Assembly (NCBI RefSeq): GCF_018446385.1
Contig: NC_055994.1
Location: 32,696,368 to 32,760,367, forward strand
Source: Zingiber officinale
Lineage: Eukaryota; Streptophyta; Magnoliopsida; Zingiberales; Zingiberaceae
Direction of reading: 5' to 3'
DNA: 64,000 nt
The position numbers and the translations under genes are program-made. How positions within the stretch are numbered: position 1 is the stretch's first letter; the number at the start of each line of letters is the position of its first letter. A model generated the notes under the pieces. The model saw nothing but the letters and a program-made list of their open reading frames with translations, was not told where the DNA came from and did no database searches. Shown here piece after piece: positions 1-64,000 of the stretch.

Positions 1-329
1 TCACTTGGGTGATGCTCTAGTCATCCAAAATTGAGCTCACCCGAACTCAACTTCAGTCTTCTCCTCGAGTAGCCTTCCTCTCCGGCTTCTCGTCCTTCAG
101 ATCGCCGTGCGTGTCCTTCTCGTTTGTCGGTGTACTTTTCCACAGCACTTCGTCGTTCGGATACACCGAGCTCATTGACTCCCTTCCTGTGCCATCCTTC
201 TCGCTGACTGTGTCTTTCACTCAACTTCTTGTGTTCTTAAGCTCCTGCACACTTAGACACAAGGATCAAACGTAACATGACCTAACTAAACTTGGTTGAC
301 CATATCAAAACTACTCCGGGGTACCTACA
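1..329 (-). repeat. LTR fragment related to LTR D, cut by the window edge
   Basis: Read on the minus strand from 329 this matches the first ~330 bp of LTR D (4780-5692): TGTAGGTACC..., then a GTCAACCAAG motif, a 'TTTGATCC(T/C)TGTGTCT' block and the same order of short GC-rich blocks. It starts with TG at 329 and abuts the LINE relic, so it probably inserted into that LINE. The rest of the element lies outside the window, so solo or full-length status is unknown. Confidence 0.7.
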
Positions 330-2090
330 ATTTGTGGGTATCGAATGATCCTCCATACTTGCTTCGCTAATAGCGCTTGGTTACGTTAAAGGGATTAATC
401 TCTGGAATCTCATACCTTCGTCCCATTTTAGTAGGCAAAATGATGTTTACTTTTTCCGTTGCATTTGCTTTTTTCCATCATTCATCCCCCTACCAAAAGT
501 TTGCGCACTCCATTTCAATCTCCTCACAGATTGATGTTAGTATTCAGAAGCAAGACATAGCATAAGAAGAATAGCATGTAATATTGATTTAATAAGCACT
601 TCTTTCCCTCCCACAAAATATATTTTGTGCCCCCAACTCTGTACTCGTTTGAGCACTCTCTCCTTTATATACGAAAATTGTAGTTTCTTACTGCACATTG
701 AAAAGGTTGGGAGTCTTAAATACATCTCATGATCTTGGACCATGGCTATGGAAAAAATCCCTTTGATTGCCTCGATATCTATCAATAGAACATTTGAACT
801 TAAAGAGAGTACAAACTTCTCAAAATTGATTAACTGTCTGAAGCGTTTTCATACTGATGCAAATAGTCCTGGATATTGGCACCATCGTATGTTTTCACTA
901 TGGAAAAAAATAAGCCGTTGTCAATGAAGAATAGATGGGATATGGTTGGGCAGGAACTAGCAATTCATATTCCCTGGAAGGCCTGATGAGACTCTAAAGC
1001 CATGAGCATAGATGACAAGCCTTGTGCATATATCACAAATAGATAGGGGATAAGGGAATTGTAGTGATATGATTACGCTAACACGGTAATCTAATCTATA
1101 ATTGCACCAATAAATGACGAGCATGCAATAAACGATAATAAGAGTAAGGTTAAGAATTTGTGTATCTCCGGTTGAAGCGTCGGGCTTGCCGACTGTCTTT
1201 AGAGAATTTATTGTCGCTCACGGTGCAGAGGCTCTCCGGCAAAATTTGACAACCGCTCGCGTCGTCCGTACGTGCACTCCAAGACGAACGCCGCACTCAG
1301 ACTCAACCTCAAATCGTAGAAACCAAGCCTCAGAACTCGGGAAGAAGAAAGGAGAAAGCAGAGAGCAAAGGAATGCTTTGCTTTTTAGTGAGTTGAGAAG
1401 GAAGTGAGGCAGTGTATTTATACACTTGAAGCAGTGCACAGGAACCAAAGTGTACGCAGGTGCGTCTCTTCGCTTTCTCAGATGCGAACCAAATCACGCG
1501 GACAGATACCATCAGGTGTGAACCGGGCCGCCCGTAAGTGCGAGGCCCACGAGTTGGGGATTTGCACCCCTCCTGCGCGCGATGTTCGCGTGCGACGTTG
1601 CGTGTGTCGCGCCTAGTTTATGGATTTCCGGTTCGAACTCCCCTGAAACCACCTGATTTGGGCTCGGCCCACGCATGCGTGTATGTCCCCTTAATTTTGC
1701 TAAGCATGGATGGAAGGACTCCATATATAAAGTCTTTCAACCTTTCTTTTCTTAACAATGTGGGACTAAAAGCTTACACTTATGCATTACCAAAAGCAAA
1801 GGGAATAATGTGAATTAAAACTCAACAGGAACCCCTATTGTAGCTCTATCTGTGGTTGAACCGATCCAAACACTTTCTATTTAATATAAAGTTATACTGC
1901 ACATTGGTCACACAGTTCCTAATCTTACTATAATTCAAATATCAGTAAATCCCAATTTAGTCATTATCACCTTTAGAAACGATCATTTGATGCAATCATA
2001 TGCTTTGCTTATATCCAATTTTAATACCGCAGAGCTCCATTTTCTTGTCTGTGACTTCTCATCTAGTGAACACATTCAAATCCAAATAAA
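330..2090 (-). pseudogene. LINE-1-type non-LTR retrotransposon reverse transcriptase relic
   Basis: Minus-strand conceptual translation gives RT blocks in the usual plant L1 order: LKLDISKAYD (about 2000-2030), a CVTNVQYNFILN block (about 1890-1930), then PLIPYLFVIYAQGLSS (about 1010-1055), ISHLFFIDN (about 900-945), YLRLPTF (about 700), FSYIKERVLKRVQSW and GKEVLIKSILHAI (about 590-670), and CEEIEMECANFW (about 505-540). It is dead: stops and frameshifts are scattered, and the catalytic F/Y-A-D-D box reads F-I-D-N. A solo LTR (1060-1827) interrupts the RT between the CVTNV and PYLF blocks, and the left LTR fragment ends the relic at 329. Endonuclease and ORF1 were not seen. Confidence 0.8.
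1060..1827 (-). mobile_element. Solo LTR inserted in the LINE relic
   Basis: On the minus strand it starts TGTTGAGTTT at 1827 and ends CACTACA at 1060, 768 bp. Flanks GGAAT (1055-1059) and GGAAC (1828-1832) form a 5-bp target duplication with one mismatch. The LINE reading continues across the removed LTR (RQG-type block on one side, PLIPYLF on the other), which supports both ends. A TATA-like GTATAAATAC lies on the minus strand near 1414-1426, followed by a pyrimidine-rich stretch as expected for U3/R. No internal domain, primer site or second LTR is present. Superfamily not assigned. Confidence 0.7.
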
Positions 2091-2439
2091 ATATTATCAA
2101 TAATAAGGTAGTTGGAGGCAAAGATGAGTTGAAAATGCGGTTATTTATTATAATATCTCTTGATAAAACTACGGTAAATTATTCAAAATTATTTATTTAA
2201 ATATTGATCAAAATTCTTCAAAATATTTTAAATTGGATCAAAATTGATTAAATCTTATTAGAAAAGCATTGACAAAACTATTATAATTGGGATAGTTTAT
2301 AAATTACTACAAAATGAGATAGTTTATCTAATTACTCGGAGTAATTTTGTCAGCCAAAGCTGAGTAAATTGCTCTAAGTTGAGTAATTTTGACCAAAATT
2401 GCTCCACAATCAAATGCTTCTTTATTATATTATTATTAG

Positions 2440-2628
2440 TCTCCGGGATTATGATTTCATGATAGGATATTTAAGTTGTCATTCAGATAGTTATAATTTA
2501 AATCTCAACTATAATGTATTTGTAGAAAATTTTCTTTCAAATGAGGGTACAATCAAAGGATGTTGAACTTCTGGATTAACCGTCACGTGCGCTTCTCGAT
2601 TTATTTTGATGATCAATGAAAAACTTTA
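2440..2628 (+). mobile_element. SINE relic, family S1 copy 1
   Basis: This stretch aligns end to end with the reverse complement of 24137-24343. Shared blocks are GATAGGATATT(T/C)AAGTT, TTGTAGAAA or TTATAGAAA, ACAATCAAAGGAT and GCGCTTC followed by GATTTA and GATGA(T/C)C(A/G)AT. The better copy at 24137 has a B-box-like GGTTCGATCC. This copy has decayed there. Its tail AAAAACTTTAAT marks the 3' end. No clear target duplication was found. Confidence 0.6.
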
Positions 2629-2801
2629 ATAAACTGGATCAATCATCATAAAAATAAAAGACTAATTGAGATTATTATTATTTTTATTATATTATTATTA
2701 TCTAAGAAACCGTTATTTAGACACAGCAATCCCGTTGGAGGTATAAAAGTACTAGAGAATTAATCAAAGATGTTAAGTGACACAAGGTTGGAAAATTAAA
2801 T

Positions 2802-2953
2802 ATTACAAATAAACATAGTCTAATAGGATAAACAATTTATTTAAGTAGACTAGATGGACCGAGTAAATTCAACCAATAATATCACAAATAAACATAGTCT
2901 AATAAGATAAACACTTTATTTCAGTAGACTAGATGGACCGTGTAAATCCAACC
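2802..2953. repeat. Tandem duplication of a ~73-bp unit
   Basis: Copies at 2802-2874 and 2881-2953 share ACAAATAAACATAGTC..., a TAGACTAGATGGACCG core and an ATTCAACC/ATCCAACC end, with a few substitutions. No coding signal. Confidence 0.85.
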
Positions 2954-2996
2954 TTTGATAGGTTGGATGGATAGAGAAGATAGAACAAATATAGTT

Positions 2997-3639
2997 AGGG
3001 CTGTAAATAAATCAAGCGTTCGTGAATAAGTTTGGTGTTCGGCTTAATAAGAACTTGTTTATGTTCGTTCAATATACATTAGACTAATTAAACAAACAAC
3101 CTTGAACAGCTCGTTACGCTAAACAAACAAGCTTGAACACATATGTGTTCAGCTCGTTAACGTTCGTGAACAACGTTCGTGAACAATGTTCGTGAACAAC
3201 GTCGTGAACAATATTCACGGACCATATTTATTAATAAAATTCTTTTCAATATGCTAAATAAATAAATAAAATAAAATAAAATAAAATAAAATAAATAAAT
3301 TTAAACGATCAATCTTAATAACTAATCAAACAATTAAAAGTTTCAAACAATCAAACAAGCTTGAATTGAGAGCTTGATAACATCTAAACGAACCAAGCTT
3401 AAATCAAGCTCAAGCCAAGCTCGAACCAAGCTCAAGCCAAGCTTGAATTAAGAGCTTGATAACATCTAAACAAAACAAGCTCAAGCCAAGCTTCAAACAA
3501 GCTCAAGGTCATAGACAATAAACCAAGCCAAGCTTAAACACGTATCTCAAAAGCTTGGTTCATTTTAAGCTCGGCTCGGCTCGATTATCTTATCAAATAA
3601 GCTTAAACACCCTAAAGATCGGCTCGTTTCCAGCCCTTT
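2997..3639. mobile_element. Non-autonomous hAT-like element
   Basis: Flanked by a perfect 8-bp direct repeat ATATAGTT (2989-2996 and 3640-3647). The ends are inverted: AGGGCTGTAAA on the left, and the reverse complement of the right end reads AAAGGGCTGGAAA. An 8-bp duplication plus ends near (C/T)AGGG is the hAT superfamily pattern. The interior has no transposase; it holds degenerate repeats of GTTCGTGAACAA (about 3160-3220), a TAAAA-type simple repeat (3254-3300) and many copies of CAAGCTTGAA / CAAGCTCAAGCC words (3350-3540). Length 643 bp. Confidence 0.75.
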
Positions 3640-3734
3640 ATATAGTTAGTTAAACAATATATATTTTTCTAAAGGAACATATTTTAATATAACAAAGCCT
3701 TTTTTTACATTATTCTATTATATATATATATATA

Positions 3735-3794
<60 letters not shown>

Positions 3795-4779
3795 CTTGAA
3801 AAATAATAATATTAGTCGTTATCAATTAATTAAATACAATATTAATATCTAAACACTTTTAAGAATTTTTTTCTCCTATCTATTTTCCACTCTAATCATT
3901 CATTTTGTAACATCATTATCATTTAACTCAATAAATTCATTTTATTGTCATCATCTATAATAGTATAATAGTCTTGCATTTGTCATTTATTGTCAATATT
4001 AGATGTAGAAGTAGAACTCAAAAGATTTAATTAATTAATTAATTAATTAATTATACCATTATCAAAGAAATGAATCAACAATATCAATTTGATATCTTAT
4101 ATAGACACAATTGTCTTCTTCCAATTCCATTTAACTAAATAATATGAATAAAATAACGAATATACATATACACATGCAATGATACGCTTGTTGAAATTTT
4201 TTAAAATGAAATAAATAAATAAATACTCAGGGTGTGCGCGTAAGAGGTGCAATATATCAAAACTTATATATACACCTACAATTTGTGAGCACATATACAT
4301 TTCTTTGAGGGTATTTTATAATTGTTTTTAGTTTTAATAATATAATCTAAATCTTAAATCTTAAATCTTAAATTTAAACCCTAAGCTCTAAAAAAATATG
4401 CTGATAAGGTGTGCACCATTAGATGTGTACAATGGAGAAGCCAGCCCTACTGATCTAGCTAAACCTTGGCGGTGGGCTACGGGCGCTAATGCCTACGCGT
4501 CACTTTGAGCTACTTTCCATTGTCTCTCATTATTTTTTCTTTCCCATCGTAAATCCAAGTTTTTTTTCCTTCTCACTATAGTTGGGCCCTTGGGTTGCAA
4601 CATGGGTAATTGTTAATGTGGCTTTGCCCGTGAGTATATATATATATATATATATATTATATCGATTGCTTGTCCACGACTGAGTGAGCGAGGCACCTAT
4701 ATATATACTGCCACATAGGCACACTTCCTCAAGCGTGCACATGGATACACATCGGAGGATGTACAACATATCAAGTTTT
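3640..4779. other. AT-rich non-coding spacer with microsatellites
   Basis: No gene supported. Contains an (AT)n tract at about 3719-3791, an (AATT)n tract at 4027-4052 and a short (TA)n tract at 4634-4656. The short open frames here run through low-complexity sequence and have no recognisable domain. Confidence 0.7.
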
Positions 4780-5692
4780 TGTTAGATCCCGTGGTTGTTT
4801 TGATGTGATCAACCAAGTTAGTTAGGTCCTGCTTTGTGTTTGATCCCTGTGTCTGAGTGTGCAGGAGCATAGGAGCGCAGGAAGTCGAGCGGAAAACGCA
4901 GCTAGCGAGAAGGACGACACAGGAAGGAAACTGACGGGCTCGGTGCGTCCGAAGGACGAGAGAGCTGCGGAAGAGTACACCGGTGGCCGAGAAGAACGTG
5001 CGCGACCGAGAGACGTAAAGCCGGGACGGAAGACTGCTCGAGGAGAAGGCCAGAAACTGGGTTCGGGTGAGCCCTATTTCGGTTGGCCGGGATCATCCAA
5101 AAGGACGGAACTTCGAAAGTTGAAGCAAAGAAGAAAACGAGCTGGAAATGAAGCTTAAGGCGCCTTCATCATGGCTTGAAGGTGCCTTCACCTTGAAGGC
5201 GCCTTCAAGGTTTGATGAAAGCGCCTTCAAGGCTTGATGAAAGCGCCTTCATCTGGTCAAAATGACCGTTTGCGCTGCGGATAGAGTTCTATCCACTCAC
5301 TCCCTTGGAGGCGCCTTGGACCTCAGTTGGAGGCGCCTTAGACCCTCGGGATAGAATTTCCAGAGGCTATTTAAAGGTCCCTGGAGTTAGGAATTATTCA
5401 TCAATTCAATCATCAACTCTGTATTCATTCCTAGCAACTAGTGAGCGCTCTAAGTATATAAAAAAGACTTCGCCGCCTACAGTGAAGGAGACTCTGCTAG
5501 TGCGATTTTCAACCGCCTTGGATTAACAACCCCCTGGATTGTAACCAAGTTAAAATTCTGTCTCTCTTCTATTTCTGCTTTTTTATTTTTATTATTATTG
5601 TTGCTATCTGTTTGAGTTGAAAGACGAAGAGGGTATACTTTTATTTTCTCAGGTAATTCACCCCCCTCTTGTCGGCTTCAGCTGCACTAACA
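4780..5692 (+). mobile_element. Solo LTR D (palindrome-LTR family, GGCGCC word)
   Basis: Starts TGTTAGATCC and ends GCTGCACTAACA, 913 bp. Only TTTT is shared by the two flanks, so the target duplication is weak. From 5157 to 5340 it carries paired palindromes of the type GAAGGCGCCTTC and GGAGGCGCC. A TATA-like TATTTAAAG follows at 5368-5376. The 3' end carries AATTCACCCCCCTCTTG, the same motif seen near the 3' ends of LTRs A, B and C. No internal region or second LTR in the same orientation is next to it. The open frame at 4859-5158 is part of this LTR and is not supported as a gene. Confidence 0.75.
5368..5376 (+). promoter_or_regulatory. TATA-like box of LTR D
   Basis: TATTTAAAG lies about 28 bp after the last palindrome of the LTR D cluster. 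Position within the LTR fits the U3/R boundary. Confidence 0.5.
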
Positions 5693-5711
5693 TTTTTTAT
5701 ATATAGGGATT

Positions 5712-5841
5712 TGATATGATGCTCACCTCCTTGTGCATGATTCATGCACAACTCTTAGCATTTCCGGGTGCTTAGATCACTTTTGGACACCCTATGTAGG
5801 TTGGCCATCTCAATAGAACATGAGAGGTGAGCATCATATCA
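5712..5841. mobile_element. Short inverted-repeat element (MITE-like)
   Basis: A perfect 18-bp inverted repeat TGATATGATGCTCACCTC (5712-5729) and its complement (5824-5841) bounds 130 bp. The interior is non-coding. No convincing target duplication, so the superfamily is open. It lies 20 bp downstream of solo LTR D. Confidence 0.6.
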
Positions 5842-6400
5842 TTACATATATATGCTGTAGGACTCCTGCTGTGCGACTATGCATAATTTTCATTGTAGCA
5901 TATTTTTTTTCAAAAGGAAAATTTACTGTAGCAGTGACAGATGTGAAATCTATGTTGTAGTAGATATAGAACCGTAGCTACTATAACATGATTGTAATTT
6001 GTTTAATTACGTTATAGCAGTTATGAGTTTGTAGCTGCTACAACATAGACTTAATATTGTAATAACTACGAACTCGTAGCTACTAATTGAACAAATTACA
6101 ACTATTGTAGCAGGTATAGTTCTATAGTTGTTACAATATAAATTTAACGTTGTATTAAATACAGACTCGTAACTACTACAACGTGATTCATTTTTACAAA
6201 TCAATGTCAAGGTGGATGGTGCTGATTTAATACCAATGTCATATTGGTGTTGATTTCTAAAAGTTAATACCATTTTAGTACTAATTTATAAAAAATCAAT
6301 GCTACCTTATATACAATTAAAGAAGAGAAAATAGAATTATTGTAAGTAGATGAAAGAGAAAAATAAAAAATTATATTTTAACCTCATGATCGTCCACGTT
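5842..6400. repeat. Dyad-rich repeat built on GTAGCTGCTACAAC-like words
   Basis: At least five alternating direct and inverted copies of words such as TGTAGCTGCTACAAC, GTAGCTACTATAAC and GTTGTAGTAG occur between 5930 and 6190. This suggests a decayed non-autonomous DNA element. Minus-strand open frames here are by-products of the repeat. Confidence 0.5.
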
Positions 6401-6649
6401 AATTCCTGGTCAAATCAAATTGAATCAAACAAATGATTCGCGATCTGGACCAGGTCTGGTCCATCAGCGGTTCCGTGAGCCCTCCCCCCGGCCGTGCCTT
6501 TTCTGTGGCGGAAGCAAGAAGATGGCGAACAGCGATATGTGACGCTCGCCATTCTCGCAATCACGATCACAGGCACAGATCCGGTGATGTAATCTAGCGA
6601 TCCCAAGTTGCCAATTTGTTGTTTAAAAATATGCATCAGAATCCAACAC

Positions 6650-6793
6650 GCATCCGAGTCACTATTTTAACCTGGTCAATCGCCCTCTCTGCCTCTCTGT
6701 CCCCCCAGATTCGTTTCCACGAACCTTGAGAGAAAATTCGGAGTCGCTGCTCCGATTGCGCGCCATCTCAGCTTCACGCTTTCCGTCTTCAGG
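6650..6793 (+). other. Candidate untranslated leader exon of the PP2C gene
   Basis: A unique, pyrimidine-rich, GC-moderate stretch (CCCTCTCTGCCTCTCTGTCC...) ends in CTTCAGGTG followed by GTGAGATCC, a good splice donor context, then a T-rich run. It is unlike the repeats around it. The PP2C coding exon starts after a TTTGCAG acceptor at 21455 with non-coding sequence before its first ATG, so an upstream leader exon must exist somewhere. This is the only candidate I see on the plus strand. It would imply a ~14.7-kb leader intron holding the chromovirus. Inference only. Confidence 0.3.
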
Positions 6794-8251
6794 TGGTGAG
6801 ATCCTCGTTGGGTTTTTTTTTTTTTTTTAAATTAAATGTTGCGGCATTAGTTGTTGATTTATTGATGCCTGGATTTATCGTCGTCATGTCGAGACAGTGG
6901 AATCCGATTCGGGGGTCTGACACGGCTAATCGGATAAGATTTGATCGGGTTTCTGGTTTTGCAGTTCTCGGATTTGCCATATTTATCCATCGGGAGATCG
7001 ATCGAAGGATGGATTGAGGGGGGCGTCGCCGTCGTCTGATGATGTGTGGGATTTGAGTTGATGGAAACAGCGGTATGGATCTTGATCTTGGTCGGTTTTC
7101 TGTTCCGGTTTTGGAATCTGTTCTTGTTCGTTTCCCTTTTTCGGCTTTTCCCCTTTTTTTCTTCGTACCTTTTGACTCTCATTTTTTTTTTTATTATTGC
7201 GGAAGGTGTGTGCAAAGAACAGATTGAGTACTGGGGGTGTTTTACCTCGACCTTACTCGTGGGTTCTTTCATTGAGTAGAAGACCTCCTTTTGGTTGGCA
7301 GGTAAATAGTTGCTTCTTGTTTCTCTTGATCTCGCTTCCATTGCAGTTGCAGGCCTCTCTCTTGCTCTCACCTTAGAAAAAATATATATTACACATTTTG
7401 ATATCATCAATATCAAATTTTGGCACGGCACAATTCTTATACGGGATTTTGATTCACCCTCTGATGTCAAGTTGATGTCATTTACTTGCTTTTGGTTGAA
7501 GCTAGAGCCACCCTTGCCACGTGTTGATAGAAATCGGTTTATTAATCAAATATGTAAGAGTCTTTTGTTTCTCTTGTACTCTGGATTGAAAATTATCAAT
7601 TGTTAGCTTAAGGATATATGAATTACACAGCTTCGTTTATTGTAGTGAAAATAGACATCTGTATGCTATGGAGAATAAGGAAAGTAAATACTGACATTGT
7701 TTTGGTCAAATTATGAGATGAACAGTGTAAAAAGGAAGAGCAAGGTATTGAGTCCATATTCAATCTGCATCCAGATTTGTAGTACATGGTGCCATGTAGC
7801 TCTGTTGCATGAGGCTAATAGAGTTTTGAGATACATTATATGATTGATAACTCAATGTAAAATTTCTAGTTAATTTGGTAAAACAGCAATCTTGTTTTTG
7901 GATAGCTGAAGTTTAGTACATAAAGGAACTGACATGCGGATGCATTCTCACAAGTTTTAAGTAAACAGGAAGTCCTTTTGAAGGGAGGAATGGAGATTTG
8001 CCTATCCTGATATATAAAGGTAAAGATATGCACATGTGGTATACTGGATACAAGAATGTTCAAGGTGCTTCCATGAAGGAGGCTACAAAATTAGTTGCAA
8101 TATGTACCATAATCTCTCCAAGGCTTTGACATCTTTAAGAGACAAGAATATCTCTTTTAGATTCCTTAAATTCCCTTTGTAGATGCAATTATTTCATTCC
8201 ATCCAAATTGTCCAAGCCCAAGCTAGTCTTGTTATAATCCAATTGGATAAT
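6794..8251. other. Unassigned, mostly unique non-coding sequence
   Basis: T-rich runs, occasional CAG acceptor-like sites (for example TTGCAGTTGCAG near 7342) and no conserved protein domain in any frame. The 203-residue minus-strand frame at 6859-7470 is basic and low-complexity and has no family match I recognise. It could be intron sequence of the PP2C gene. Confidence 0.4.
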
Positions 8252-8985
8252 TGCTACATCAATGATTTTCGATGTCGCTTAGTCTCGATGTGAATGTGAA
8301 GCATCGACATTGGCATAATATTGAGTTAGCTAAGCATATAAATGGGTTGGCACATTGGGAGGATGTGTTTGAGGCAGCAAAGTGTTTGTGGCATTGGACT
8401 TGCTTGAGTTAACAAGTCCAAATTCGAATGAGGCTCGAATTAGGTTGATTGGGGACACCTGTGGGGCAAATTCTAAAAGCTTGGGGCGGTTACAAGGAAG
8501 TTGGGGACACTTGGCAGCCTTCCAAGACAAGTGACATTCAGACATCCTGCATGCATGTGGCGGTGACACCCGTCAGCATTTATGTGGCGGTGACACCCGT
8601 CAGCATTTAGTGAAGGCAGTTATGCATGACGGTTACTCGAATTCTGCAACCGTTGTTGTAATGTATTTCATTTATATGGGCCATGAATTGCACAAGGTAT
8701 GGACATTCAGAAGTGATGAGCCTTCTTGTGTGTAAGCCATTGGTAGATTTTTCCTCGTATTGTGAACTATCGTGTTAGTGCAAGGTTGGGCAGTGTAGTC
8801 TGTAAATCATGTATTGCTTTCGCTTCTGCCTATGCATGCTTGGTTCTTGCGAGTTGTATTCCTTGAAAACATAATCAAGCACAAGACATCAAAATGTGAA
8901 AGGGTGATAGGCTTGGTGTGCGAGTCTACCCGCACAAGGGTGAGAATATCTGCAATAATCTGTTGCGTTTCATAATCCTGTGACA
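8252..8985 (+). repeat. 5' LTR of the chromovirus
   Basis: Starts TGCTACATCAATG, ends CCTGTGACA, 734 bp. Compared with the 3' LTR it lacks about 40 bp after GAATGTGAAGCATCGA, where the 3' LTR has an extra GACGTGTGAGTGCC... segment. This looks like a deletion between short direct repeats. It contains a duplicated GTGGCGGTGACACCCGTCAG word near 8558-8607 that the 3' LTR has only once. Confidence 0.85.
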
Positions 8986-8987
8986 AT

Positions 8988-9000
8988 TGGTATCAAAGCC
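8988..9000 (+). promoter_or_regulatory. Primer-binding site of the chromovirus
   Basis: TGGTATCAAAGCC begins two bases after the 5' LTR. It is one base from the usual plant initiator tRNA-Met complement TGGTATCAGAGCC. Confidence 0.8.
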
Positions 9001-9008
9001 AAATTATT

Positions 9009-10090
9009 GTGGTTGCTATCGTTGATATTGCAGAAGATTCTAGCAATTCGTCTTCAAGTAACAATGCGGTGCGTGATCGCATTTTGGAACTTGAAATGAG
9101 ATTGCGACATGTGGAAGGATTACTCGGTGCTCCCTTGGGGTGCCCACTAGAATCGATGTGGCAACAAGTTGAGGGCTTGTTGTGTTCTGTTGAAAGCCAT
9201 GTTGGTTCTATTGCAGAACTAACAAAATTCGTGGAAAGGCGGACAACTTCTTTGGGCGAAGATCTCAAATCCAAGGTGGGAGGATTCGAGCTTGAGATGA
9301 ATTTATTGAAGAAGGCGGTTGGGGCTGGGTGAATGTCTCTTCTTCTTCATCAAAATTCAAAGTCCTTGAACCAATGGCATTCTCAAGAACTCCGTAGTGC
9401 CAAGGAACTCGAAAATTTCTCGTGGGTTATGGAGACTTATTTCAATGCAGCCAAAGTCTAATGTAGAAAAGGTGTCCATCATGAGAATGTATCTGTGTGG
9501 TGATGCCAAACTATGGTGGTTGGTTCGCCTATCAGATGATGCTAGTGCCAACAGAGAGAAGATAAGCACTTGAGATGCACTAAAAATGGAATTGAAGGAT
9601 CAATTCCTTCCTTGCAATACTTTGTGGCTTGCAAGGGATGCCCTTCGAAAGTTGAAACATATTGGATCCACGAGAGAGTATGTGAAGGAATTCAATTCCT
9701 TAATGTTAGATGTTTGTGACATGTTAGAGGAGGACAAACTGTTCAATTTCTTGGTTGGAATGCAACCTTGGGCCCAAGCAGAATTGAGACGCCAAGGGGT
9801 CAAGGATTTGCCTCCCACCATTGTTGTTGCCATTGATTGGTTGACTTTAAATCAATCAGTGTGCCGAGTTCCGAAACAAAGAAGCACATGGGCAAGGACA
9901 AGGAGAAGACAAAGTTTGTGAAATCTGAGAAGTTCAAGAAGAAGGTGTTGAATCGAAAAGATGGTGAAACTTTTGCCAAAGAAACAAAAGAAACGTCTGT
10001 GATAGACTGATTCAAAAGGGGATGCTTCATTTGTAATGGAGATCACAAAATGTGAGATTGTCCAAAGAGAGGAAAGTTGATGGAGTTGGT
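9009..10090 (+). pseudogene. Chromovirus gag, broken
   Basis: The first part (9009-9332) encodes a polar, helical N-terminus with a RDRILELEMRLRHVEGLL segment. After a frameshift the retrotransposon gag core follows with ISMQPKSNVEKVSI..., GDAKLWWLVR (about 9500-9530) and LKDQFLPCNTLWLARDALRKL (about 9590-9655). A CX2CX4HX4C zinc knuckle (CFICNGDHKM...DCPKRG) at about 10027-10075 contains an in-frame TGA at 10053 where a CGA arginine codon is expected, which is a CpG deamination-type change. Confidence 0.8.
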
Positions 10091-10159
10091 GGCGGAACAG
10101 GATCATGAAGCGAACGAGGAGGGACCTTCACGGGTCAATCCTTTGCAATTGTTAGGGCA

Positions 10160-13135
10160 TTGCATGCAGAAAAGTCCAATAATCATAAGGGCTTGATGTA
10201 TGTGAGTGTCCTTATCAATGGGCAGAATGTGATGGCAATGGTTGATACTGGTGCCACTCATAACTTTGTGGCTGATCGGGAAGTCCAAAGGTTGGGCTTA
10301 GACTTTGTCTCCACAGGCAAGTCACATCAAAGCCGTGAATTCAAAAGCAAAACCAATTAAGGGAGTGACCAATGCGTGTGGGTTGATGGTGGTTCCCCTT
10401 GATGATTTCGACATTATCCTTGGAAATGAGTTTTTGGTTACGGCGCATGTGGCTGTCATGCCCCATCTAGGCGGCTTGTTGATTGCCGATGAAAATTGCC
10501 CCTCATTCGTGCAAGGCGTCTATGATGTGGGTAAGCCGAAGAATAAGAAGTCTGGGTTGCTTTCGGCTATGCAGGTTGAGCGGGGATTGAAGCATGGTGA
10601 GTGCACGTATCTTGTTGCACTTGTTGAAACTAAGCTTGATGTGTTCCAAGATGTGTCGGATGCTGTGGCAGATGTGCTTGATGAGTTTGGTGATGTGATG
10701 CCACCCGATTTACCCAAAGTGTTACCTCCTAGAAGGGTTGTGGATCACAAGATCGAACTAGAGCTGGGTGCCATTGTACCTGCGAAAGCCCCTTATCGTA
10801 TGTGTCCTATGGAGTTGGCAGAATTAAGGAAACAGTTGGGAGAATTGTTGAATGTAGGGTTGGTTCAACCATCTAAAGCTCCTTTTGGATCGCCCGTCTT
10901 TTTCCAAAAGAAGCAAGATGGATCGCTGCGGATGTGTGTAGATTATTGGGCTTTGAATAATGTACCAAATGATCTATTTGTGTAACAAGGTATGGGTCTT
11001 ATGAATTCCTTGTTAGGCCATTTGGTTTGAGAAATGCGTCTGCCACATTTCTATAACTTGATGAATGATGTGTTGCTGGAGTTCTTGGATCAATTTGTTG
11101 TGGTATATTTGGATGACATTGTAGTGTATAGTGATTCGTTGGATGATCACTTGAAGCACTTGAGGGCGGTATTCTTGCGTCTTAGAGAATACCAACTGTA
11201 TGTGAAAAAAGAGAAGTGCAAGTTTTGTTGTGATGAGATTGCATTCCTTTGTCACATTGTAAGCCAAGGAAGAATTCGGATGGATGGTTACAAAGTGAGG
11301 GCAATCTGAGATTGGTCTGCCCAACGAAGGTGACAGAATTAAGATCTTCCTCGAGGTTGGCTAATTATTATCGATGTTTCATCAAAGAGTACTCTCGAAT
11401 CGTTGCGCCTTTGACGGATCTGTTGAAGAAGGATGGGAAGTATGTATGGTCGGAGCAATGTGGTGATGCCTTCGATAAGTTAAAAGTGGTAGTAGCCTTA
11501 GAGTCGGTGCTGAAACTTCCCGAATTTGATAAGTTATTTAAGGTATACACTAATGCATCTGATTGTGTATTTGGAGGAGTTCTTATGCAAGAAAAACATC
11601 CTATCGCCTTCGAAAGAAGAAGGTTTAAAGAGGCAGAGTTGAGATATTCTATCCATGAGAAGGAGATGACTGCTGTGGTGAACTGTTCAGAAGCTTGGCA
11701 ACACTACTTGTTGGGCACTAAGTTTGTGGTGGTTACTGACAATGTGGCCAACAATTACTTCAAAACCCAAAAGAAGTTGTCTCCAAAACAGGCTCGATCG
11801 TAGGAATTCTTAAGTGAATTCGATTTTGAGTGGGTGCATAAGCCAAGTAAACATAATGAAGTTGATGATGCTTTGAGTAGGAAAGAGGTGCATGACTATG
11901 TTGCTGCTTTGACTTTGTTGGAATTTGATTTCTATGACGTGTACAAGAGGTGATTGGGAAAGACTTGGCATATCAGAAACTACTCGATCAAGTGAAGGCT
12001 GGTGAACTTTGCAAGTATTGGATTGAGGATGGGATTCTGTATGCAAAAGGAAGTAGGGCTTTTATTCCAAATGGTTCTCTTCGAAATGAACTGTTGAGGG
12101 AGACTCATGATTTTCAATGGGCGGGTCATCCGAGTGTGGATGGCTTTATTGACTAGGCATTACTATTGGCCGAAGATGGAAAATGATGTTGAGAAATATG
12201 TGAAGACTTGTCTAGTGTGTCAATAGAGCGGACCAAGGAGGCGGGTTTGTTACCGCCCCTGCCTATTCCGGAGAGACCATGGCAATCTGTCTCAATGGAT
12301 TTCATCCTTGGATTTCCGAAAGTGAATGGGATAGTGTCGATACTTGTGGTGGTGGACATGTTTTCAAAATATGCTATCTTCATTGTTGCTCCGAAAGTGT
12401 GTACGATTGAGTATACTGTAGACTTGTTCTTTAAGAATGTTATCAAGTATTTTGAGGTGCCTCAAGACATTTGTGAGTGATCGAGATAATCGGTTTATTG
12501 GGAGGTTTTGGACAACATTGTTCAATATGATGGGGTCCAAGCTGAAGTTTTCCACTGCCAATCATCCTCAAATTGATGGGTAGATGGAAAGGATCAATCA
12601 ATTGCTCGAGGAATACTTGAGACACTTTGTCACAGCAAGTCAGAAAAATTGGTTAAGTTTTCTTGATGTCGCTCAATTTTCCTATAACTTGCGCAAAGCT
12701 TCTTTGATAGGAATGAGTCCTTTTGAGTTAGTGTATGAGTTTCAGCCTACTACTCCTCACGAGATTGCTTTGCAACGAAGTGGTGGTGCTTGAACAGCAG
12801 CACACAGATTTGCTAGGACAAAGCCAGAGTTGTATGATGAAGCGAAGGACAGTTTGGCTAAGGCACAAAGGCGAATGAAGAAGTATGTTGACAAAGGAAG
12901 GCGCGATGTCGAGTTTCAGGTTGGGGAGAGAAACGAGTTCCTCCGATGATCAGATTTGAGACGAACCGAAAGTTAGCCAAAATTTTAGATCTTTGAACTT
13001 TGGGCCAAAGTAAGAAGAATTGAAGAACATATTACTTGGTTCAATGGGAAGGTGAAGCAGAGGAAGATGCTACTTGGGAAAAGAGTGAATTTGTGGCAGT
13101 TTGAGGATGCCATTGCAAAGTACTTGGAGTTGAGA
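10160..13135 (+). pseudogene. Chromovirus pol (protease, RT, RNase H, integrase, chromodomain), broken
   Basis: Protease: MVDTGATHNFV near 10230. RT: KAPYRMCPMELAELRKQL, SPVFFQKKQDGSLRMCVDY near 10785-10950, then YLDDIVVYS near 11106. RNase H: YTNASDCVFGGVLMQ near 11545. Integrase: zinc-finger histidines (HDF..GHPSVDG) and the cysteine pair near 12205, catalytic-core blocks SMDFILGFPKVNGI near 12290 and SYNLRKASLIGMSPFELVY near 12690. Chromodomain: YLVQWEGEAEEDATWEKSEF near 13035-13095, then WQFEDAI in another frame. About 10965-10985 the RT has lost the block between the ALN and CVTRYGSYEFL motifs, which removes part of the active site region. Stops at many points. Confidence 0.88.
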
Positions 13136-13187
13136 GATGCGAGTACAACTCCAATGAGGATGTCGAGTTCTTCAGGTGGGGGAGGTT

Positions 13188-14973
13188 TGTCACATCAATG
13201 CCTTTTGATGTCACTTAGTCTCGATGTGAATGTGGAGCATCGAGACGTGTGAGTGCCATACACAGGGCTGAGTGCATGCGACATTGGCACAATTTTGAGT
13301 TGGCTAAACATATACACGGGTTGGCACATTGGGAGGAGGTGTTTAAGGCAAGGTTTAAAATTTCGACCCGTGCCAAGGTTTCGGTCTCAGACCCGAACGA
13401 TACGGTTTCGGTATCGTATCGTGCCGTGCCGATACAGCTTCGATATTTTTTATTTATCTATAGTAATTATAAGATAAATATGTTTATTGTGTATATAAAA
13501 ATAAGTTGTATATTGATTTATTATAAATTCTCAATTATTGAATAATTTAATATTGTTAGAAAAAATAATTAAAAATAGTTTTATTTAAATAGAATTGATA
13601 ATATTACTTTATATTAATAATAATATTATAAATTAACTATTTATTCATTTAATTAATTATTAATTAAATAATATATATTTTAAATAGTAAAAAATATCAA
13701 GTAAAAAAATTAAAAAAAAATACAAAAAAATCAGAATATAAATATAATTTTTTAGAATTTTTTTAAAAAAATTAAATGAAATTTAAAATAATAAAAAATA
13801 TATTGGAATATAAATAAGAATTATTATATATTTTTTAAAATTTTTAAATGAATTTAAAACATTATTTTTTCAGAATATTAATTAATAAAATTTATTTAAT
13901 TTATTTTAATTTTAAATATATTTTTTATATATTTTATTAGGATAATTTAATTAGGGTTTATAAAAGCTTCTTCGAAATATCACATATCCTCCTTAGGAAT
14001 TATTTAAATTAATTAAATAAAATAAATAATTATTAAAAAAAGGAAAAAATCACGTACCTGTGTACGCGAGATTGCCTACGATCATCGCGGGCGATCCCGC
14101 GGGGGGCGTTCGACGGTGCTGGCTGGACGCCTCCGGCGTCGCCGGAAGTGTCTGGCGACCCTCCGGATGCTTTCGGTGCCGTAGAATGCGTCGCGCACGA
14201 CGCCTTTGGTGTCGAAGGCATCGCGGGACGCCGCCGGAGGCGTCTCGCGTCTCCTCCAGCGCCGACGGAGGCGTCCCGCGTCTCCTCCAGCGCCGCCGAG
14301 ACGAGGACGCCTCCCGTGCCAATTTTGGCCGCTCAGGGGAACGGTAAAAATTGTCCGTGCCGAGCGGCACAGAACGACATTTCAAACCCTGATTTATGGT
14401 AGCAAAGTGTTTGCGGTATTGGACTTGCTTGAGTTAACAAGTCCAAATTCGAATTAGGCTGATTGGGGACACCTGTGGGGCCAATTTTGAAAGCTTGGGG
14501 CAGTTACAAGGCAGTTGAGGACACTTGGCAGCCTTCCAAGACAAGTGGCATTTAGACATCCTGCATACATATGACGGTGACACCTGTCAGCATTCAGTCA
14601 AGGCAGTTATGCATTGTGGTTACTCAAATTCTGTAGCCGTTGTTGTAATGCATTTCGTTTATATGGGCCATGAGTTGCATAAGGCATGGACATTCAGAAG
14701 TGATGAGCCTTCTTGTGTGTAAGCCATTGGCAGATTTTTCCTTGTATTGTCAGCTATTGTGTTAGTGCAAGGTTGGGCAGTGTAGCTCATAAATCGTGTG
14801 TTTCTTTCGTTTCTGCCTATGCATGCTTGGTTCTTGCGAGTTGTATTCCTTGAAAACATAATCAAGCACAAGACATCAAAACGTGAAAGGGTGATAGGCT
14901 TGGTGTGCGAGTCTACCCGCACAAGGATGAGAAAATCTGCAAGAATCCGCTGTGTTGCATAATCCTTGTGACA
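13188..14973 (+). repeat. 3' LTR of the chromovirus, with an internal insertion
   Basis: Starts TGTCACATCAATGCC and ends CTTGTGACA. Left part 13188-13350 and right part 14402-14973 together align with the 734-bp 5' LTR. The 13351-14392 segment is a later insertion. Confidence 0.85.
13351..14392. mobile_element. MULE-like non-autonomous element inside the 3' LTR
   Basis: Ends are imperfect inverted repeats: AGGTTTAAAATTTCGACCCG on the left, and AGGGTTTGAAATGTCG reading in from the right. The interrupted LTR word GTTT(A/G)AGGCA is duplicated as TTTAAGGCA (13342-13350) and TTTATGGTA (14393-14401), a 9-bp duplication with two mismatches, as expected for Mutator-like elements. The interior is strikingly bipartite: 13440-14050 is extremely AT-rich and 14060-14345 is GC-rich with many GACGC/GCGTC words. 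No transposase. The GC-rich half may be captured sequence, but I recognise no source gene. Confidence 0.65.
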
Positions 14974-15124
14974 ATAATCTAGTTGACTCATTTATCTTTT
15001 TAGTCCTAAACACCAACCCAAAATTTTATACACTAGAGTTAGTAGTAGTTTACCATATATACCTACATATCTCCTTTGTTTAGTCCACAACCTTTCATGT
15101 TAAACTAAACTAAGGGGTCATATT

Positions 15125-16236
15125 TGTTGGTGCAACCGTGCTCTAAGTGGTCAAGTTTGGCTAAGAGTTTTGATCCTTGAACAAAGGGTTTAAGTTAGGT
15201 TTTACTTGTGTATTGGATATTTGTGCTAGGTTATGCAAGGACTTGACAAGACCCACATAAAGCTTGCGGTTTGTGACTCGATGGGGTCAAGTGTGGATGA
15301 TGACTTGGTGCCTTAATGCAGACATGCTCGGTGGCTTGGAGGTTCTGTGGCATTTGGAGAAGGATGGCATGAAGGATCTCAAGGATTGCAGGACGTGAAA
15401 TATTGAGTGATTTTAGAGAAGCTCGGGAGCATGACTTGTGCAACCAAGTTAGTTAACTTAGTGGCTTGAGGTCCGATGGAGTTCAGAGAAAGATAGAGTG
15501 AGACATCCAATGTATCGTAGGATAAGGAGCATCAAGGTATAGTGTTGATGATAGTTGGAGATGGCAAACTATGTAGGTAAGGAGTGAATGATGACACATG
15601 GAGCGAGTCGTGGGCTTAGTGCATTCTAAGGACTTTAGACTTGATGAGAGATGTCCTTATGGGTAAAGTCAAGTGCCTTAAGGTAAATCCTTAGGTGAGT
15701 TGTGAGAGTCGTGCGATCTGTACTTCATGTTTAGGGTAGCACTTGAGTTGACGAAAACTCGATCATTAGCATAACATAGTGGAGGATTGGAGGGATTTCT
15801 GAGTGATTGATGAGTAGAGTCAACTCAAACTTGATGGCTTGCCAACAAAATGTGTTTGTTCAGAGCCGAATCAACTCAAATGGAATGGTAGGCAATCGAC
15901 TTAAAGACAACTTGAAAGATATATAAGGAGAACCAAGGAAAGTTCTTGAGGGTTGGTGAATTTTGAGCAAATATTTATGTATTTCTTGAGCTTCCTTGTT
16001 GTATTCGTAGCATAGTTTTTTTCATACTTGTCTTGTACTTTTTGTAAGAGGTTTCATATCATAGTTCTTTTTCACCTCTGAGAGGTATCCGAAAATGAGA
16101 AAGGATAGTAGGATCAGGAATACTCGTGAAGAGTCATAGACCGTGAAGTAGAAACGATATTTCCAAACCACGTTACATTGATTTTGTTAGCATTGACTTG
16201 CTTATTATTTCCATTGTGTTGAACCTTGCTACAACA
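15125..16236 (+). mobile_element. Solo LTR or LTR remnant
   Basis: Starts TGTTGGTGCAACCG and ends CTTGCTACAACA, inverted-end compatible. It has a TATA-like ATATATAAGG near 15929-15938, then a TTCTTGAG... leader-like stretch and T-rich termination-like sequence. Neither a second LTR nor coding sequence is nearby. Flanks ATATT and AGTAC do not match, so the ends or the solo status are uncertain. Confidence 0.5.
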
Positions 16237-16352
16237 AGTACACATTTGTATATGCATGTCATTATTCATCCCTCTCTGGCCATTCAACAACATAACCTAT
16301 AAGTCCTACCAATATTATCTCCCACTTGAGGCTTAAGACTTAACATTCAACT

Positions 16353-16514
16353 AAAAGACAGCTCGGTGCACAAAGCTCCCACCATGTAGGGTCCCGGGGA
16401 AAGATCCATTGTACACAGCTTTACCCTACTTTTTGCAAGAGGTTGTTTCTAGGATTCGAACCCGTGACCTTGTGGTCATAAAGCAACAACTTTACCGTTG
16501 CACCAAGGCTCCCC
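16353..16514 (-). mobile_element. Au-type SINE
   Basis: The minus strand begins GGGGAGCCTTGGTGCAACGG, has a B-box GGGTTCGAATCC (about 16450-16461), CAACCTCTTGCAAAAAGTAG, CCCCGGGACCC and a GAGCTTTGTGCACCGAGCTG end. This is the layout of the plant Au SINE family as I know it. A ~21-bp imperfect target duplication flanks it: 16332-16352 and 16515-16535 share TAACATTCAACT plus most of the preceding bases. Silent decayed copy. Confidence 0.85.
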
Positions 16515-16629
16515 TTCAAGATCTAACATTCAACTCATAGTATAAAATCATACCTAAGTGACAACATCTAAGGTTTGGAGTTTTTGCTATTAAATTGGCA
16601 AGCGATGCTTTCCAAAAATTCACACCGTT

Positions 16630-16765
16630 TTGAATTATGGCTACTCTAATTCGAATTGTAACAAAGTGCCATGATGATGAGAGAGTTAATCTATATTCAC
16701 TATGTTTTAAATTATGGCTACCCTAATACCAATTGTGACAAATTTCCAAGATGATATGAGAATTG
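16630..16765. repeat. Tandem duplication of a ~60-bp unit
   Basis: Units at about 16630-16688 and 16704-16765 share AATTATGGCTAC(T/C)CTAAT and CAATTGTGAC / GAATTGTAAC. Diverged. No coding signal in 16537-17155, which is otherwise AT-rich. Confidence 0.7.
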
Positions 16766-17155
16766 ATTAACTTTGTTAGACCCAACCACTGATTGAAAAT
16801 GTTACTTGGACTTCTTTAAGCTTATAAACTTAATTAGTTAATTCTTGATGTGAAACTAGACTCGTAGGTCATGACTCCAATCCACATTGTTATTCTTTAA
16901 TTATTATGGTTGATCTAGTCAAGTTCGATGGTGACACCAACAAACAGTAGTATTAAAATGGTTTAAAATTATAATTTAATGTGCTTCAATATTTAGCTTA
17001 TCTTTATTTGATTATATATATATATTGGGTACATAAAAATACACTTCAATTTGTCAATATATTCTTCTTTCCTTTTGTTATAGTAGTATATCCCTTGATT
17101 ATCTCTCTAAGATTTCCATTATTATTGTATATATCCCTTGTAAATATTGTTGTTT

Positions 17156-17883
17156 TCTTCCTACATTAGACCCTAGGATTAGAGCCGTCAATTTGGGTTG
17201 GGCCCGTCGGGTTGGCCCGCCCCGCCAAACAATTTAAGCGGGTTGGGTTAGAACTTTATCAACCCAAGTCCGCCGTGGGCCGACCCGCCTAGGCCCGCGA
17301 CCCGCGCGGGTTGGCCCGCTCGGGCTTGGGTTGGCCCGCGGGTTGAAAAACACATGTAAGCTAAGTTTTAGGCCAATTTATTATCTTTCTTTGTTATAAT
17401 TTTAAAATAAAAATAGTACTTTTCATCCAACATAAGTACACGTTTGTGTTTATTTATATTTAAAATACATGTTTATGTATATATTTAATTGTAGAAAACT
17501 TTTTCGAAGTAAAATGTTGAAGATATGAAATATTTTTTAATTTTTAAAAAAAATTTTGATGGGCCCGCGGGTTGGCCCGCCAAACCCGCAACCCGCCTTA
17601 GAATGGGTTGGGTTGGAAATGTCCCAGCGCGCCAATTATGACTGTATCTCTTTATATATTTTTGCAAAAGGTCATACACTAACCTTGGGCGCCCCACACG
17701 GCCGGCCCTATAGCCATCTATAGAGAGGTAAATTAGGAAACCGAGCAAGCCACCACATGAGACGGTATTTCCGTCAGCTTCGTCGGGAATCGACCCTTGC
17801 CCATTTCTACAAATATATCATATGGTGACCAACTCGACTATATGCCCTAGGGGTATTTCTTCCTATATTAGACCTTAGGATTA
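17156..17883. repeat. Segment bounded by a 27-bp direct repeat
   Basis: The word TTCTTCCTA(C/T)ATTAGACC followed by (C/T)TAGGATTA occurs at 17156-17182 and 17857-17883. Between them lie a GC-rich block rich in GGGTTGGCCCGC and AACCCGC words (17183-17610) and a SINE (17663-17853). The repeat is too long for a normal target duplication. It could be an old tandem duplication opened by insertions. Confidence 0.55.
17663..17853 (-). mobile_element. tRNA-derived SINE, family S2 copy 1
   Basis: Minus strand: A-box-like TATAGTCGAGTTGGTCACC, B-box-like GGGTCGATTCCCG, then a body with CTAATTTACCTCTCTATAGA and a CCTTTTGC end. The body aligns with the SINE at 18311-18512 (CCAATTTACCTCCTCACAGA, ACCTTTTGC). 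No tidy target duplication seen. Confidence 0.6.
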
Positions 17884-18211
17884 AGGGATTTGATAATTTT
17901 TGATGTTTATATTGTAATCCTCTTACTGAAACGAGACAGAAAAATATTTTAAGAAATTCTCGTTTATTTCTTTGTCACAATTATGACCATCCGATGTATC
18001 TAGAGTTAGTGGGACTAGTCTGTATTATTTTAACCAAAAGATAACAATTACCACATATATGATAGCATATATGGCTAACATAACACATGTATAATAATTA
18101 AGAGTCTTCAATGATGTAGTGATCTTAACTAGAATAATTACTATGCTAGTAAAATGTTCTTGAATATAATCCTTATATCCTTAAACTAAAAATATTATAA
18201 GATACTGGAGT

Positions 18212-19290
18212 TCATGAAGATGAAGTGAAAATTATAAAGAGTTTCAAGGACAAAGAAACATGTTAGGGTTATAGTATTATTGTGCCTTGTGACATAAATG
18301 GGTCAAAAAATGGTAGCAAAAGGTGGAATTCGCCACCCCAGCGGTCCCACATGGTCGCCCCACAACTATCTGTGAGGAGGTAAATTGGGAAGTTGAAGTT
18401 GGCCACTGTAGGGAGAGTTTTTTTTCTCGACTTTGCCGAGATTCGAATCCTTGCCCTCTGGTAGCAACTCCAACTTTGCCTTGCACTAACCAACTCAACC
18501 ATACCCCGGGAGCATAAATGAGCCAAAAAAGCCTCTAGAGGGAGTATGTAAAGATTGATATTATTCTGATAGATGAGAAGATGTAAAGAGGAACTTTTAA
18601 AAGTTTGGCATATCGTCAAGAGAGGAGAAACATGAATTGGAAGAGAAAATGGCTAATCTATCTATGAAGAAGTTGCACCCTACAAAGAGATTGTAAGTGT
18701 AGAAAATAAATAATGAAATTATAATTTCAGCATCTATCTTAAAAGGAGGAATGTCAGAAGAGTTGAATTTGTATTTGTTTCCTTCTAGAAGAAAAATGTA
18801 AAAATAAGCCAATGATTATGAGAGGAGATTTTGACAGAGACAAACAAAATTAATTTTATGTTAAATAATGAAATAAAAAATAAATCAAAAGATGAAGTGA
18901 AAATTATGAAAGGTTTCAAAGAAAAAGAAACCTGTTAGGATTAAAGTATTGTGCCTTGTGACGTGAATGAGCCAAGAAAAAGCCTAGGAGTGTGTAAAGG
19001 TTAATATTATTCTAATAGATGAGAAGATGTAAAGACGAACTTTTAAAAGTTTTAACATATAGTCAAAGAGAGGAGAAATATGAATTGGGAGAGAAAATGG
19101 CTGATCTATCTATGAAGAAGTTGCACCCTATAAAGAGATCAGTAAGTGTTGAAAATAAAATGAGGTCAGGGTTTCGCCATCTATCTCAAAAGAAGGAAGT
19201 TGAATTTCTATTTGTTTCCTTCTAGAAGAAAATGTAAAAGTAAGCCAACGATTCCGAGAGGACATTTTGGCAGATACAAACAAAAACTAA
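18212..19290. repeat. Segmental tandem duplication, ~400-bp unit
   Basis: Unit 1 (about 18212-18830, including a SINE) and unit 2 (about 18887-19260) share GATGAAGTGAAAATTA..., GTGCCTTGTGAC, ATAGATGAGAAGATGTAAAG, AGAGGAGAAA, ATGGCTGATCTATC and TTTGTTTCCTTCTAGAAG blocks in order. Unit 2 lacks the SINE and so shows the pre-insertion site. Unit 2 keeps a short open frame (19019-19225), but no family is recognised. Confidence 0.8.
18311..18512 (-). mobile_element. tRNA-derived SINE, family S2 copy 2, with empty-site control
   Basis: Minus strand begins CTCCCGGGGTATGG, has A-box TGGTTGAGTTGGTTAGTGC and B-box GGATTCGAATCTC, and ends ACCTTTTGCTACCA. It is flanked by an 18-bp target duplication CATAAATG(G/A)G(T/C)CAAAAAA (18293-18310 and 18513-18530). 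The duplicated host segment at 18960-18985 (GACGTGAATGAGCCAAGAAA) lacks it. Pol III boxes mean it resembles a tRNA gene but it does not fold as one. Confidence 0.85.
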
Positions 19291-21455
19291 TTTTATCTTA
19301 AATAATGAAATAAAAAATAGATAAAAAGATGAATAAAAATGAAAATTGATAATGAACCATATGATCAAGGGCAGAGGCAAATAGGACGAGAGATGACTAA
19401 AAAAATGGTGAAAATGCTTTTAAATTTTAGCTTTTGACTACTGCCTGATCCTTTTTTTTCCCTGCTTGCTCCTTTTGTTCTTTTAATTTTGTTGTTAAAA
19501 AGTCACCCCTACTTTTAATAAGAGGCACTTTTTTTTGTCTATCCACTTCTCTATGCCTGATCTTATTGTAGTCTTCCTCATGCCTGGACAATATTGAGGT
19601 TGATGCAGAAATATTGCACAAGGGAGACAAAGAAGATGAACCTGTCACGAATCGCTACCCCTCCAGCCTCTCATAGGTAGTCACCATCTTCTGAGAGTTC
19701 TCTATAGCCATTAGCTCTAAATATGCCGTGCTCCGGTTGTGGATGAGGACTTGATATTTAAGAAACTTCTTGTTGTAGAAGGGACAGAAAAATGCCCATT
19801 AGTTCCTCATACTTGGCCATTTCCACCACCTCTTGATTTGGAGAGGACAAGGTGTGGAAGTCATTGAGAGATTGAGGATTGGAGGATGATGTGGTTGGCA
19901 TTGGAAAAGGAGAGGCAAACTGAGAAAGTGCAAATGAGTGGATACTTGTGCTACAGAAGGCTAATACGATGAAGGGTTTTGTTTGAGGCAAATATTGGTC
20001 TGATGTTCTTCCTAACAGCAATGGAGATGGAGTTTGGGTAGTTGAGGCTTCAGATACGTCATAGGAGATGAGGTAGATTGACTTGTACATAAGATAGAAA
20101 GATGTCATTACATAAAATCCATGATCTCCTGTTGAGATTGACAAATATAAAATTCTAATTCCTCTGTAGACAAGTTGATAGGAACAAAATTTTATAGTTC
20201 TTATCAAAAGAGGACAGTTACACCTGTATATTAGAATCTTACATAGCACTGAATAAACATTCCACATGGGACTGAACCCATATATCCTATTACTCATATA
20301 GCTGTTAACTCAGCGGTCTCGAATTACTGTTGGTTCTGTGGCTATAGTATCTCGTAAAATTAGTTCTATTGCACTTTGATCCAACACAAGATAGATCTGT
20401 GAATTTAATTGACAACTTTACAGGGTCTGGTGCCTTGGTTTGTGATCTCATGAGAGAAGGAAATATAAAGTAGAGGATTTTGTATTAATAGTACATGAAA
20501 TAGAGCAATAAGATGGGACCTCTTTAATTGACTTTTAAATTTATTTCTTCTCATAAGACTTAGGTATGATACAGTAAATTTTTTCCAAGCGAAGTAGAAG
20601 CCTAGCTAGTGATGGAGAGGGGTCAACACCTTCAATCCTACATGATCAAGTTGGGGTACCTTAATAGGCTTACATGTAGTGGACATTGCCATCCAGGTGG
20701 CTAGCCATTTTGGGTAGTGATTTCCACTCCTACATACAGTTTCAAAGCCAACCTATTGGTTCATGGGTGTTGGGTTCCTAATGCGCTATGGTTTATCCCA
20801 GTTCAATTAGTCATCTTTGGTTTGGGACAGGGAGAAGGATGTAGATCTAGCGTAATGAGGGTCTACATTGTTGGTTTGATTCGTTGAGCAAGGTACATGA
20901 CCCATGCTACCTAGCTACCCTAGTCTAGGTACCAAGTGAGGCAAGGATACTCAGATTCCTTGAGTGAGGTATAGGGCTAGTGTAATTGTAGGATGAGCAG
21001 CTGCTTCAGTCCTACATGACCAAGTTGGGGGATCTTGATATATGTAGTGGACATCCCCACCAGTGGTTAGTACATCAACTTCCTTCATTAGTTAAGTCAT
21101 CAAGATATCCATTACTAATCATTAACTAATGTATACATGTAGTCAGTATATTGTTCAAGGCTGTGCACTGACTCAACCAAAATATTCAAGGATGTTTATG
21201 AATGAATATTGATTGTATTAGAACCTACCACTGTTTACACTGTGTTTTGAAGAAGTGGAGATAAAACTTTTCTGTGATACATTTTTTTGTAAATCATTTA
21301 TTGACTACAATGCCTCTCTATGAAACCAATATTATGGGACTCAATTGAGGTAGTTTTCTTTTGGGAACTATTTAGTACTTCTATATCCTTGAGGTTATTC
21401 TTGTTCCTTATGAACTGAACATTATTTGAACAATTCGCACTTTACAAATTTGCAG
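19291..21455. other. Non-coding sequence upstream of the PP2C coding exon
   Basis: Probably intron or 5' flank of the PP2C gene. A direct repeat of ~65 bp occurs at about 20627-20700 and 20997-21062 (shared CCTACATGA(T/C)CAAGTTGGGG and TGTAGTGGACAT). A 179-residue minus-strand frame at 19758-20297 is the longest here; it is serine/proline-rich near its C-terminus and I recognise no family, so I do not call it a gene. The end is a TTTGCAG acceptor at 21449-21455. Confidence 0.5.
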
Positions 21456-21507
21456 GTTATGCATATTCTTGAGTATAAAAGTAGAAAGTTCTGTCATTTC
21501 AAGTGAA

Positions 21508-23435
21508 ATGGGAACAAAGATTTCTATTGAAGAAAGTGCTAGAAACAACCAATTGTGCGCAAAAAACTTCCCATTTTTTATTTCTGAGAAAATGGAAGAA
21601 TTTGTAAAAAATACCAAAACTGCAAGTGATCTCAGTGTTAGTTTTGGGTACCAGTGCAGTACCTTTCAGATTAGCTCATCTGAAGCAAGTTCTGAGATGG
21701 AATCCTCTCCTAGTTTACATATCCAAGAATCCAACATGAAGATAAGAACCAGTTCTTTCTCCTGTTTGTCTGGTGCCGCACTCAGCGCAAATGCTACCTT
21801 GGCAAACACCAACATATGCAATGGTCTCATTGGAGAAGAGATTTTACCAGAACTAGACTCACCACAGTCTTTCAAAAGGGTGTCATCTTCTGCATCTCTC
21901 TCAAGACTGGACTTGCATTCATCACCTTCACCATCTGAAAACGGTATCCTCAGTGCTCCCACAAGGGTTCAGTCCTCAAGTTTTCTAAGTGCCATGGATG
22001 TGCAAATGGCTGGTGGAGCAGCTGGTGAAGATCGTGTTCAGGCAGTGTGCTCTGAAGAGAATGGATGGCTCTTCTGTGGAGTATATGATGGGTTCAATGG
22101 GCGAGATGCGGCTGATTATTTAGCTGTAACCCTTTATGAAAACATAGGCTGCAACTTGTTCTTGTTGGAGTGCAGTATTACTCAAAAAAATGCAGTGAAA
22201 AATATTGGCAGTAAGAGTGAGCTGTCCTTTACTATTGAGAGTGGGAACAGATTGGAGTCACTGTACTCTTTGGAGGAAGAGTTCTCATCAGATTCTTTCC
22301 AGCTAGGTGTGCTGAATTGCCTTGGTAATTCCTTGCTCCAAGCCGAGAATGATTTTATGTACAGGGTAGAGCAAGAAATGGAAGATAGACCTGACTTAGT
22401 TTCAGTCGGTTCTTGTGTCTTAACAGTGCTTCTCCGTGGCATGGACTTATATGTTATGAATCTAGGGGACAGTAGAGCTGTGCTTGCTACAATTTACGCA
22501 AAGAATGAAGCACCTCAAGCTATACAGCTAACAGAGAACCACTCACTTGAGAATGAGGCAGAATATAAGAGAATTTTATCTGATCATCCTGATGATCCTT
22601 CACCAATTGTGGGTGGGAGAGTGAAAGGAAAATTAAAACTTACACGAGCATTTGGTGTTGGTTACTTGAAGAAGGTACCTGTTTTAGATTTTTAATTAAA
22701 AGACAAAACCTTGACCGTTTATGTATCAGTGATTTTTTTGTTAAATATATTTTGCAGAAACATTTGAATGAAGCTCTAATGGGAATTCTTCGTGTTCGTG
22801 ACCTGCGTAGTCCACCATATGTTCATAATCATCCGTTCACTATGAGTCATAAAGTCTCAGAGAATGACCTGTTTGTTGTTTTGGGCAGTGATGGATTGTT
22901 CGACTTCTTCACAAATGATGAAGTTGTGCAGCTAGTTCACCAGTATATGCAGGACAATCCATTCGATGACCCAGCAAAACACTTGATCGAGCAGCTTGTG
23001 CTACGAGCTGCACAAAATTCTGGTATAACAAATGTACTATAATATGGTTTATCCGCGATGCAAACATTTGATTCAAACAAAGTATTGTGCAGATATGCAC
23101 CAACTTTTTCCTATTTAATTTTTTTGTTTCGATTTCTAGTTCGACTTAAACTGATTGATTGTATGTCTGAACATAGTTTGAACCTAGTAGGCTTTTTAAG
23201 TATGCATAAAATCTGAGATCTCTGTCCATTCTAGGAAAGCCAAGAATTTTAATGATTCTTGTAAGGTTTTTATCTTTAGCTTCTAAAACTATTCATATGT
23301 GATTCAGGTTTTTCTGTTGAGGAACTGATGAACATTCCTGTGGGAAGGAGAAGAAAGTACCACGACGATGTGACTGTCATTGTGATCATCCTTGGGAACA
23401 AGCAGCGAACCTCAACCGCATCGACATCGTTGTAG
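21508..23435 (+). CDS. Protein phosphatase 2C, PP2C 40 / POLTERGEIST-like type
   Basis: Serine/threonine phosphatase of the metal-dependent PP2C family. Coding exons: 21508-22674, 22758-23022 and 23308-23435 (stop TAG), joined at GT-AG introns in phases 0 and 1, giving 519 residues. The start is the first in-frame ATG after the acceptor at 21455; the frame is open upstream to that acceptor, so a further coding exon cannot be excluded. Metal-binding motifs are all present: GEDRV (D175), YDGFNG (D194), GSDGLFDFF (D434) and YHDDV (D497-D498), with NLGDSRAVL around 319-325. The N-terminal block SFSCLSGAALSANATLANT and the tail GRRRKYHDDVTVIVI are as I recall for Arabidopsis At3g16560 (PP2C 40, about 490 residues). 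PLL-type PP2Cs act in receptor-kinase signalling and cell-fate control; the exact role of this one is not inferable. It looks functional, with no stops or frameshifts. Confidence 0.93.
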
Positions 23436-24136
23436 AATAGTTGTGTTTGTTATGGTTTGAGAATAATGTTGTGGCATTTTGTATGGCAATGAAACAGTGC
23501 TATATGTCTTGGTGTAAATGCTTATGCATTGGTGTTTTGTTATGGCAAAGTATCGAGAATGTTCTCTTTTGATTGGGTTCAAGGACAGTGAGTATACATT
23601 AGATTAGATCCGACTCCGATTCGGAACTGATGGTTCTACGGTTAAGAACTGTTAGTTCGACTGTTCTTCTTAACTATTGATTCAACAGGTTTTGATAAGT
23701 CAACGCTTAACCTTAATCTTCCAACACAGTTATGGTTTATGATTTGGAATTGTCAATTTACGATTTGTCATGGTTCAATATTATTATTAATTTAAAAAAT
23801 TATAAATTTATATAAAAATATAAAAAAAATAACTTGTACTTATTTAAGTTGTATCTATTTTAAAAGAGTGTTCTGAACATTAGAAGTAAGGTCATCAATA
23901 TTTTCTTGTATCTCGGATGTTGAAGCTTGCTTGTGTTTATCATTAATAAATTGCTTATTGTGATCCTTATTTGAGAATTGAAAGTGATTGAGATTTCAGA
24001 ATTAAAAAATGAGAGAAGAGAATATGGTGTGGAAATGATAAAATGAATTACTTAATTTTAGAATTTGGAGAATGACAGACACTAAATTGTAATTATTAAT
24101 AAAAAAATATTAAATAATTTGAATAGTAAAAAAAAA
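23436..24136. other. PP2C 3' UTR and intergenic sequence
   Basis: 3' UTR probably covers roughly 23436-23560 (unique, T-rich, with AATGAA-like signals). After that, AT-rich intergenic sequence with no supported gene. Confidence 0.45.
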
Positions 24137-24343
24137 GTCCTCCCCTTCTTCAACCACGGAAGTTTTTTATCGGTCATCAGAGTAAATCAGGAAGCGCATA
24201 CGACGACAATCCTAGAAGCCCAGTATCCTTTGATTGTGCCCCGCATTTAGAGAAAAAATTTCTATAAATACGGCATAACTAAGGATCGAACCACTGGTAC
24301 CTGGGTGATAACTTGAATATCCTATTCCAACATCGTAACTTTG
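24137..24343 (-). mobile_element. SINE, family S1 copy 2
   Basis: Minus strand reads ACGATGTTGGAATAGGATAT, an A-box-like AAGTTATCACCCAGG region, B-box GGTTCGATCC, then the body shared with 2440-2628 and an AAAAAACTTCCGTGG end. Flanks AATAGTAAAAA (left) and AATAGTATAAA (right) look like a target duplication. Non-coding. This is the better-preserved copy of a family present twice in this window. Confidence 0.7.
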
Positions 24344-24477
24344 TAATAGTATAAATGAACTATTACAAAGCTGATTTCAATTATTTACTCTCCTGCTGTT
24401 CATTTTATCCGGTAAAAAAAAAATTATTGGATAGTTATTAAATAATTAATTAACAATTATGAATGTCAATATGTTAT

Positions 24478-24921
24478 AGTTTAAGTGGATTAGGAAAGTC
24501 AATTCGGATGGATAGAAGGTTTGGGTTAAGTTGACGCAAGAATTTTATAAAAAATCTTGATCTGAACTTGAACATAACCCGAAAACTTTAAACCCAAACC
24601 CGAATAACCCGGTTAAAAAAGTTTTTTTAAAATTATTTTTCTCTATAATTCTTCAATTTTATCTCAATACTTTATCATTATCATACTAATCTTGATATTG
24701 ATATACATAAAAGTATCTTAATTTTTAAAATTTAAATAACTCTAAAAAAAAACTCACTAAACCCTAAATTCAGGTCAATTTGGGTCAACACAAATCCAAT
24801 CCGATCCTAACATAATCCGAAAACCCTTAACTTGAACCCGACTCAAAACTCAAAAATCTCCAACTCGAACTCGATATTTTTTCCAATCAACTCATGTTGG
24901 GTTCATTTTTGACACCTCTAA
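24478..24921. repeat. Degenerate repeat of AACCCGA-type words, MITE-like
   Basis: Contains many AACCCGA / CCCGAATAACCC words, starts near GTCAATTCGGATGG and ends GGTTCATTTTTGACACCTCT, which is a partial inverted match. The pattern is like decayed non-autonomous DNA elements in plants. Ends and duplication are not clear. Confidence 0.4.
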
Positions 24922-25484
24922 GATATATAGGACATTTGGCTCTCACCCAAAGACCTAGGTTCAAGTCTTGACAATACTATTCTTTTTAACAAATTTTCAT
25001 CAATAAAAAAAACATCATCCATATTTTTTAAAAAATAACCTTTAGTTCATCGAGTATGATACGAGAAGGTTCATCAACGTGATCTGAAACATTAGGCATT
25101 GGCTCATTATTTGATGATTCGCCCACGGAATCGGTAATCAAATCTCTTTTTAATGAGAACATTTAAAATTTAAATGATCCACTTAAAAAATATTAAAGTA
25201 GCGAGACTTGTTATTAAAACATGGGCATATTAATTCTAGAGAATATTATTATTCAGTGATTTAAGTGACAGATCACTTTTGTTTTTTTGTTTTTGTTTTT
25301 TTTGATAATTTAGTATCCAGATTCGAAATTGATTAATCCTGAAGGTGGTTAGTTTAGTTCTAGAATTTTTTTTCCATTAATCACTAAAATAAATTAAAAG
25401 ACATGAATGATATATTGCTCCACAGTTACCGTGCTAAGATTATTTTCCAATTGAAAGAAATTAACCCGAAAGCTTACCGTTAGG
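24922..25484. other. AT-rich intergenic sequence
   Basis: No gene, RNA or clear repeat boundary seen. The short GACCTAGGTTCAAGTCTTGAC word near 24952 resembles a B-box, but no SINE body could be placed around it. Confidence 0.4.
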
Positions 25485-25516
25485 TGAAATCCTATGGAAG
25501 TGGTAGTCTAAAAGGA
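25485..25516. repeat. 32-bp host direct repeat, left copy
   Basis: TGAAATCC(T/C)ATG... through ...CTAAAAGGA recurs at 37156-37187 on the other side of element E. The host probably had a small tandem duplication with E inserted at its junction. Confidence 0.75.
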
Positions 25517-25521
25517 TGAAT

Positions 25522-26056
25522 TGATAGTTCTCGTAAAACCTAGGCCGCATGAATTCTAAACAACCGAAATAAGAATTCGAATAGGAAAAACACGAACATA
25601 TGAGCATGAATCTTCGTTTCATCGAGAACATGACATAAGAAAGTAAATACTATAATTACAAAGAACCTGAATGCAGCGGAATTGTCATTGTTCTTCGTGT
25701 ACAGCTCGTCAATCCAATAATCCCGCGGAAGAAGAAGAAGGAGAAGAAGGAGAAGAAGGTTGGCCTTCCGGAGGGGTTAGGGTTGACGGCGCCGAATCCT
25801 CTTCGTCAACGGGGAACGAAGAGACGTCTAAAAGATTACCCTAATCCTCTGGGAACCAACCCTATATATAATGAACATCTATTATCAGCCTATCGATGAT
25901 AATAGATGCGGGACTATAGGTTCTACATATATGAGATTCACATCCAATTACCTGAAACCCACTAGACATAAGTTAGATCACTTTAAAGAGTTCGAATCAT
26001 ATTCACGTGTGCAACTTACAAATAAGCTCACCTAATAGGGATAATTATATCCAACA
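25522..26056 (-). repeat. 3' LTR of element E
   Basis: 535 bp, ends as for the partner at 36639-37155. Carries an extra GAAGGAGAA-type trinucleotide expansion at about 25735-25758 relative to the other LTR. A TATA-like TATATATA occurs near 25862-25869. Confidence 0.88.
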
Positions 26057-26612
26057 ATCTTCCAATTGGGCTATATGTGAGTTGTATGTGAAATACAAGT
26101 AAAACTTTAGTTGATATCAAACTTTATTTGTACAAAATACCCTTGTAAATAATTTAGTCCATTAACTTCATTGGTATATGACTAAAGAGGTCATAACTAC
26201 TATATATGATCATAACAAGCCCCAACAGTAATCACAATACTAATGTCATTAATAACATAGATCAAGATGTGGATGTGTAGAGTGGAAATTACATGAAATG
26301 TGATCAATACATGTCAATTTCCAATTGGTCCTAAGATGACCTCAAAAGAGGTCAGATCATATTTGTAAAATACTTTATGCTAAACTGCAATAGCAAATCA
26401 TGATCAACTTTATGATTCCAAAAGGAATCTTTATCATATTTATAAATATCAAATGCTAAACAGCAGTAGTAAATGATGATATTACAATCAAAGTGTCAAA
26501 CAAATATGTAAATTCCCATTAATATTTTGAACTTTAAGTATGTATAATAATCAAAACAAAATATTTATTTTTATTATCAAATATAGAGCAATAAGATAAA
26601 TACAAACTCCCA

Positions 26613-28754
26613 CTAGATAAGTTCTTCTTCCATAAGAAGGACTCCCATATCTACAACATGCGCATGAAACACCTTAGGCACTAAGCCTTTGGTGAGTGGA
26701 TCGACCAACATGGAATCTGTGCTGATGTGCTCTACCATAATCTGATAACTCTGAACTCTTTCTTTAAATGCTAGAAACTTGATGTCGATGTGCTTGGACT
26801 TTGATGTACTGCGGTTGTTCTTGGCATAAAGTTCTGCGGCTTTATTATCACAGTAGATTCTCAGTGGCTTGTCAATGCCATCAATAATCTGTAATATGCT
26901 ATGATGAAGTTCCGCAGCCAAATCCAGTGATTGGATGCTTCGTAGCATGCTACTAACTCAACCTCCATAGTAGAAGTGGCTACTAGTGTCTGTTTGGCGC
27001 TCTTCCAAGATATAGCCCCTCCAACAAGCATGAAGATATAGTCCGAAGTGGACCTCCTGCTATCCAAGCATCCAGCAAAATCAGAGTCCGAATATCCAAT
27101 CACCTCAAAGTGATATGATCTATGATATGTGAGCATATGTCCTTTGGTTCTTTGCAAATACTGCATCACTCTCTTTACCGCTTTCCAGTGTGACGGTCCT
27201 GGGTTACTAACATATCTGCCTAACATCCCCACTATAAATGTTATATCTAGTCGAGTATAAACTTGTGCATACATGAGACTTCCCACTGCTAACACATATG
27301 GGAATTGATCCATCTCCTTTATTTCAAGTTCAAGCCGTGGACACTGCTGCAAGCTGAACTTGTCACCTCTTGACATAGGTGTGTCACTGGGTATACAATT
27401 CTGCATATCATACCTTATAAGCACCTTTTCAATATAGGCCTGTTGTGAAAGTCCAAGAATGCCTCTTGAACGATTATGATAGATCTGTATGCCTAAAACA
27501 AAGGATGTTTTACCAAGATCTTTCATTTCAAAATTACCAGATAGAAATGACTTAGTTTGAAACAACAGATCCTTATTATTGCTCGCAAGCAATATATCAT
27601 CCACATATAAAACAAGTATAACAAACTTGCTCCCACTGAACTTAACATATATGCACTAATCAACGAGGTTCTCTTTAAATCCAAATGAGGTAACCACTTG
27701 ATCAAATTTCCGGTACCACTAACGGGACGCCTGCTTTAAACCATAAATGAACTTCTTTAATCTACATACTAGGTGCTTTGAGTCTTTAGACTCAAAGTTC
27801 TCTGGTTGCACTATATATATAGAGTCCTCTATGTCTCCATTGAGGAATGCAGTATTTACGTCCATTTGATGTAGCTCCAAATCATAATAAGCTACAAGTG
27901 TCATTATTACCCTAAGGGAGTCTTTCGTCGACACACGTGAGAAAGTTTCTTTGTAATCAATGTCATCTTTCTGAATGAATCCCTTGGCAACAAGATGAGC
28001 CTTATACTTTTCGACATTGCCCCTTGAATTCCACTTAGTTTTAAATATCCATTTATAGCCAACGGACTTCTTTCCTTTAGGCAATTCGACAAGTTCCCAA
28101 ACATCATTGTCCGTCATAGACTTCGACTCTTCTTGCATGGCGTTAATCCACCTTTCAGGATCAGAGTATTGTTTGACTTCTTGAAAAGATGTAGGATCAC
28201 TCTCTAACCCTATGTCAAAATCATGCTCTTGGAGATAAACATAATCACGAGAATTTGTGCTTCTCTGTTCCCTTGTCGATCGCCTTAAAGGCACTTGTGT
28301 TTGAGGTGGTTGAGGTACTTGCTTATCAATATGAGGAAATACTTCAATTTCAGTGGTAGGTTCCTCCAATTACATTGGAGATGTCATGGGAATATCTTGG
28401 TTCACTACACTTACTGGATGTGTGATACCCATAATGTGCGGTATTGTAATCATACCGCTACTGATCGCACTAGTAGTGACCATAAGAGGATTGTCAACAC
28501 ATTCTCAAAAGATATTTCCCTGATTTTATCACTCTCACTGTCCTCAATGAACTTGGCATTTCCCGTTTCGAAGAAGGATCTATTAAAGGGATCATAAAAT
28601 TTATACCCTCTTGACTTCTCAGAGTATCCTACAAAATTACAGCTAACCGTTCTTGAGTCTAATTTCTTTTCATTAGACTTGTAAGGCCTAGCTTCAGCTG
28701 GACAACCCTAGACGTGTAAGTTCCTAATGCTAGGCTTCTTACCCGTCCACATCT
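26613..28754 (-). pseudogene. Element E pol: integrase end, reverse transcriptase and RNase H
   Basis: From high to low coordinates: integrase-linker region with LRRSTREQRSTNSRDY near 28270, RT motifs SVGYKWIFKTKWNSRG (about 28020-28070), VAKGFIQKDDIDYKETFS (about 27945-27995), LHQMDVNTAFLNGD (about 27840-27880), YGLKQASR (about 27725), then YVDD (about 27597-27608), KDLGKTSFVLGI, and RNase H with DSDFAGCLDSRRSTSDY (about 27040-27090) and CDNKAAELYAKN (about 26820-26855). The usual GDTFSPV motif reads KETFSRV. Frame changes near 27705 and 26930 and a stop near 27720 break it. Confidence 0.88.
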
Positions 28755-28924
28755 CGAATTGTAACAACCCAAATTTCCTCATTTGGAGTTCTAATAGAGG
28801 TTAAAAATATTTAGAAATACTTTAGAAATATTCTAGAGACTTTTAAAAATTTTTAGAGTATTTTTATGCAATTTTTGGAAGTCGTTTGGTATTTTTACTA
28901 AACAAAGGAAGTTTTGACAAAAAG

Positions 28925-29150
28925 ATGTCCAAGCCGAGGTTCGAACCAGCGACCTTTGACTCGGTCAAAACCTGACTGACCAAGTGTGCAAGCAGTTATT
29001 ACTTGATCAAATAAGGGTCGAATTGTATTTAAGTAATAAATAGTTAATAGCAGAATAAAAGGAGAATAAAAGGCTCGGCTGGGGATTTGAACCTGCGGCC
29101 TTTGGCTTGGTCAAAACCTGGCTGACCAAGTGTTCACGCAGCCGGTTTTG
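28925..29150. repeat. Two tRNA-like motif copies in LTR F
   Basis: Copies at about 28935-29000 and 29088-29150 share GGTTCGAACC / GATTTGAACC, GACCTTTGACTCGGTCAAAA-like sequence and CTGACCAAGTGT. The first part resembles the T-arm of a tRNA, but there is no full cloverleaf. Confidence 0.6.
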
Positions 29151-29905
29151 TTTAAAAAGGGTAGCAAATTTATTTAAAGAAGTTAATAGAATATTGAGTT
29201 ATAAAAGAGAAACTTAACTTAGGGCTTGATTGACCCGATCAGAATCCTTCTCCTCTCCTTTTTCTGCGCGCAGCCGACGGTGACTTCTCAGGCGGAGAAC
29301 AAAGTCGCGGCTAGGGCATAGCTTTCCGACGGCCGGCCAAGGTTCATCCGAGAGCTCTTTGCCTTCCCGAGATCCTCTCACCGAGAAAAAGCTATAGGCG
29401 CAAGGAGAGGCTGGAAAACTCGAGTTATCCGAACCCTAGAAGCCTTTTCTCCTTCGGTAGAGAGTCTAAGAACGTAATGTAAGTTGCTACTCACCTGCAG
29501 TAGGATAGCTCCGAGGTTTATTTCTTGTTCTTTTCCTTGTTCCCAAAGCTTTGCATGAAACCTTAGAGTTTACTTGTAGTTTTCTTGTGGCCTTTGATCC
29601 CTGTGTTGTGAATTTGGATGAAAGGTTTCAATCTTGATGTTCTCATGGTTTCCTTGAAGTGGGATATGTGTTCACAGAATCGGAATTTTGGGTACTGGGT
29701 TGTGTTGCTTGGTATTTCCACCGTGGAGTTCCCTTACCTTGCTTATTGGTCGAGTCATGGTATGTAGATATGTGGATTGATGGCGCTCTTCTACTTAACA
29801 CTCACCTGTACAGATTTGGTTTGGGGGGTATTAAGTAGTAGCTTCTTCTTAAATTCTTTTAAAGATGCATGTTCACAAAGTAGCAGACAAATGCCATAGC
29901 CATAC

Positions 29906-30282
29906 CATGCAAAACGTCATGTAAAGAGCCCATAGTTGCAAATTCATAGGCCAACAGACGCGTGTTTTCCCTCCGCACAGTATCCCAGAATCTCAACCAA
30001 ATTTTCATGCTTCAATCTGGATACAGTAGCAACCTGAGACAAAAATTCATTTGAGTCATCTTTAGAAGCATCAAGCTTCTTCACAGCAACATGCTTCCCA
30101 TTATATAGAATTGCAAAGTACACCCTTCCATATGACCCTTCCCCTACCAGACACTATGAATCAAAATTATCAGACTTTTGTTTCAGTTCCTCTAATGATA
30201 ATGCAGACAACTGAATAACTGGTGGTCCCTTTGGTATGACATTTTTAACAGGAGAAGAATACTTCGAGCCTGTTGGTGGTCT
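29906..30282 (-). pseudogene. PTI1-like protein kinase exon fragment captured in LTR F
   Basis: On the minus strand a full kinase exon can be read between a TTTTCAATCTCAG acceptor (ending 30283) and a CATG/GTATGG donor (beginning 29905). Motifs: [37 protein letters not shown] (ATP-binding loop), [13 protein letters not shown] (the catalytic-type lysine), [37 protein letters not shown]. These are typical of plant PTI1-like receptor-like cytoplasmic kinases. It has a stop after SDNFDS and a one-base insertion after EGK, so it is non-functional. Retained splice signals mean the source was genomic DNA or unspliced RNA, not mature mRNA. Confidence 0.8.
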
Positions 30283-30733
30283 CTGAGATTGAAAAGAAAG
30301 AAAGGGTTTGATTAGTTATATTTTGATAGTATGCAAAATTTTGTTAAGTTAATATGCAGATTTTTGTTAAGCTTAGTATAGTGCAGATTTTTGTTAAGTA
30401 TCATAGTACAAATTTTGGTTAAGAATTATAGTTTTAGAATTTGTTTAAGCATACAGATTTAAGTTTATTTGCCACTTCAATATGCATGATTGTGTGTTAC
30501 TTAGTTGATTTCACTTATAGATGCATATGGAAAAATACCCTAACAGTATTTTGGGTTTAAGGAAGGTAAAAGAAAGAATAAAGAAAAGAAAGAAAAGGTC
30601 AAGGCCTTAAGTAGATCCCAAAGTCAAGACTTTAGGGATTTTGGCACACAAGGTGCTTATTAAAATGCCGAGGCATTATATATTAGAAGTATTAAAAGAT
30701 AACAAGTATTTTACTTTTATCAGTGGCACTGTA

Positions 30734-30854
30734 CTGTACTCTCAGTTGTCCTTAGGTTGGGCTCCCATAGTCGTCCCTAGGTTTAGATAACCTAGTATGC
30801 AGGACTCTCAGTTGTCCTTGGGTTGGGCTCCCATAGTCGTCCCTAGGTTTAGAT
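30734..30854. repeat. 67-bp tandem duplication next to LTR C
   Basis: CTCAGTTGTCCTT(A/G)GGTTGG, GCTCCCATAGTCGTCCCTAG and GTTTAGAT occur twice in tandem. LTR C inserted at the end of the second copy. Confidence 0.85.
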
Positions 30855-32331
30855 TGATAGGATCGAGTAGCGCGATAGAGGGGGGGGGGGGTGAATATCG
30901 CTTCTTTTTTTAAAACTATTCTTTTCGTATTTAAATCAAAGTCGTGCACAGCGGAAAGTAAATAGAGACACAAATGTTTTACTTCGTTCGGAGCCTAGCT
31001 CGACTCCTACTCGAAGGCCCGCGGTCTTTGACCGCACCGATGGGCAATCACTATATTTCTTCTTTCCGAAATCCTTCGAAAAGAAGCAAATCGTACAAGT
31101 ATGAGCAAGATAGTAACACCCTACTATCTTGCTTAAGTTAAATACAATGCAAGAAAAAAGTAAAGTTATACCGACAAGAAGATTGAAAGACAAAGCTTGT
31201 GGTCGGCACTTTCGGGCAATGTGGCTTGTTGAATTAACGAAGACGTGTAGCTCAAATTGCTTGCAGAACAGAGCTTTGGTTTTTCAGAAAAATTATCTTC
31301 GCCTCTGTCTTCGAGCCTGGTTTTATAGGTGGACTGAGGTTCGGTCGACCGATCCCTCTATTCGGTCGACCGAACCAGCTCCGATCACCCACAGCTGGAA
31401 TCTGACGCTGGCTCGTAAATTCTACATTAACTGGCCTTCAATGGTTCGATCGACCGAACCCTTTTATCGGTCGACCGAACAAGCTTTTACCTTGTTCGTC
31501 GAAGTATGCCAGAATCATGAATTAATGGGCAATTAATGTTGATTGGATCGGTCGACCGATCCCTAGGTTCGGTCGACCGATCAGCTTATTTCCTTTGCTT
31601 GCTGGTCGGTGCCGGTGAGCTGGCTTTGCTGAGTCATCAAGTTCGGTCGACCGATCTTACTATTCGGTCGACCGATCAAGCTTTGATCGAACTTTGACTT
31701 TGATCTGTTCTGAACTGTTTGCTTTATGTTATGCTCATGTTCGATCGACTGAACCGCTGGTTTGGTCGACCGATCCAGTCTGTCCTGCAACACAGTGTTA
31801 GAACAAAAACTTCCTGCAACACAGATGTTAGCACACAGCATAATAATGAATAAAAGACAGCATAATGAGTAATATAAAAGACAGCAATAGAACTGTCTTG
31901 ATCTCAACTTAGAAACCTTCTCGGTTTCTTCAGTTGGATCAGCGGCCTAAGGTTGTTCCCTCCGGGAACCCGACCTCACTGTCGCTCCTCCAGTTTGCTT
32001 ACCTCAACCTACCTGCCAAACTTTGATCCTCCAGATCTAGTTTGGACTTCTCACTCAGCCTTGATCGGCTCCCCAGGACTTTTTCTTTGATCTTCGGTCC
32101 TTCAGACCTCTCGATCACATTGCCAAGCTTCGTCTCCCGTCAACCTACTTGGACTTTCACCTGGGTTCCACAATCTGCTAAGATTTCTCCTGCCTAGCCT
32201 TCAACTAGGTCTTTCCCGGTTGAGTAAATATTCTGCACACTCAGTAAACTTGTTAGATCATAACTATACTTAACTTGAACCTTTGACAACATCAAAACTC
32301 AGGTTTGATTCTGGTGCATCTTGCACCAACA
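30855..32331 (-). mobile_element. Solo LTR C (palindrome-LTR family, TCGGTCGACCGA word)
   Basis: Plus-strand ends TGATAGGATCGAG and TTGCACCAACA; perfect 5-bp duplication TAGAT (30850-30854 and 32332-32336). The minus strand is the sense of the LTR, by similarity of the ends with LTRs A and B (start TGTTGGTGCAA, end ...TATTCACCCCCC...). Length 1477 bp. From 31341 to 31777 it has five doublets of the 12-bp palindrome TCGGTCGACCGA and variants. A TATAAAA box on the minus strand (31321-31327) follows. A G-run of 12 occurs at about 30881-30892. No coding capacity. Confidence 0.85.
31321..31327 (-). promoter_or_regulatory. TATA-like box of LTR C
   Basis: TATAAAA on the minus strand, about 14 bp downstream of the nearest TCGGTCGACCGA palindrome in the LTR sense. 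Confidence 0.55.
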
Positions 32332-33305
32332 TAGATAACCTAGTAAACCCTACTAGATTCGGGCCCAGCTATCTCGGGTCTAGTTAGGGATGCGCGCATA
32401 GCAAGTACAGTTGCCGGGCCCAAGAAGAAAGTTGATTATTATTTTGAAGTATTATAAGTATAAGCTTTTGAATAAGTAAAAATAAGTTTCACACAAGTAT
32501 AAAAGTATTAAAGTAAAAGTTTTAAACAAGTGGAATAAAAGAATAAGTTTAGAACAAATGAAATAAGTTTTATTTTGTTCTGAATCAGCAAGTTTAGTTT
32601 TCTTTTATGCTAGCATGTTATTTAGATTAGCTTACTGTTCTTTACTATTAGAAGAGCATGAGTAGTTTTACATGTTTAGCATTTCAGCTTGTTTGATTCT
32701 TTTACTAGTAGATGAGCATGAGTAGTTTTCCTTTGAGAATTCAGTTTTAATTTTCAGTATATTCACATGTATATCGAGATTTTGTGAGTTAGTAGCGCTT
32801 ACTAAGCATTTTGCTTATAGTTTGCATTTCCTCTTACTGCAGATAAAGGAAAGCGACAAGGTGGCGCAGATGATGTGTGATGCCAGGACTATGGAAATCT
32901 TGGGACTAGAAAGGAGTTCCTTTAGTCTTCTTTCCTTATTCTTTTTAGTTTCCGCATTTTAGTTATTGTAAACATTTGAGACTGTACTTTACACTCCGCG
33001 TCATTCGTGTTTATTCTTGTTCTAGGTTGTATGTAGGATGAGTTTAGTTTAGTAAGTAAATATTTGTGTGTTTGATACTTATTTAACTGCATGGGTGTTT
33101 GATAAATGTTCCAGCTGTCTGTGGCTGATGTATACTATGTTTGTATCTTGGTTTATGGTCATCGGTACAGGGGAGACTCTGCCGAGATTTTTCGGTAGGG
33201 ATTCCTCGTGGTTTTTAATTATACCGGTTAAGTAGAGTTAGTAGTTAAGTAACGGTCACTCTTAGAGAGTAGTAGAGTATTTAGAAGGGTGGTCGTTACA
33301 CGAAT

Positions 33306-34600
33306 GGGGTTTTAATTACTGTCTTACTAGGTACTCTATTGAGTAGGAAACTGCAATCTTGAGTGTTTCACCCCATAAAGACTTTGGTAGAGAAGTGAAA
33401 GCCATCATACTTCTTACCATGTCTTTTAGGGTTCGATTGCGACGCTTAGCTACACCATTCTGACTGGGTGTACCAGGCATGGTATACTGAGGCACAATTC
33501 CACACTCAGCAAGATAATTTGCAAAAGGTCCTGGACGTTATTCACCTAATTCATCATATCGACCGTAATATTCATCTCCACGGTCAGATTAGACAACTTT
33601 AATTTTCTTACCTAATTGAAGTTCAACTTCGGCTTTGAAAATTTTGAACATGTTCAAAGATTACGATTTCTCATGAATAAGGTACAGATAGCCAAATCTG
33701 GAATAGTCATCTATGAAGCTAATAAAATATGTGTGTTCATTCCAAGATGCCTCAGGCAATGATTCACAAATATATGTACGTATTAGCTCCAAAATATCAC
33801 TACAACGACTAACCCTCTTATTTCTTTTGTTAGTGGTCTTCCCCTTGAGACACTCTATGCAGACATCAAAGTCTGACATGTCAAGGGAATCGAGAATTCC
33901 ATGTGACATTAACCTTTCTAGGCGTTGTTTTGATATATGTCCTAAACGCCTATGCCACAACATAGAAGAATTCTCGTTAGTCAATTTACATTTTGTACCT
34001 ATACTACGCATTATCACGTTGTCAACTATAGGAGTAAAGGTGTTCAATTTATAAAGCTTATCAACTAAGGAACCATTGTCAACCAACACTGAATTAAAGA
34101 AAATACAAAAAAATTCATTTCTAAATGAACAAGAATAACCTAATTTGTCCAAACAAGAAATTGAAATTAAATTTTGTCGAAAAGACGGTACAATACATGT
34201 ATTTTCTAAATCCAGAAAAATATTAGTTCCTAAACAAAGCCTAAAAACATCAATCGACTCGACTTTAGTCTTCTATCCATTTCCTGTATAGATATATCTT
34301 TCACCATCAAACGGAAGTCAGTTCCTGAGACAATCTTGCATAGTAACACTTATGTGAGTAGTAGCACCAGTATCTATCCACCAAGTGTCAGTGGGTACAA
34401 TAGCTAGATTGACTTCCGAACTAATAAAGTTGAGAAGTTTACCTTTCTTTACACGTCAGTTGGCATACTTGAGGCAGTCTTTCTTCATATGACCTTTCTT
34501 CTTGCAAAAGAAACAAGTGGATTCCTTATCCTGCTTCTTGTGCTCCTTATGGTCATTACCTCTAGAATCTGCAGTTTGTTTTTCTTTTCCTTTGTTATTG
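33306..34600 (-). pseudogene. Element E protease and integrase, broken
   Basis: Minus strand: zinc knuckle CFFCKKKGHMKKDC (about 34478-34520), protease-like IDTGATTHI (about 34350-34380), pre-integrase and zinc finger LWHRRLGHISKQRLERLMSH with C-I-E-C (about 33845-33985), integrase core FISFIDDYSRFGYLYLIHEKS (about 33661-33725) and, after a frameshift, GTPSQNGVAKRRNRTL-like sequence (about 33420-33480). Element F interrupts it beyond 33306. Not functional. Confidence 0.8.
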
Positions 34601-34608
34601 ATCCTCTT

Positions 34609-35289
34609 TCATTTCTTGCTCATACTTTGAGAACCAGATGCTAAGTGAGCTCTCTCAGATGTCTCAATCTTTAGTCTCCCCTCCTCTTGCACGCATTGGG
34701 CAATAACCTCATTCAATGTCCACTTTTCCTTTTGAGTATTATACGAAATCTTAAAAAGAGTGAACCGTGTAGGCAGAGACATCAAGACGAAATGCACTAA
34801 CATACCCTCAGACATATCGAGTTTTAGTGCTTTCAGACTTGTCGCTATATTGGACATCTCCATAATGTACTCCCTTATATTTCTTTTACCATTATACCGC
34901 ATGGTTACCAACTTCGTAAGAAGTGTGGTAGTCTCGACCTTTTCATTTAAGGTGAATTGGTCTGCTAATTGGTCCAGGAAACTCTTAGCATCTTCTCCCT
35001 CCGTTATTAAGCCCTTTATTGGTGCCGGTATAGAAAGTTTCATGATACTACACATGTGATTTGATTTCTCCCACAGCTGAAATCCAGCTCTCTGCTCTAT
35101 AGTGCTAGCACTGGTCAGAGGTGCGGGGCGATCATTCCTTAATGGATAGTCTAAGTCCATATAGCCTAAGACTACGGTTACGTATTCTTTCCATTCAGCA
35201 AAATTCGAACCAGTTAGTGTTAGGATGTTATTAATGCTAGCAGTTACAGATTGCACTAAAATTAAAGAGAGAAATTTATTTAAGCTCAC
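34609..35289 (-). pseudogene. Element E gag (UBN2-type)
   Basis: A 226-residue open frame with LTGSNFAEWKEYVTVVLGYM, QLWEKSNHMCSIMKLSIPAP and LLTKLVTMRYNGKRNIREYI, characteristic of plant copia Gag (UBN2 region). This part is uninterrupted, but the zinc knuckle is displaced by frameshifts downstream. Gag normally forms the virus-like particle in the cytoplasm. Confidence 0.8.
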
Positions 35290-35394
35290 GATTTAACTAA
35301 AGACAAGAACATATAAGTAATATAAAATTATGCAAATAAAATAAAATTTTAAATGCATATAAATGGACTCTTTATGAGATATCAAGTACAACAT

Positions 35395-35775
35395 AATGTG
35401 TCTTCCTTTGTGCCGACACATTATTTGTTAGCGATACTCTCAAATATAACTCAAACTTTAATTTGCCACACAATGTGTCTTGCTTTGGGCCGACCCATTG
35501 TGCGCATAATATGATACTTTATATGAGCTATATTTTGGTTCATAACTTACAACAACCTTAATCGGCCACATAATATGTCTTCCTTTGGGTCGACATATTT
35601 TGTGCATGATTTGAACAAAATAATATTTTGTTTTACAATTGTAAGCTACCTTATGCATATATCTGACATAAAAGTAACATTTCTTTGGGCTGATTACTTT
35701 TAGCATAGATATACGTCTACCAACACAAAATACACTAAACCTACCTAAGGTGCCTTCCTTTGGGCCGACACATTA
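35395..35775 (-). repeat. Leader repeats of element E, five ~100-bp units
   Basis: The words CTTCCTTTGGGCCGACACAT and variants (CTTCCTTTGTGCCGACAC, CTTGCTTTGGGCCGACCC, CTTCCTTTGGGTCGACAT, ATTTCTTTGGGCTGATTA) recur at about 35400, 35475, 35577, 35685 and 35752 with spacing of 67-108 bp. Located between primer site and gag. Confidence 0.7.
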
Positions 35776-36084
35776 GTTCAATTTAGTAGCATGTTGTGTA
35801 GATAGACTAAAGAAAATTTTAGGAACTTAATTCGAAGAAAAATTACTTAATCAGCCTTAACAACTCTAAATTAGACTTATCAATCGATTGATAGCATATG
35901 ACAGTCGATTGGTTTTATTCAATTGATTATCATAATCAATTTAAAAGTCTACTATATGTGATTACATGACCATATATAGAACTCTCCTTTAAGAAATTCA
36001 AATTTTTCTTTAACTTCTATAATTAAATAGTATTATTTAATACCATTTAATTTCTTAATTATTTCTGCATTAAAAAAAAACGTT

Positions 36085-36240
36085 TACTGTTTCACATTGA
36101 AACCGTGAATAAGTTTTAGTTTTTTTATATATATAAACGACATACTGTTTCATTGTTGAAACAGATTTTTTTTTTATTTTGATTATTTTTTTTCGTCTGT
36201 TTCACATTGAACAAGTTATTGTTTCATGCATGAAACAAAA
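36085..36240. repeat. GTTTCA/TGAAAC dyads in the element E leader
   Basis: GTTTCACATTGAAACC, GTTTCATTGTTGAAACAG, GTTTCACATTGAAC and GTTTCATGCATGAAAC occur within 160 bp; each can form a short hairpin. Confidence 0.65.
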
Positions 36241-36638
36241 ACATTCTATGGAAAAGATTGATCAACAAAAGTTAATCGGAAAAAAAATAATAACACTAAT
36301 AATTTTAATCGATTAAAAATAAATCCAATTGAGTGATAATTAATGTAATTACAGTTTACGATAAAAAATCAATTAAGAAAAATTATTAATCAATTTTTAT
36401 AAATTATATTCGATGTTTTAGGTTTGATAATCGATTGGTTGACTAAATCAATCCATTAAACCATCACTAATGGAAAATCAAGTCTTTCCTAGATTTTCTA
36501 TACAAAAGATTTCGATGATAAAAACTTTGTATTAACTAAGAAAAAACTTGATCTAGCATACAAATAACAAATCGACGAAAAACTTAAACTTTATTACCAA
36601 TGAAAATGACGAAACAGAACATTGGCTCTGATACCAAT

Positions 36639-37155
36639 TGATGGTTCTCGTAAAACCTAAGCCGTATGAATTCTAAACAACCGAAATAAGAATTTAAATA
36701 GGAAAAACAAGAACATATGAACATGGATCTTCGTTTTATCGAGAACATGATATAAGAAAGTAAATATTGTAATTACAAAGAATCTGAATGTAGCGGAATT
36801 GTCATTGTTCTTCGTGTATAGCTCGTCGATCCAATAATCCTGCGGAAGAAGAAGAAGGTTAGCCTTCTGGAGGAGTTAGAGTTGACGACGCCGAATCCTC
36901 TTTGTGAATGGGAAACGAAGAGACGACTCAAAGATTACCCTAATCTTCTAGGGACCAATCCTATATATTGTGAATATCTATTATCAACCCATCGATGATA
37001 ATAGATGTGGGACTATAGATTTTACACATATGAGATCTACATCCAATTATCCAAAATCCACTAGATATAAGTTAGATCACTTTAAAGGGTTCGGATCATA
37101 TTCACGTGTGCAACTTACAAATAAACTCATCTAATAGGAATAATTATATCCAACA
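36639..37155 (-). repeat. 5' LTR of element E
   Basis: 517 bp, TGATGGTTCTCG...ATATCCAACA; the initiator tRNA-Met site lies just inside at 36624-36636. Right flank repeats the host 32-bp unit. Confidence 0.88.
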
Positions 37156-37192
37156 TGAAATCCCATGTAAGTGGTACTCTAAAAGGATGAAT

Positions 37193-40100
37193 ATGAGACA
37201 TTTTTCGGTTGTGAGTGTCTAAGTAGAAAGTTGGGTAGTTTTTTTAGAAACTAGAATGTTAGTCATTGTTGTAAAATAATTTTGAAAAATAAGACAATCT
37301 TATCTTGTAATTCCCAAAAGATATGTTAAATTAGATTATAACAATTCAATGAATGAAAAATTATCCATAACATAGGACCATGATCTAGTCCAATCCAACC
37401 CGATTTGGATTGGATTATTCATGACATGCCCACAAAGGAATGAAACATGATATGCCAAGCTTGGTGTACTTTGTGAGTCAAGCTAAGCAAGTGTGACTTA
37501 ACAATTCATGGTCCAACCTAGGAGAGGGAAAAAATACTAAAAATTTGGTATATCATACATATCTTACAGAAATATACCAAATCATACCGATTTAACGATA
37601 TATTAAAAATTTTAATACAATATTATATCATATCAAAATTTTCAATATCAATATCAATATCAGTATTCGTATGAGATTTATATCGAAAATTTTGATATAA
37701 CATACTGATATCAAAATTTTACTATAATCGGTATGGAATTTATACCATACCGAAAGTTTGATATAATAAATTTTTAGTTTATTAAAATTTCAGAATGATA
37801 TCGATATAGACTTTTTGTATACCAAATATTTTGATACGGTATATGAATTGCGGTTTAAAGTTTTATATATTTTACTGAACTACCTCTAATCCAGCCAACA
37901 ACACATTTCCACTCGAGCACGACCCTTTATAAAACTTAACTTAAAATATTTAAAAATATAAATATAAAATAAAAATTATTTTCTCCTATTATTTATTTTT
38001 TTGACTTTTCCTTTTGATTTTTAAATATATTTTATTTTATTTAAAAAAATTTAGACAAGGCAAACCGAAGTCAAGGTCAATGATGCCCAAGTGAGTGACC
38101 TTATTTGGGTTAAATTTGGATCCAAATAGTAATGGGCATCCACACTAAGCAGCTGGTTTGAATCTAGATAGCAACACAGTTCGGTCATGACCTATGTATT
38201 TTTTAGGAATAAGAACGTGATCAAGGCATGATCAACTATCATATGGAAGTTATACCTTATGTCGAAGCACCAATTCACATTATGGCTCCTTGCGAATGGG
38301 CTACGCACCAAAAATATATTATCATACATAGAAAACAAAATATGTCCATCCTCTTTATCAACAAATAAATGAATCTCAGAATCATACCTACTTTGAATGC
38401 ATCATAAATAAAACTCTTTGTAACAAGGTCAGAGCCAGGCTACACATCAGACAAGATTTAGACACGTCCAAATGGATGGATGTTGAAGGTTTTCTATCAA
38501 AAATTCCGAGGTAATTGCACATTGACCAAAGCTTAATATTTGGACATGCCTTGTATAATTTTTTTTACTTTGGCAAACATAGAATAGATGTCTGTATGAG
38601 ATGATATCCTCAATATAAAGAGGATATTTTGAAAGATACAAACGTATATTTTTTTATTTTCTCGATGTCTAACATATACGTCTAACATATACAATTTATA
38701 ATATAATCTATCTTCATCCAAAAAAATGGATGCCCAAGTGAAACTGTCAACCAGCTTGAACCTATATCTGACACTCCTTGCTAACATCACAAATTGTTCA
38801 GCATGATCCATGACTGAGTTTAAAATCTGGAATAGCACAGGAGTTTCAATATGACATTCATAGGTCCTTAGAGTTTCTTGATGCACCCTTCAATCAAGAG
38901 TTTTTTGTGGCCTTCAGAAGTTTGGACAAGCTAAAAGACAAGGACTCTTAACAATTTATTTTGCTAATCAACTATAGTGGACAGCACTTTACGCTAATTG
39001 CCCCCGGGGCTATGATACGTAAATTATCATCCAAGTATCCGTAATTTGATTCCTATCTATAACAAAATTGTAATTTTTTTTCCCAAATGGAATGCACAAT
39101 CAAAGAATACTGACTTCTTAACTGCCCACCACGAACACTTCCCAATTTTCTTGATGACCAAACTAGCTGGGTTCCTTTTTTTTATCTAACGTTATGTAAT
39201 AATATCAATGAAACTAGCATAGAACAGGCCGAGGACATTAGAATAAACAAAGCAAAATAATGTTATAATTTTTCATCGAGTTTAGCTCAACGGCTATCAC
39301 TCAGCGCATGTTCAAACCAAAACCTAGCTTAAGCGATCTGGATCAGGTCATCACAAATTCAACTTACAAAGCCAAATTCTACACTTTTGACAAAAATAAT
39401 CAGGTCTGTCATGCCACCTTAACAAAGTAGCTACTCTTGTATTTACAACAATACATCCGTGGTTGGTTTTGAGTTGTAAACAAAGCACACTTATAGCAAA
39501 TAGGAGAGTTTCCGGGTTGCAATAACTTGAATATGCATAAACAATGATTGGTTGCAAATATACCCTGGCAAATCCAATCAAATTAGGCACTACCCAATTG
39601 CAAACCTCAGTATGTACAAATAAGCTCACTTTAGTACACTAATTTCCCAAACAGACACTAATTTCTCGAACAGTTGGCTTGTGCAGAAGGTCAACACGAG
39701 AATAATCGGACAGAATATGGATACATAACTCATTTGATGAAATGGATACACAAGAAAAAAAAAAAGTCAGAATATAGATACATAACTCATTTGATTATAT
39801 TCTCACTACTGACTATACCTTTTATAGAGCAAAGTGGAACTGTTCAAACTGTATCAGAAAATCAGTTTGCGCATTGTCTTTGTGCAAGATCCTCATTCAT
39901 GTACCAACTTGGGTCTGGATCAAGGTTCTAGGCATACATTCATTTTTTTACTGAAAACAAATATATTTGTACAGATTCGAGGTAGGAATTCACTGTTCAT
40001 TTCCAAGACAGCATAACCCAAGCAACACATTCACATTCCTTCAGGAGCCCATTTTATCCTAGTCATATGTAAATGCAGCTCAAAATGTCTCAAGAATTCA

Positions 40101-40274
40101 GTACTTGCATCAATAGCACCCAAAGAATCACTAACTGCAAGAAGGCTCAGCAAATCTTTGGATAAGATTCAATTGGCGCCCTGAGAATTCTCCAAACTTT
40201 GACCAGAGCTCATATCTTCTGCAGAAAGATCCCTAAAACCAAATGGTCATACAAATTGATGGGGTTCATATAGT
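37193..40274. other. Intergenic region between E and TDP1beta
   Basis: About 37530-37870 holds dyad-rich AT sequence with many TTTGGTATA / TATACCAAA words, like a decayed inverted-repeat DNA element. About 38450-38890 has minus-strand open stretches (for example HIETPVLFQILNSVMDHAEQF) without a family I recognise; they may be a gene fragment. The interval 40020-40274 is probably the TDP1beta 3' UTR. No complete gene is supported. Confidence 0.45.
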
Positions 40275-43200
40275 TCAACTTCCAGAAGAGTCAACCTGGC
40301 TCCAAAGCATCTCTGCATAAACTCTCTCTTCATCGTTCTCCTCATTGGGAAAGATAGGTTCCTCAAACATTTCCTCCTCTCCAAGGAAATCCTTATCTTC
40401 CATACCATCTTCTGGTAAAGAATCATGTGGCAGAGACTGAAGAGTAGCTTCAGACAAGGCTTCACGCATGGCCTGTGCTGTTGCAGGCCTATCATCATCT
40501 TTGTATATTGGTGCAGGCATCACAAATGGAAGAATAATATCCTTAAGATTAAAGTTATTGACACTCTCTCTTTTGGAATGGTCAGTTGGGGGAACAATCA
40601 GGATCATTCCGAGCTCATAGTTACAGATATGCAATTTTGTAGTAGTAGAAGCTTCAGAAACCTTTGATTTGGATGAAGGTAGCAAGGTACGTCCCCAAGC
40701 AGCAGGACTGAAGTTGTGTGATCCAACATATATCCAGCCAAATGTGGTCATTCCATTTCCCGACAGGAATTGTCTCTGGGCTAGCTGTAGCAACTCACAC
40801 TCAGTAACAGACAACAGATACATAGAATTATGCAAAAAACAGAAGCAAATTAATATCTGGTGAAAGTACCTTGACGTGCATTGGGTACCCTACTCTTTCA
40901 CATGGACGAGGAACAGCATCATGAAATATACCAGCAATTTTTAGCCTTTGCCAAGTTTTCTGGGTAACAGTAGCAATTCAGTGTCAAAAAAATTTAGTCA
41001 AGCTGCAAATCACTCCTTATATTACAGCTGATAACTTAACAAATCTACCTAAAATTTTCAGTGGCAATAGCAAAAAGGGTAGCCTGACTAGGCAACAAAC
41101 CACATGTAGACAACAAGATGTCACATGGTGAATTAAGTACCTTGGAGAAATAATCATTGTGAGAGGTCCACAGTTGGAAACAGAAAAATGTTACTAGTAA
41201 GCCAGTAATTACTCGGAAGAAAAATAAAAGGTCCAAAATACAATTGTAACTATTGAAGAACACAATAAAATGGTTAACCTCTGAAAGAGAGAGCAAGCGT
41301 CTGGAACTGTGGATGCCACAGTGCCCATTTTTAACTCGTTCAATGGTGGGGAACAAGATCTTAATAGATGGTCGCTTTAGCTCATTAGCTATACTCCAGT
41401 GACCCCACTGGAATGATTTAAAAATAGTATCAAAATAACAAATGGAAGACAACATAAGAAAAAAAACAAAACAGTTTGATAAAGAGATAAGAGAATAGTA
41501 CTTCAGGATCAGACTCCTCAGAATCAGGATAGTAACAGGATTTTTTCCCAGCTGCAGCTGCGAAAGCAGAAAAAAAGGGCAAATCGACTGAAGCTCCAAT
41601 TGAGGATGCACCTTTACAACATAACAAAATGATAGTAAGATGAGGCATTATCTATTATCTAACTTAAAAATCAGCTAATGAATCTCACCATACACAAAAT
41701 CAACCTCTAGTGACTCAGGCCACCTATATTGAGACAAGACCTATTAAGAAGAAAATTTTACATAAGCTAGAAGCCATTAATTCTGTAATTTGGAGGAAAA
41801 GGAATTTGTTGTCTAAGAACTAAAATCAACTGAAATATCAAGTTGATAAAGTGACAGAAAATTCATCTAGCCTCTATCTTATTAAAAAATAAAATAAAAC
41901 AAAAAAGTTGATTTATAACAAGCAGTTCCATTTTCTGCAACTTCTCCATTTATTATGGCATGCTGATAATTGTGGATTATTTCCCGTCACTAACAGTTGA
42001 TCACCAGCATTGGAATAATCATAATAGATTGAGGGTTGTAATTGTCAGCCATATTGTTGTAACCAAAGATTCAAAAAGCATATGGCGGCATATGCAGTAT
42101 GTGAGGACATGTGCAGTTAGTAATTGTTCAAAGCAAAACTTAAAATCTCGTGTATTGAGAATCACGAGTTAGGCCTTTATATAGAAAAGAAGATATACAC
42201 CAAAAGACAAAAATACCCCTTTACTTATTCTAACACTCCCCCTCAAGCTTGAGAATATAGATCATACACACCAAGCTTGTTACATATGTAGTCAATCCGG
42301 AGACCTCTAAGTGATTTAGTGAATATATCTGCTAGCTGATCATTTAAGTTGACAAAACTAGTAGATATTTCTCCAGATATGACTTTCTCTCTGACAAAGT
42401 GACAGTCAACTTCAATATGCTTTGTTCTCTCATGGAAGACTGGATTTGAGGCAATATGCATAGCGGCCTGGTTGTCACATATGAGTGACATTTGTGTAAC
42501 CTCTCCAAACCTTAGTTCCTGAAGCAACTGTTTTAACCATATAAGTTCTTGACTAGCAATAGCCATAGCTCGATATTCTGTCTCTGCACTGGATCTTGCC
42601 ACAACATTTTGTTTTTTACTTTTCCAAGAAATAAGGTTACCTCCGACAAATATACAAAATCCAGAAGTGGATCTTCTATCAGAGGGAGATCCTGCCCAAT
42701 CTGCATCAGAATATCCTACGACTTGAGTATGTCCTTTGTCTTCATATAAAAAACCCTTTCCTGGTGCACCCCTGATATATCGAACAATGCGAGTCACTGC
42801 ATCCCAATGTTCTTTGCATGGAGAGCTAAGAAACTGACTTACTACACTTACTGCAAATGAGATATCCGGACGAGTGACAGTAAGATAGCTTAGTTTCCCT
42901 ACCAATCGCCTGTACTGTTCAGGATCTGAAAGAGGCTCCCCCTGATTTGGTAGGAGCTTGACATTAGGATCCATGGGATTATCGACTGTCTTCGAGTTTA
43001 ACATTCCTGTTTCTTCCAGAATATCCATTGCATACTTCCTTTGGGATATAATGATTCCATCTTTAGAGTGTGCCACTTCTATCCCTAGAAAATATTTGAG
43101 TTTGCCAAGATCTTTTGTCTGGAAATGTTTGAAGAGATGTTGTTTTACTTGTGAAATCCCAAGATGATCATTACCTGTGATGACAATATCATCAACATAA

Positions 43201-46200
43201 ACCACTACATAGATGCAACCAGTAGATGAGTGACGATAAAAAACAGAATGATCAGCCTCGCTTCGAGTCATGTCAAACTGTTGAATTACGGTACTAAATC
43301 TACTGAACCATGCTCTGGGTGACTGCTTGAGACCATATAAAGATTTCCGCAAGCGACATACAAGACCAGAAGACTCCCCCTGAGCAACAAAACACAGAGG
43401 TTGCTCCATGTAGACTTCCTCGAGCAGGTCACCATGTAAGAATGCATTTTTGATGTCCAACTGATGAAGGGGCCAATGACGAATTGCAGCAATAGACAAA
43501 AAAAGATGCACAGAAGACATCTTGGCAACAGGAGAAAATGTGTCTCCATAATCCAATCCAAATACCTGAGTGTAGCCTTTAGCGACAAGACGAGCCTTAA
43601 GCCGATCAACCGTGCCGTCTACACCAACTTTCACCGTAAACACCCATCGACAACCAACTACTGACTTTCCAGGAGGTAGAGGAACGAGGTCCCAAGTCCT
43701 ACTGCTCTGTAAGGCACTCATTTCATCAAGCATATCCTGTCTCCATCCTAAATGGGCAAAAGCATCACCTGCAGTCATTGGAAGAGAAACAGACAAGGAA
43801 GACAGACAATAATAATAGGATGAGGAAAGACGATGATAGCTTAAAGAAACATAGTGAGGAGAAGGATTACGAGTGGAACGCATACCCTTTCGAAGTGCAA
43901 TAGGAACATCAGAGTCAGGAGATGGGACCGGAGGAAACGGCGAAGGACTCGGCTCCAAAGATGTGCCCACAACAGTGTCAGTGTTGGTCGGCGGCAAAGC
44001 AGAACGAGGACGACGCTGATAAACATGCAAAGGAGGAGACGAGGCCGGAGATGATAGAGGCACCTCCGGAGGATAAAAGATAGTCACTGGTGCAAGTGGA
44101 GTGGGAGAAACCTCGGCCTGTGGAGTGGAAGGACCAAAAAAAGAAACCGACTCAAAGAATGTGACATCAGCAGAGATGAAGTACCGACGAAGAGTAGGTG
44201 AATAACACTTGTGTTCGCTCGGTGCTTGGCATTGCTTGGCGTTGATTGTTTCTTCAAGAATATGCAGCGGAAAATACAGAAACAAATACAACCACGCTAA
44301 CACTAGGATTTTACTTGGTATCCACCTCCAAAGGAGGTGACTAATCCAAGGATCCACACCACGCACGCACCCTCCACTATGAAACACTCCTTTTCGGTAA
44401 CTACCGAGGGCGGAGAAGCCCTACAAGACTCTCGGTACAAAAAGAAGGAAAGGGAAACAAAATACAAGCACAAAGCTTACAATGAATGCAGAAAACCCTA
44501 ACCCTAGCTTCTCTTGCCTTGATCCTCTTGACTTGGAGAGCTTCCAAGAACCTTCAAGAACCGCGATCACGAACTTTGAGGCCGTGGAGGAGGCGAAGAT
44601 CCGAGATGAAACGTGAAGAGACGCCGGAAATGAACGCCGCGCCTTTATCGACGCTTAACGGCCGATCCCGATCGATTCGAATGTTCCTAATCGATCGGGA
44701 GGCTTTGGATCGATCACGGATCGATCTTCCCAGCTAGCTGCCGATCGATCCACGGATCGATCCAGCGCTATCGCGCATGGCAACCCCCAATCGATCCACC
44801 GATCGATTGAACATCTGAATCGATCCACGGATCGATCGAGGTGCTCTGACCGGAAGACCCGGATCGATCCACCGATCGATCCAGCCTCGGATCGATCCAC
44901 CGATCGATCCAACACTGGTTTTTGCCCAAACCAAGTTCCAAGCCTCTCAAACCAACATCCGGTCAACCTCGACTGCTGGTACATCACGCCCAGCATCGGT
45001 CACCCTTCGACCGCTAGACTTCCCACCAAGTGTCCGTCAATCCCTTTGACCCACTTAGACTTTTCTATTCATGCCAAGTATCCGTCACCCTCGACCTACT
45101 GACTTCCATCGATTTCCGCGCCAAGTATCCAACAATCCTTCGACCTACTGACTTCCCAACACCGACGTCCGATCATCCTCGATCCATTCGTTCCTCGCCT
45201 GGCTTCACTCACCGGACTTTCACCCAGCTTCCTCACTAGGGTTTTCCATCCGCCTAGCTTCACTCACTAGGGCTTTCACCGACTTCACTCACCAGACTTT
45301 CACCCAGCTTCACCACTAGGTTTTCCTTCCGCCCGGCTTCACTCACTGTGACTTTCACCCAGCTTCACTCACTAGGGTTTTCACCGGTTTCACTCACCAG
45401 ACTTTCACCCAGCTTCACTCACTAGGGTTTTCCTTCTACCCGGCTTCACTCACCGGGACTTTCACCTAGCTTCACTCACTAGGTTTTCACCGGTTTCACT
45501 CACCAGACTTCCCTGTCAAGCATCCGTCAACCTCGACCTACTTGACTTTATTCAATCAATTTCTTATCACAAACATCTAAACTCAAACTAAGACTCACTG
45601 TCACCCAGTCAACCTCGACCGAGGGATGTGCACCAACAATCTCCCTTTTGATGTTCGACAATACCACAATAACACTTACAATACTACATGTAAGTTGGCT
45701 AATCCTATAGCCTCAATCTTCACGCCACTAGGTAATGAACATATAAATTAAGCTCTTCATTCTCCCCCTACGAGGGCACACTCCCTCTAGGTAATGAAAG
45801 CCTAACTTACACCCATTCATAGGTCCTTTCATTCTCCCCCTATTGGCACACATCAACCCATCTTTGGGCACACATCAACCCATGCCCCAATTTTGGGTAC
45901 AAATCAACAAATCCATTTGTTGACGACTCTCCCCCTGAAGAGTTACTCATCATTGTTCACAACATCACTCGTTGTGATCAACACGATAATGAAGGTCCCA
46001 TACCCTTCATTTATCCTTAACTTCTCCCTCAATGTAGACAAATACCCAACCTTGAGCATTATCTAACCACTTGAGTTCCCACTTGAAATAATGAGGATAT
46101 CCACTCCCCATTTCAAGTTCAAAAGCTCATACATGAGCATTTTCTTTAAAGAAGGTTAACCACCTTCCAAGGTTCATGAAAAGTAATTTTTCATGTCTTT

Positions 46201-49200
46201 AAAGAGTCCCTCCCCCTAAAGACATGGTGGTGACTTCTGTCATTGCACCAACAATGACTTGGAATCCCTAAACCTTTAGGAAACCCAAATTTAGAAGTTT
46301 TGAGGTTCAAATACTCAAAATTTGAAACAAACCTCAACCTTAACTTCAATAAAGCCTTCCTTAACCAATCCATCCTTGTTTCACACGAAAACACCCTTTA
46401 GATGTATACAAATGTATTTTAGGAGTTTGGAATGGTTACCTAGACTCAAAGAGGTTCAAAGATGCTGAAATCACTTCCCAGCCAAAATCAGCAACTTGGA
46501 TCGATTGGAGTTGGGTTCAATCGATTGAACCTTTTCAATCGATCCACCGATCGATTCAGACACCGGATCGATCGGTCGATCGATCCAATCAGCTTCGCGG
46601 GAGACTTGCTTTCCGAATCGATCCACGGATCGATTCGGCACTCCAATCGATCCATGGATCGATCGAGCTCGATAGTTGCTGAAATTCCATTTCACTCAAC
46701 TTAAACCCCTAGAAAATTCTACAAAATCCAAAAATCATGAAATTTCGAGGACATTATTTAGGCATACTTAATCATGGAAAAATAGCTTTCATTAAAATAC
46801 ATCATATTTTCAAAGATTGACACAAACTTGAAAACTTGCAAAAACTTTAGTGTTTTTCTTCAAGTTTGTGTCTAACTATTCAATGGTGATTACTATCAAA
46901 AGATAGCCTTCACCAAGGTTTTCCAAAAACATTTTAAAACATTTTCAAAACCAATATCCCATCATGTTCCTTGGGCATAATGCACATGACTTGTACATTA
47001 GCTTTCCCAATGATGGGAAAACACATAACTATGTGTTTTGATGAACCTAAAAACTCAAAAGAATGCACTAAATCAACATCTTGAGCTTTGTTCATCATCC
47101 TAACATCTCACTTGTATCTAATGTGCACTAATCACATACAAGTCACCTTATAGTCTTTGTGAGATGTAGATTTTGGTTTTTGCCCTAATCTAGGGATCAT
47201 GCATATCTATCTAGGCATTTTAGAAATATTAGACATCCACCTAGGATGTCACTTGTCAATAATTGTTGTTAAATGCCATTTGTCCTTAATTACAAGGAAT
47301 TAAACTTAATGCATGATAATGTTATGACATACATCAAAATAAAATAATTTTCAAAAGAAAAATATTCTATAACTACATGATGTATGAATGTCATGACATG
47401 GTATTTTTGGATTTTTCATAATAAAACATGAATGCAAAACTAGACATGATGTCATGGCATATGATGGGCAAACAATCATGGCAAGATTTAACATAAATAA
47501 AATATACCTAGATTAACTATCTAAGTATCCTTAAAGTCTTAGCTAAACTTACAACTTAAACCTAGATTTCCCTAAAGTGCTTCAAGAGAATGTCAAAGCC
47601 TAAATTGGCATTTCTAATTTCCTTGATTTGTTTATGCCACTTAATAATTAAACATATCCTCAAATGTTGGCATATTTCATTTTTCCACAAGAGTAGCACT
47701 AAGAAAATACCAAAATCCCAACTTGGTATTTCTTACATTTTTCTAATTTGTGCCTTTTTAAGATAAAATCAATTTTTCCACCAATAGACACATGTTACTC
47801 TTTCAAGAAATAATCAATAGGTCCATTTCATTTTCAAAGGTTAACTAAAACCTTGAAAATGCTCCTTGAGTGTCAATTTCCTCAAAGTTAGGTTAACTAC
47901 CCTTCTAATCGGAGTTGACACTCTCTAACCCATCTATGGGGTAGAGAAGATGCTCCTAGGAACCCAACACCTATTGGTGCTCCTGATGCTCTAGGTACTC
48001 ACTAGGATAACTTCCCAGATACCTTCCTAGTGACCTTGTTGGGCTTCTGTAAGCCTCGGGTCACGCTTTCTAGGTCAACTCTAGGATAGCTTCCTCAGAG
48101 CCTTCTGTGACTTTCTTAGACTTCTGAAGTCTTAGTCACATTTATTGCAAAAATACTCTTAGGGATGACTTCCCTAGTATTCTTGGCTTGACCACTAGAC
48201 CTAGGGTTTGTTCCATAACTATATGGAACTCTATAGTAAGAGGGCACATCCTTCTTAGCCTTTGGTTTGTATCCCAAACCTCTATGGCCATTAGATGACC
48301 TTTGTGCTCCTAGACCTAGGCTATGCTCATTTTGCCTTTTAGGATATTTTCCATCCTTTTAGGGTCCTTTCCATTTTATCAAGCCTCGACCTCAAGACTT
48401 GATTTTCATCACTAAGTCCTTAGTTTTAAATTTTTCATTTGATTCACGAGCATATTTGTTTTTGGGCTTGTATCTAAAATCTTTAGAGTTATTGCCCAAG
48501 TGTCTATCTACCTTCCTAACCTTAGGTTGGGTAGTTTTGGCAAGAGCCACATGTTTTTCTTTAAAGCCCTCATGCTTTCTATTCTTATGGTAAATTGCAT
48601 TAAAATGATAAAAGTTAGAACTATCATGCTTTTCACCATAATGTAAGGGGCAGCTCAATAAATGTTACCTTCTTCTTTACCTTGGAGGCTCCCCCTTTAA
48701 TTGAGTCTTGACCATCTTCTTCCCCTGGGGCATTGACTCGTAATGCCCCTTTGATTGCAAGAGAAGCACACAATGTGCCCTTGCTCTTCTTTGTCCGGAT
48801 GGTCTCCTTGAGCTTCCTTTCCTTGTGCCATTCGCCCTTTTCGGCCAATTGGGGCACTTGCCTCATAGTGCCCATGTTCCCACATTCAAAGCATATAATA
48901 TGATTTTATTATTAATGAAATGTTTATACCTTCGTAGGGGTGGCATCTTCCTTTGGATCCGGAGGTGAAGCTTCCTCTTGATCCGATCTTGATTCTCCTC
49001 CATTTGATTTTTCTTGACTCGTGGAGGTAGAAGCTTCTTCAATCTCTTCATCTCTTGACCGGATGTAGAAACTTCTCCTTCTTCTCGATCCGGCGTCACC
49101 AAGGATGCTCTCCCTCGATCCCAGAGGTGGAGGCTTCATCATCTTGAATATGAAACAAGGAGTATGCTCCTCCTTGTTCCCTTCGCATTCCTTGAGGATG

Positions 49201-52200
49201 AAGCTCGATTTCTTCTTCTTCTGAGGTTGAGCATCTCAACCTCGAGTCCTCCTCGATCTTGCTCCAAAGAGTCACCCTCCCTGGATTCTTCTTGCTGCAG
49301 GGGATCTCTTCATGAAGCTTCGCCAATTTGCTCCATAGTTCCTTTGCGTCTTCAAATTCTCCAATTTTGCGAAGGATGGTTTGGCAATAAATTGACCAAA
49401 AGCTTGGTCACTTTGTCATTGGCCTCGCACCTTTGGACTTGCTCTTGGCTCCACTTGCTCCTCTTGAGAACTTTGCCCTTTGTCTTGGAGTCTTGAAGCC
49501 TTCCATAAGAGCAAACCATTGCTCTATCTCCATCATAAGAAAATTTTCGATTCTTGATTTCCAAGAATCAAACTTGTAAGTGTATGGTGGAGTCACCTTG
49601 TGTCAAATCCAAGTCCATCTTGAATTGCATCTGAAGTTGAGCTTGATAAAATCTTGAACTCAAGAATTTGCTCCAACTTCTTCACCCTCTAGCTTTTCTT
49701 GTTATGCTTGACCCTTCCCGATGATTCCGTGAAAAGCGGCCTCGCCTCGATACCACTGTTAGACCAAAAGTAGCTGAGGGGGTGAATAGCTCGTCGCGTT
49801 AGCTCGGTGCTTGGCGTTGCTCGTTGATTGTTTCTTCAAGAATACGCAGTGGAAAATACGTAAACAAATACAACCACGCTAACACTAGGATTTTACTTGG
49901 TATCCACCTCCAAAGGAGGTGACTAATCCAAGGATCCACACCACGCACGCACCCTCCACTATGAAACACACTCCTCTATAACTACCGAGGCGGAGAAGCC
50001 CTACAAGACTCTCAAGAAGAAGGAAAGGGAAACAAAATACAAGCACAAAGCTTACAATGAATGCAGAAACCCTAACCCTAGCTTCTTCTTGCCTTTCCAC
50101 CTCTTGACTCGGAGAGCTTCCAAGAACCTTCAAGAATGGCGATCACGAACTTGAGAGGCCGAGGAGTCGCAAGATCCGAGATGAAACGGTGAAGAGACGC
50201 CAAGGAAATGAACGCTGCGGCCTTTATCGACGCTTAACGGCGATCCCGATCGATTCGAATGTTCCCAATCGATCGGGAGGCTTTCGGATCGATCCACGGA
50301 TCGATCCAGCGCCTATGCTCGAAACGCCCGGATCGATCCACGGATCGATCCACGGATCGATCCAGACTCGCCCCAATCGATCCACCGATCGATTGAATAT
50401 CCGGATCGATCCACGGATCGATCCGCAGTCCTCGGATCTCTAGGAAGCCCGGATCGATCCACCGATCGATCCAGCCCTCGATCGATCCGATCGATCCAAC
50501 ACTTGGTTTTGCCCAAAACCAAGTTCCAGCCTCTCAAACCAACATCCGGTCAACCTCGACCTGTTGGTACATCACGCCTAGCATCCGGTCACCCTTGACC
50601 TGCTAGGACTTCCCACCAAGTGTCCGGTCAATCCTTTGACCCACTTAGACTTTTCTATTCATGCCAAGTATCCGTCACCCTCGACCTACTGGACTTCCAT
50701 CGATTTCCTCGTGCAAGTATCCATCAATCCTTCGACCTACTGGACTTCCCAACACCGGATGTCCGATCATCCTCGATCCATTTGGTCATCCCTTGCTTCA
50801 CTCACCGGGACTTTCACCCAGCTTCACTCACTAGGGTTTTCCATCCGCCAGCTTCACTCACTAGGCTTTCACCGCTTCACTCACCGTGACTTTCACCCAG
50901 CTTCACCATTGTGGTTTTCCTTACCGGCTTCACTCACCAGGACTTTCACCTAGCTTCACTCACTAGGGTTTTCACCTGGTTTCACTCACCAGGACTTTCA
51001 CCTAACTTCACTCACTAGGGTTTTCCTTCTGCCTGGCTTCACTCACCAGGACTTTCACCTAGCTTCACTCACTAGGGTTTTCCTTCTGCCTGGCTTCACT
51101 CACCAGGACTTTCACCTAGCTTCACTCACTAGGGTTTTCACCTGGTTTCACTCACCAGGACTTCCCTGTCAAGTATCCGGTCAACCTTGACCTACTTGAC
51201 TCTTCTTCAATCAATTTCTTATTGTCAAACATCTAAACTCAAACCAAGACTCAGCTTGGTCACTCAGGTCAACCTTGACCTGAGGGATGTTGCACCAACA
51301 ACTTGTACCCTTTCTGAGACCGTGGGTACCCAAGGAAGACACACTTATGAGACCGGGGAGAGAGTTTATCAATACCGGGATCAAGAGCATGAGCAAAACA
51401 AATAGAACCAAAGACCCGAGGTGGTAGAGAATGAAGGGACTGATGTGGATAAAGTACCTGATGAGGTATCTTACCCTGGAGAGTGGAAGAAGGCATGCGA
51501 TTAATGAGATAACACGCAGTAAGTACGGCATCACCCCAAAACTGATGAGGGACATGAGAATGGAGAAGAAGAGTCCGAGTGGTTTCAAGGAGATGACGAT
51601 TCTTGCGTTGTGCAACCCCATTCTGTTGAGGGGTATGAGGGCAAGACGTGCGATGCAACACACCATGAGATGTTAAGAATGTACGAAACTGAGTAGACAA
51701 ATACTCGCGTGTATTATCACTTTGTAAAGTTCGAAGGGAAGTACCAAATTGAGTTTTTATTTCAAGGAAAAAGGATTCAAAAATAGAAAACAATTCTGAA
51801 CGATCCTTCATCAAATATAACCATGTACAACGGGAAAAATCGTCTATAAAAGTAACAAAATATCTTGACCCCATTGTAAAAGAAACACGACTCGGACCCC
51901 AAACATCAGAATGAACCAAAGCAAAAGGAGACATAGCCCAACTCTCAATACGAGGAGAAAAAGAACAATAAACATGCTTACCTAATTGACACGACTCACA
52001 AGATAAGGATCAATGATCGCGGCTAGAGAGGGGGGTGTGAATAGCCGACCCCAAATCTTCCGTTTCTTTCTACGATTAGGGTTAGCGCAGCGGAAATAAA
52101 ATGAATAGAAACGAAAGCGGAGAATAGCAAACCTCAAACTCGTCGATGTAACGAGGTTCGGAGATGAAACTCCTACTCCTCGGCGTGTCCGTAAGGTGGA

Positions 52201-55200
52201 CGAATCCAATCAATCCGTCGGTGGATGAGACCCCGGAGAACCGGCTAATGTAACACTCCTTCTGGGTGGAGAAACCTCGCCACAATGTTTTGCAAAAACA
52301 ATACAGGAGTAGAAAGCAGCAAGAAGCAAAATACAATACAAATGTATGAAACACCTTTGCTTACTTGCCTTCTCTTCGACCGGATGAAGCAGCAGCTTCT
52401 CGGATCCAACCACAACAGCAACAGCAACTGATCAGTTGGTCCCAGCCGAGTGGAAGCTCACAAAAAGCTTCAGGAACGAAGAGCTCAGCAAAGCTCGTAG
52501 AAGAACTTGCAGCAGCAAGAAGAAACAGAGAGGAAGAAGAAGCGTTTGAGAGAGTCGCCCTCGATCTCCTTTTATACCTGCATCCACCTGCGAAGAAGCC
52601 GTAAGATGTAAGAAGATGTAAGACCGCATGCGAGCCAAGATAGTTACCGATCAGCTCCAACCCGATCGGTCACACCGCCCCTCGATCGGTCTTGGGACCG
52701 ATCAAAGAGCCGGACCGATCAAAGGTATGTCCCGATCGGTCTCGAAGACCCCGATCGTCTCGGGACCGATCGATGCTTTTCTCCCGAACTTCGCCTTCTC
52801 GATCGTTGTTTACGATCGGTCCGCAGACCGATCGATAACACTCGAGGCTATCGCTGATTACCGATCGGTCACCGCATCGATCCGGATACCATCGATCACC
52901 GATCGATCCACCGATCGATCCGATGGGTTTTTGCCCAAACCAAGTCCCAAGCCTTCCAAACCAACATCCGGTCAACCTCGACTCTTGACTAGCATCCGGT
53001 CATCCTCGACCCGCTAAGACTCCCCACCAAGTGTCCGGTCAACCTTTGACCCACTTGACTTTTCTCTTCGTGCAAGTATCCGGTCACTCCCTCGACCTAC
53101 TTGACCTTCTCAACACCGGATATCCGATCACCCTCGATCCATCTGGATTTTCCTCGCCCGGCTTCACTCACCGTGACTTTCACCCAGCTTCACTCACTAG
53201 GATTTTCACCGCTTCACTCACTGCACTCCAATCCGCCGGCCCACTCACCAGACTTTCCAACCGCCTCGCTTCACCTACCAGACTTTCCCACCGTCCCGCT
53301 TCACTCACCGTGACTTTCCCACCGCCTCGACTTCACTCACCAGGTCTTCCCAACCGCCTAGCTTCACTCACCGGACTTTCTCCAACCGCCCGCTTCACTC
53401 ACCGGGACTTTCACTTTCACCCAGCTTCACTCACTAGGATTTTCACCGCTTCACTCACCAGATTTTCACCCGGCTTCACTCACCGTGACTTTCCGAACCG
53501 CCCGGCTTCACTCACTGTGACTTTCACTTTACTATCCGATTAGACTTCCCAACAAGTATCCGGCCAACCTCGACCTACTCGATTCTTCTTCATCCAACCC
53601 GATCGCACCGATCAAGATCTCTCCGCACGGACAACCGCACCGCATCGTCCATGTTCACATGCTTCTACAAACATCGAAACCACACCAAGGTTTACGCTTG
53701 GTCAACTAGGTCAACCTTGACCTACTGGAAATTGCACCAACAATCTCCCCCTTTTTGATGTTTGACAATACCTTTAAGTTAGGCTAATCCAATAGCCTCA
53801 ACTTTCTTCATGCCACTAGGTAATGAAACATAAGTTACAACCTTACATTCTCCTTCTAAGAAGGCAACCTCCTTCTTAGATAATGAAGGCCTAACTTAAA
53901 CTCTTCATTCTCCCCCTATTGGCACACATCAACAAACTCTCCCCCTGAAGAGTAAGTTATCGTTGTTCACAACTTCACTCGTTGTGATCAACAAACTCTC
54001 CCACTAACTCCAATGTTCTTCCTTGAACATTCTCTAGACATTCTCCATTCTCCCCCTTTTTGACACACATCAAAAAGAGTGAATCAAGGTCAAGAGTTTC
54101 TTCCTAATGAAAGTCCCATACCTTTCATTGAAACCCTTAATTTCCCCTCGATACTAATGCCAATAGTCAATTTAGTGATAATCCCATATCACTCATGACA
54201 ACTCCCCCTAAAGGTCAACTCCCCCTTGACCATTGCATCAACAATGTCTTGGAGAGTTTCAAACCTTTAGAAACTCTAAAACACCATTCCCGAGCTGAAA
54301 TTTCAGACAACCATCGAATTTCAGCAAGACGCCTGATCGGCCACCGGACCGATCAGGCTCCCTCTGGATCGGTCCAGTGACCGATCCACACAGACCTGGA
54401 CCGATCAGGGAACCTCCTGATCGGTCCACGACCTCTGATTTCTGATTTCTGAATTTTTCTTCTCCCGAAATTCAGAAACCTCTAGAAAATCACAGAAAAT
54501 TTCAAAAATTGTAAAATTTTGAGGATACATTCCTCATAACATATACTATCATGGAAAAATAGTTTTCTATGAAAATAACTTCCATTTTCAAATCTTGATA
54601 CAAAGTTCAAAAGTCTTTGAAATAGCTCAAAGTTAATCACTCTTTGTATCACTTTGCTCAATGATGAATGCTATCACTAGAAAAGCTTCATCAAGGTTTT
54701 TCAAATCAATTTTAAAATGATTTTAAACCCTTTAATTTGGGACCACAATCTTAGGGCTAAATGTACATGACTTGTACACAAGCTTTCCCTATGATCCCCA
54801 ATTAGAATTAGGCTTATCTAGGTACAAGAACTATGCACCTTGATCCTAACTCACAATCCTAATATCTCACACACATCTAAGGTGTATCAAATACATTCAA
54901 GTCAATTTTGATGTGAGATATGGGTTTAGGTCATCTTAAGCTAAGTTCTCATGCATTTTCTAAACAACAATTTGATTTCCATATCAAATTATGTTTTTGT
55001 CCTTAAATCAAATTAATTGATTATAAATGCAAAAGATGATGACATGGCATAAAATAGTATCATAAATGAAAACATGTGCCAATGTCATGATGTCATGGCA
55101 TAAAGTGTGAAACTTAACTAGAGAATGACATATAAATAACTTAAGCATTATCATGACATTTCAAATGATGATAAATTAAGTATGATGTCATGACATGGCA

Positions 55201-58200
55201 TATGGCAAGCAATATATGGCAAATAACACGTAAAGGTATAGAAAATACCTAACTCTAGCCTTAGTTGCCATTTTTGATCATTTTGCCATAAAATCCATAT
55301 TCCTAAGTGTATTAGACCTAAAATCATATACTAAGGATTTTTAGATCACTATGTGCCAATTAGATTGACCCTAGAAAACTCTTCAATTGTGATTGGCATA
55401 TCCTAAACACCTTAGGAATAATTTTCCATTTCATTTCCAAGGCTTGATTACACCTTGAAAATTCCTAAAGTGCCACCTTTTGCCATGATTAGGTTAACTA
55501 CCTATTCAAGTAAGGTTGGCACACCCTAACTCATCTAGCGTGATGAAATCACGTTCCTAGGAACCCAATACCTATTTGAGCTCATCGGGTTCACTAAATA
55601 TTCACTAGGGATGACTTCCCTAGCAACCCTTCTAATGACCCTCCTAGGCTTTGAAGCCTTGGTCATTTGGGACTCATCAAGATCAACTCTAGAGGTGACT
55701 CCCCTTGTGACCTTGGTGATGGTCTTCCTAGTCCTAGGTTTTGTTTCATAATCGAATGGAACATCATGGTAAGTGGGCTTGACCACTTAGAACTTAGGTT
55801 TGTGACCTTTCTTGTCCTTGGACTTGGGTTTTTGACCCCTAGACTCTAGAGTCAAATCCTCAAGAGCCTTTTCTAGAGAGTCAAGTCTTGACCTCAAGAC
55901 TTGATTTTCTTTCTCTAATACCTCAAGCTTTAATTTATCATTTTTCTTTGAGGTATTCCTAGGCATATGTCTAGATGATTTTGGATTTCTACCTAGATTT
56001 TCCTTAGCCTTAGATGGGTTAATTCTAGGGTTGGCTTTCCTAGTGTTATCCTTATCTAGGCTCACATGTTTGGCACCTAAGCATGTGTATCGATTTCTAA
56101 TGTTATCATGTTTACCATTATTAACAATAGCAATAAGGCTACTAGCATGTGTCTTATTATTATTGCAATAATGTGCCTTAGAGATTACCTTAGGGTTTGC
56201 CTTAGCTCCCCCTATCGATGTGCTCGTCTTCTTGTCCTTGTGAGGTTGCCTCCCCTTCGGACATTGGCTCCGATAATGTCCCCTTCGCTTGCATTGAAAG
56301 CACACCACGTGCTCCTTGCTCTTGCGTGTCGGGACTCCGGCTTCCTTGACCTTTGGCGCCGGTGGAGTCTTCCTAATCCTCTTTGGACACTTACTCTTGT
56401 AATGCCCAAATTCCCTACACTCAAAGCACATTATGTGTAATTTATTTGAAATTAAATGGCTTGAGTTACCTAGGGTTGAGGATGGATGTGAGCTCTCTTC
56501 TTCATCCCTTCTGGAGATAGAAGCTTCTTCCCCTTGCTCCATTCTTGAAGAGGAACTCTCCTCCTCTTCTTCCTTAGATGTTGAGTAGCCCTCAACCTCT
56601 AAATCCATGCCTCCATGATGTGAACTCCTTGGCTCACTTGACTCCTCTTCATGGCTTGAAGTGGAGTTCCCCTCATGGAACTTAGCCAAGTTGTTCCACA
56701 ACTCCTTGGCATTGTTGTATCCACCTATCCTATACAAAACATCATTAGGTAAAGAAAATTCAAAAATTTTCAATACCTCATCGTTGACTAGGGATTGGTG
56801 GACTTGTTCCTTGGTCCACTCCTTCTTCTCTAAGGTTTCTCCTTTCTTGTCCATCGGAGGCTTGAAACCTAATTGAACACAACTCCAATTTTCAAGGTTA
56901 GTCATAAGAAAGTACTTCATTCTTACCTTCCAAAACGCGAAGTCGTCGCGATCGTAGAAAGGTGGAATTGTGACGTCTTCCCCAAATAACTCCATTCTCT
57001 AGCTCGTGCTCCCCCGGGTGTTGATCCAACGAAGAGCGACCTCGCTCTGATACCACTTGTTAGGATCGATGATCGCGGCTAGAGAGGGGGGTGTGAATAG
57101 CCGACCCCAAATCTTCCGTTTCTTTCTACGATTAGGGTTAGCGCAGCGGAAATAAAATGAATAGAAACGAAAATGAAGAATAGCAAACCTCAAACTCGTC
57201 GATGTAACGAGGTTCGGAGATGAAACTCCTACTCCTCGGCGTGTCCGTAAGGTGGACGAATCCAATCAATCCGTCGGTGGATGAGACCCCGGAGAACCGG
57301 CTAATGTAACACTCCTTCTGGGTGGAGAAACCTCGCCACAATGTTTTGTAAAAACAATACAGGAGTAGAAAGCAGCAAGAAGCAAAATACAATACAAATG
57401 TATGAAACACCTTTGCTTACTTGCCTTCTCTTCGACCGGATGAAGCAGCAGCTTCTCGGATCCAACCACAACAAAGAATAAAGAATAAAGAATCGATCAC
57501 TGTCCCAGTGGAAGCTCACAAAAGCTTCAGAACTAAGAGCTCAAAGAAAGTCGCAGAAGAACTTGCAGCAGCAAGCTGCTCAATCTCGCAAGATTGGCCA
57601 TGCTGATCGAATGACTCTATGAGCCTCATCCTCAAGACGGACAGGACTCACTTGAAGCTCTGCTCCCCCTCTCTCGATCAGCCCAACCCGATCGGCAGGT
57701 TCTGGGATCAGCATGGGCTTGTTAGACCACCCATGAATTCTCCCCTGGGGGTTGTTGCTACGACCCTTCGGTTCTATATCTCGATCGACTCATGAGAGCA
57801 CATCGTTTAGTTATCGACCCAACCACTCAATGACCGTTAGCCCATTCCCATCAATATAATACGATGACATCGATCGATCCGTAGCTTGGCTTTTGCCCAA
57901 ACCAAGTCCTAAGCCTTCCAAACCAACATCCGTCAACTTGAACTGTTGGTACATCATGCTTAGCATCCGCCACTCGACCGCTAAGACTCCCACCAAGTGT
58001 CCGGTCAACCTTCGACCCACTTGGACTTTTTCTTCGTGTCAAGCATCCGGCCACCCTCGACCTACTTGACCTTCTCAACACCAGATATCCGATCACCCTT
58101 GATCCATCTGGATTTTCCCTTGCCCGGCTTCACTCACCAGGACTTTCACCTAGCTTCACTCACTAGGATTTTCACCTGGCTTCACTCACCAGAATTTCCA

Positions 58201-61200
58201 ATCTGCCCGGCTTCACTCACCAGGACTTTCCAACTGCCTGGCTTCACCTACCAGGACTTTCCCACTGTCTGGCTTCACTCACCAGGACTTTCCCACTGCC
58301 TGGCTTCACTCACCAGGTCTTCCCAACTGCCTAGCTTCACTCACCAGGACTTTCTCCAACTGCCTGATTTCACTCACCAGGACTTTCACTTTCACCTAGC
58401 TTCACTCACTAGGATTTTCACCTGGCTTCACTCACCAGGATTTCCTGACTGCCTGGCTTCACTCACCAGGACTTTCCGAACTGCCTGACTTCACTCACCA
58501 GGACTTTACGAACTGCCTAACATCCCAGTTAAGACTTCCCAGTCAAGTATCCGGTCAACCTTGACCTACTTGATTCTTCTTCATCCAACCTGATCAGACC
58601 CTGATCAGTATCTCTTCGCATGGACAGCTGCACCTGCATTGTCCATGTCTACATGTCTTTCTGTATTGTCAAACATCGAAATCATGACCAAGGTTTACGC
58701 TTGGTCAACTAGGTCAACCTTGACCTACTGGAAATTGCACCAACAATAAGGACTCTAAGTGAGAAAGACTAGGATGTAATTGTTTTAACTTATTAAGACC
58801 TGGATGTCCCAACTGAGCATGAATAAGAAGTGGAGATGCCGCCGCCGAACCAACAAAAGAGGGTTGTTGAAGCCGATACAGGCCACGAGATTCACATCCG
58901 AAGCCAATCATCCTCCCCGTACTCCGGTCCTGTAAGGAAACAGACGTGTTAGTAAAAGAAATGACACAATCAAGAGATCGAGTAAGTTGACTTATTGACA
59001 ACAAATTAAAGGGAGCTCCGGGAACATAAAGAACATTATGAATTGAAAGAGATGAAGAAGGATGAACAATACCAATACCCTGGGATTGAGTTTGGGAACC
59101 ATTGGCCATGGTGACCATTGACAAATTACCAGAAGTAGTAAGAGAAGAAAATAGGGAATCATTACCAGTGATATGATCAGTGACCCCTGAATCAAGAACC
59201 CAAGAATCTGAAGAACGAGATATGCCGGCAAAGGAATTACCAGCGTGTGCAACAGTAGCAGTGGAATCAGAAGTCTGACGATCCTCAAACCATTTTAGAA
59301 AGTCATTATAGGAAGGTAGTGGGGTCGACTCCGGTGTTAAATGTGAAGCAGAAGCTGAGGGAGCAACAGAACTCTGAACAATCTGAGCAGCGCGAGGAGG
59401 TCGACCATGTAGACTCCAACACTTATCAATTGTGTGTCCCGGTCGGTGGCAATGATCACACCAAGGACGCCCTTTGCCACCCTTGCGAGGTGGAGGTTTG
59501 TTGTTGTGTCGAGAGACCAAAGTCGACGAGTCGACGGAGAATGAAGAAGGCATCGTCAAGACTTTGGCCGAGACACGGAGAAGAGTCGCCCAGGTGTTGT
59601 CCATGGTAGCTTCTATGAGGCTGCCCTGGATCTGGTCACGGACATGAGAATAATCTGTGGGCAGACCATATAAAGCCAGAAACATAATAAATTTCTTCCG
59701 ATTTTCAAGCTCTTCAACAGGATTGGCCGCAGGTGGGAGCAGTTCATTAAAGTCACAAAGAAGGCTAGAGACTGAACCCAGATAAGTTGACATTGAATCC
59801 TTAATCTGATGGGTGCTGAGGATGGTCATGAGATCTTCACAAACTTGATAGAGGCGCCGAGAGGTGTTTGTAAAGAGTTGTTGAGCCTGTGTCCAAACAG
59901 TTTTGCAAGTTTTGTGAGTACGGAAGACATTTCTAAGAGATGGATGGATGGTGGCTCGGATAATACAACACAACTGAGCATCAACTTTCTTCCAAAGAGG
60001 AAGATCGGCGACTTGAATATTTTCTTCAGTTTGAGTGAGATGTGTCTCATAACCCTGTCCAACAAGCCAAAGTTCAATGTGAGATGCCCAGGAAATATAA
60101 TTTTTACCGTCCAACTGCTCGGAGGAAAGAGGTGCAGTATTATGGTTGGTAAAGATTGAGGTATCTAGTTTTGGTGCACTGGACGTAGCCATGAATAGAG
60201 CTTGTGGACTGCTGGTGACAGGGCAGAAGAAAAAAAACCAGAGGTTGCTGATTCAGTCTCTCGTTGAAGAAGATTTTTTTATTGAGGACCAGGTATCATC
60301 AGCAGCTACATCAAGAAGAGCTTCTACAGGTTCTGCAAGGGCTTTATTAAGTTGGCCCTGTGATCATATATGTTCAAAGCAAGATGAACATATAGCAGAA
60401 GAAAAACAGCGGCTGCTTAGAGAAAGGAAACTTGGCGTCGCAAGAGGGAACTGCTGATATGTGGAATAACAACCCTACTCTCCTGTCGCGGCGTTGCCCA
60501 AAAGGAGGTTGTGTGAGGCTCTTGGTTGTAAGAGGGTGCGCTTCGATCATCCGGAGGTACCAACTCAAGAACCCATTCCGGATGGGGACAAATGAAGAAA
60601 TCGCACCGGCGGCGCCGGCGGCAATCGAAGCGGCGGAGGAAGCAAAGGCGAAAACGGCAACAGAAGCGGAAGCGATGGGAGAGCTGAAGATCGAAGAAGA
60701 GGGCGCGGGCGGCGACAATCGCGAGCATGACGACTTAATGCAGGAGAGGTTGAGCTTGAAGGAGAGGAGGTGCGATCTCGCAGATCTCCTCGTGCGCGGC
60801 CTTGGCAGATCGTAGAGGCAACCGGAGGGCGGAGCGAGAAAGGCGGCGCGACGTGCTCCACAGGCGAGAGAGGAGAACGCGACCTCTGCTATGGCTCGGC
60901 GGCTACGAGATGGCGAGGAGAGGAGAGATTTCCGAACCAGTGAGAAGAAAGCAGAGCCAGCACGCCAGGAGATTGCAGCAGGAGATCGCGATGAGAGGGA
61001 TGGCGTCACGGCGGTCCTGTGGAGATAGACGTCGCACGACAAAAACCTAAAATTAAAAACTAGGGAAAGAAATTAGAGTTTTGGCTCTGATACCATGTTC
61101 AAAGCAAAACCTAAAATCTCGTGTATTGAGAACCACGAATTAGGCCTTTATATAGAAAAGAAGATATACACCAAAAGACAAAAATACCCCTTTACTTATT

Positions 61201-63764
61201 CTAACAATAATAAAATATTTATAGCAATAAAATAATTTAATATATACAAATAAAGTATATTGTTCAACACCATCCAATTCATACATCTACATAGAAAATT
61301 ATATGTCAATCATAAAATACAAAATACATAAAATATAAAATCAATATTAATAAAAAATGTAGAAAAGAAGATATACACAAACAGCATGCATATAATTAAT
61401 ACTTAGTGTTTAGCATTTGCAAAGCAAATTTCTAAGTTCTTTCAGCTAACAAGCTATCAAATAAGACAGTTTCGGGGTTTAAGTCAATTTGGTGCAATTT
61501 AAATTGCTCCAAATGAACCAAATATGAGTTTTTCAACTGCATATATGGCCTCACCATATTTGATCATTTTGTGGTCCCCTTAAATCTACCAATGTGGTTG
61601 CATATATCAGCCGCTTTTTAAACCATGAATAGGATATCTCAATATGTTGGCAAACAATGTTATGTATCACTTATGACAACCTTATAACTATCTTGACATA
61701 TTATTGTGATTGTATGTCTGATTTTTATCACTTTATACTGCAAGGATTTATTTATGCATGCATGACTAAATGTCAATGTACCAAATTGTATCTAAAGGAT
61801 ATTCAAGTTGGACGGATGAGAAATACTCAGAAGAGTTTCATATCTAATATTCAATGACAAAGAAGAGTTTCATATCTAATATTCAATGACAAAGACAATT
61901 TTTTTCTTTAACAGAAAGAGCTTCAAATACCATATCTAATATTCAGTGACAAAGAGAACTCTGTTAACAGGAAGTGGCTGAAATACAAGGAGACTGATGA
62001 AGATATAATCCATGAGATATAAGTTGAATGGTTAAGATAGAGAACTTAGAAATTTTGTGGCTAGTGTATGCTGCTTAGGTTAATATTTTCAATAAGATAG
62101 TTATATAATCAACCATGCATCAAAGGATAAGGTGTGGACAATCTAGAAGGGCATGTAGAAAAAAATTGGTATTATAAAATTTAGTATAGGATGGTTATAG
62201 GATTAAAGATATGATAGAATGGCCTTACATAGAACTTGACGGATGGGAAAATCCCACAGTTGAGACTGACAACTACTTTTAAGAGTAATTGTTTAGAAAA
62301 ACTGTTTCAGCCTGTGAAGATGTTGACTGTAAACTTCAATTGAAGAGTAGTCAATTAAAAGTTGTTGGTTGACACATGAAATGTATCTACTTGTTTCATG
62401 TGGGAAGACTGGTTCAGCCTATGCAGATATTGACCATTAGTTCCAATTGAACAGTAGCATAAGTACGTACCACTATACAACAAAGGTAGGGTAAAAATTG
62501 TTGGTTAGCACAAGAAATGTACATACTTGTTTGATGTGCAAACAAAGGTAGGAGTAAAAAAAAATGCTGGTCAGAAAGGAACAAGCTTTTGTAACAAGAA
62601 TCTTTTACGAGACGAAACAGGGTCGCAAAATTTGCCCCCAACTGGTATATGGGTTTGAATATTCTTTTTCATAGTAGGTTAAAAACAGTTATATAGCTTA
62701 ACAATTAATATCTTAAAATTGGAACCTATCAGTAACTCAAGGTTTCTGAATTTCCTTTGTTCCTTCATATTAAATTATATCATGAGTATTTTCTCCAAGA
62801 TAAGCCTTAGAATTGAGATCTTTAAGCAGCATTACTATAGTGACATATAAAACCTTGCAATCAGTTAATCTTCCTCTTCCATTACTAATATCCAGAAAAA
62901 TTCAGTCTTAATATAATATTAAAGTCTGACTGCAAGCTTTCAAGCACCTATTTATACCTCTCTTAAGCGCCAAAGTCCAAGACGCCTCTGCAGAGATGCA
63001 ACAAGCAAGCACAAAGAAACAAAATGCTCAGGAGTGATCAAATTTGGCATTTCAGTAAATCTTGACCCCTGAATTTCATGACATTCACAGCATTGAAGGA
63101 AAAAAATTAGAATCAATTGAGGTGATGAAACTGACTTTGCCTAAAAACACACTATCAATATTGGCATGCCTAAAATTGTGCCAAAAAAAAAAATCCCTCT
63201 TGCCTTTGAGACATTAATCAATAGTTGTATTTTCATGCTTCTTTCACCAATTGCAGCTGCAATGACTTCTTTAGGGTAGATGAAGGCTGAAAAACTGAAG
63301 AATCCAATGTCACTGAGAGGAGACACCCACCTTGCAACATCTCTAGGTAGAAAACCAAGTTGCATGAAATCTGTTGAAGAAAATGGGAATTGTTAGACCT
63401 TATTGATATGCCACTAAACACCAAGATGCTAATGAAATTAAATAGAAATATCTCATAACCCTACTTGATATCAGAATAGTACAATAATCGTTTTACCTCC
63501 TTCACAAAGTTCACCTAAATCTGCAGCAACAACTATGCTTACAGCATTATCATCTGCCTTTATATTTGTAATCCTTTTCAAGAGAACTTCTACTGTTCCA
63601 CTTGTACTCTCCGAGCATCTTCTTAAAAGTGAAGCTAGAAACTTTAACTGACCACCATTTGGGTCAAAAGAAGTATGAAACCGATAGTGTAAACCAACAA
63701 CAGTTGTTTGAACTGATCCAAGAAGGTTTCCAGCGGAAGTTTTACATTGTTTGATCTGTTTGGC
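40275..63764 (-). CDS. TDP1beta: Tyrosyl-DNA phosphodiesterase 1-like protein, plant TDP1beta type (3' part)
   Basis: Phospholipase-D-fold enzyme family that removes topoisomerase I peptides from DNA 3' ends in the nucleus. Minus-strand exons: 63764-63497, 63370-63204, 63068-62958, 41740-41689, 41611-41502, 41407-41279, 40959-40870, 40775-40275 (stop TGA). All phases join without stops. Residue landmarks: DFMQLGFLPRDVARWVSPL (exon 2), RRLGLWRLRE / VLSQYRWPESLEVDFVYG across the giant intron, ASSIGASVDLPFFSAFAAAAG, IKILFPTIERVKNG, and the second catalytic H-x-K...N set as MHVK plus GSHNFSPAAWG. The acidic C-terminus ends YAEMLWSQVDSSGS. This order agrees with my memory of Arabidopsis At5g07400 (FHA plus TDP domains, about 1080 residues), so the FHA region and first H-x-K...N motif should lie beyond 64000. 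The intron at 63203-63069 has a GC donor. The intron 62957-41741 holds element H with A and B. Confidence 0.88.
41741..42124. other. TDP1beta intron, part 3' of element H
   Basis: Ordinary AT-rich intron sequence. Its last bases on the minus strand (TTCTTCTTAATAG) are the acceptor for exon 41740-41689. Confidence 0.7.
42125..42235 (-). repeat. 3' LTR of element H
   Basis: 111 bp; a TATATAAAGG-type box on the minus strand (about 42173-42182) starts the expected R region. The polypurine tract abuts it at 42236. Confidence 0.9.
42243..44206 (-). pseudogene. Element H pol, RT and RNase H segment
   Basis: Uninterrupted from the A insertion site to the stop at 42243. Motifs: DEMSALQSSRTWDLVPLP, VGCRWVFTVKVGVDGTVDRL, KARLVAKGYTQVFGLDYGDT, FSPVAKMSSVHLFLSIAA, LHQLDIKNAFLHGDLLEEVY, YGLKQSPRAWFSRF, YVDDIVITG (catalytic), KDLGKLKYFLGIEV, DADWAGSPSDRRSTSGFCIF, AETEYRAMAIASQELIWLKQ, FHERTKHIEVDCHFVREKV. 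All RT and RNase H catalytic motifs look intact. The open frame ends seven bases before the LTR. It is a pseudogene only because A and B separate it from its gag and integrase. Confidence 0.92.
44212..45638 (-). repeat. 3' LTR of element A
   Basis: 1427 bp. Lacks about 40 bp that follow TGTT in the partner LTR. Carries palindrome doublets (44662-44910), a GATAAAGG TATA-like box (about 44642-44649, minus) and ~22-bp tandem repeats of CTTCACTCACTAGGGTTTTC type (about 45186-45520). It shows many one-base indels compared with 50940-51300. Confidence 0.85.
44662..44910. repeat. Palindrome doublets, word ATCGATCC, LTR copy of A
   Basis: Paired units such as CGATCGATCCACGGATCGAT and AATCGATCCACCGATCGATT; each half is a palindrome GGATCGATCC or its relatives, spaced 1-4 bp, with doublets 30-50 bp apart. 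The partner LTR has the same at 50241-50499. Confidence 0.85.
45639..48249 (-). other. Non-coding interior of element A
   Basis: Between gag and polypurine tract. Contains four or more polypurine-like minus-strand words AGGGGGAG (near 45770, 45837, 45932, 46210), a second palindrome cluster (46499-46670), and sequence shared with B such as ACATGACTTGTACA. No pol motif in any frame. Confidence 0.7.
46499..46670. repeat. Internal palindrome cluster of A, same word as its LTR
   Basis: TCAATCGATTGAA, CAATCGATCCACCGATCGAT, CGGATCGATCGGTCGATCG, AATCGATCCACGGATCGATT and CAATCGATCCATGGATCGAT. About 860 bp from the polypurine tract. Confidence 0.8.
48250..49620 (-). pseudogene. Element A gag, broken by one-base indels
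   Basis: Successive minus-strand frames align with the intact Gag of B: TPPYTYKFDSWKSRIENFLM (B: IPPFYDRDDFAFWKVRMKYF), KWSQEQVQ, LLVNLLP, then an S/E-rich linker and two degraded zinc knuckles (ECGNMGHYEA...; CFSCNQRG...SQCP). At least four frame changes, each explainable by one-base indels. Either old or affected by sequencing indels (see findings). Confidence 0.75.
49743..49755 (-). promoter_or_regulatory. Primer-binding site of element A
   Basis: TGGTATCGAGGCG just inside the 5' LTR, one base from it; resembles TGGTATCAGAGCG with a small change. Confidence 0.65.
49757..51300 (-). repeat. 5' LTR of element A
   Basis: 1544 bp. Carries palindrome doublets (50241-50499), long ~55-bp repeats of CCGGTCAACCTCGACCT type (50545-50770), and ~22-bp CACTCACCAGGACTTTCACC repeats (50795-51160). 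Confidence 0.88.
51306..52002 (-). pseudogene. Element H integrase segment
   Basis: Minus strand from B to A: zinc-finger end CESCQLGKHVYCSF, then core HSDVWGPSRVSFTMGSRYFV, FIDDFSRCTWLYLM, LQSDNTREYLS and PHTPQQNGVAQRKNRHLLET, ending SQKGYK at the A site. The DDE residues are present (D of HSDVWGP, D of QSDNTREY, E position occupied by K/R in VAQRKNRH, where VAERKNRH is usual). That Q at the third position may be inactivating. Confidence 0.9.
52570..52577 (-). promoter_or_regulatory. TATA box in the B 3' LTR
   Basis: GGTATAAAAGG on the minus strand about 70 bp downstream of the palindrome cluster in the LTR sense. The B 5' LTR has no equivalent. Confidence 0.6.
52646..52921. repeat. Palindrome pairs, word GATCGGTC/GACCGATC, LTR copy of B
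   Basis: Pairs such as GATCGGTCTTGGGACCGATC (an 8-bp stem with a short loop), GACCGATCAAAGG..., GATCGGTCTCGAAGACC... and GATCGGTCCGCAGACCGATC, ending with GATCACCGATCGATCC. Confidence 0.85.
53743..55534 (-). other. Non-coding interior of element B
   Basis: Sequence between Gag tail and polypurine tract. Holds several AGGGGGAG-like minus-strand words (near 53915, 53942, 54050, 54205), an internal palindrome cluster (54330-54425) and blocks shared with element A (for example ACATGACTTGTACA near 54768). No pol. Confidence 0.7.
54330..54425. repeat. Internal palindrome cluster of B, same word as its LTR
   Basis: CTGATCGGCCACCGGACCGATC, TGGATCGGTCCAGTGACCGATCC and GGACCGATCAGGGAACCTCC followed by TGATCGGTCC. 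About 580 bp from the polypurine tract. Confidence 0.8.
55535..56995 (-). CDS. Gag of element B, two zinc knuckles, plus stop-separated tail
   Basis: Structural protein that would form the particle and bind element RNA. From ATG at 56995 the frame runs 402 residues to a TAA at 55789-55787. Residues 1-110 are a copia-type Gag core (FWKVRMKYFLMTNLENW, NAKELWNNLAKFHEG). A Glu/Ser-rich linker covers about 110-180. Two CX2CX4HX4C knuckles lie at C190-C203 and C232-C245, with basic flanks. A coiled coil (LEVLEKENQVLRSRLDSLEK) is at about 357-380. After the TAA the same frame continues 83 codons (55786-55538) to another stop, with IPSEYLVNPMSSNRYWVPR. That tail looks like genuine Gag C-terminus, so the TAA is either a recent nonsense change or a readthrough point. 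No protease or polymerase follows. Otherwise unbroken, unlike the copy in A. Confidence 0.85.
57043..57055 (-). promoter_or_regulatory. Primer-binding site of element B
   Basis: TGGTATCAGAGCG, two bases inside the 5' LTR; matches the initiator tRNA-Met complement over 12 bases. Confidence 0.8.
57058..58745 (-). repeat. 5' LTR of element B, cassette replaced
   Basis: 1688 bp. Its first ~420 bp (57064-57475) are nearly identical to 52008-52432 and its end (57890-58745) is clearly related to 52925-53742, but 57600-57880 has different sequence, few palindromes and no TATA box. Tandem CACTCACCAGGACTTTC repeats at 58125-58520 are well preserved. Confidence 0.85.
58746..60192 (-). pseudogene. Element H gag and protease segment, cut by B
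   Basis: Open from ATG at 60192 to the B insertion. Gag core: LDGKNYISWASHIELWLVGQ (28-47), RTHKTCKTVWTQAQQLF (91-107), SLLCDFNELLP. Zinc knuckle CX2CX4HX4C at residues 245-258 (CDHCHRPGHTIDKC). Protease-like WVLDSGVTDHI at 331-341 (usual form DSGASDHI). The pre-integrase LGHPGLNKLKQL follows. The reading frame resumes at 52002 once B is taken out. The last eight residues before the first stop (VQFPVGQG) come from LTR B. Confidence 0.9.
60238..60357 (-). pseudogene. RHD3/SEY1-like GTPase exon fragment in the H leader
   Basis: Minus strand after an ATATATGATCACAG acceptor-like site (ending 60358): GQLNKALAEPVEALLDVAAD, DTWSSIKK and, after a frameshift in an A-run, LLQRETESATSG. This matches the middle-domain segment of plant ROOT HAIR DEFECTIVE 3-type endoplasmic-reticulum GTPases as I remember it. 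120 bp, non-functional, same orientation as H. It lies between primer site and gag, where copia leaders normally have no such sequence. Confidence 0.6.
60358..61082 (-). other. Long GC-rich leader of element H
   Basis: About 700 bp between primer site and the RHD3-like fragment. It is GC-rich and open for 222 codons on the minus strand (61042-60377), with low-complexity Ser/Ala/Arg content and no domain. A Lys/Arg-rich frame on the plus strand (60432-60815) is the shadow of it. Could be captured 5' UTR sequence of a host gene. Unverified. Confidence 0.4.
61083..61095 (-). promoter_or_regulatory. Primer-binding site of element H
   Basis: TGGTATCAGAGCC directly adjoining the 5' LTR; perfect initiator tRNA-Met complement in the plant copia style. 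Confidence 0.88.
61096..61206 (-). repeat. 5' LTR of element H
   Basis: 111 bp, three substitutions from the 3' LTR. Confidence 0.9.
61207..62957. other. TDP1beta intron, part 5' of element H
   Basis: AT-rich. A ~32-bp unit CATATCTAATATTCA(A/G)TGAC is present three times (61830-61956). Two diverged ~130-bp units (about 62299-62400 and 62410-62545) share TTCAGCCT(G/A)TG, GAAATGTA(T/C) and ACTTGTTT(C/G)ATGTG. No exon or gene recognised. The donor for exon 63068-62958 is GTATAAA at 62957-62951. Confidence 0.6.
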
Positions 63765-64000
63765 CTGAACAAATGGTAGTTTCAGCAATTAAAGAAGAGA
63801 AAACAGAACACTGCACTACTGGGAGAGGTCATTTTCGTCAAAGGCACCATGAAACAAAAAATACAGATTGAAAGTCTTCATTAATAGATTAAACCTGAAC
63901 AAACATAATGGCAATGCCAATTACATAGGAAAAGAGGTGAAGAGGCTGAAACAAATAGCAAAAACACAACACAAGAACAAGAAAGATATTGATAAATCCT
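63765..64000. other. TDP1beta intron running off the window
   Basis: AT-rich sequence upstream (in gene sense) of the acceptor TTTGTTCAG at 63765-63773. No exon recognised before the window end. Confidence 0.6.

Follow-up and report, generated by a model that had tools for sequence, protein, structure and literature searches.

Four LTR families, here called A to D, are represented in a 64,000-nt stretch of Zingiber officinale DNA (NC_055994.1 32,696,368 to 32,760,367, assembly GCF_018446385.1; the window), and each carries an array of short dyad words. The question that this locus raises is what these arrays are, and what could keep a word particular to each family. An earlier note had placed palindrome arrays before a TATA-like box in all four LTRs, and there they are present; it also took them to be undescribed, whereas arrays of this kind were reported in 2010, with 13 words tabulated (Bousios et al. 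2010, PMC2829016, Table 3). We conclude that all four families are almost certainly Sireviruses (Ty1/copia) and that the arrays are the RM boxes of their LTRs.

Arrays, words and Sirevirus marks

The features of the window are the following.

5156..5340 (+): D array, within a solo LTR of about 4780-5692; GAAGGCGCCTTC-like words, seven in all, at 0-2 mismatches
31341..31777 (-): C array, likewise within a solo LTR; TCGGTCGACCGA-like words in five doublets at a pitch of 21 bp
44662..44910 (-): A 3' LTR array; units GATCGATC-N4-GATCGATC, one with N3
46537..46664 (-): A internal linker; four A-type units, ~0.9 kb upstream of the A 3' LTR
50287..50496 (-): A 5' LTR array; word as in the A 3' LTR
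52646..52921 (-): array of the B 3' LTR; B units without mismatch at 52684-52703 and 52814-52833
53739..54226 (-): B Sirevirus marks; polypurine tract (PPT) octamer and exact AT/TG attachment site at 53741-53752
54335..54386 (-): B internal linker; two B-type units, one exact and one with 1 mismatch
57044..57058 (-): B 5' LTR/PBS junction, ...CA/AGTGG/TATCAGAGC
57575..57868 (-): stretch of the B 5' LTR matching the 3' array

Six units with 0-2 mismatches each lie between 44708 and 44909 in the A 3' LTR, and in the unit at 44789-44808 both arms are altered (AATCGATC-cacc-GATCGATT). The B 3' LTR additionally holds one A-type unit (52901-52920), a unit with 2 mismatches (52863-52882) and more half-sites; its counterpart in the B 5' LTR retains no recognisable array, and the folding of that stretch is no longer unusual (z -0.39). 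The C solo LTR is bounded at about 32331-30855 with ATCTA at either side, and the D words are spaced by 22, 17, 22, 22, 68 and 22 bp.

Counted by eye in LTR sense, the gap from array to TATA-like box is 12 bp in A (GATAAAGG, 44649-44642), 69 bp in B (TATAAAA, 52576-52570), 13 bp in C (TATAAAA, 31327-31321) and 27 bp in D (TATTTAAAG, 5368-5376), a canonical TATA being found only in B and C of the four. The arrangement proposed earlier is present, with gaps of 12-69 bp in place of 14-75 bp; a strict tie to the TATA box is not supported, since A and B carry identical words in their internal linkers. CpG o/e reaches 1.65, 1.75 and 1.42 in the A, B and C arrays, against 0.67 for the whole window; the D array, at 0.69, is not CpG-rich.

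The words themselves resolve into half-sites and spacers. The B unit is GATCGGTC-N4-GACCGATC, and C consists of B's half-sites without the spacer (TCGGTC/GACCGA, spacer 4 in B and 0 in C); A is a one-base variant, TCGATC/GATCGA, with N4 between its arms in the same 8-4-8 layout as B; D has a different half-site, GAAGGC/GCCTTC, with spacer 0. The central core is CGG-CCG in B and C, ATCGAT in A and GGCGCC in D. It is consequently not the case, as had been suggested, that the LTRs share an architecture and no word, given that A, B and C have one half-site in common and D alone differs; nor is every word self-complementary, because the B word as a whole is no palindrome: its two arms, of 8 bp each, flank a free spacer. 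This spacer is 4 bp long in 97 of 132 units and takes 71 distinct sequences, and such a combination of held length and free sequence is the pattern expected of paired half-sites. On either side of the C word the adjoining bases are mostly A and hence not complementary, so that symmetry ends at the word.

Assignment to the Sireviruses rests on marks and a junction as defined in PMC2829016, where the junction is CA/A(T or G)TGG-TATCAGAGC. In the window the PPT and linker marks were read from A and B, C and D being solo LTRs. The B linker carries five further AGGGGGAG octamers up to 54226, giving six between 53745 and 54226, and the B junction matches the definition exactly; in A, the PPT octamer with its attachment site is degenerate (2 mismatches, 45637-45648), four PPT octamers lie in the linker from 45762 to 46217, and the junction is degenerate (TATCGAGGC). 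Among loci fetched from the genome, a looser PPT/attachment pattern occurs in 5/16 for C, 1/12 for D, 0/16 for A and 0/20 for B (the A, B and D loci being 1.2-1.5 kb), and a loose junction pattern in 8/16 for C, 5/16 for A, 2/12 for D and 0/20 for B. The C-rich integrase signal near the LTR 3' end is present in window B, C, D and the 5' LTR of A, its copy in the A 3' LTR being degraded; in the fetched loci it is found in A (10/16), C (10/16), D (9/12) and in 0/20 for B, where this polyC mark may fall outside loci of 1.2 kb each. Pfam returned copia-type domains only.

Abundance, family specificity and pitch

The palindrome arrays are real, and their non-chance nature is settled by genome-wide counts in which each pattern read backwards served as the control: 212,117 matches to the B unit (spacer N0-30) against 4, 47,023 to the C word against 23, 27,524 to the D word against 44, and 105,818 to the A unit against 13,265. 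Within the window, a 400-bp scan found the six densest CpG-palindrome stretches to be the arrays of B, C, D and both A LTRs, together with the A linker. A stricter test counted perfect palindromes of at least 8 bp against 1000 first-order Markov simulations per stretch with its own composition; here only C lies above every simulation (10, simulated mean 1.80, maximum 7), D equals the maximum (4, mean 0.74, maximum 4), and A (12, mean 3.98, maximum 14) and B (6, mean 2.75, maximum 10) fall within the range. A de novo search for more words in 264 kb, 160 kb of which had been fetched for word C, recovered 10 arrays of C, one of A and two weak sets of three; its sensitivity is low, as the window's own arrays in B, D and the A 3' LTR were overlooked.

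In the sampled loci, an LTR family almost always retains its own word, though these loci were themselves picked by word (63 fetched by their own word and 5 from the window, 68 in all). Off-word units number 0/81 in A, 0/108 in C and 0/49 in D; B is the least pure, with 113/123 units on-word and 10/123 off-word (7 A-type and 3 C-type). Word copies in the linker were also seen in 3/20 fetched B loci. Family specificity, as the earlier note had it, is thus upheld in this sample, and of the two outcomes named there as fatal to it, free mixing of words within LTRs is not seen among the 68 word-picked loci and the arrays are not one simple tandem satellite.

The 21-bp pitch of the C words is solid. 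They form doublets with a 9-bp spacer in 46 of the 50 doublets listed genome-wide, and both word and pitch are retained in two LTR groups whose upstream flanks align in 0/60 pairs. Before counting we left out of the C clusters L005, to which no orientation could be given, L009, with a single word, and a three-word match inside window A; C orientation was assigned from whichever TATA-like match lay nearer, a choice biased towards short distances. Pitch in D is looser (17-26 bp, mode 20-22), and inter-unit gaps of 32, 40-41, 46-48 and 53 bp recur in B. Helical phasing across families is suggestive only: over 11 trial periods the resultant peaks at 10.5-10.75 bp in A (0.69) and 10.25-10.5 bp in B (0.34), with phase near 0, but both peaks depend on a few recurrent gaps and drop to 0.25 and 0.14 when each distinct gap is counted once, and the B gaps of 46-48 bp are incompatible with whole helical turns. 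We have set phasing aside as a general rule.

Symmetry, folding and the possible role of the boxes

The account that we favour, at a probability of roughly 0.55, is that the arrays are sites for a dimeric factor and drive transcription from U3, small RNAs derived from hairpins being a by-product. Each box would be an operator of two half-sites, bound by a dimeric and probably host-encoded DNA-binding factor; families would be set apart by the half-site and by the spacer between half-sites, and many boxes upstream of the TATA box, and in the linker, would boost the element's transcription. As every box is an inverted repeat, the U3 RNA would also fold strongly, and so may hand the host a substrate for small-RNA silencing. 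This reading is supported by the presence of one word per family, in high copy and in arrays 12-69 bp before a TATA-like box, by the retention of the C word and its pitch where upstream flanks fail to align, and by Table 3 of PMC2829016, where the words of Vitis, Osr10 and Osr8 contain the half-site of B and C. Against it stand the linker boxes, next to which we identified no TATA box, a helical phasing across families that is suggestive only, the polyC mark seen in 0/20 short B loci, and the statement of the 2010 authors that no common binding site of one factor was found (PMC2829016).

A further difficulty, that in B the two base pairs outside the arms co-vary, bears on a second explanation, which we consider rather unlikely: that pairing itself is kept, the U3 hairpins serving the element's RNA or mainly templating host small RNAs. 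RNA folding z is -8.24 and -8.36 for A, -6.16 for B, -11.11 for C and -8.65 for D, compared with -0.55, -2.35 and -1.07 for three control stretches, and the predicted hairpins have an 8-10-bp stem and 4-nt loop in A and B and, for each C doublet, a 12-bp stem and 9-nt loop; any inverted repeat, however, yields strong folding. Once redundant units were removed (52/100 in B and 89/108 in A), the 48 remaining B units still co-vary at the flanking pairs +-1 and +-2 (0.73 paired vs 0.34 and 0.42 when shuffled), which a sequence-specific factor does not need, but flank covariation in the 19 remaining of 108 A units is gone except at +-6. In the redundant sets, units changed in both arms are more frequent than chance would give (25 in B, 16 of these complementary, with 7.9 expected; 22 in A, 16 complementary, with 7.3 expected). 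Three symmetric types account for 27/44 B units, so that a few inherited types might give the look of covariation. One-sided changes among non-redundant A units, read in LTR sense, comprise 10 C>T vs 2 G>A (p 0.039), as tolerance of G-U pairs would produce; no such bias appears in B (7 vs 8, from the 9/20 loci that could be oriented, 11/20 being dropped) or in C words (39 vs 40), nor do C words co-change (6 vs 4.5 expected, p 0.29). Selection on pairing in inserted C copies is accordingly unsupported, in a test limited by the choice of words at few mismatches. Maize palindromes have been tied to hairpins and small RNAs (PMC10760457), in keeping with this explanation.

It is less probable still that the words have no function, having been made and corrected as inverted repeats when reverse transcription or repair switched templates, amplified by unequal exchange and left to drift. 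Such an origin would suit the A and B words, which are one base apart in LTR flanks that align at 77-84%, the A units in which both arms changed together, and the C>T or G>A changes that make up 79/90 of those in C-copy words and resemble the decay of silenced copies. Drift alone fails to explain the half-site common to Vitis and rice elements (PMC2829016), the held position before the TATA box, a pitch of exactly 21 bp between LTRs with flanks that have ceased to align, or the fact that A, C and D arrays of the sample contain no other words.

U3 occurs at the 3' end of retroelement genomic RNA, and with words specific to a family in the sample, its palindromes might conceivably pair like genomes with like, as a dimerisation or packaging code. 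We think this very improbable, for the N4 loops are not enriched in self-complementarity (6/70 in B, 9.0 expected; 2/67 in A, 19.8 expected). A kissing-loop version of such a code is unsupported on these counts, which fall below expectation in both families. The enhancer reading that the earlier note offered beside the RNA code may hold, and was likewise suggested by the 2010 authors, for whom a role of RM boxes in regulating the promoter is a proposal only (PMC2829016).

Comparison with known Sirevirus arrays

RM boxes were described as a high-copy dyad word particular to each Sirevirus element, in the upper LTR before the TATA box, with a CpG island over the array and extra linker copies in ENV-bearing elements (PMC2829016). 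The window arrays resemble them in being high-copy dyad words, one per element, with linker copies in A and B. Word C has the Vitis word CGGTCGACCG as its core, the B/C half-site recurs with one spacer base in Osr10 (CGGTCTGACCG) and Osr8 (CGGTCAGACCG), and Osr9 can, in our own reading of Table 3, be divided 8-4-8 like A and B. A CGG-CCG core is given for RM boxes with the one exception of Tnd-1 (ACAATCGATTGT), which lacks CGG, as does window A. Unlike those boxes, words A, B and D are absent from Table 3 as printed; arrays there begin 200-400 bp into the LTR, which, by our own count, fits D (377 bp) but not the later starts of C (554), A (728) and B (821). The terms searched for half-site spacers and box-to-box pitch returned neither from the main text of that paper.

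Tentatively, and as a generalisation that may well prove wrong, we suggest that the grammar of RM boxes is half-site times spacer. TCGGTC/GACCGA would be common to monocot and eudicot Sireviruses at a spacer of 0, 1 or 4, families would differ mainly in the geometry of the dimer that a single conserved class of host factors reads, with C doublets two helical turns apart, and drift of the half-site under kept symmetry would make new words. PMC2829016 left the function of RM boxes open. The ginger genome offers one box type, of fixed arms and free spacer, in more than 200,000 copies, together with a spacerless sister type of the same half-sites, and this makes two predictions directly testable: that one dimeric binder has a family-specific spacer tolerance, and that boxes are maintained by pairing wherever their arms co-vary.

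Palindrome clusters in the LTR regulatory regions of the maize Sireviruses Ji, Opie and Giepum are fast evolving and have strong predicted structure (PMC10760457, PMC5311732). Their cis-region word, CACCGGACNNNGTCCGGTG (PMC10760457), differs from the words of the window, but the ginger arrays are like those of Ji, Opie and Giepum (Bousios et al. 2016, as cited in PMC10760457 and PMC5311732) in combining clustered palindromes with strong predicted folding.

Palindrome arrays and their setting

The four palindrome stretches that the earlier note had named, one in each of the LTR families A, B, C and D, are present in the window sequence. The gap between each array and the TATA-like box that follows it, counted on sequence printouts in LTR sense, is 12 bp in A, 69 bp in B, 13 bp in C and 27 bp in D.

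Elements carrying the arrays
about 32331-30855: solo LTR of family C, with ATCTA at both sides
about 4780-5692: LTR of family D, a solo LTR by appearance
minus strand: elements of families A and B, with two LTRs each

The window holds 505 perfect palindromes of at least 8 bp, where five first-order Markov simulations gave 245-268. The six stretches densest in CpG palindromes comprise both A arrays, the linker of A (part of the element's internal region), C, B and D. When each stretch was set against 1000 simulations of its own composition, C alone exceeded all of them (10 palindromes, simulated maximum 7) and D tied with its maximum (4 and 4); A (12, maximum 14) and B (6, maximum 10) fell within the simulated range in this test because the words themselves set the composition.

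The U3 of both A and B is occupied in part, upstream of the palindromes, by a degenerate tandem repeat of GGTGAGTGAAGCCAGG-like units (45137-45510, 50791-51163, 53145-53527 and 58110-58518). CpG-free quasi-palindromes of AGGTCAAGGTTGACC type also lie upstream of the arrays there (e.g., 51195-51167), and a set of three was found de novo near 2914 of L019, a genome locus fetched around word C. Several other elements surround the arrays. A 111-bp direct repeat (97%) at 42125-42235 and 61096-61206, with a PBS-like site at 61084-61095, AGGGGGAG at 42236-42243 and an RVT_2 ORF at 42243-44420, appears to be the paired LTRs of a copia element of short-LTR type, with A and B nested inside. Solo LTR C sits inside an LTR-like pair (87%) at 25519-26056 and 36636-37155, which has a PBS, TGGTATCAGAGC, at 36625-36636 and encloses RVT_2 and gag_pre-integrase ORFs. 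A further direct-repeat pair (86%) lies at 8373-8987 and 14398-14975; its PBS-like site, at 8988-8999, has one mismatch. The ORF at 21430-22695, which encodes a PP2C phosphatase domain (E 1.8e-19), is likely to be a host gene.

Words, half-sites and spacing

The B word consists of 8-bp arms, GATCGGTC and GACCGATC, flanking a spacer which, among 132 arm-spacer-arm units from 20 fetched loci and the window, is of four bases in 97, three in 15, five in 13, two in six and seven in one, and which takes 71 distinct sequences. The layout in A is likewise 8-4-8, with GATCGATC as arms, and its ATCGAT cores most often lie 12 bp apart (92 cases); word C is the arms of B with the spacer absent. The half-site of A, B and C is therefore TCGGTC/GACCGA or, one base different, TCGATC. 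The D half-site differs from theirs. The contention that the families do not share the word is right for D but only in part for A-C, in which the half-site is common and a one-base variant or the spacer differs.

The words are nonetheless specific to their families, as the earlier note had proposed, within a sample of 68 loci (18 A, 21 B, 16 C and 13 D; 63 fetched by word and five from the window): own-word units made up 81/81 in A, 113/123 in B, 108/108 in C and 49/49 in D, the foreign units in B loci being seven of A type and three of C type. Across the 3.09-Gb assembly to which the window belongs, with each pattern read backwards as control, the A word occurs 105,818 times (control 13,265), the B unit with a spacer of 0-30 bases 212,117 times (control 4), the C word 47,023 times (control 23) and the D word 27,524 times (control 44).

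Word and LTR flank are not in simple agreement. A and B have flanks 77-84% identical and different words, while the C arrays form two groups: ten clusters in which 10-14 bp separate the last word from the TATA box, and six in which 58-61 bp do so (the orientation of one of these six, L014, being uncertain). Between these groups 0/60 pairs of upstream flanks align and downstream flanks align in short pieces only, yet both retain the word and a 21-bp pitch. B units stood in LTRs resembling window B at 9/20 loci and in a linker of window-B type at 3/20 (89-92% identity); 7/20 had no alignment to window B, and one aligned over 34 bp only.

Adjacent C words are 21 bp apart in 60 cases, the next commonest value having seven, and word pairs within C clusters show a pitch of 21 in 62 and of 20 in three, most of the other 60 pair entries (17, 24, 25) being these doublets matched again in a shifted register. 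Two exact C words separated by 0-30 bases occur at 10,221 places genome-wide (control 0); among the 50 matches listed the spacer is 9 bp in 46 and 8 bp in two, and two span 42 bp. D words lie 17-26 bp apart (mode 20-22), and a 10.5-bp rule across all families is suggestive only. In LTR sense the 9-bp spacer begins with AC and ends with GGA in most of 62 pairs (loci L005-L020 and the window), and the C doublet is therefore polar despite its symmetric words.

Decay, symmetry and function

Among 119 C words we counted 90 changes, of which 79 were C>T (39) or G>A (40) and three fell at A/T positions, an excess such as would be expected of methylated, silenced copies. One-sided changes in A, non-redundant and in LTR sense, were C>T in ten cases and G>A in two (p 0.039), a weak hint of G-U tolerance; those in B showed no bias (7 vs 8).

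We consider it somewhat probable (roughly 0.55) that the arrays are operator arrays in U3, whose paired half-sites a dimeric factor would bind. This reading is favoured because the half-site is common to distant plants, spacer length is held while spacer sequence is free, copy number is high and the arrays stand before the TATA box. Pairing of the arms with one another seems to us a rather unlikely alternative, for which covariation around the B arms speaks, as does later work in maize, in which palindromes of this kind are connected with hairpins and with small RNAs (PMC10760457, PMC5311732). The two base pairs directly outside the B arms are complementary in 0.73 of units (48 non-redundant of 100), compared with 0.34 and 0.42 when partners were shuffled and 0.47 and 0.45 when shuffled within locus (0/1000 each), with no clear effect farther out in these units. 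However, three symmetric types account for 27/44 B units, so that a few inherited types could also yield this covariation. Of the A flank pairs (19 non-redundant of 108 units), only that at ±6 is distinguished (p 0.02); even so, one unit altered in both arms is seen repeatedly. Co-changes across the C dyad number 6 vs 4.5 expected (p 0.29). At the inner loop pair, complementarity is below the shuffled level in A (0.11 vs 0.45) and, by a small margin, in B (0.25 vs 0.37, p 0.04).

Predicted RNA folding, scored as z against 60 dinucleotide shuffles, was -8.24 and -8.36 for A, -11.11 for C and -8.65 for D, with three control stretches at -0.55, -2.35 and -1.07. The B 3' LTR, which keeps its array, scored -6.16, and the 5' LTR, from which array and TATA region are gone, -0.39. 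The two B LTRs (57058-58745 for the 5' and 52006-53742 for the 3') differ in this respect, but their ends align at 85-94%. That the arrays reflect neutral template switching we regard as quite improbable, and the dimeric-factor operator remains our preferred reading.

Relation to Sirevirus repeated motifs

The earlier note knew of no description of such a layout, but palindromic word arrays in Sirevirus LTRs had already been reported in PMC2829016. That paper describes repeated motifs (RM boxes) for which each element has a single word, in 8 to 32 copies that lie before the TATA box, often over CpG islands, with extra linker copies where ENV is present. Further marks given in that paper occur in the window: PPT octamers number six in B and four in A, and B also carries an exact attachment site together with the PBS junction; both A and B have linker copies of their word, and C-rich signals occur in the LTRs of all four families. 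In the short fetched loci this signal is uneven (A 10/16, C 10/16, D 9/12, B 0/20). The phenomenon is thus a known one, of which the window arrays are, judged by sequence, further members.

In the main text of PMC2829016, 'spacing' and 'helical' occur in the reference list only and 'spacer', 'half-site', 'doublet' and 'hairpin' are absent; among the papers listed in our literature searches we recognised no other that treats box pitch. The half-site spacer and doublet pitch may thus be new, and we claim no priority. Among the 13 words in Table 3 of PMC2829016, that of Vitis, CGGTCGACCG, forms the core of our word C, those of Osr10 and Osr8 have the half-site common to A-C with one spacer base, and that of Osr9 can, on our own reading of the table, be read as 8-4-8.
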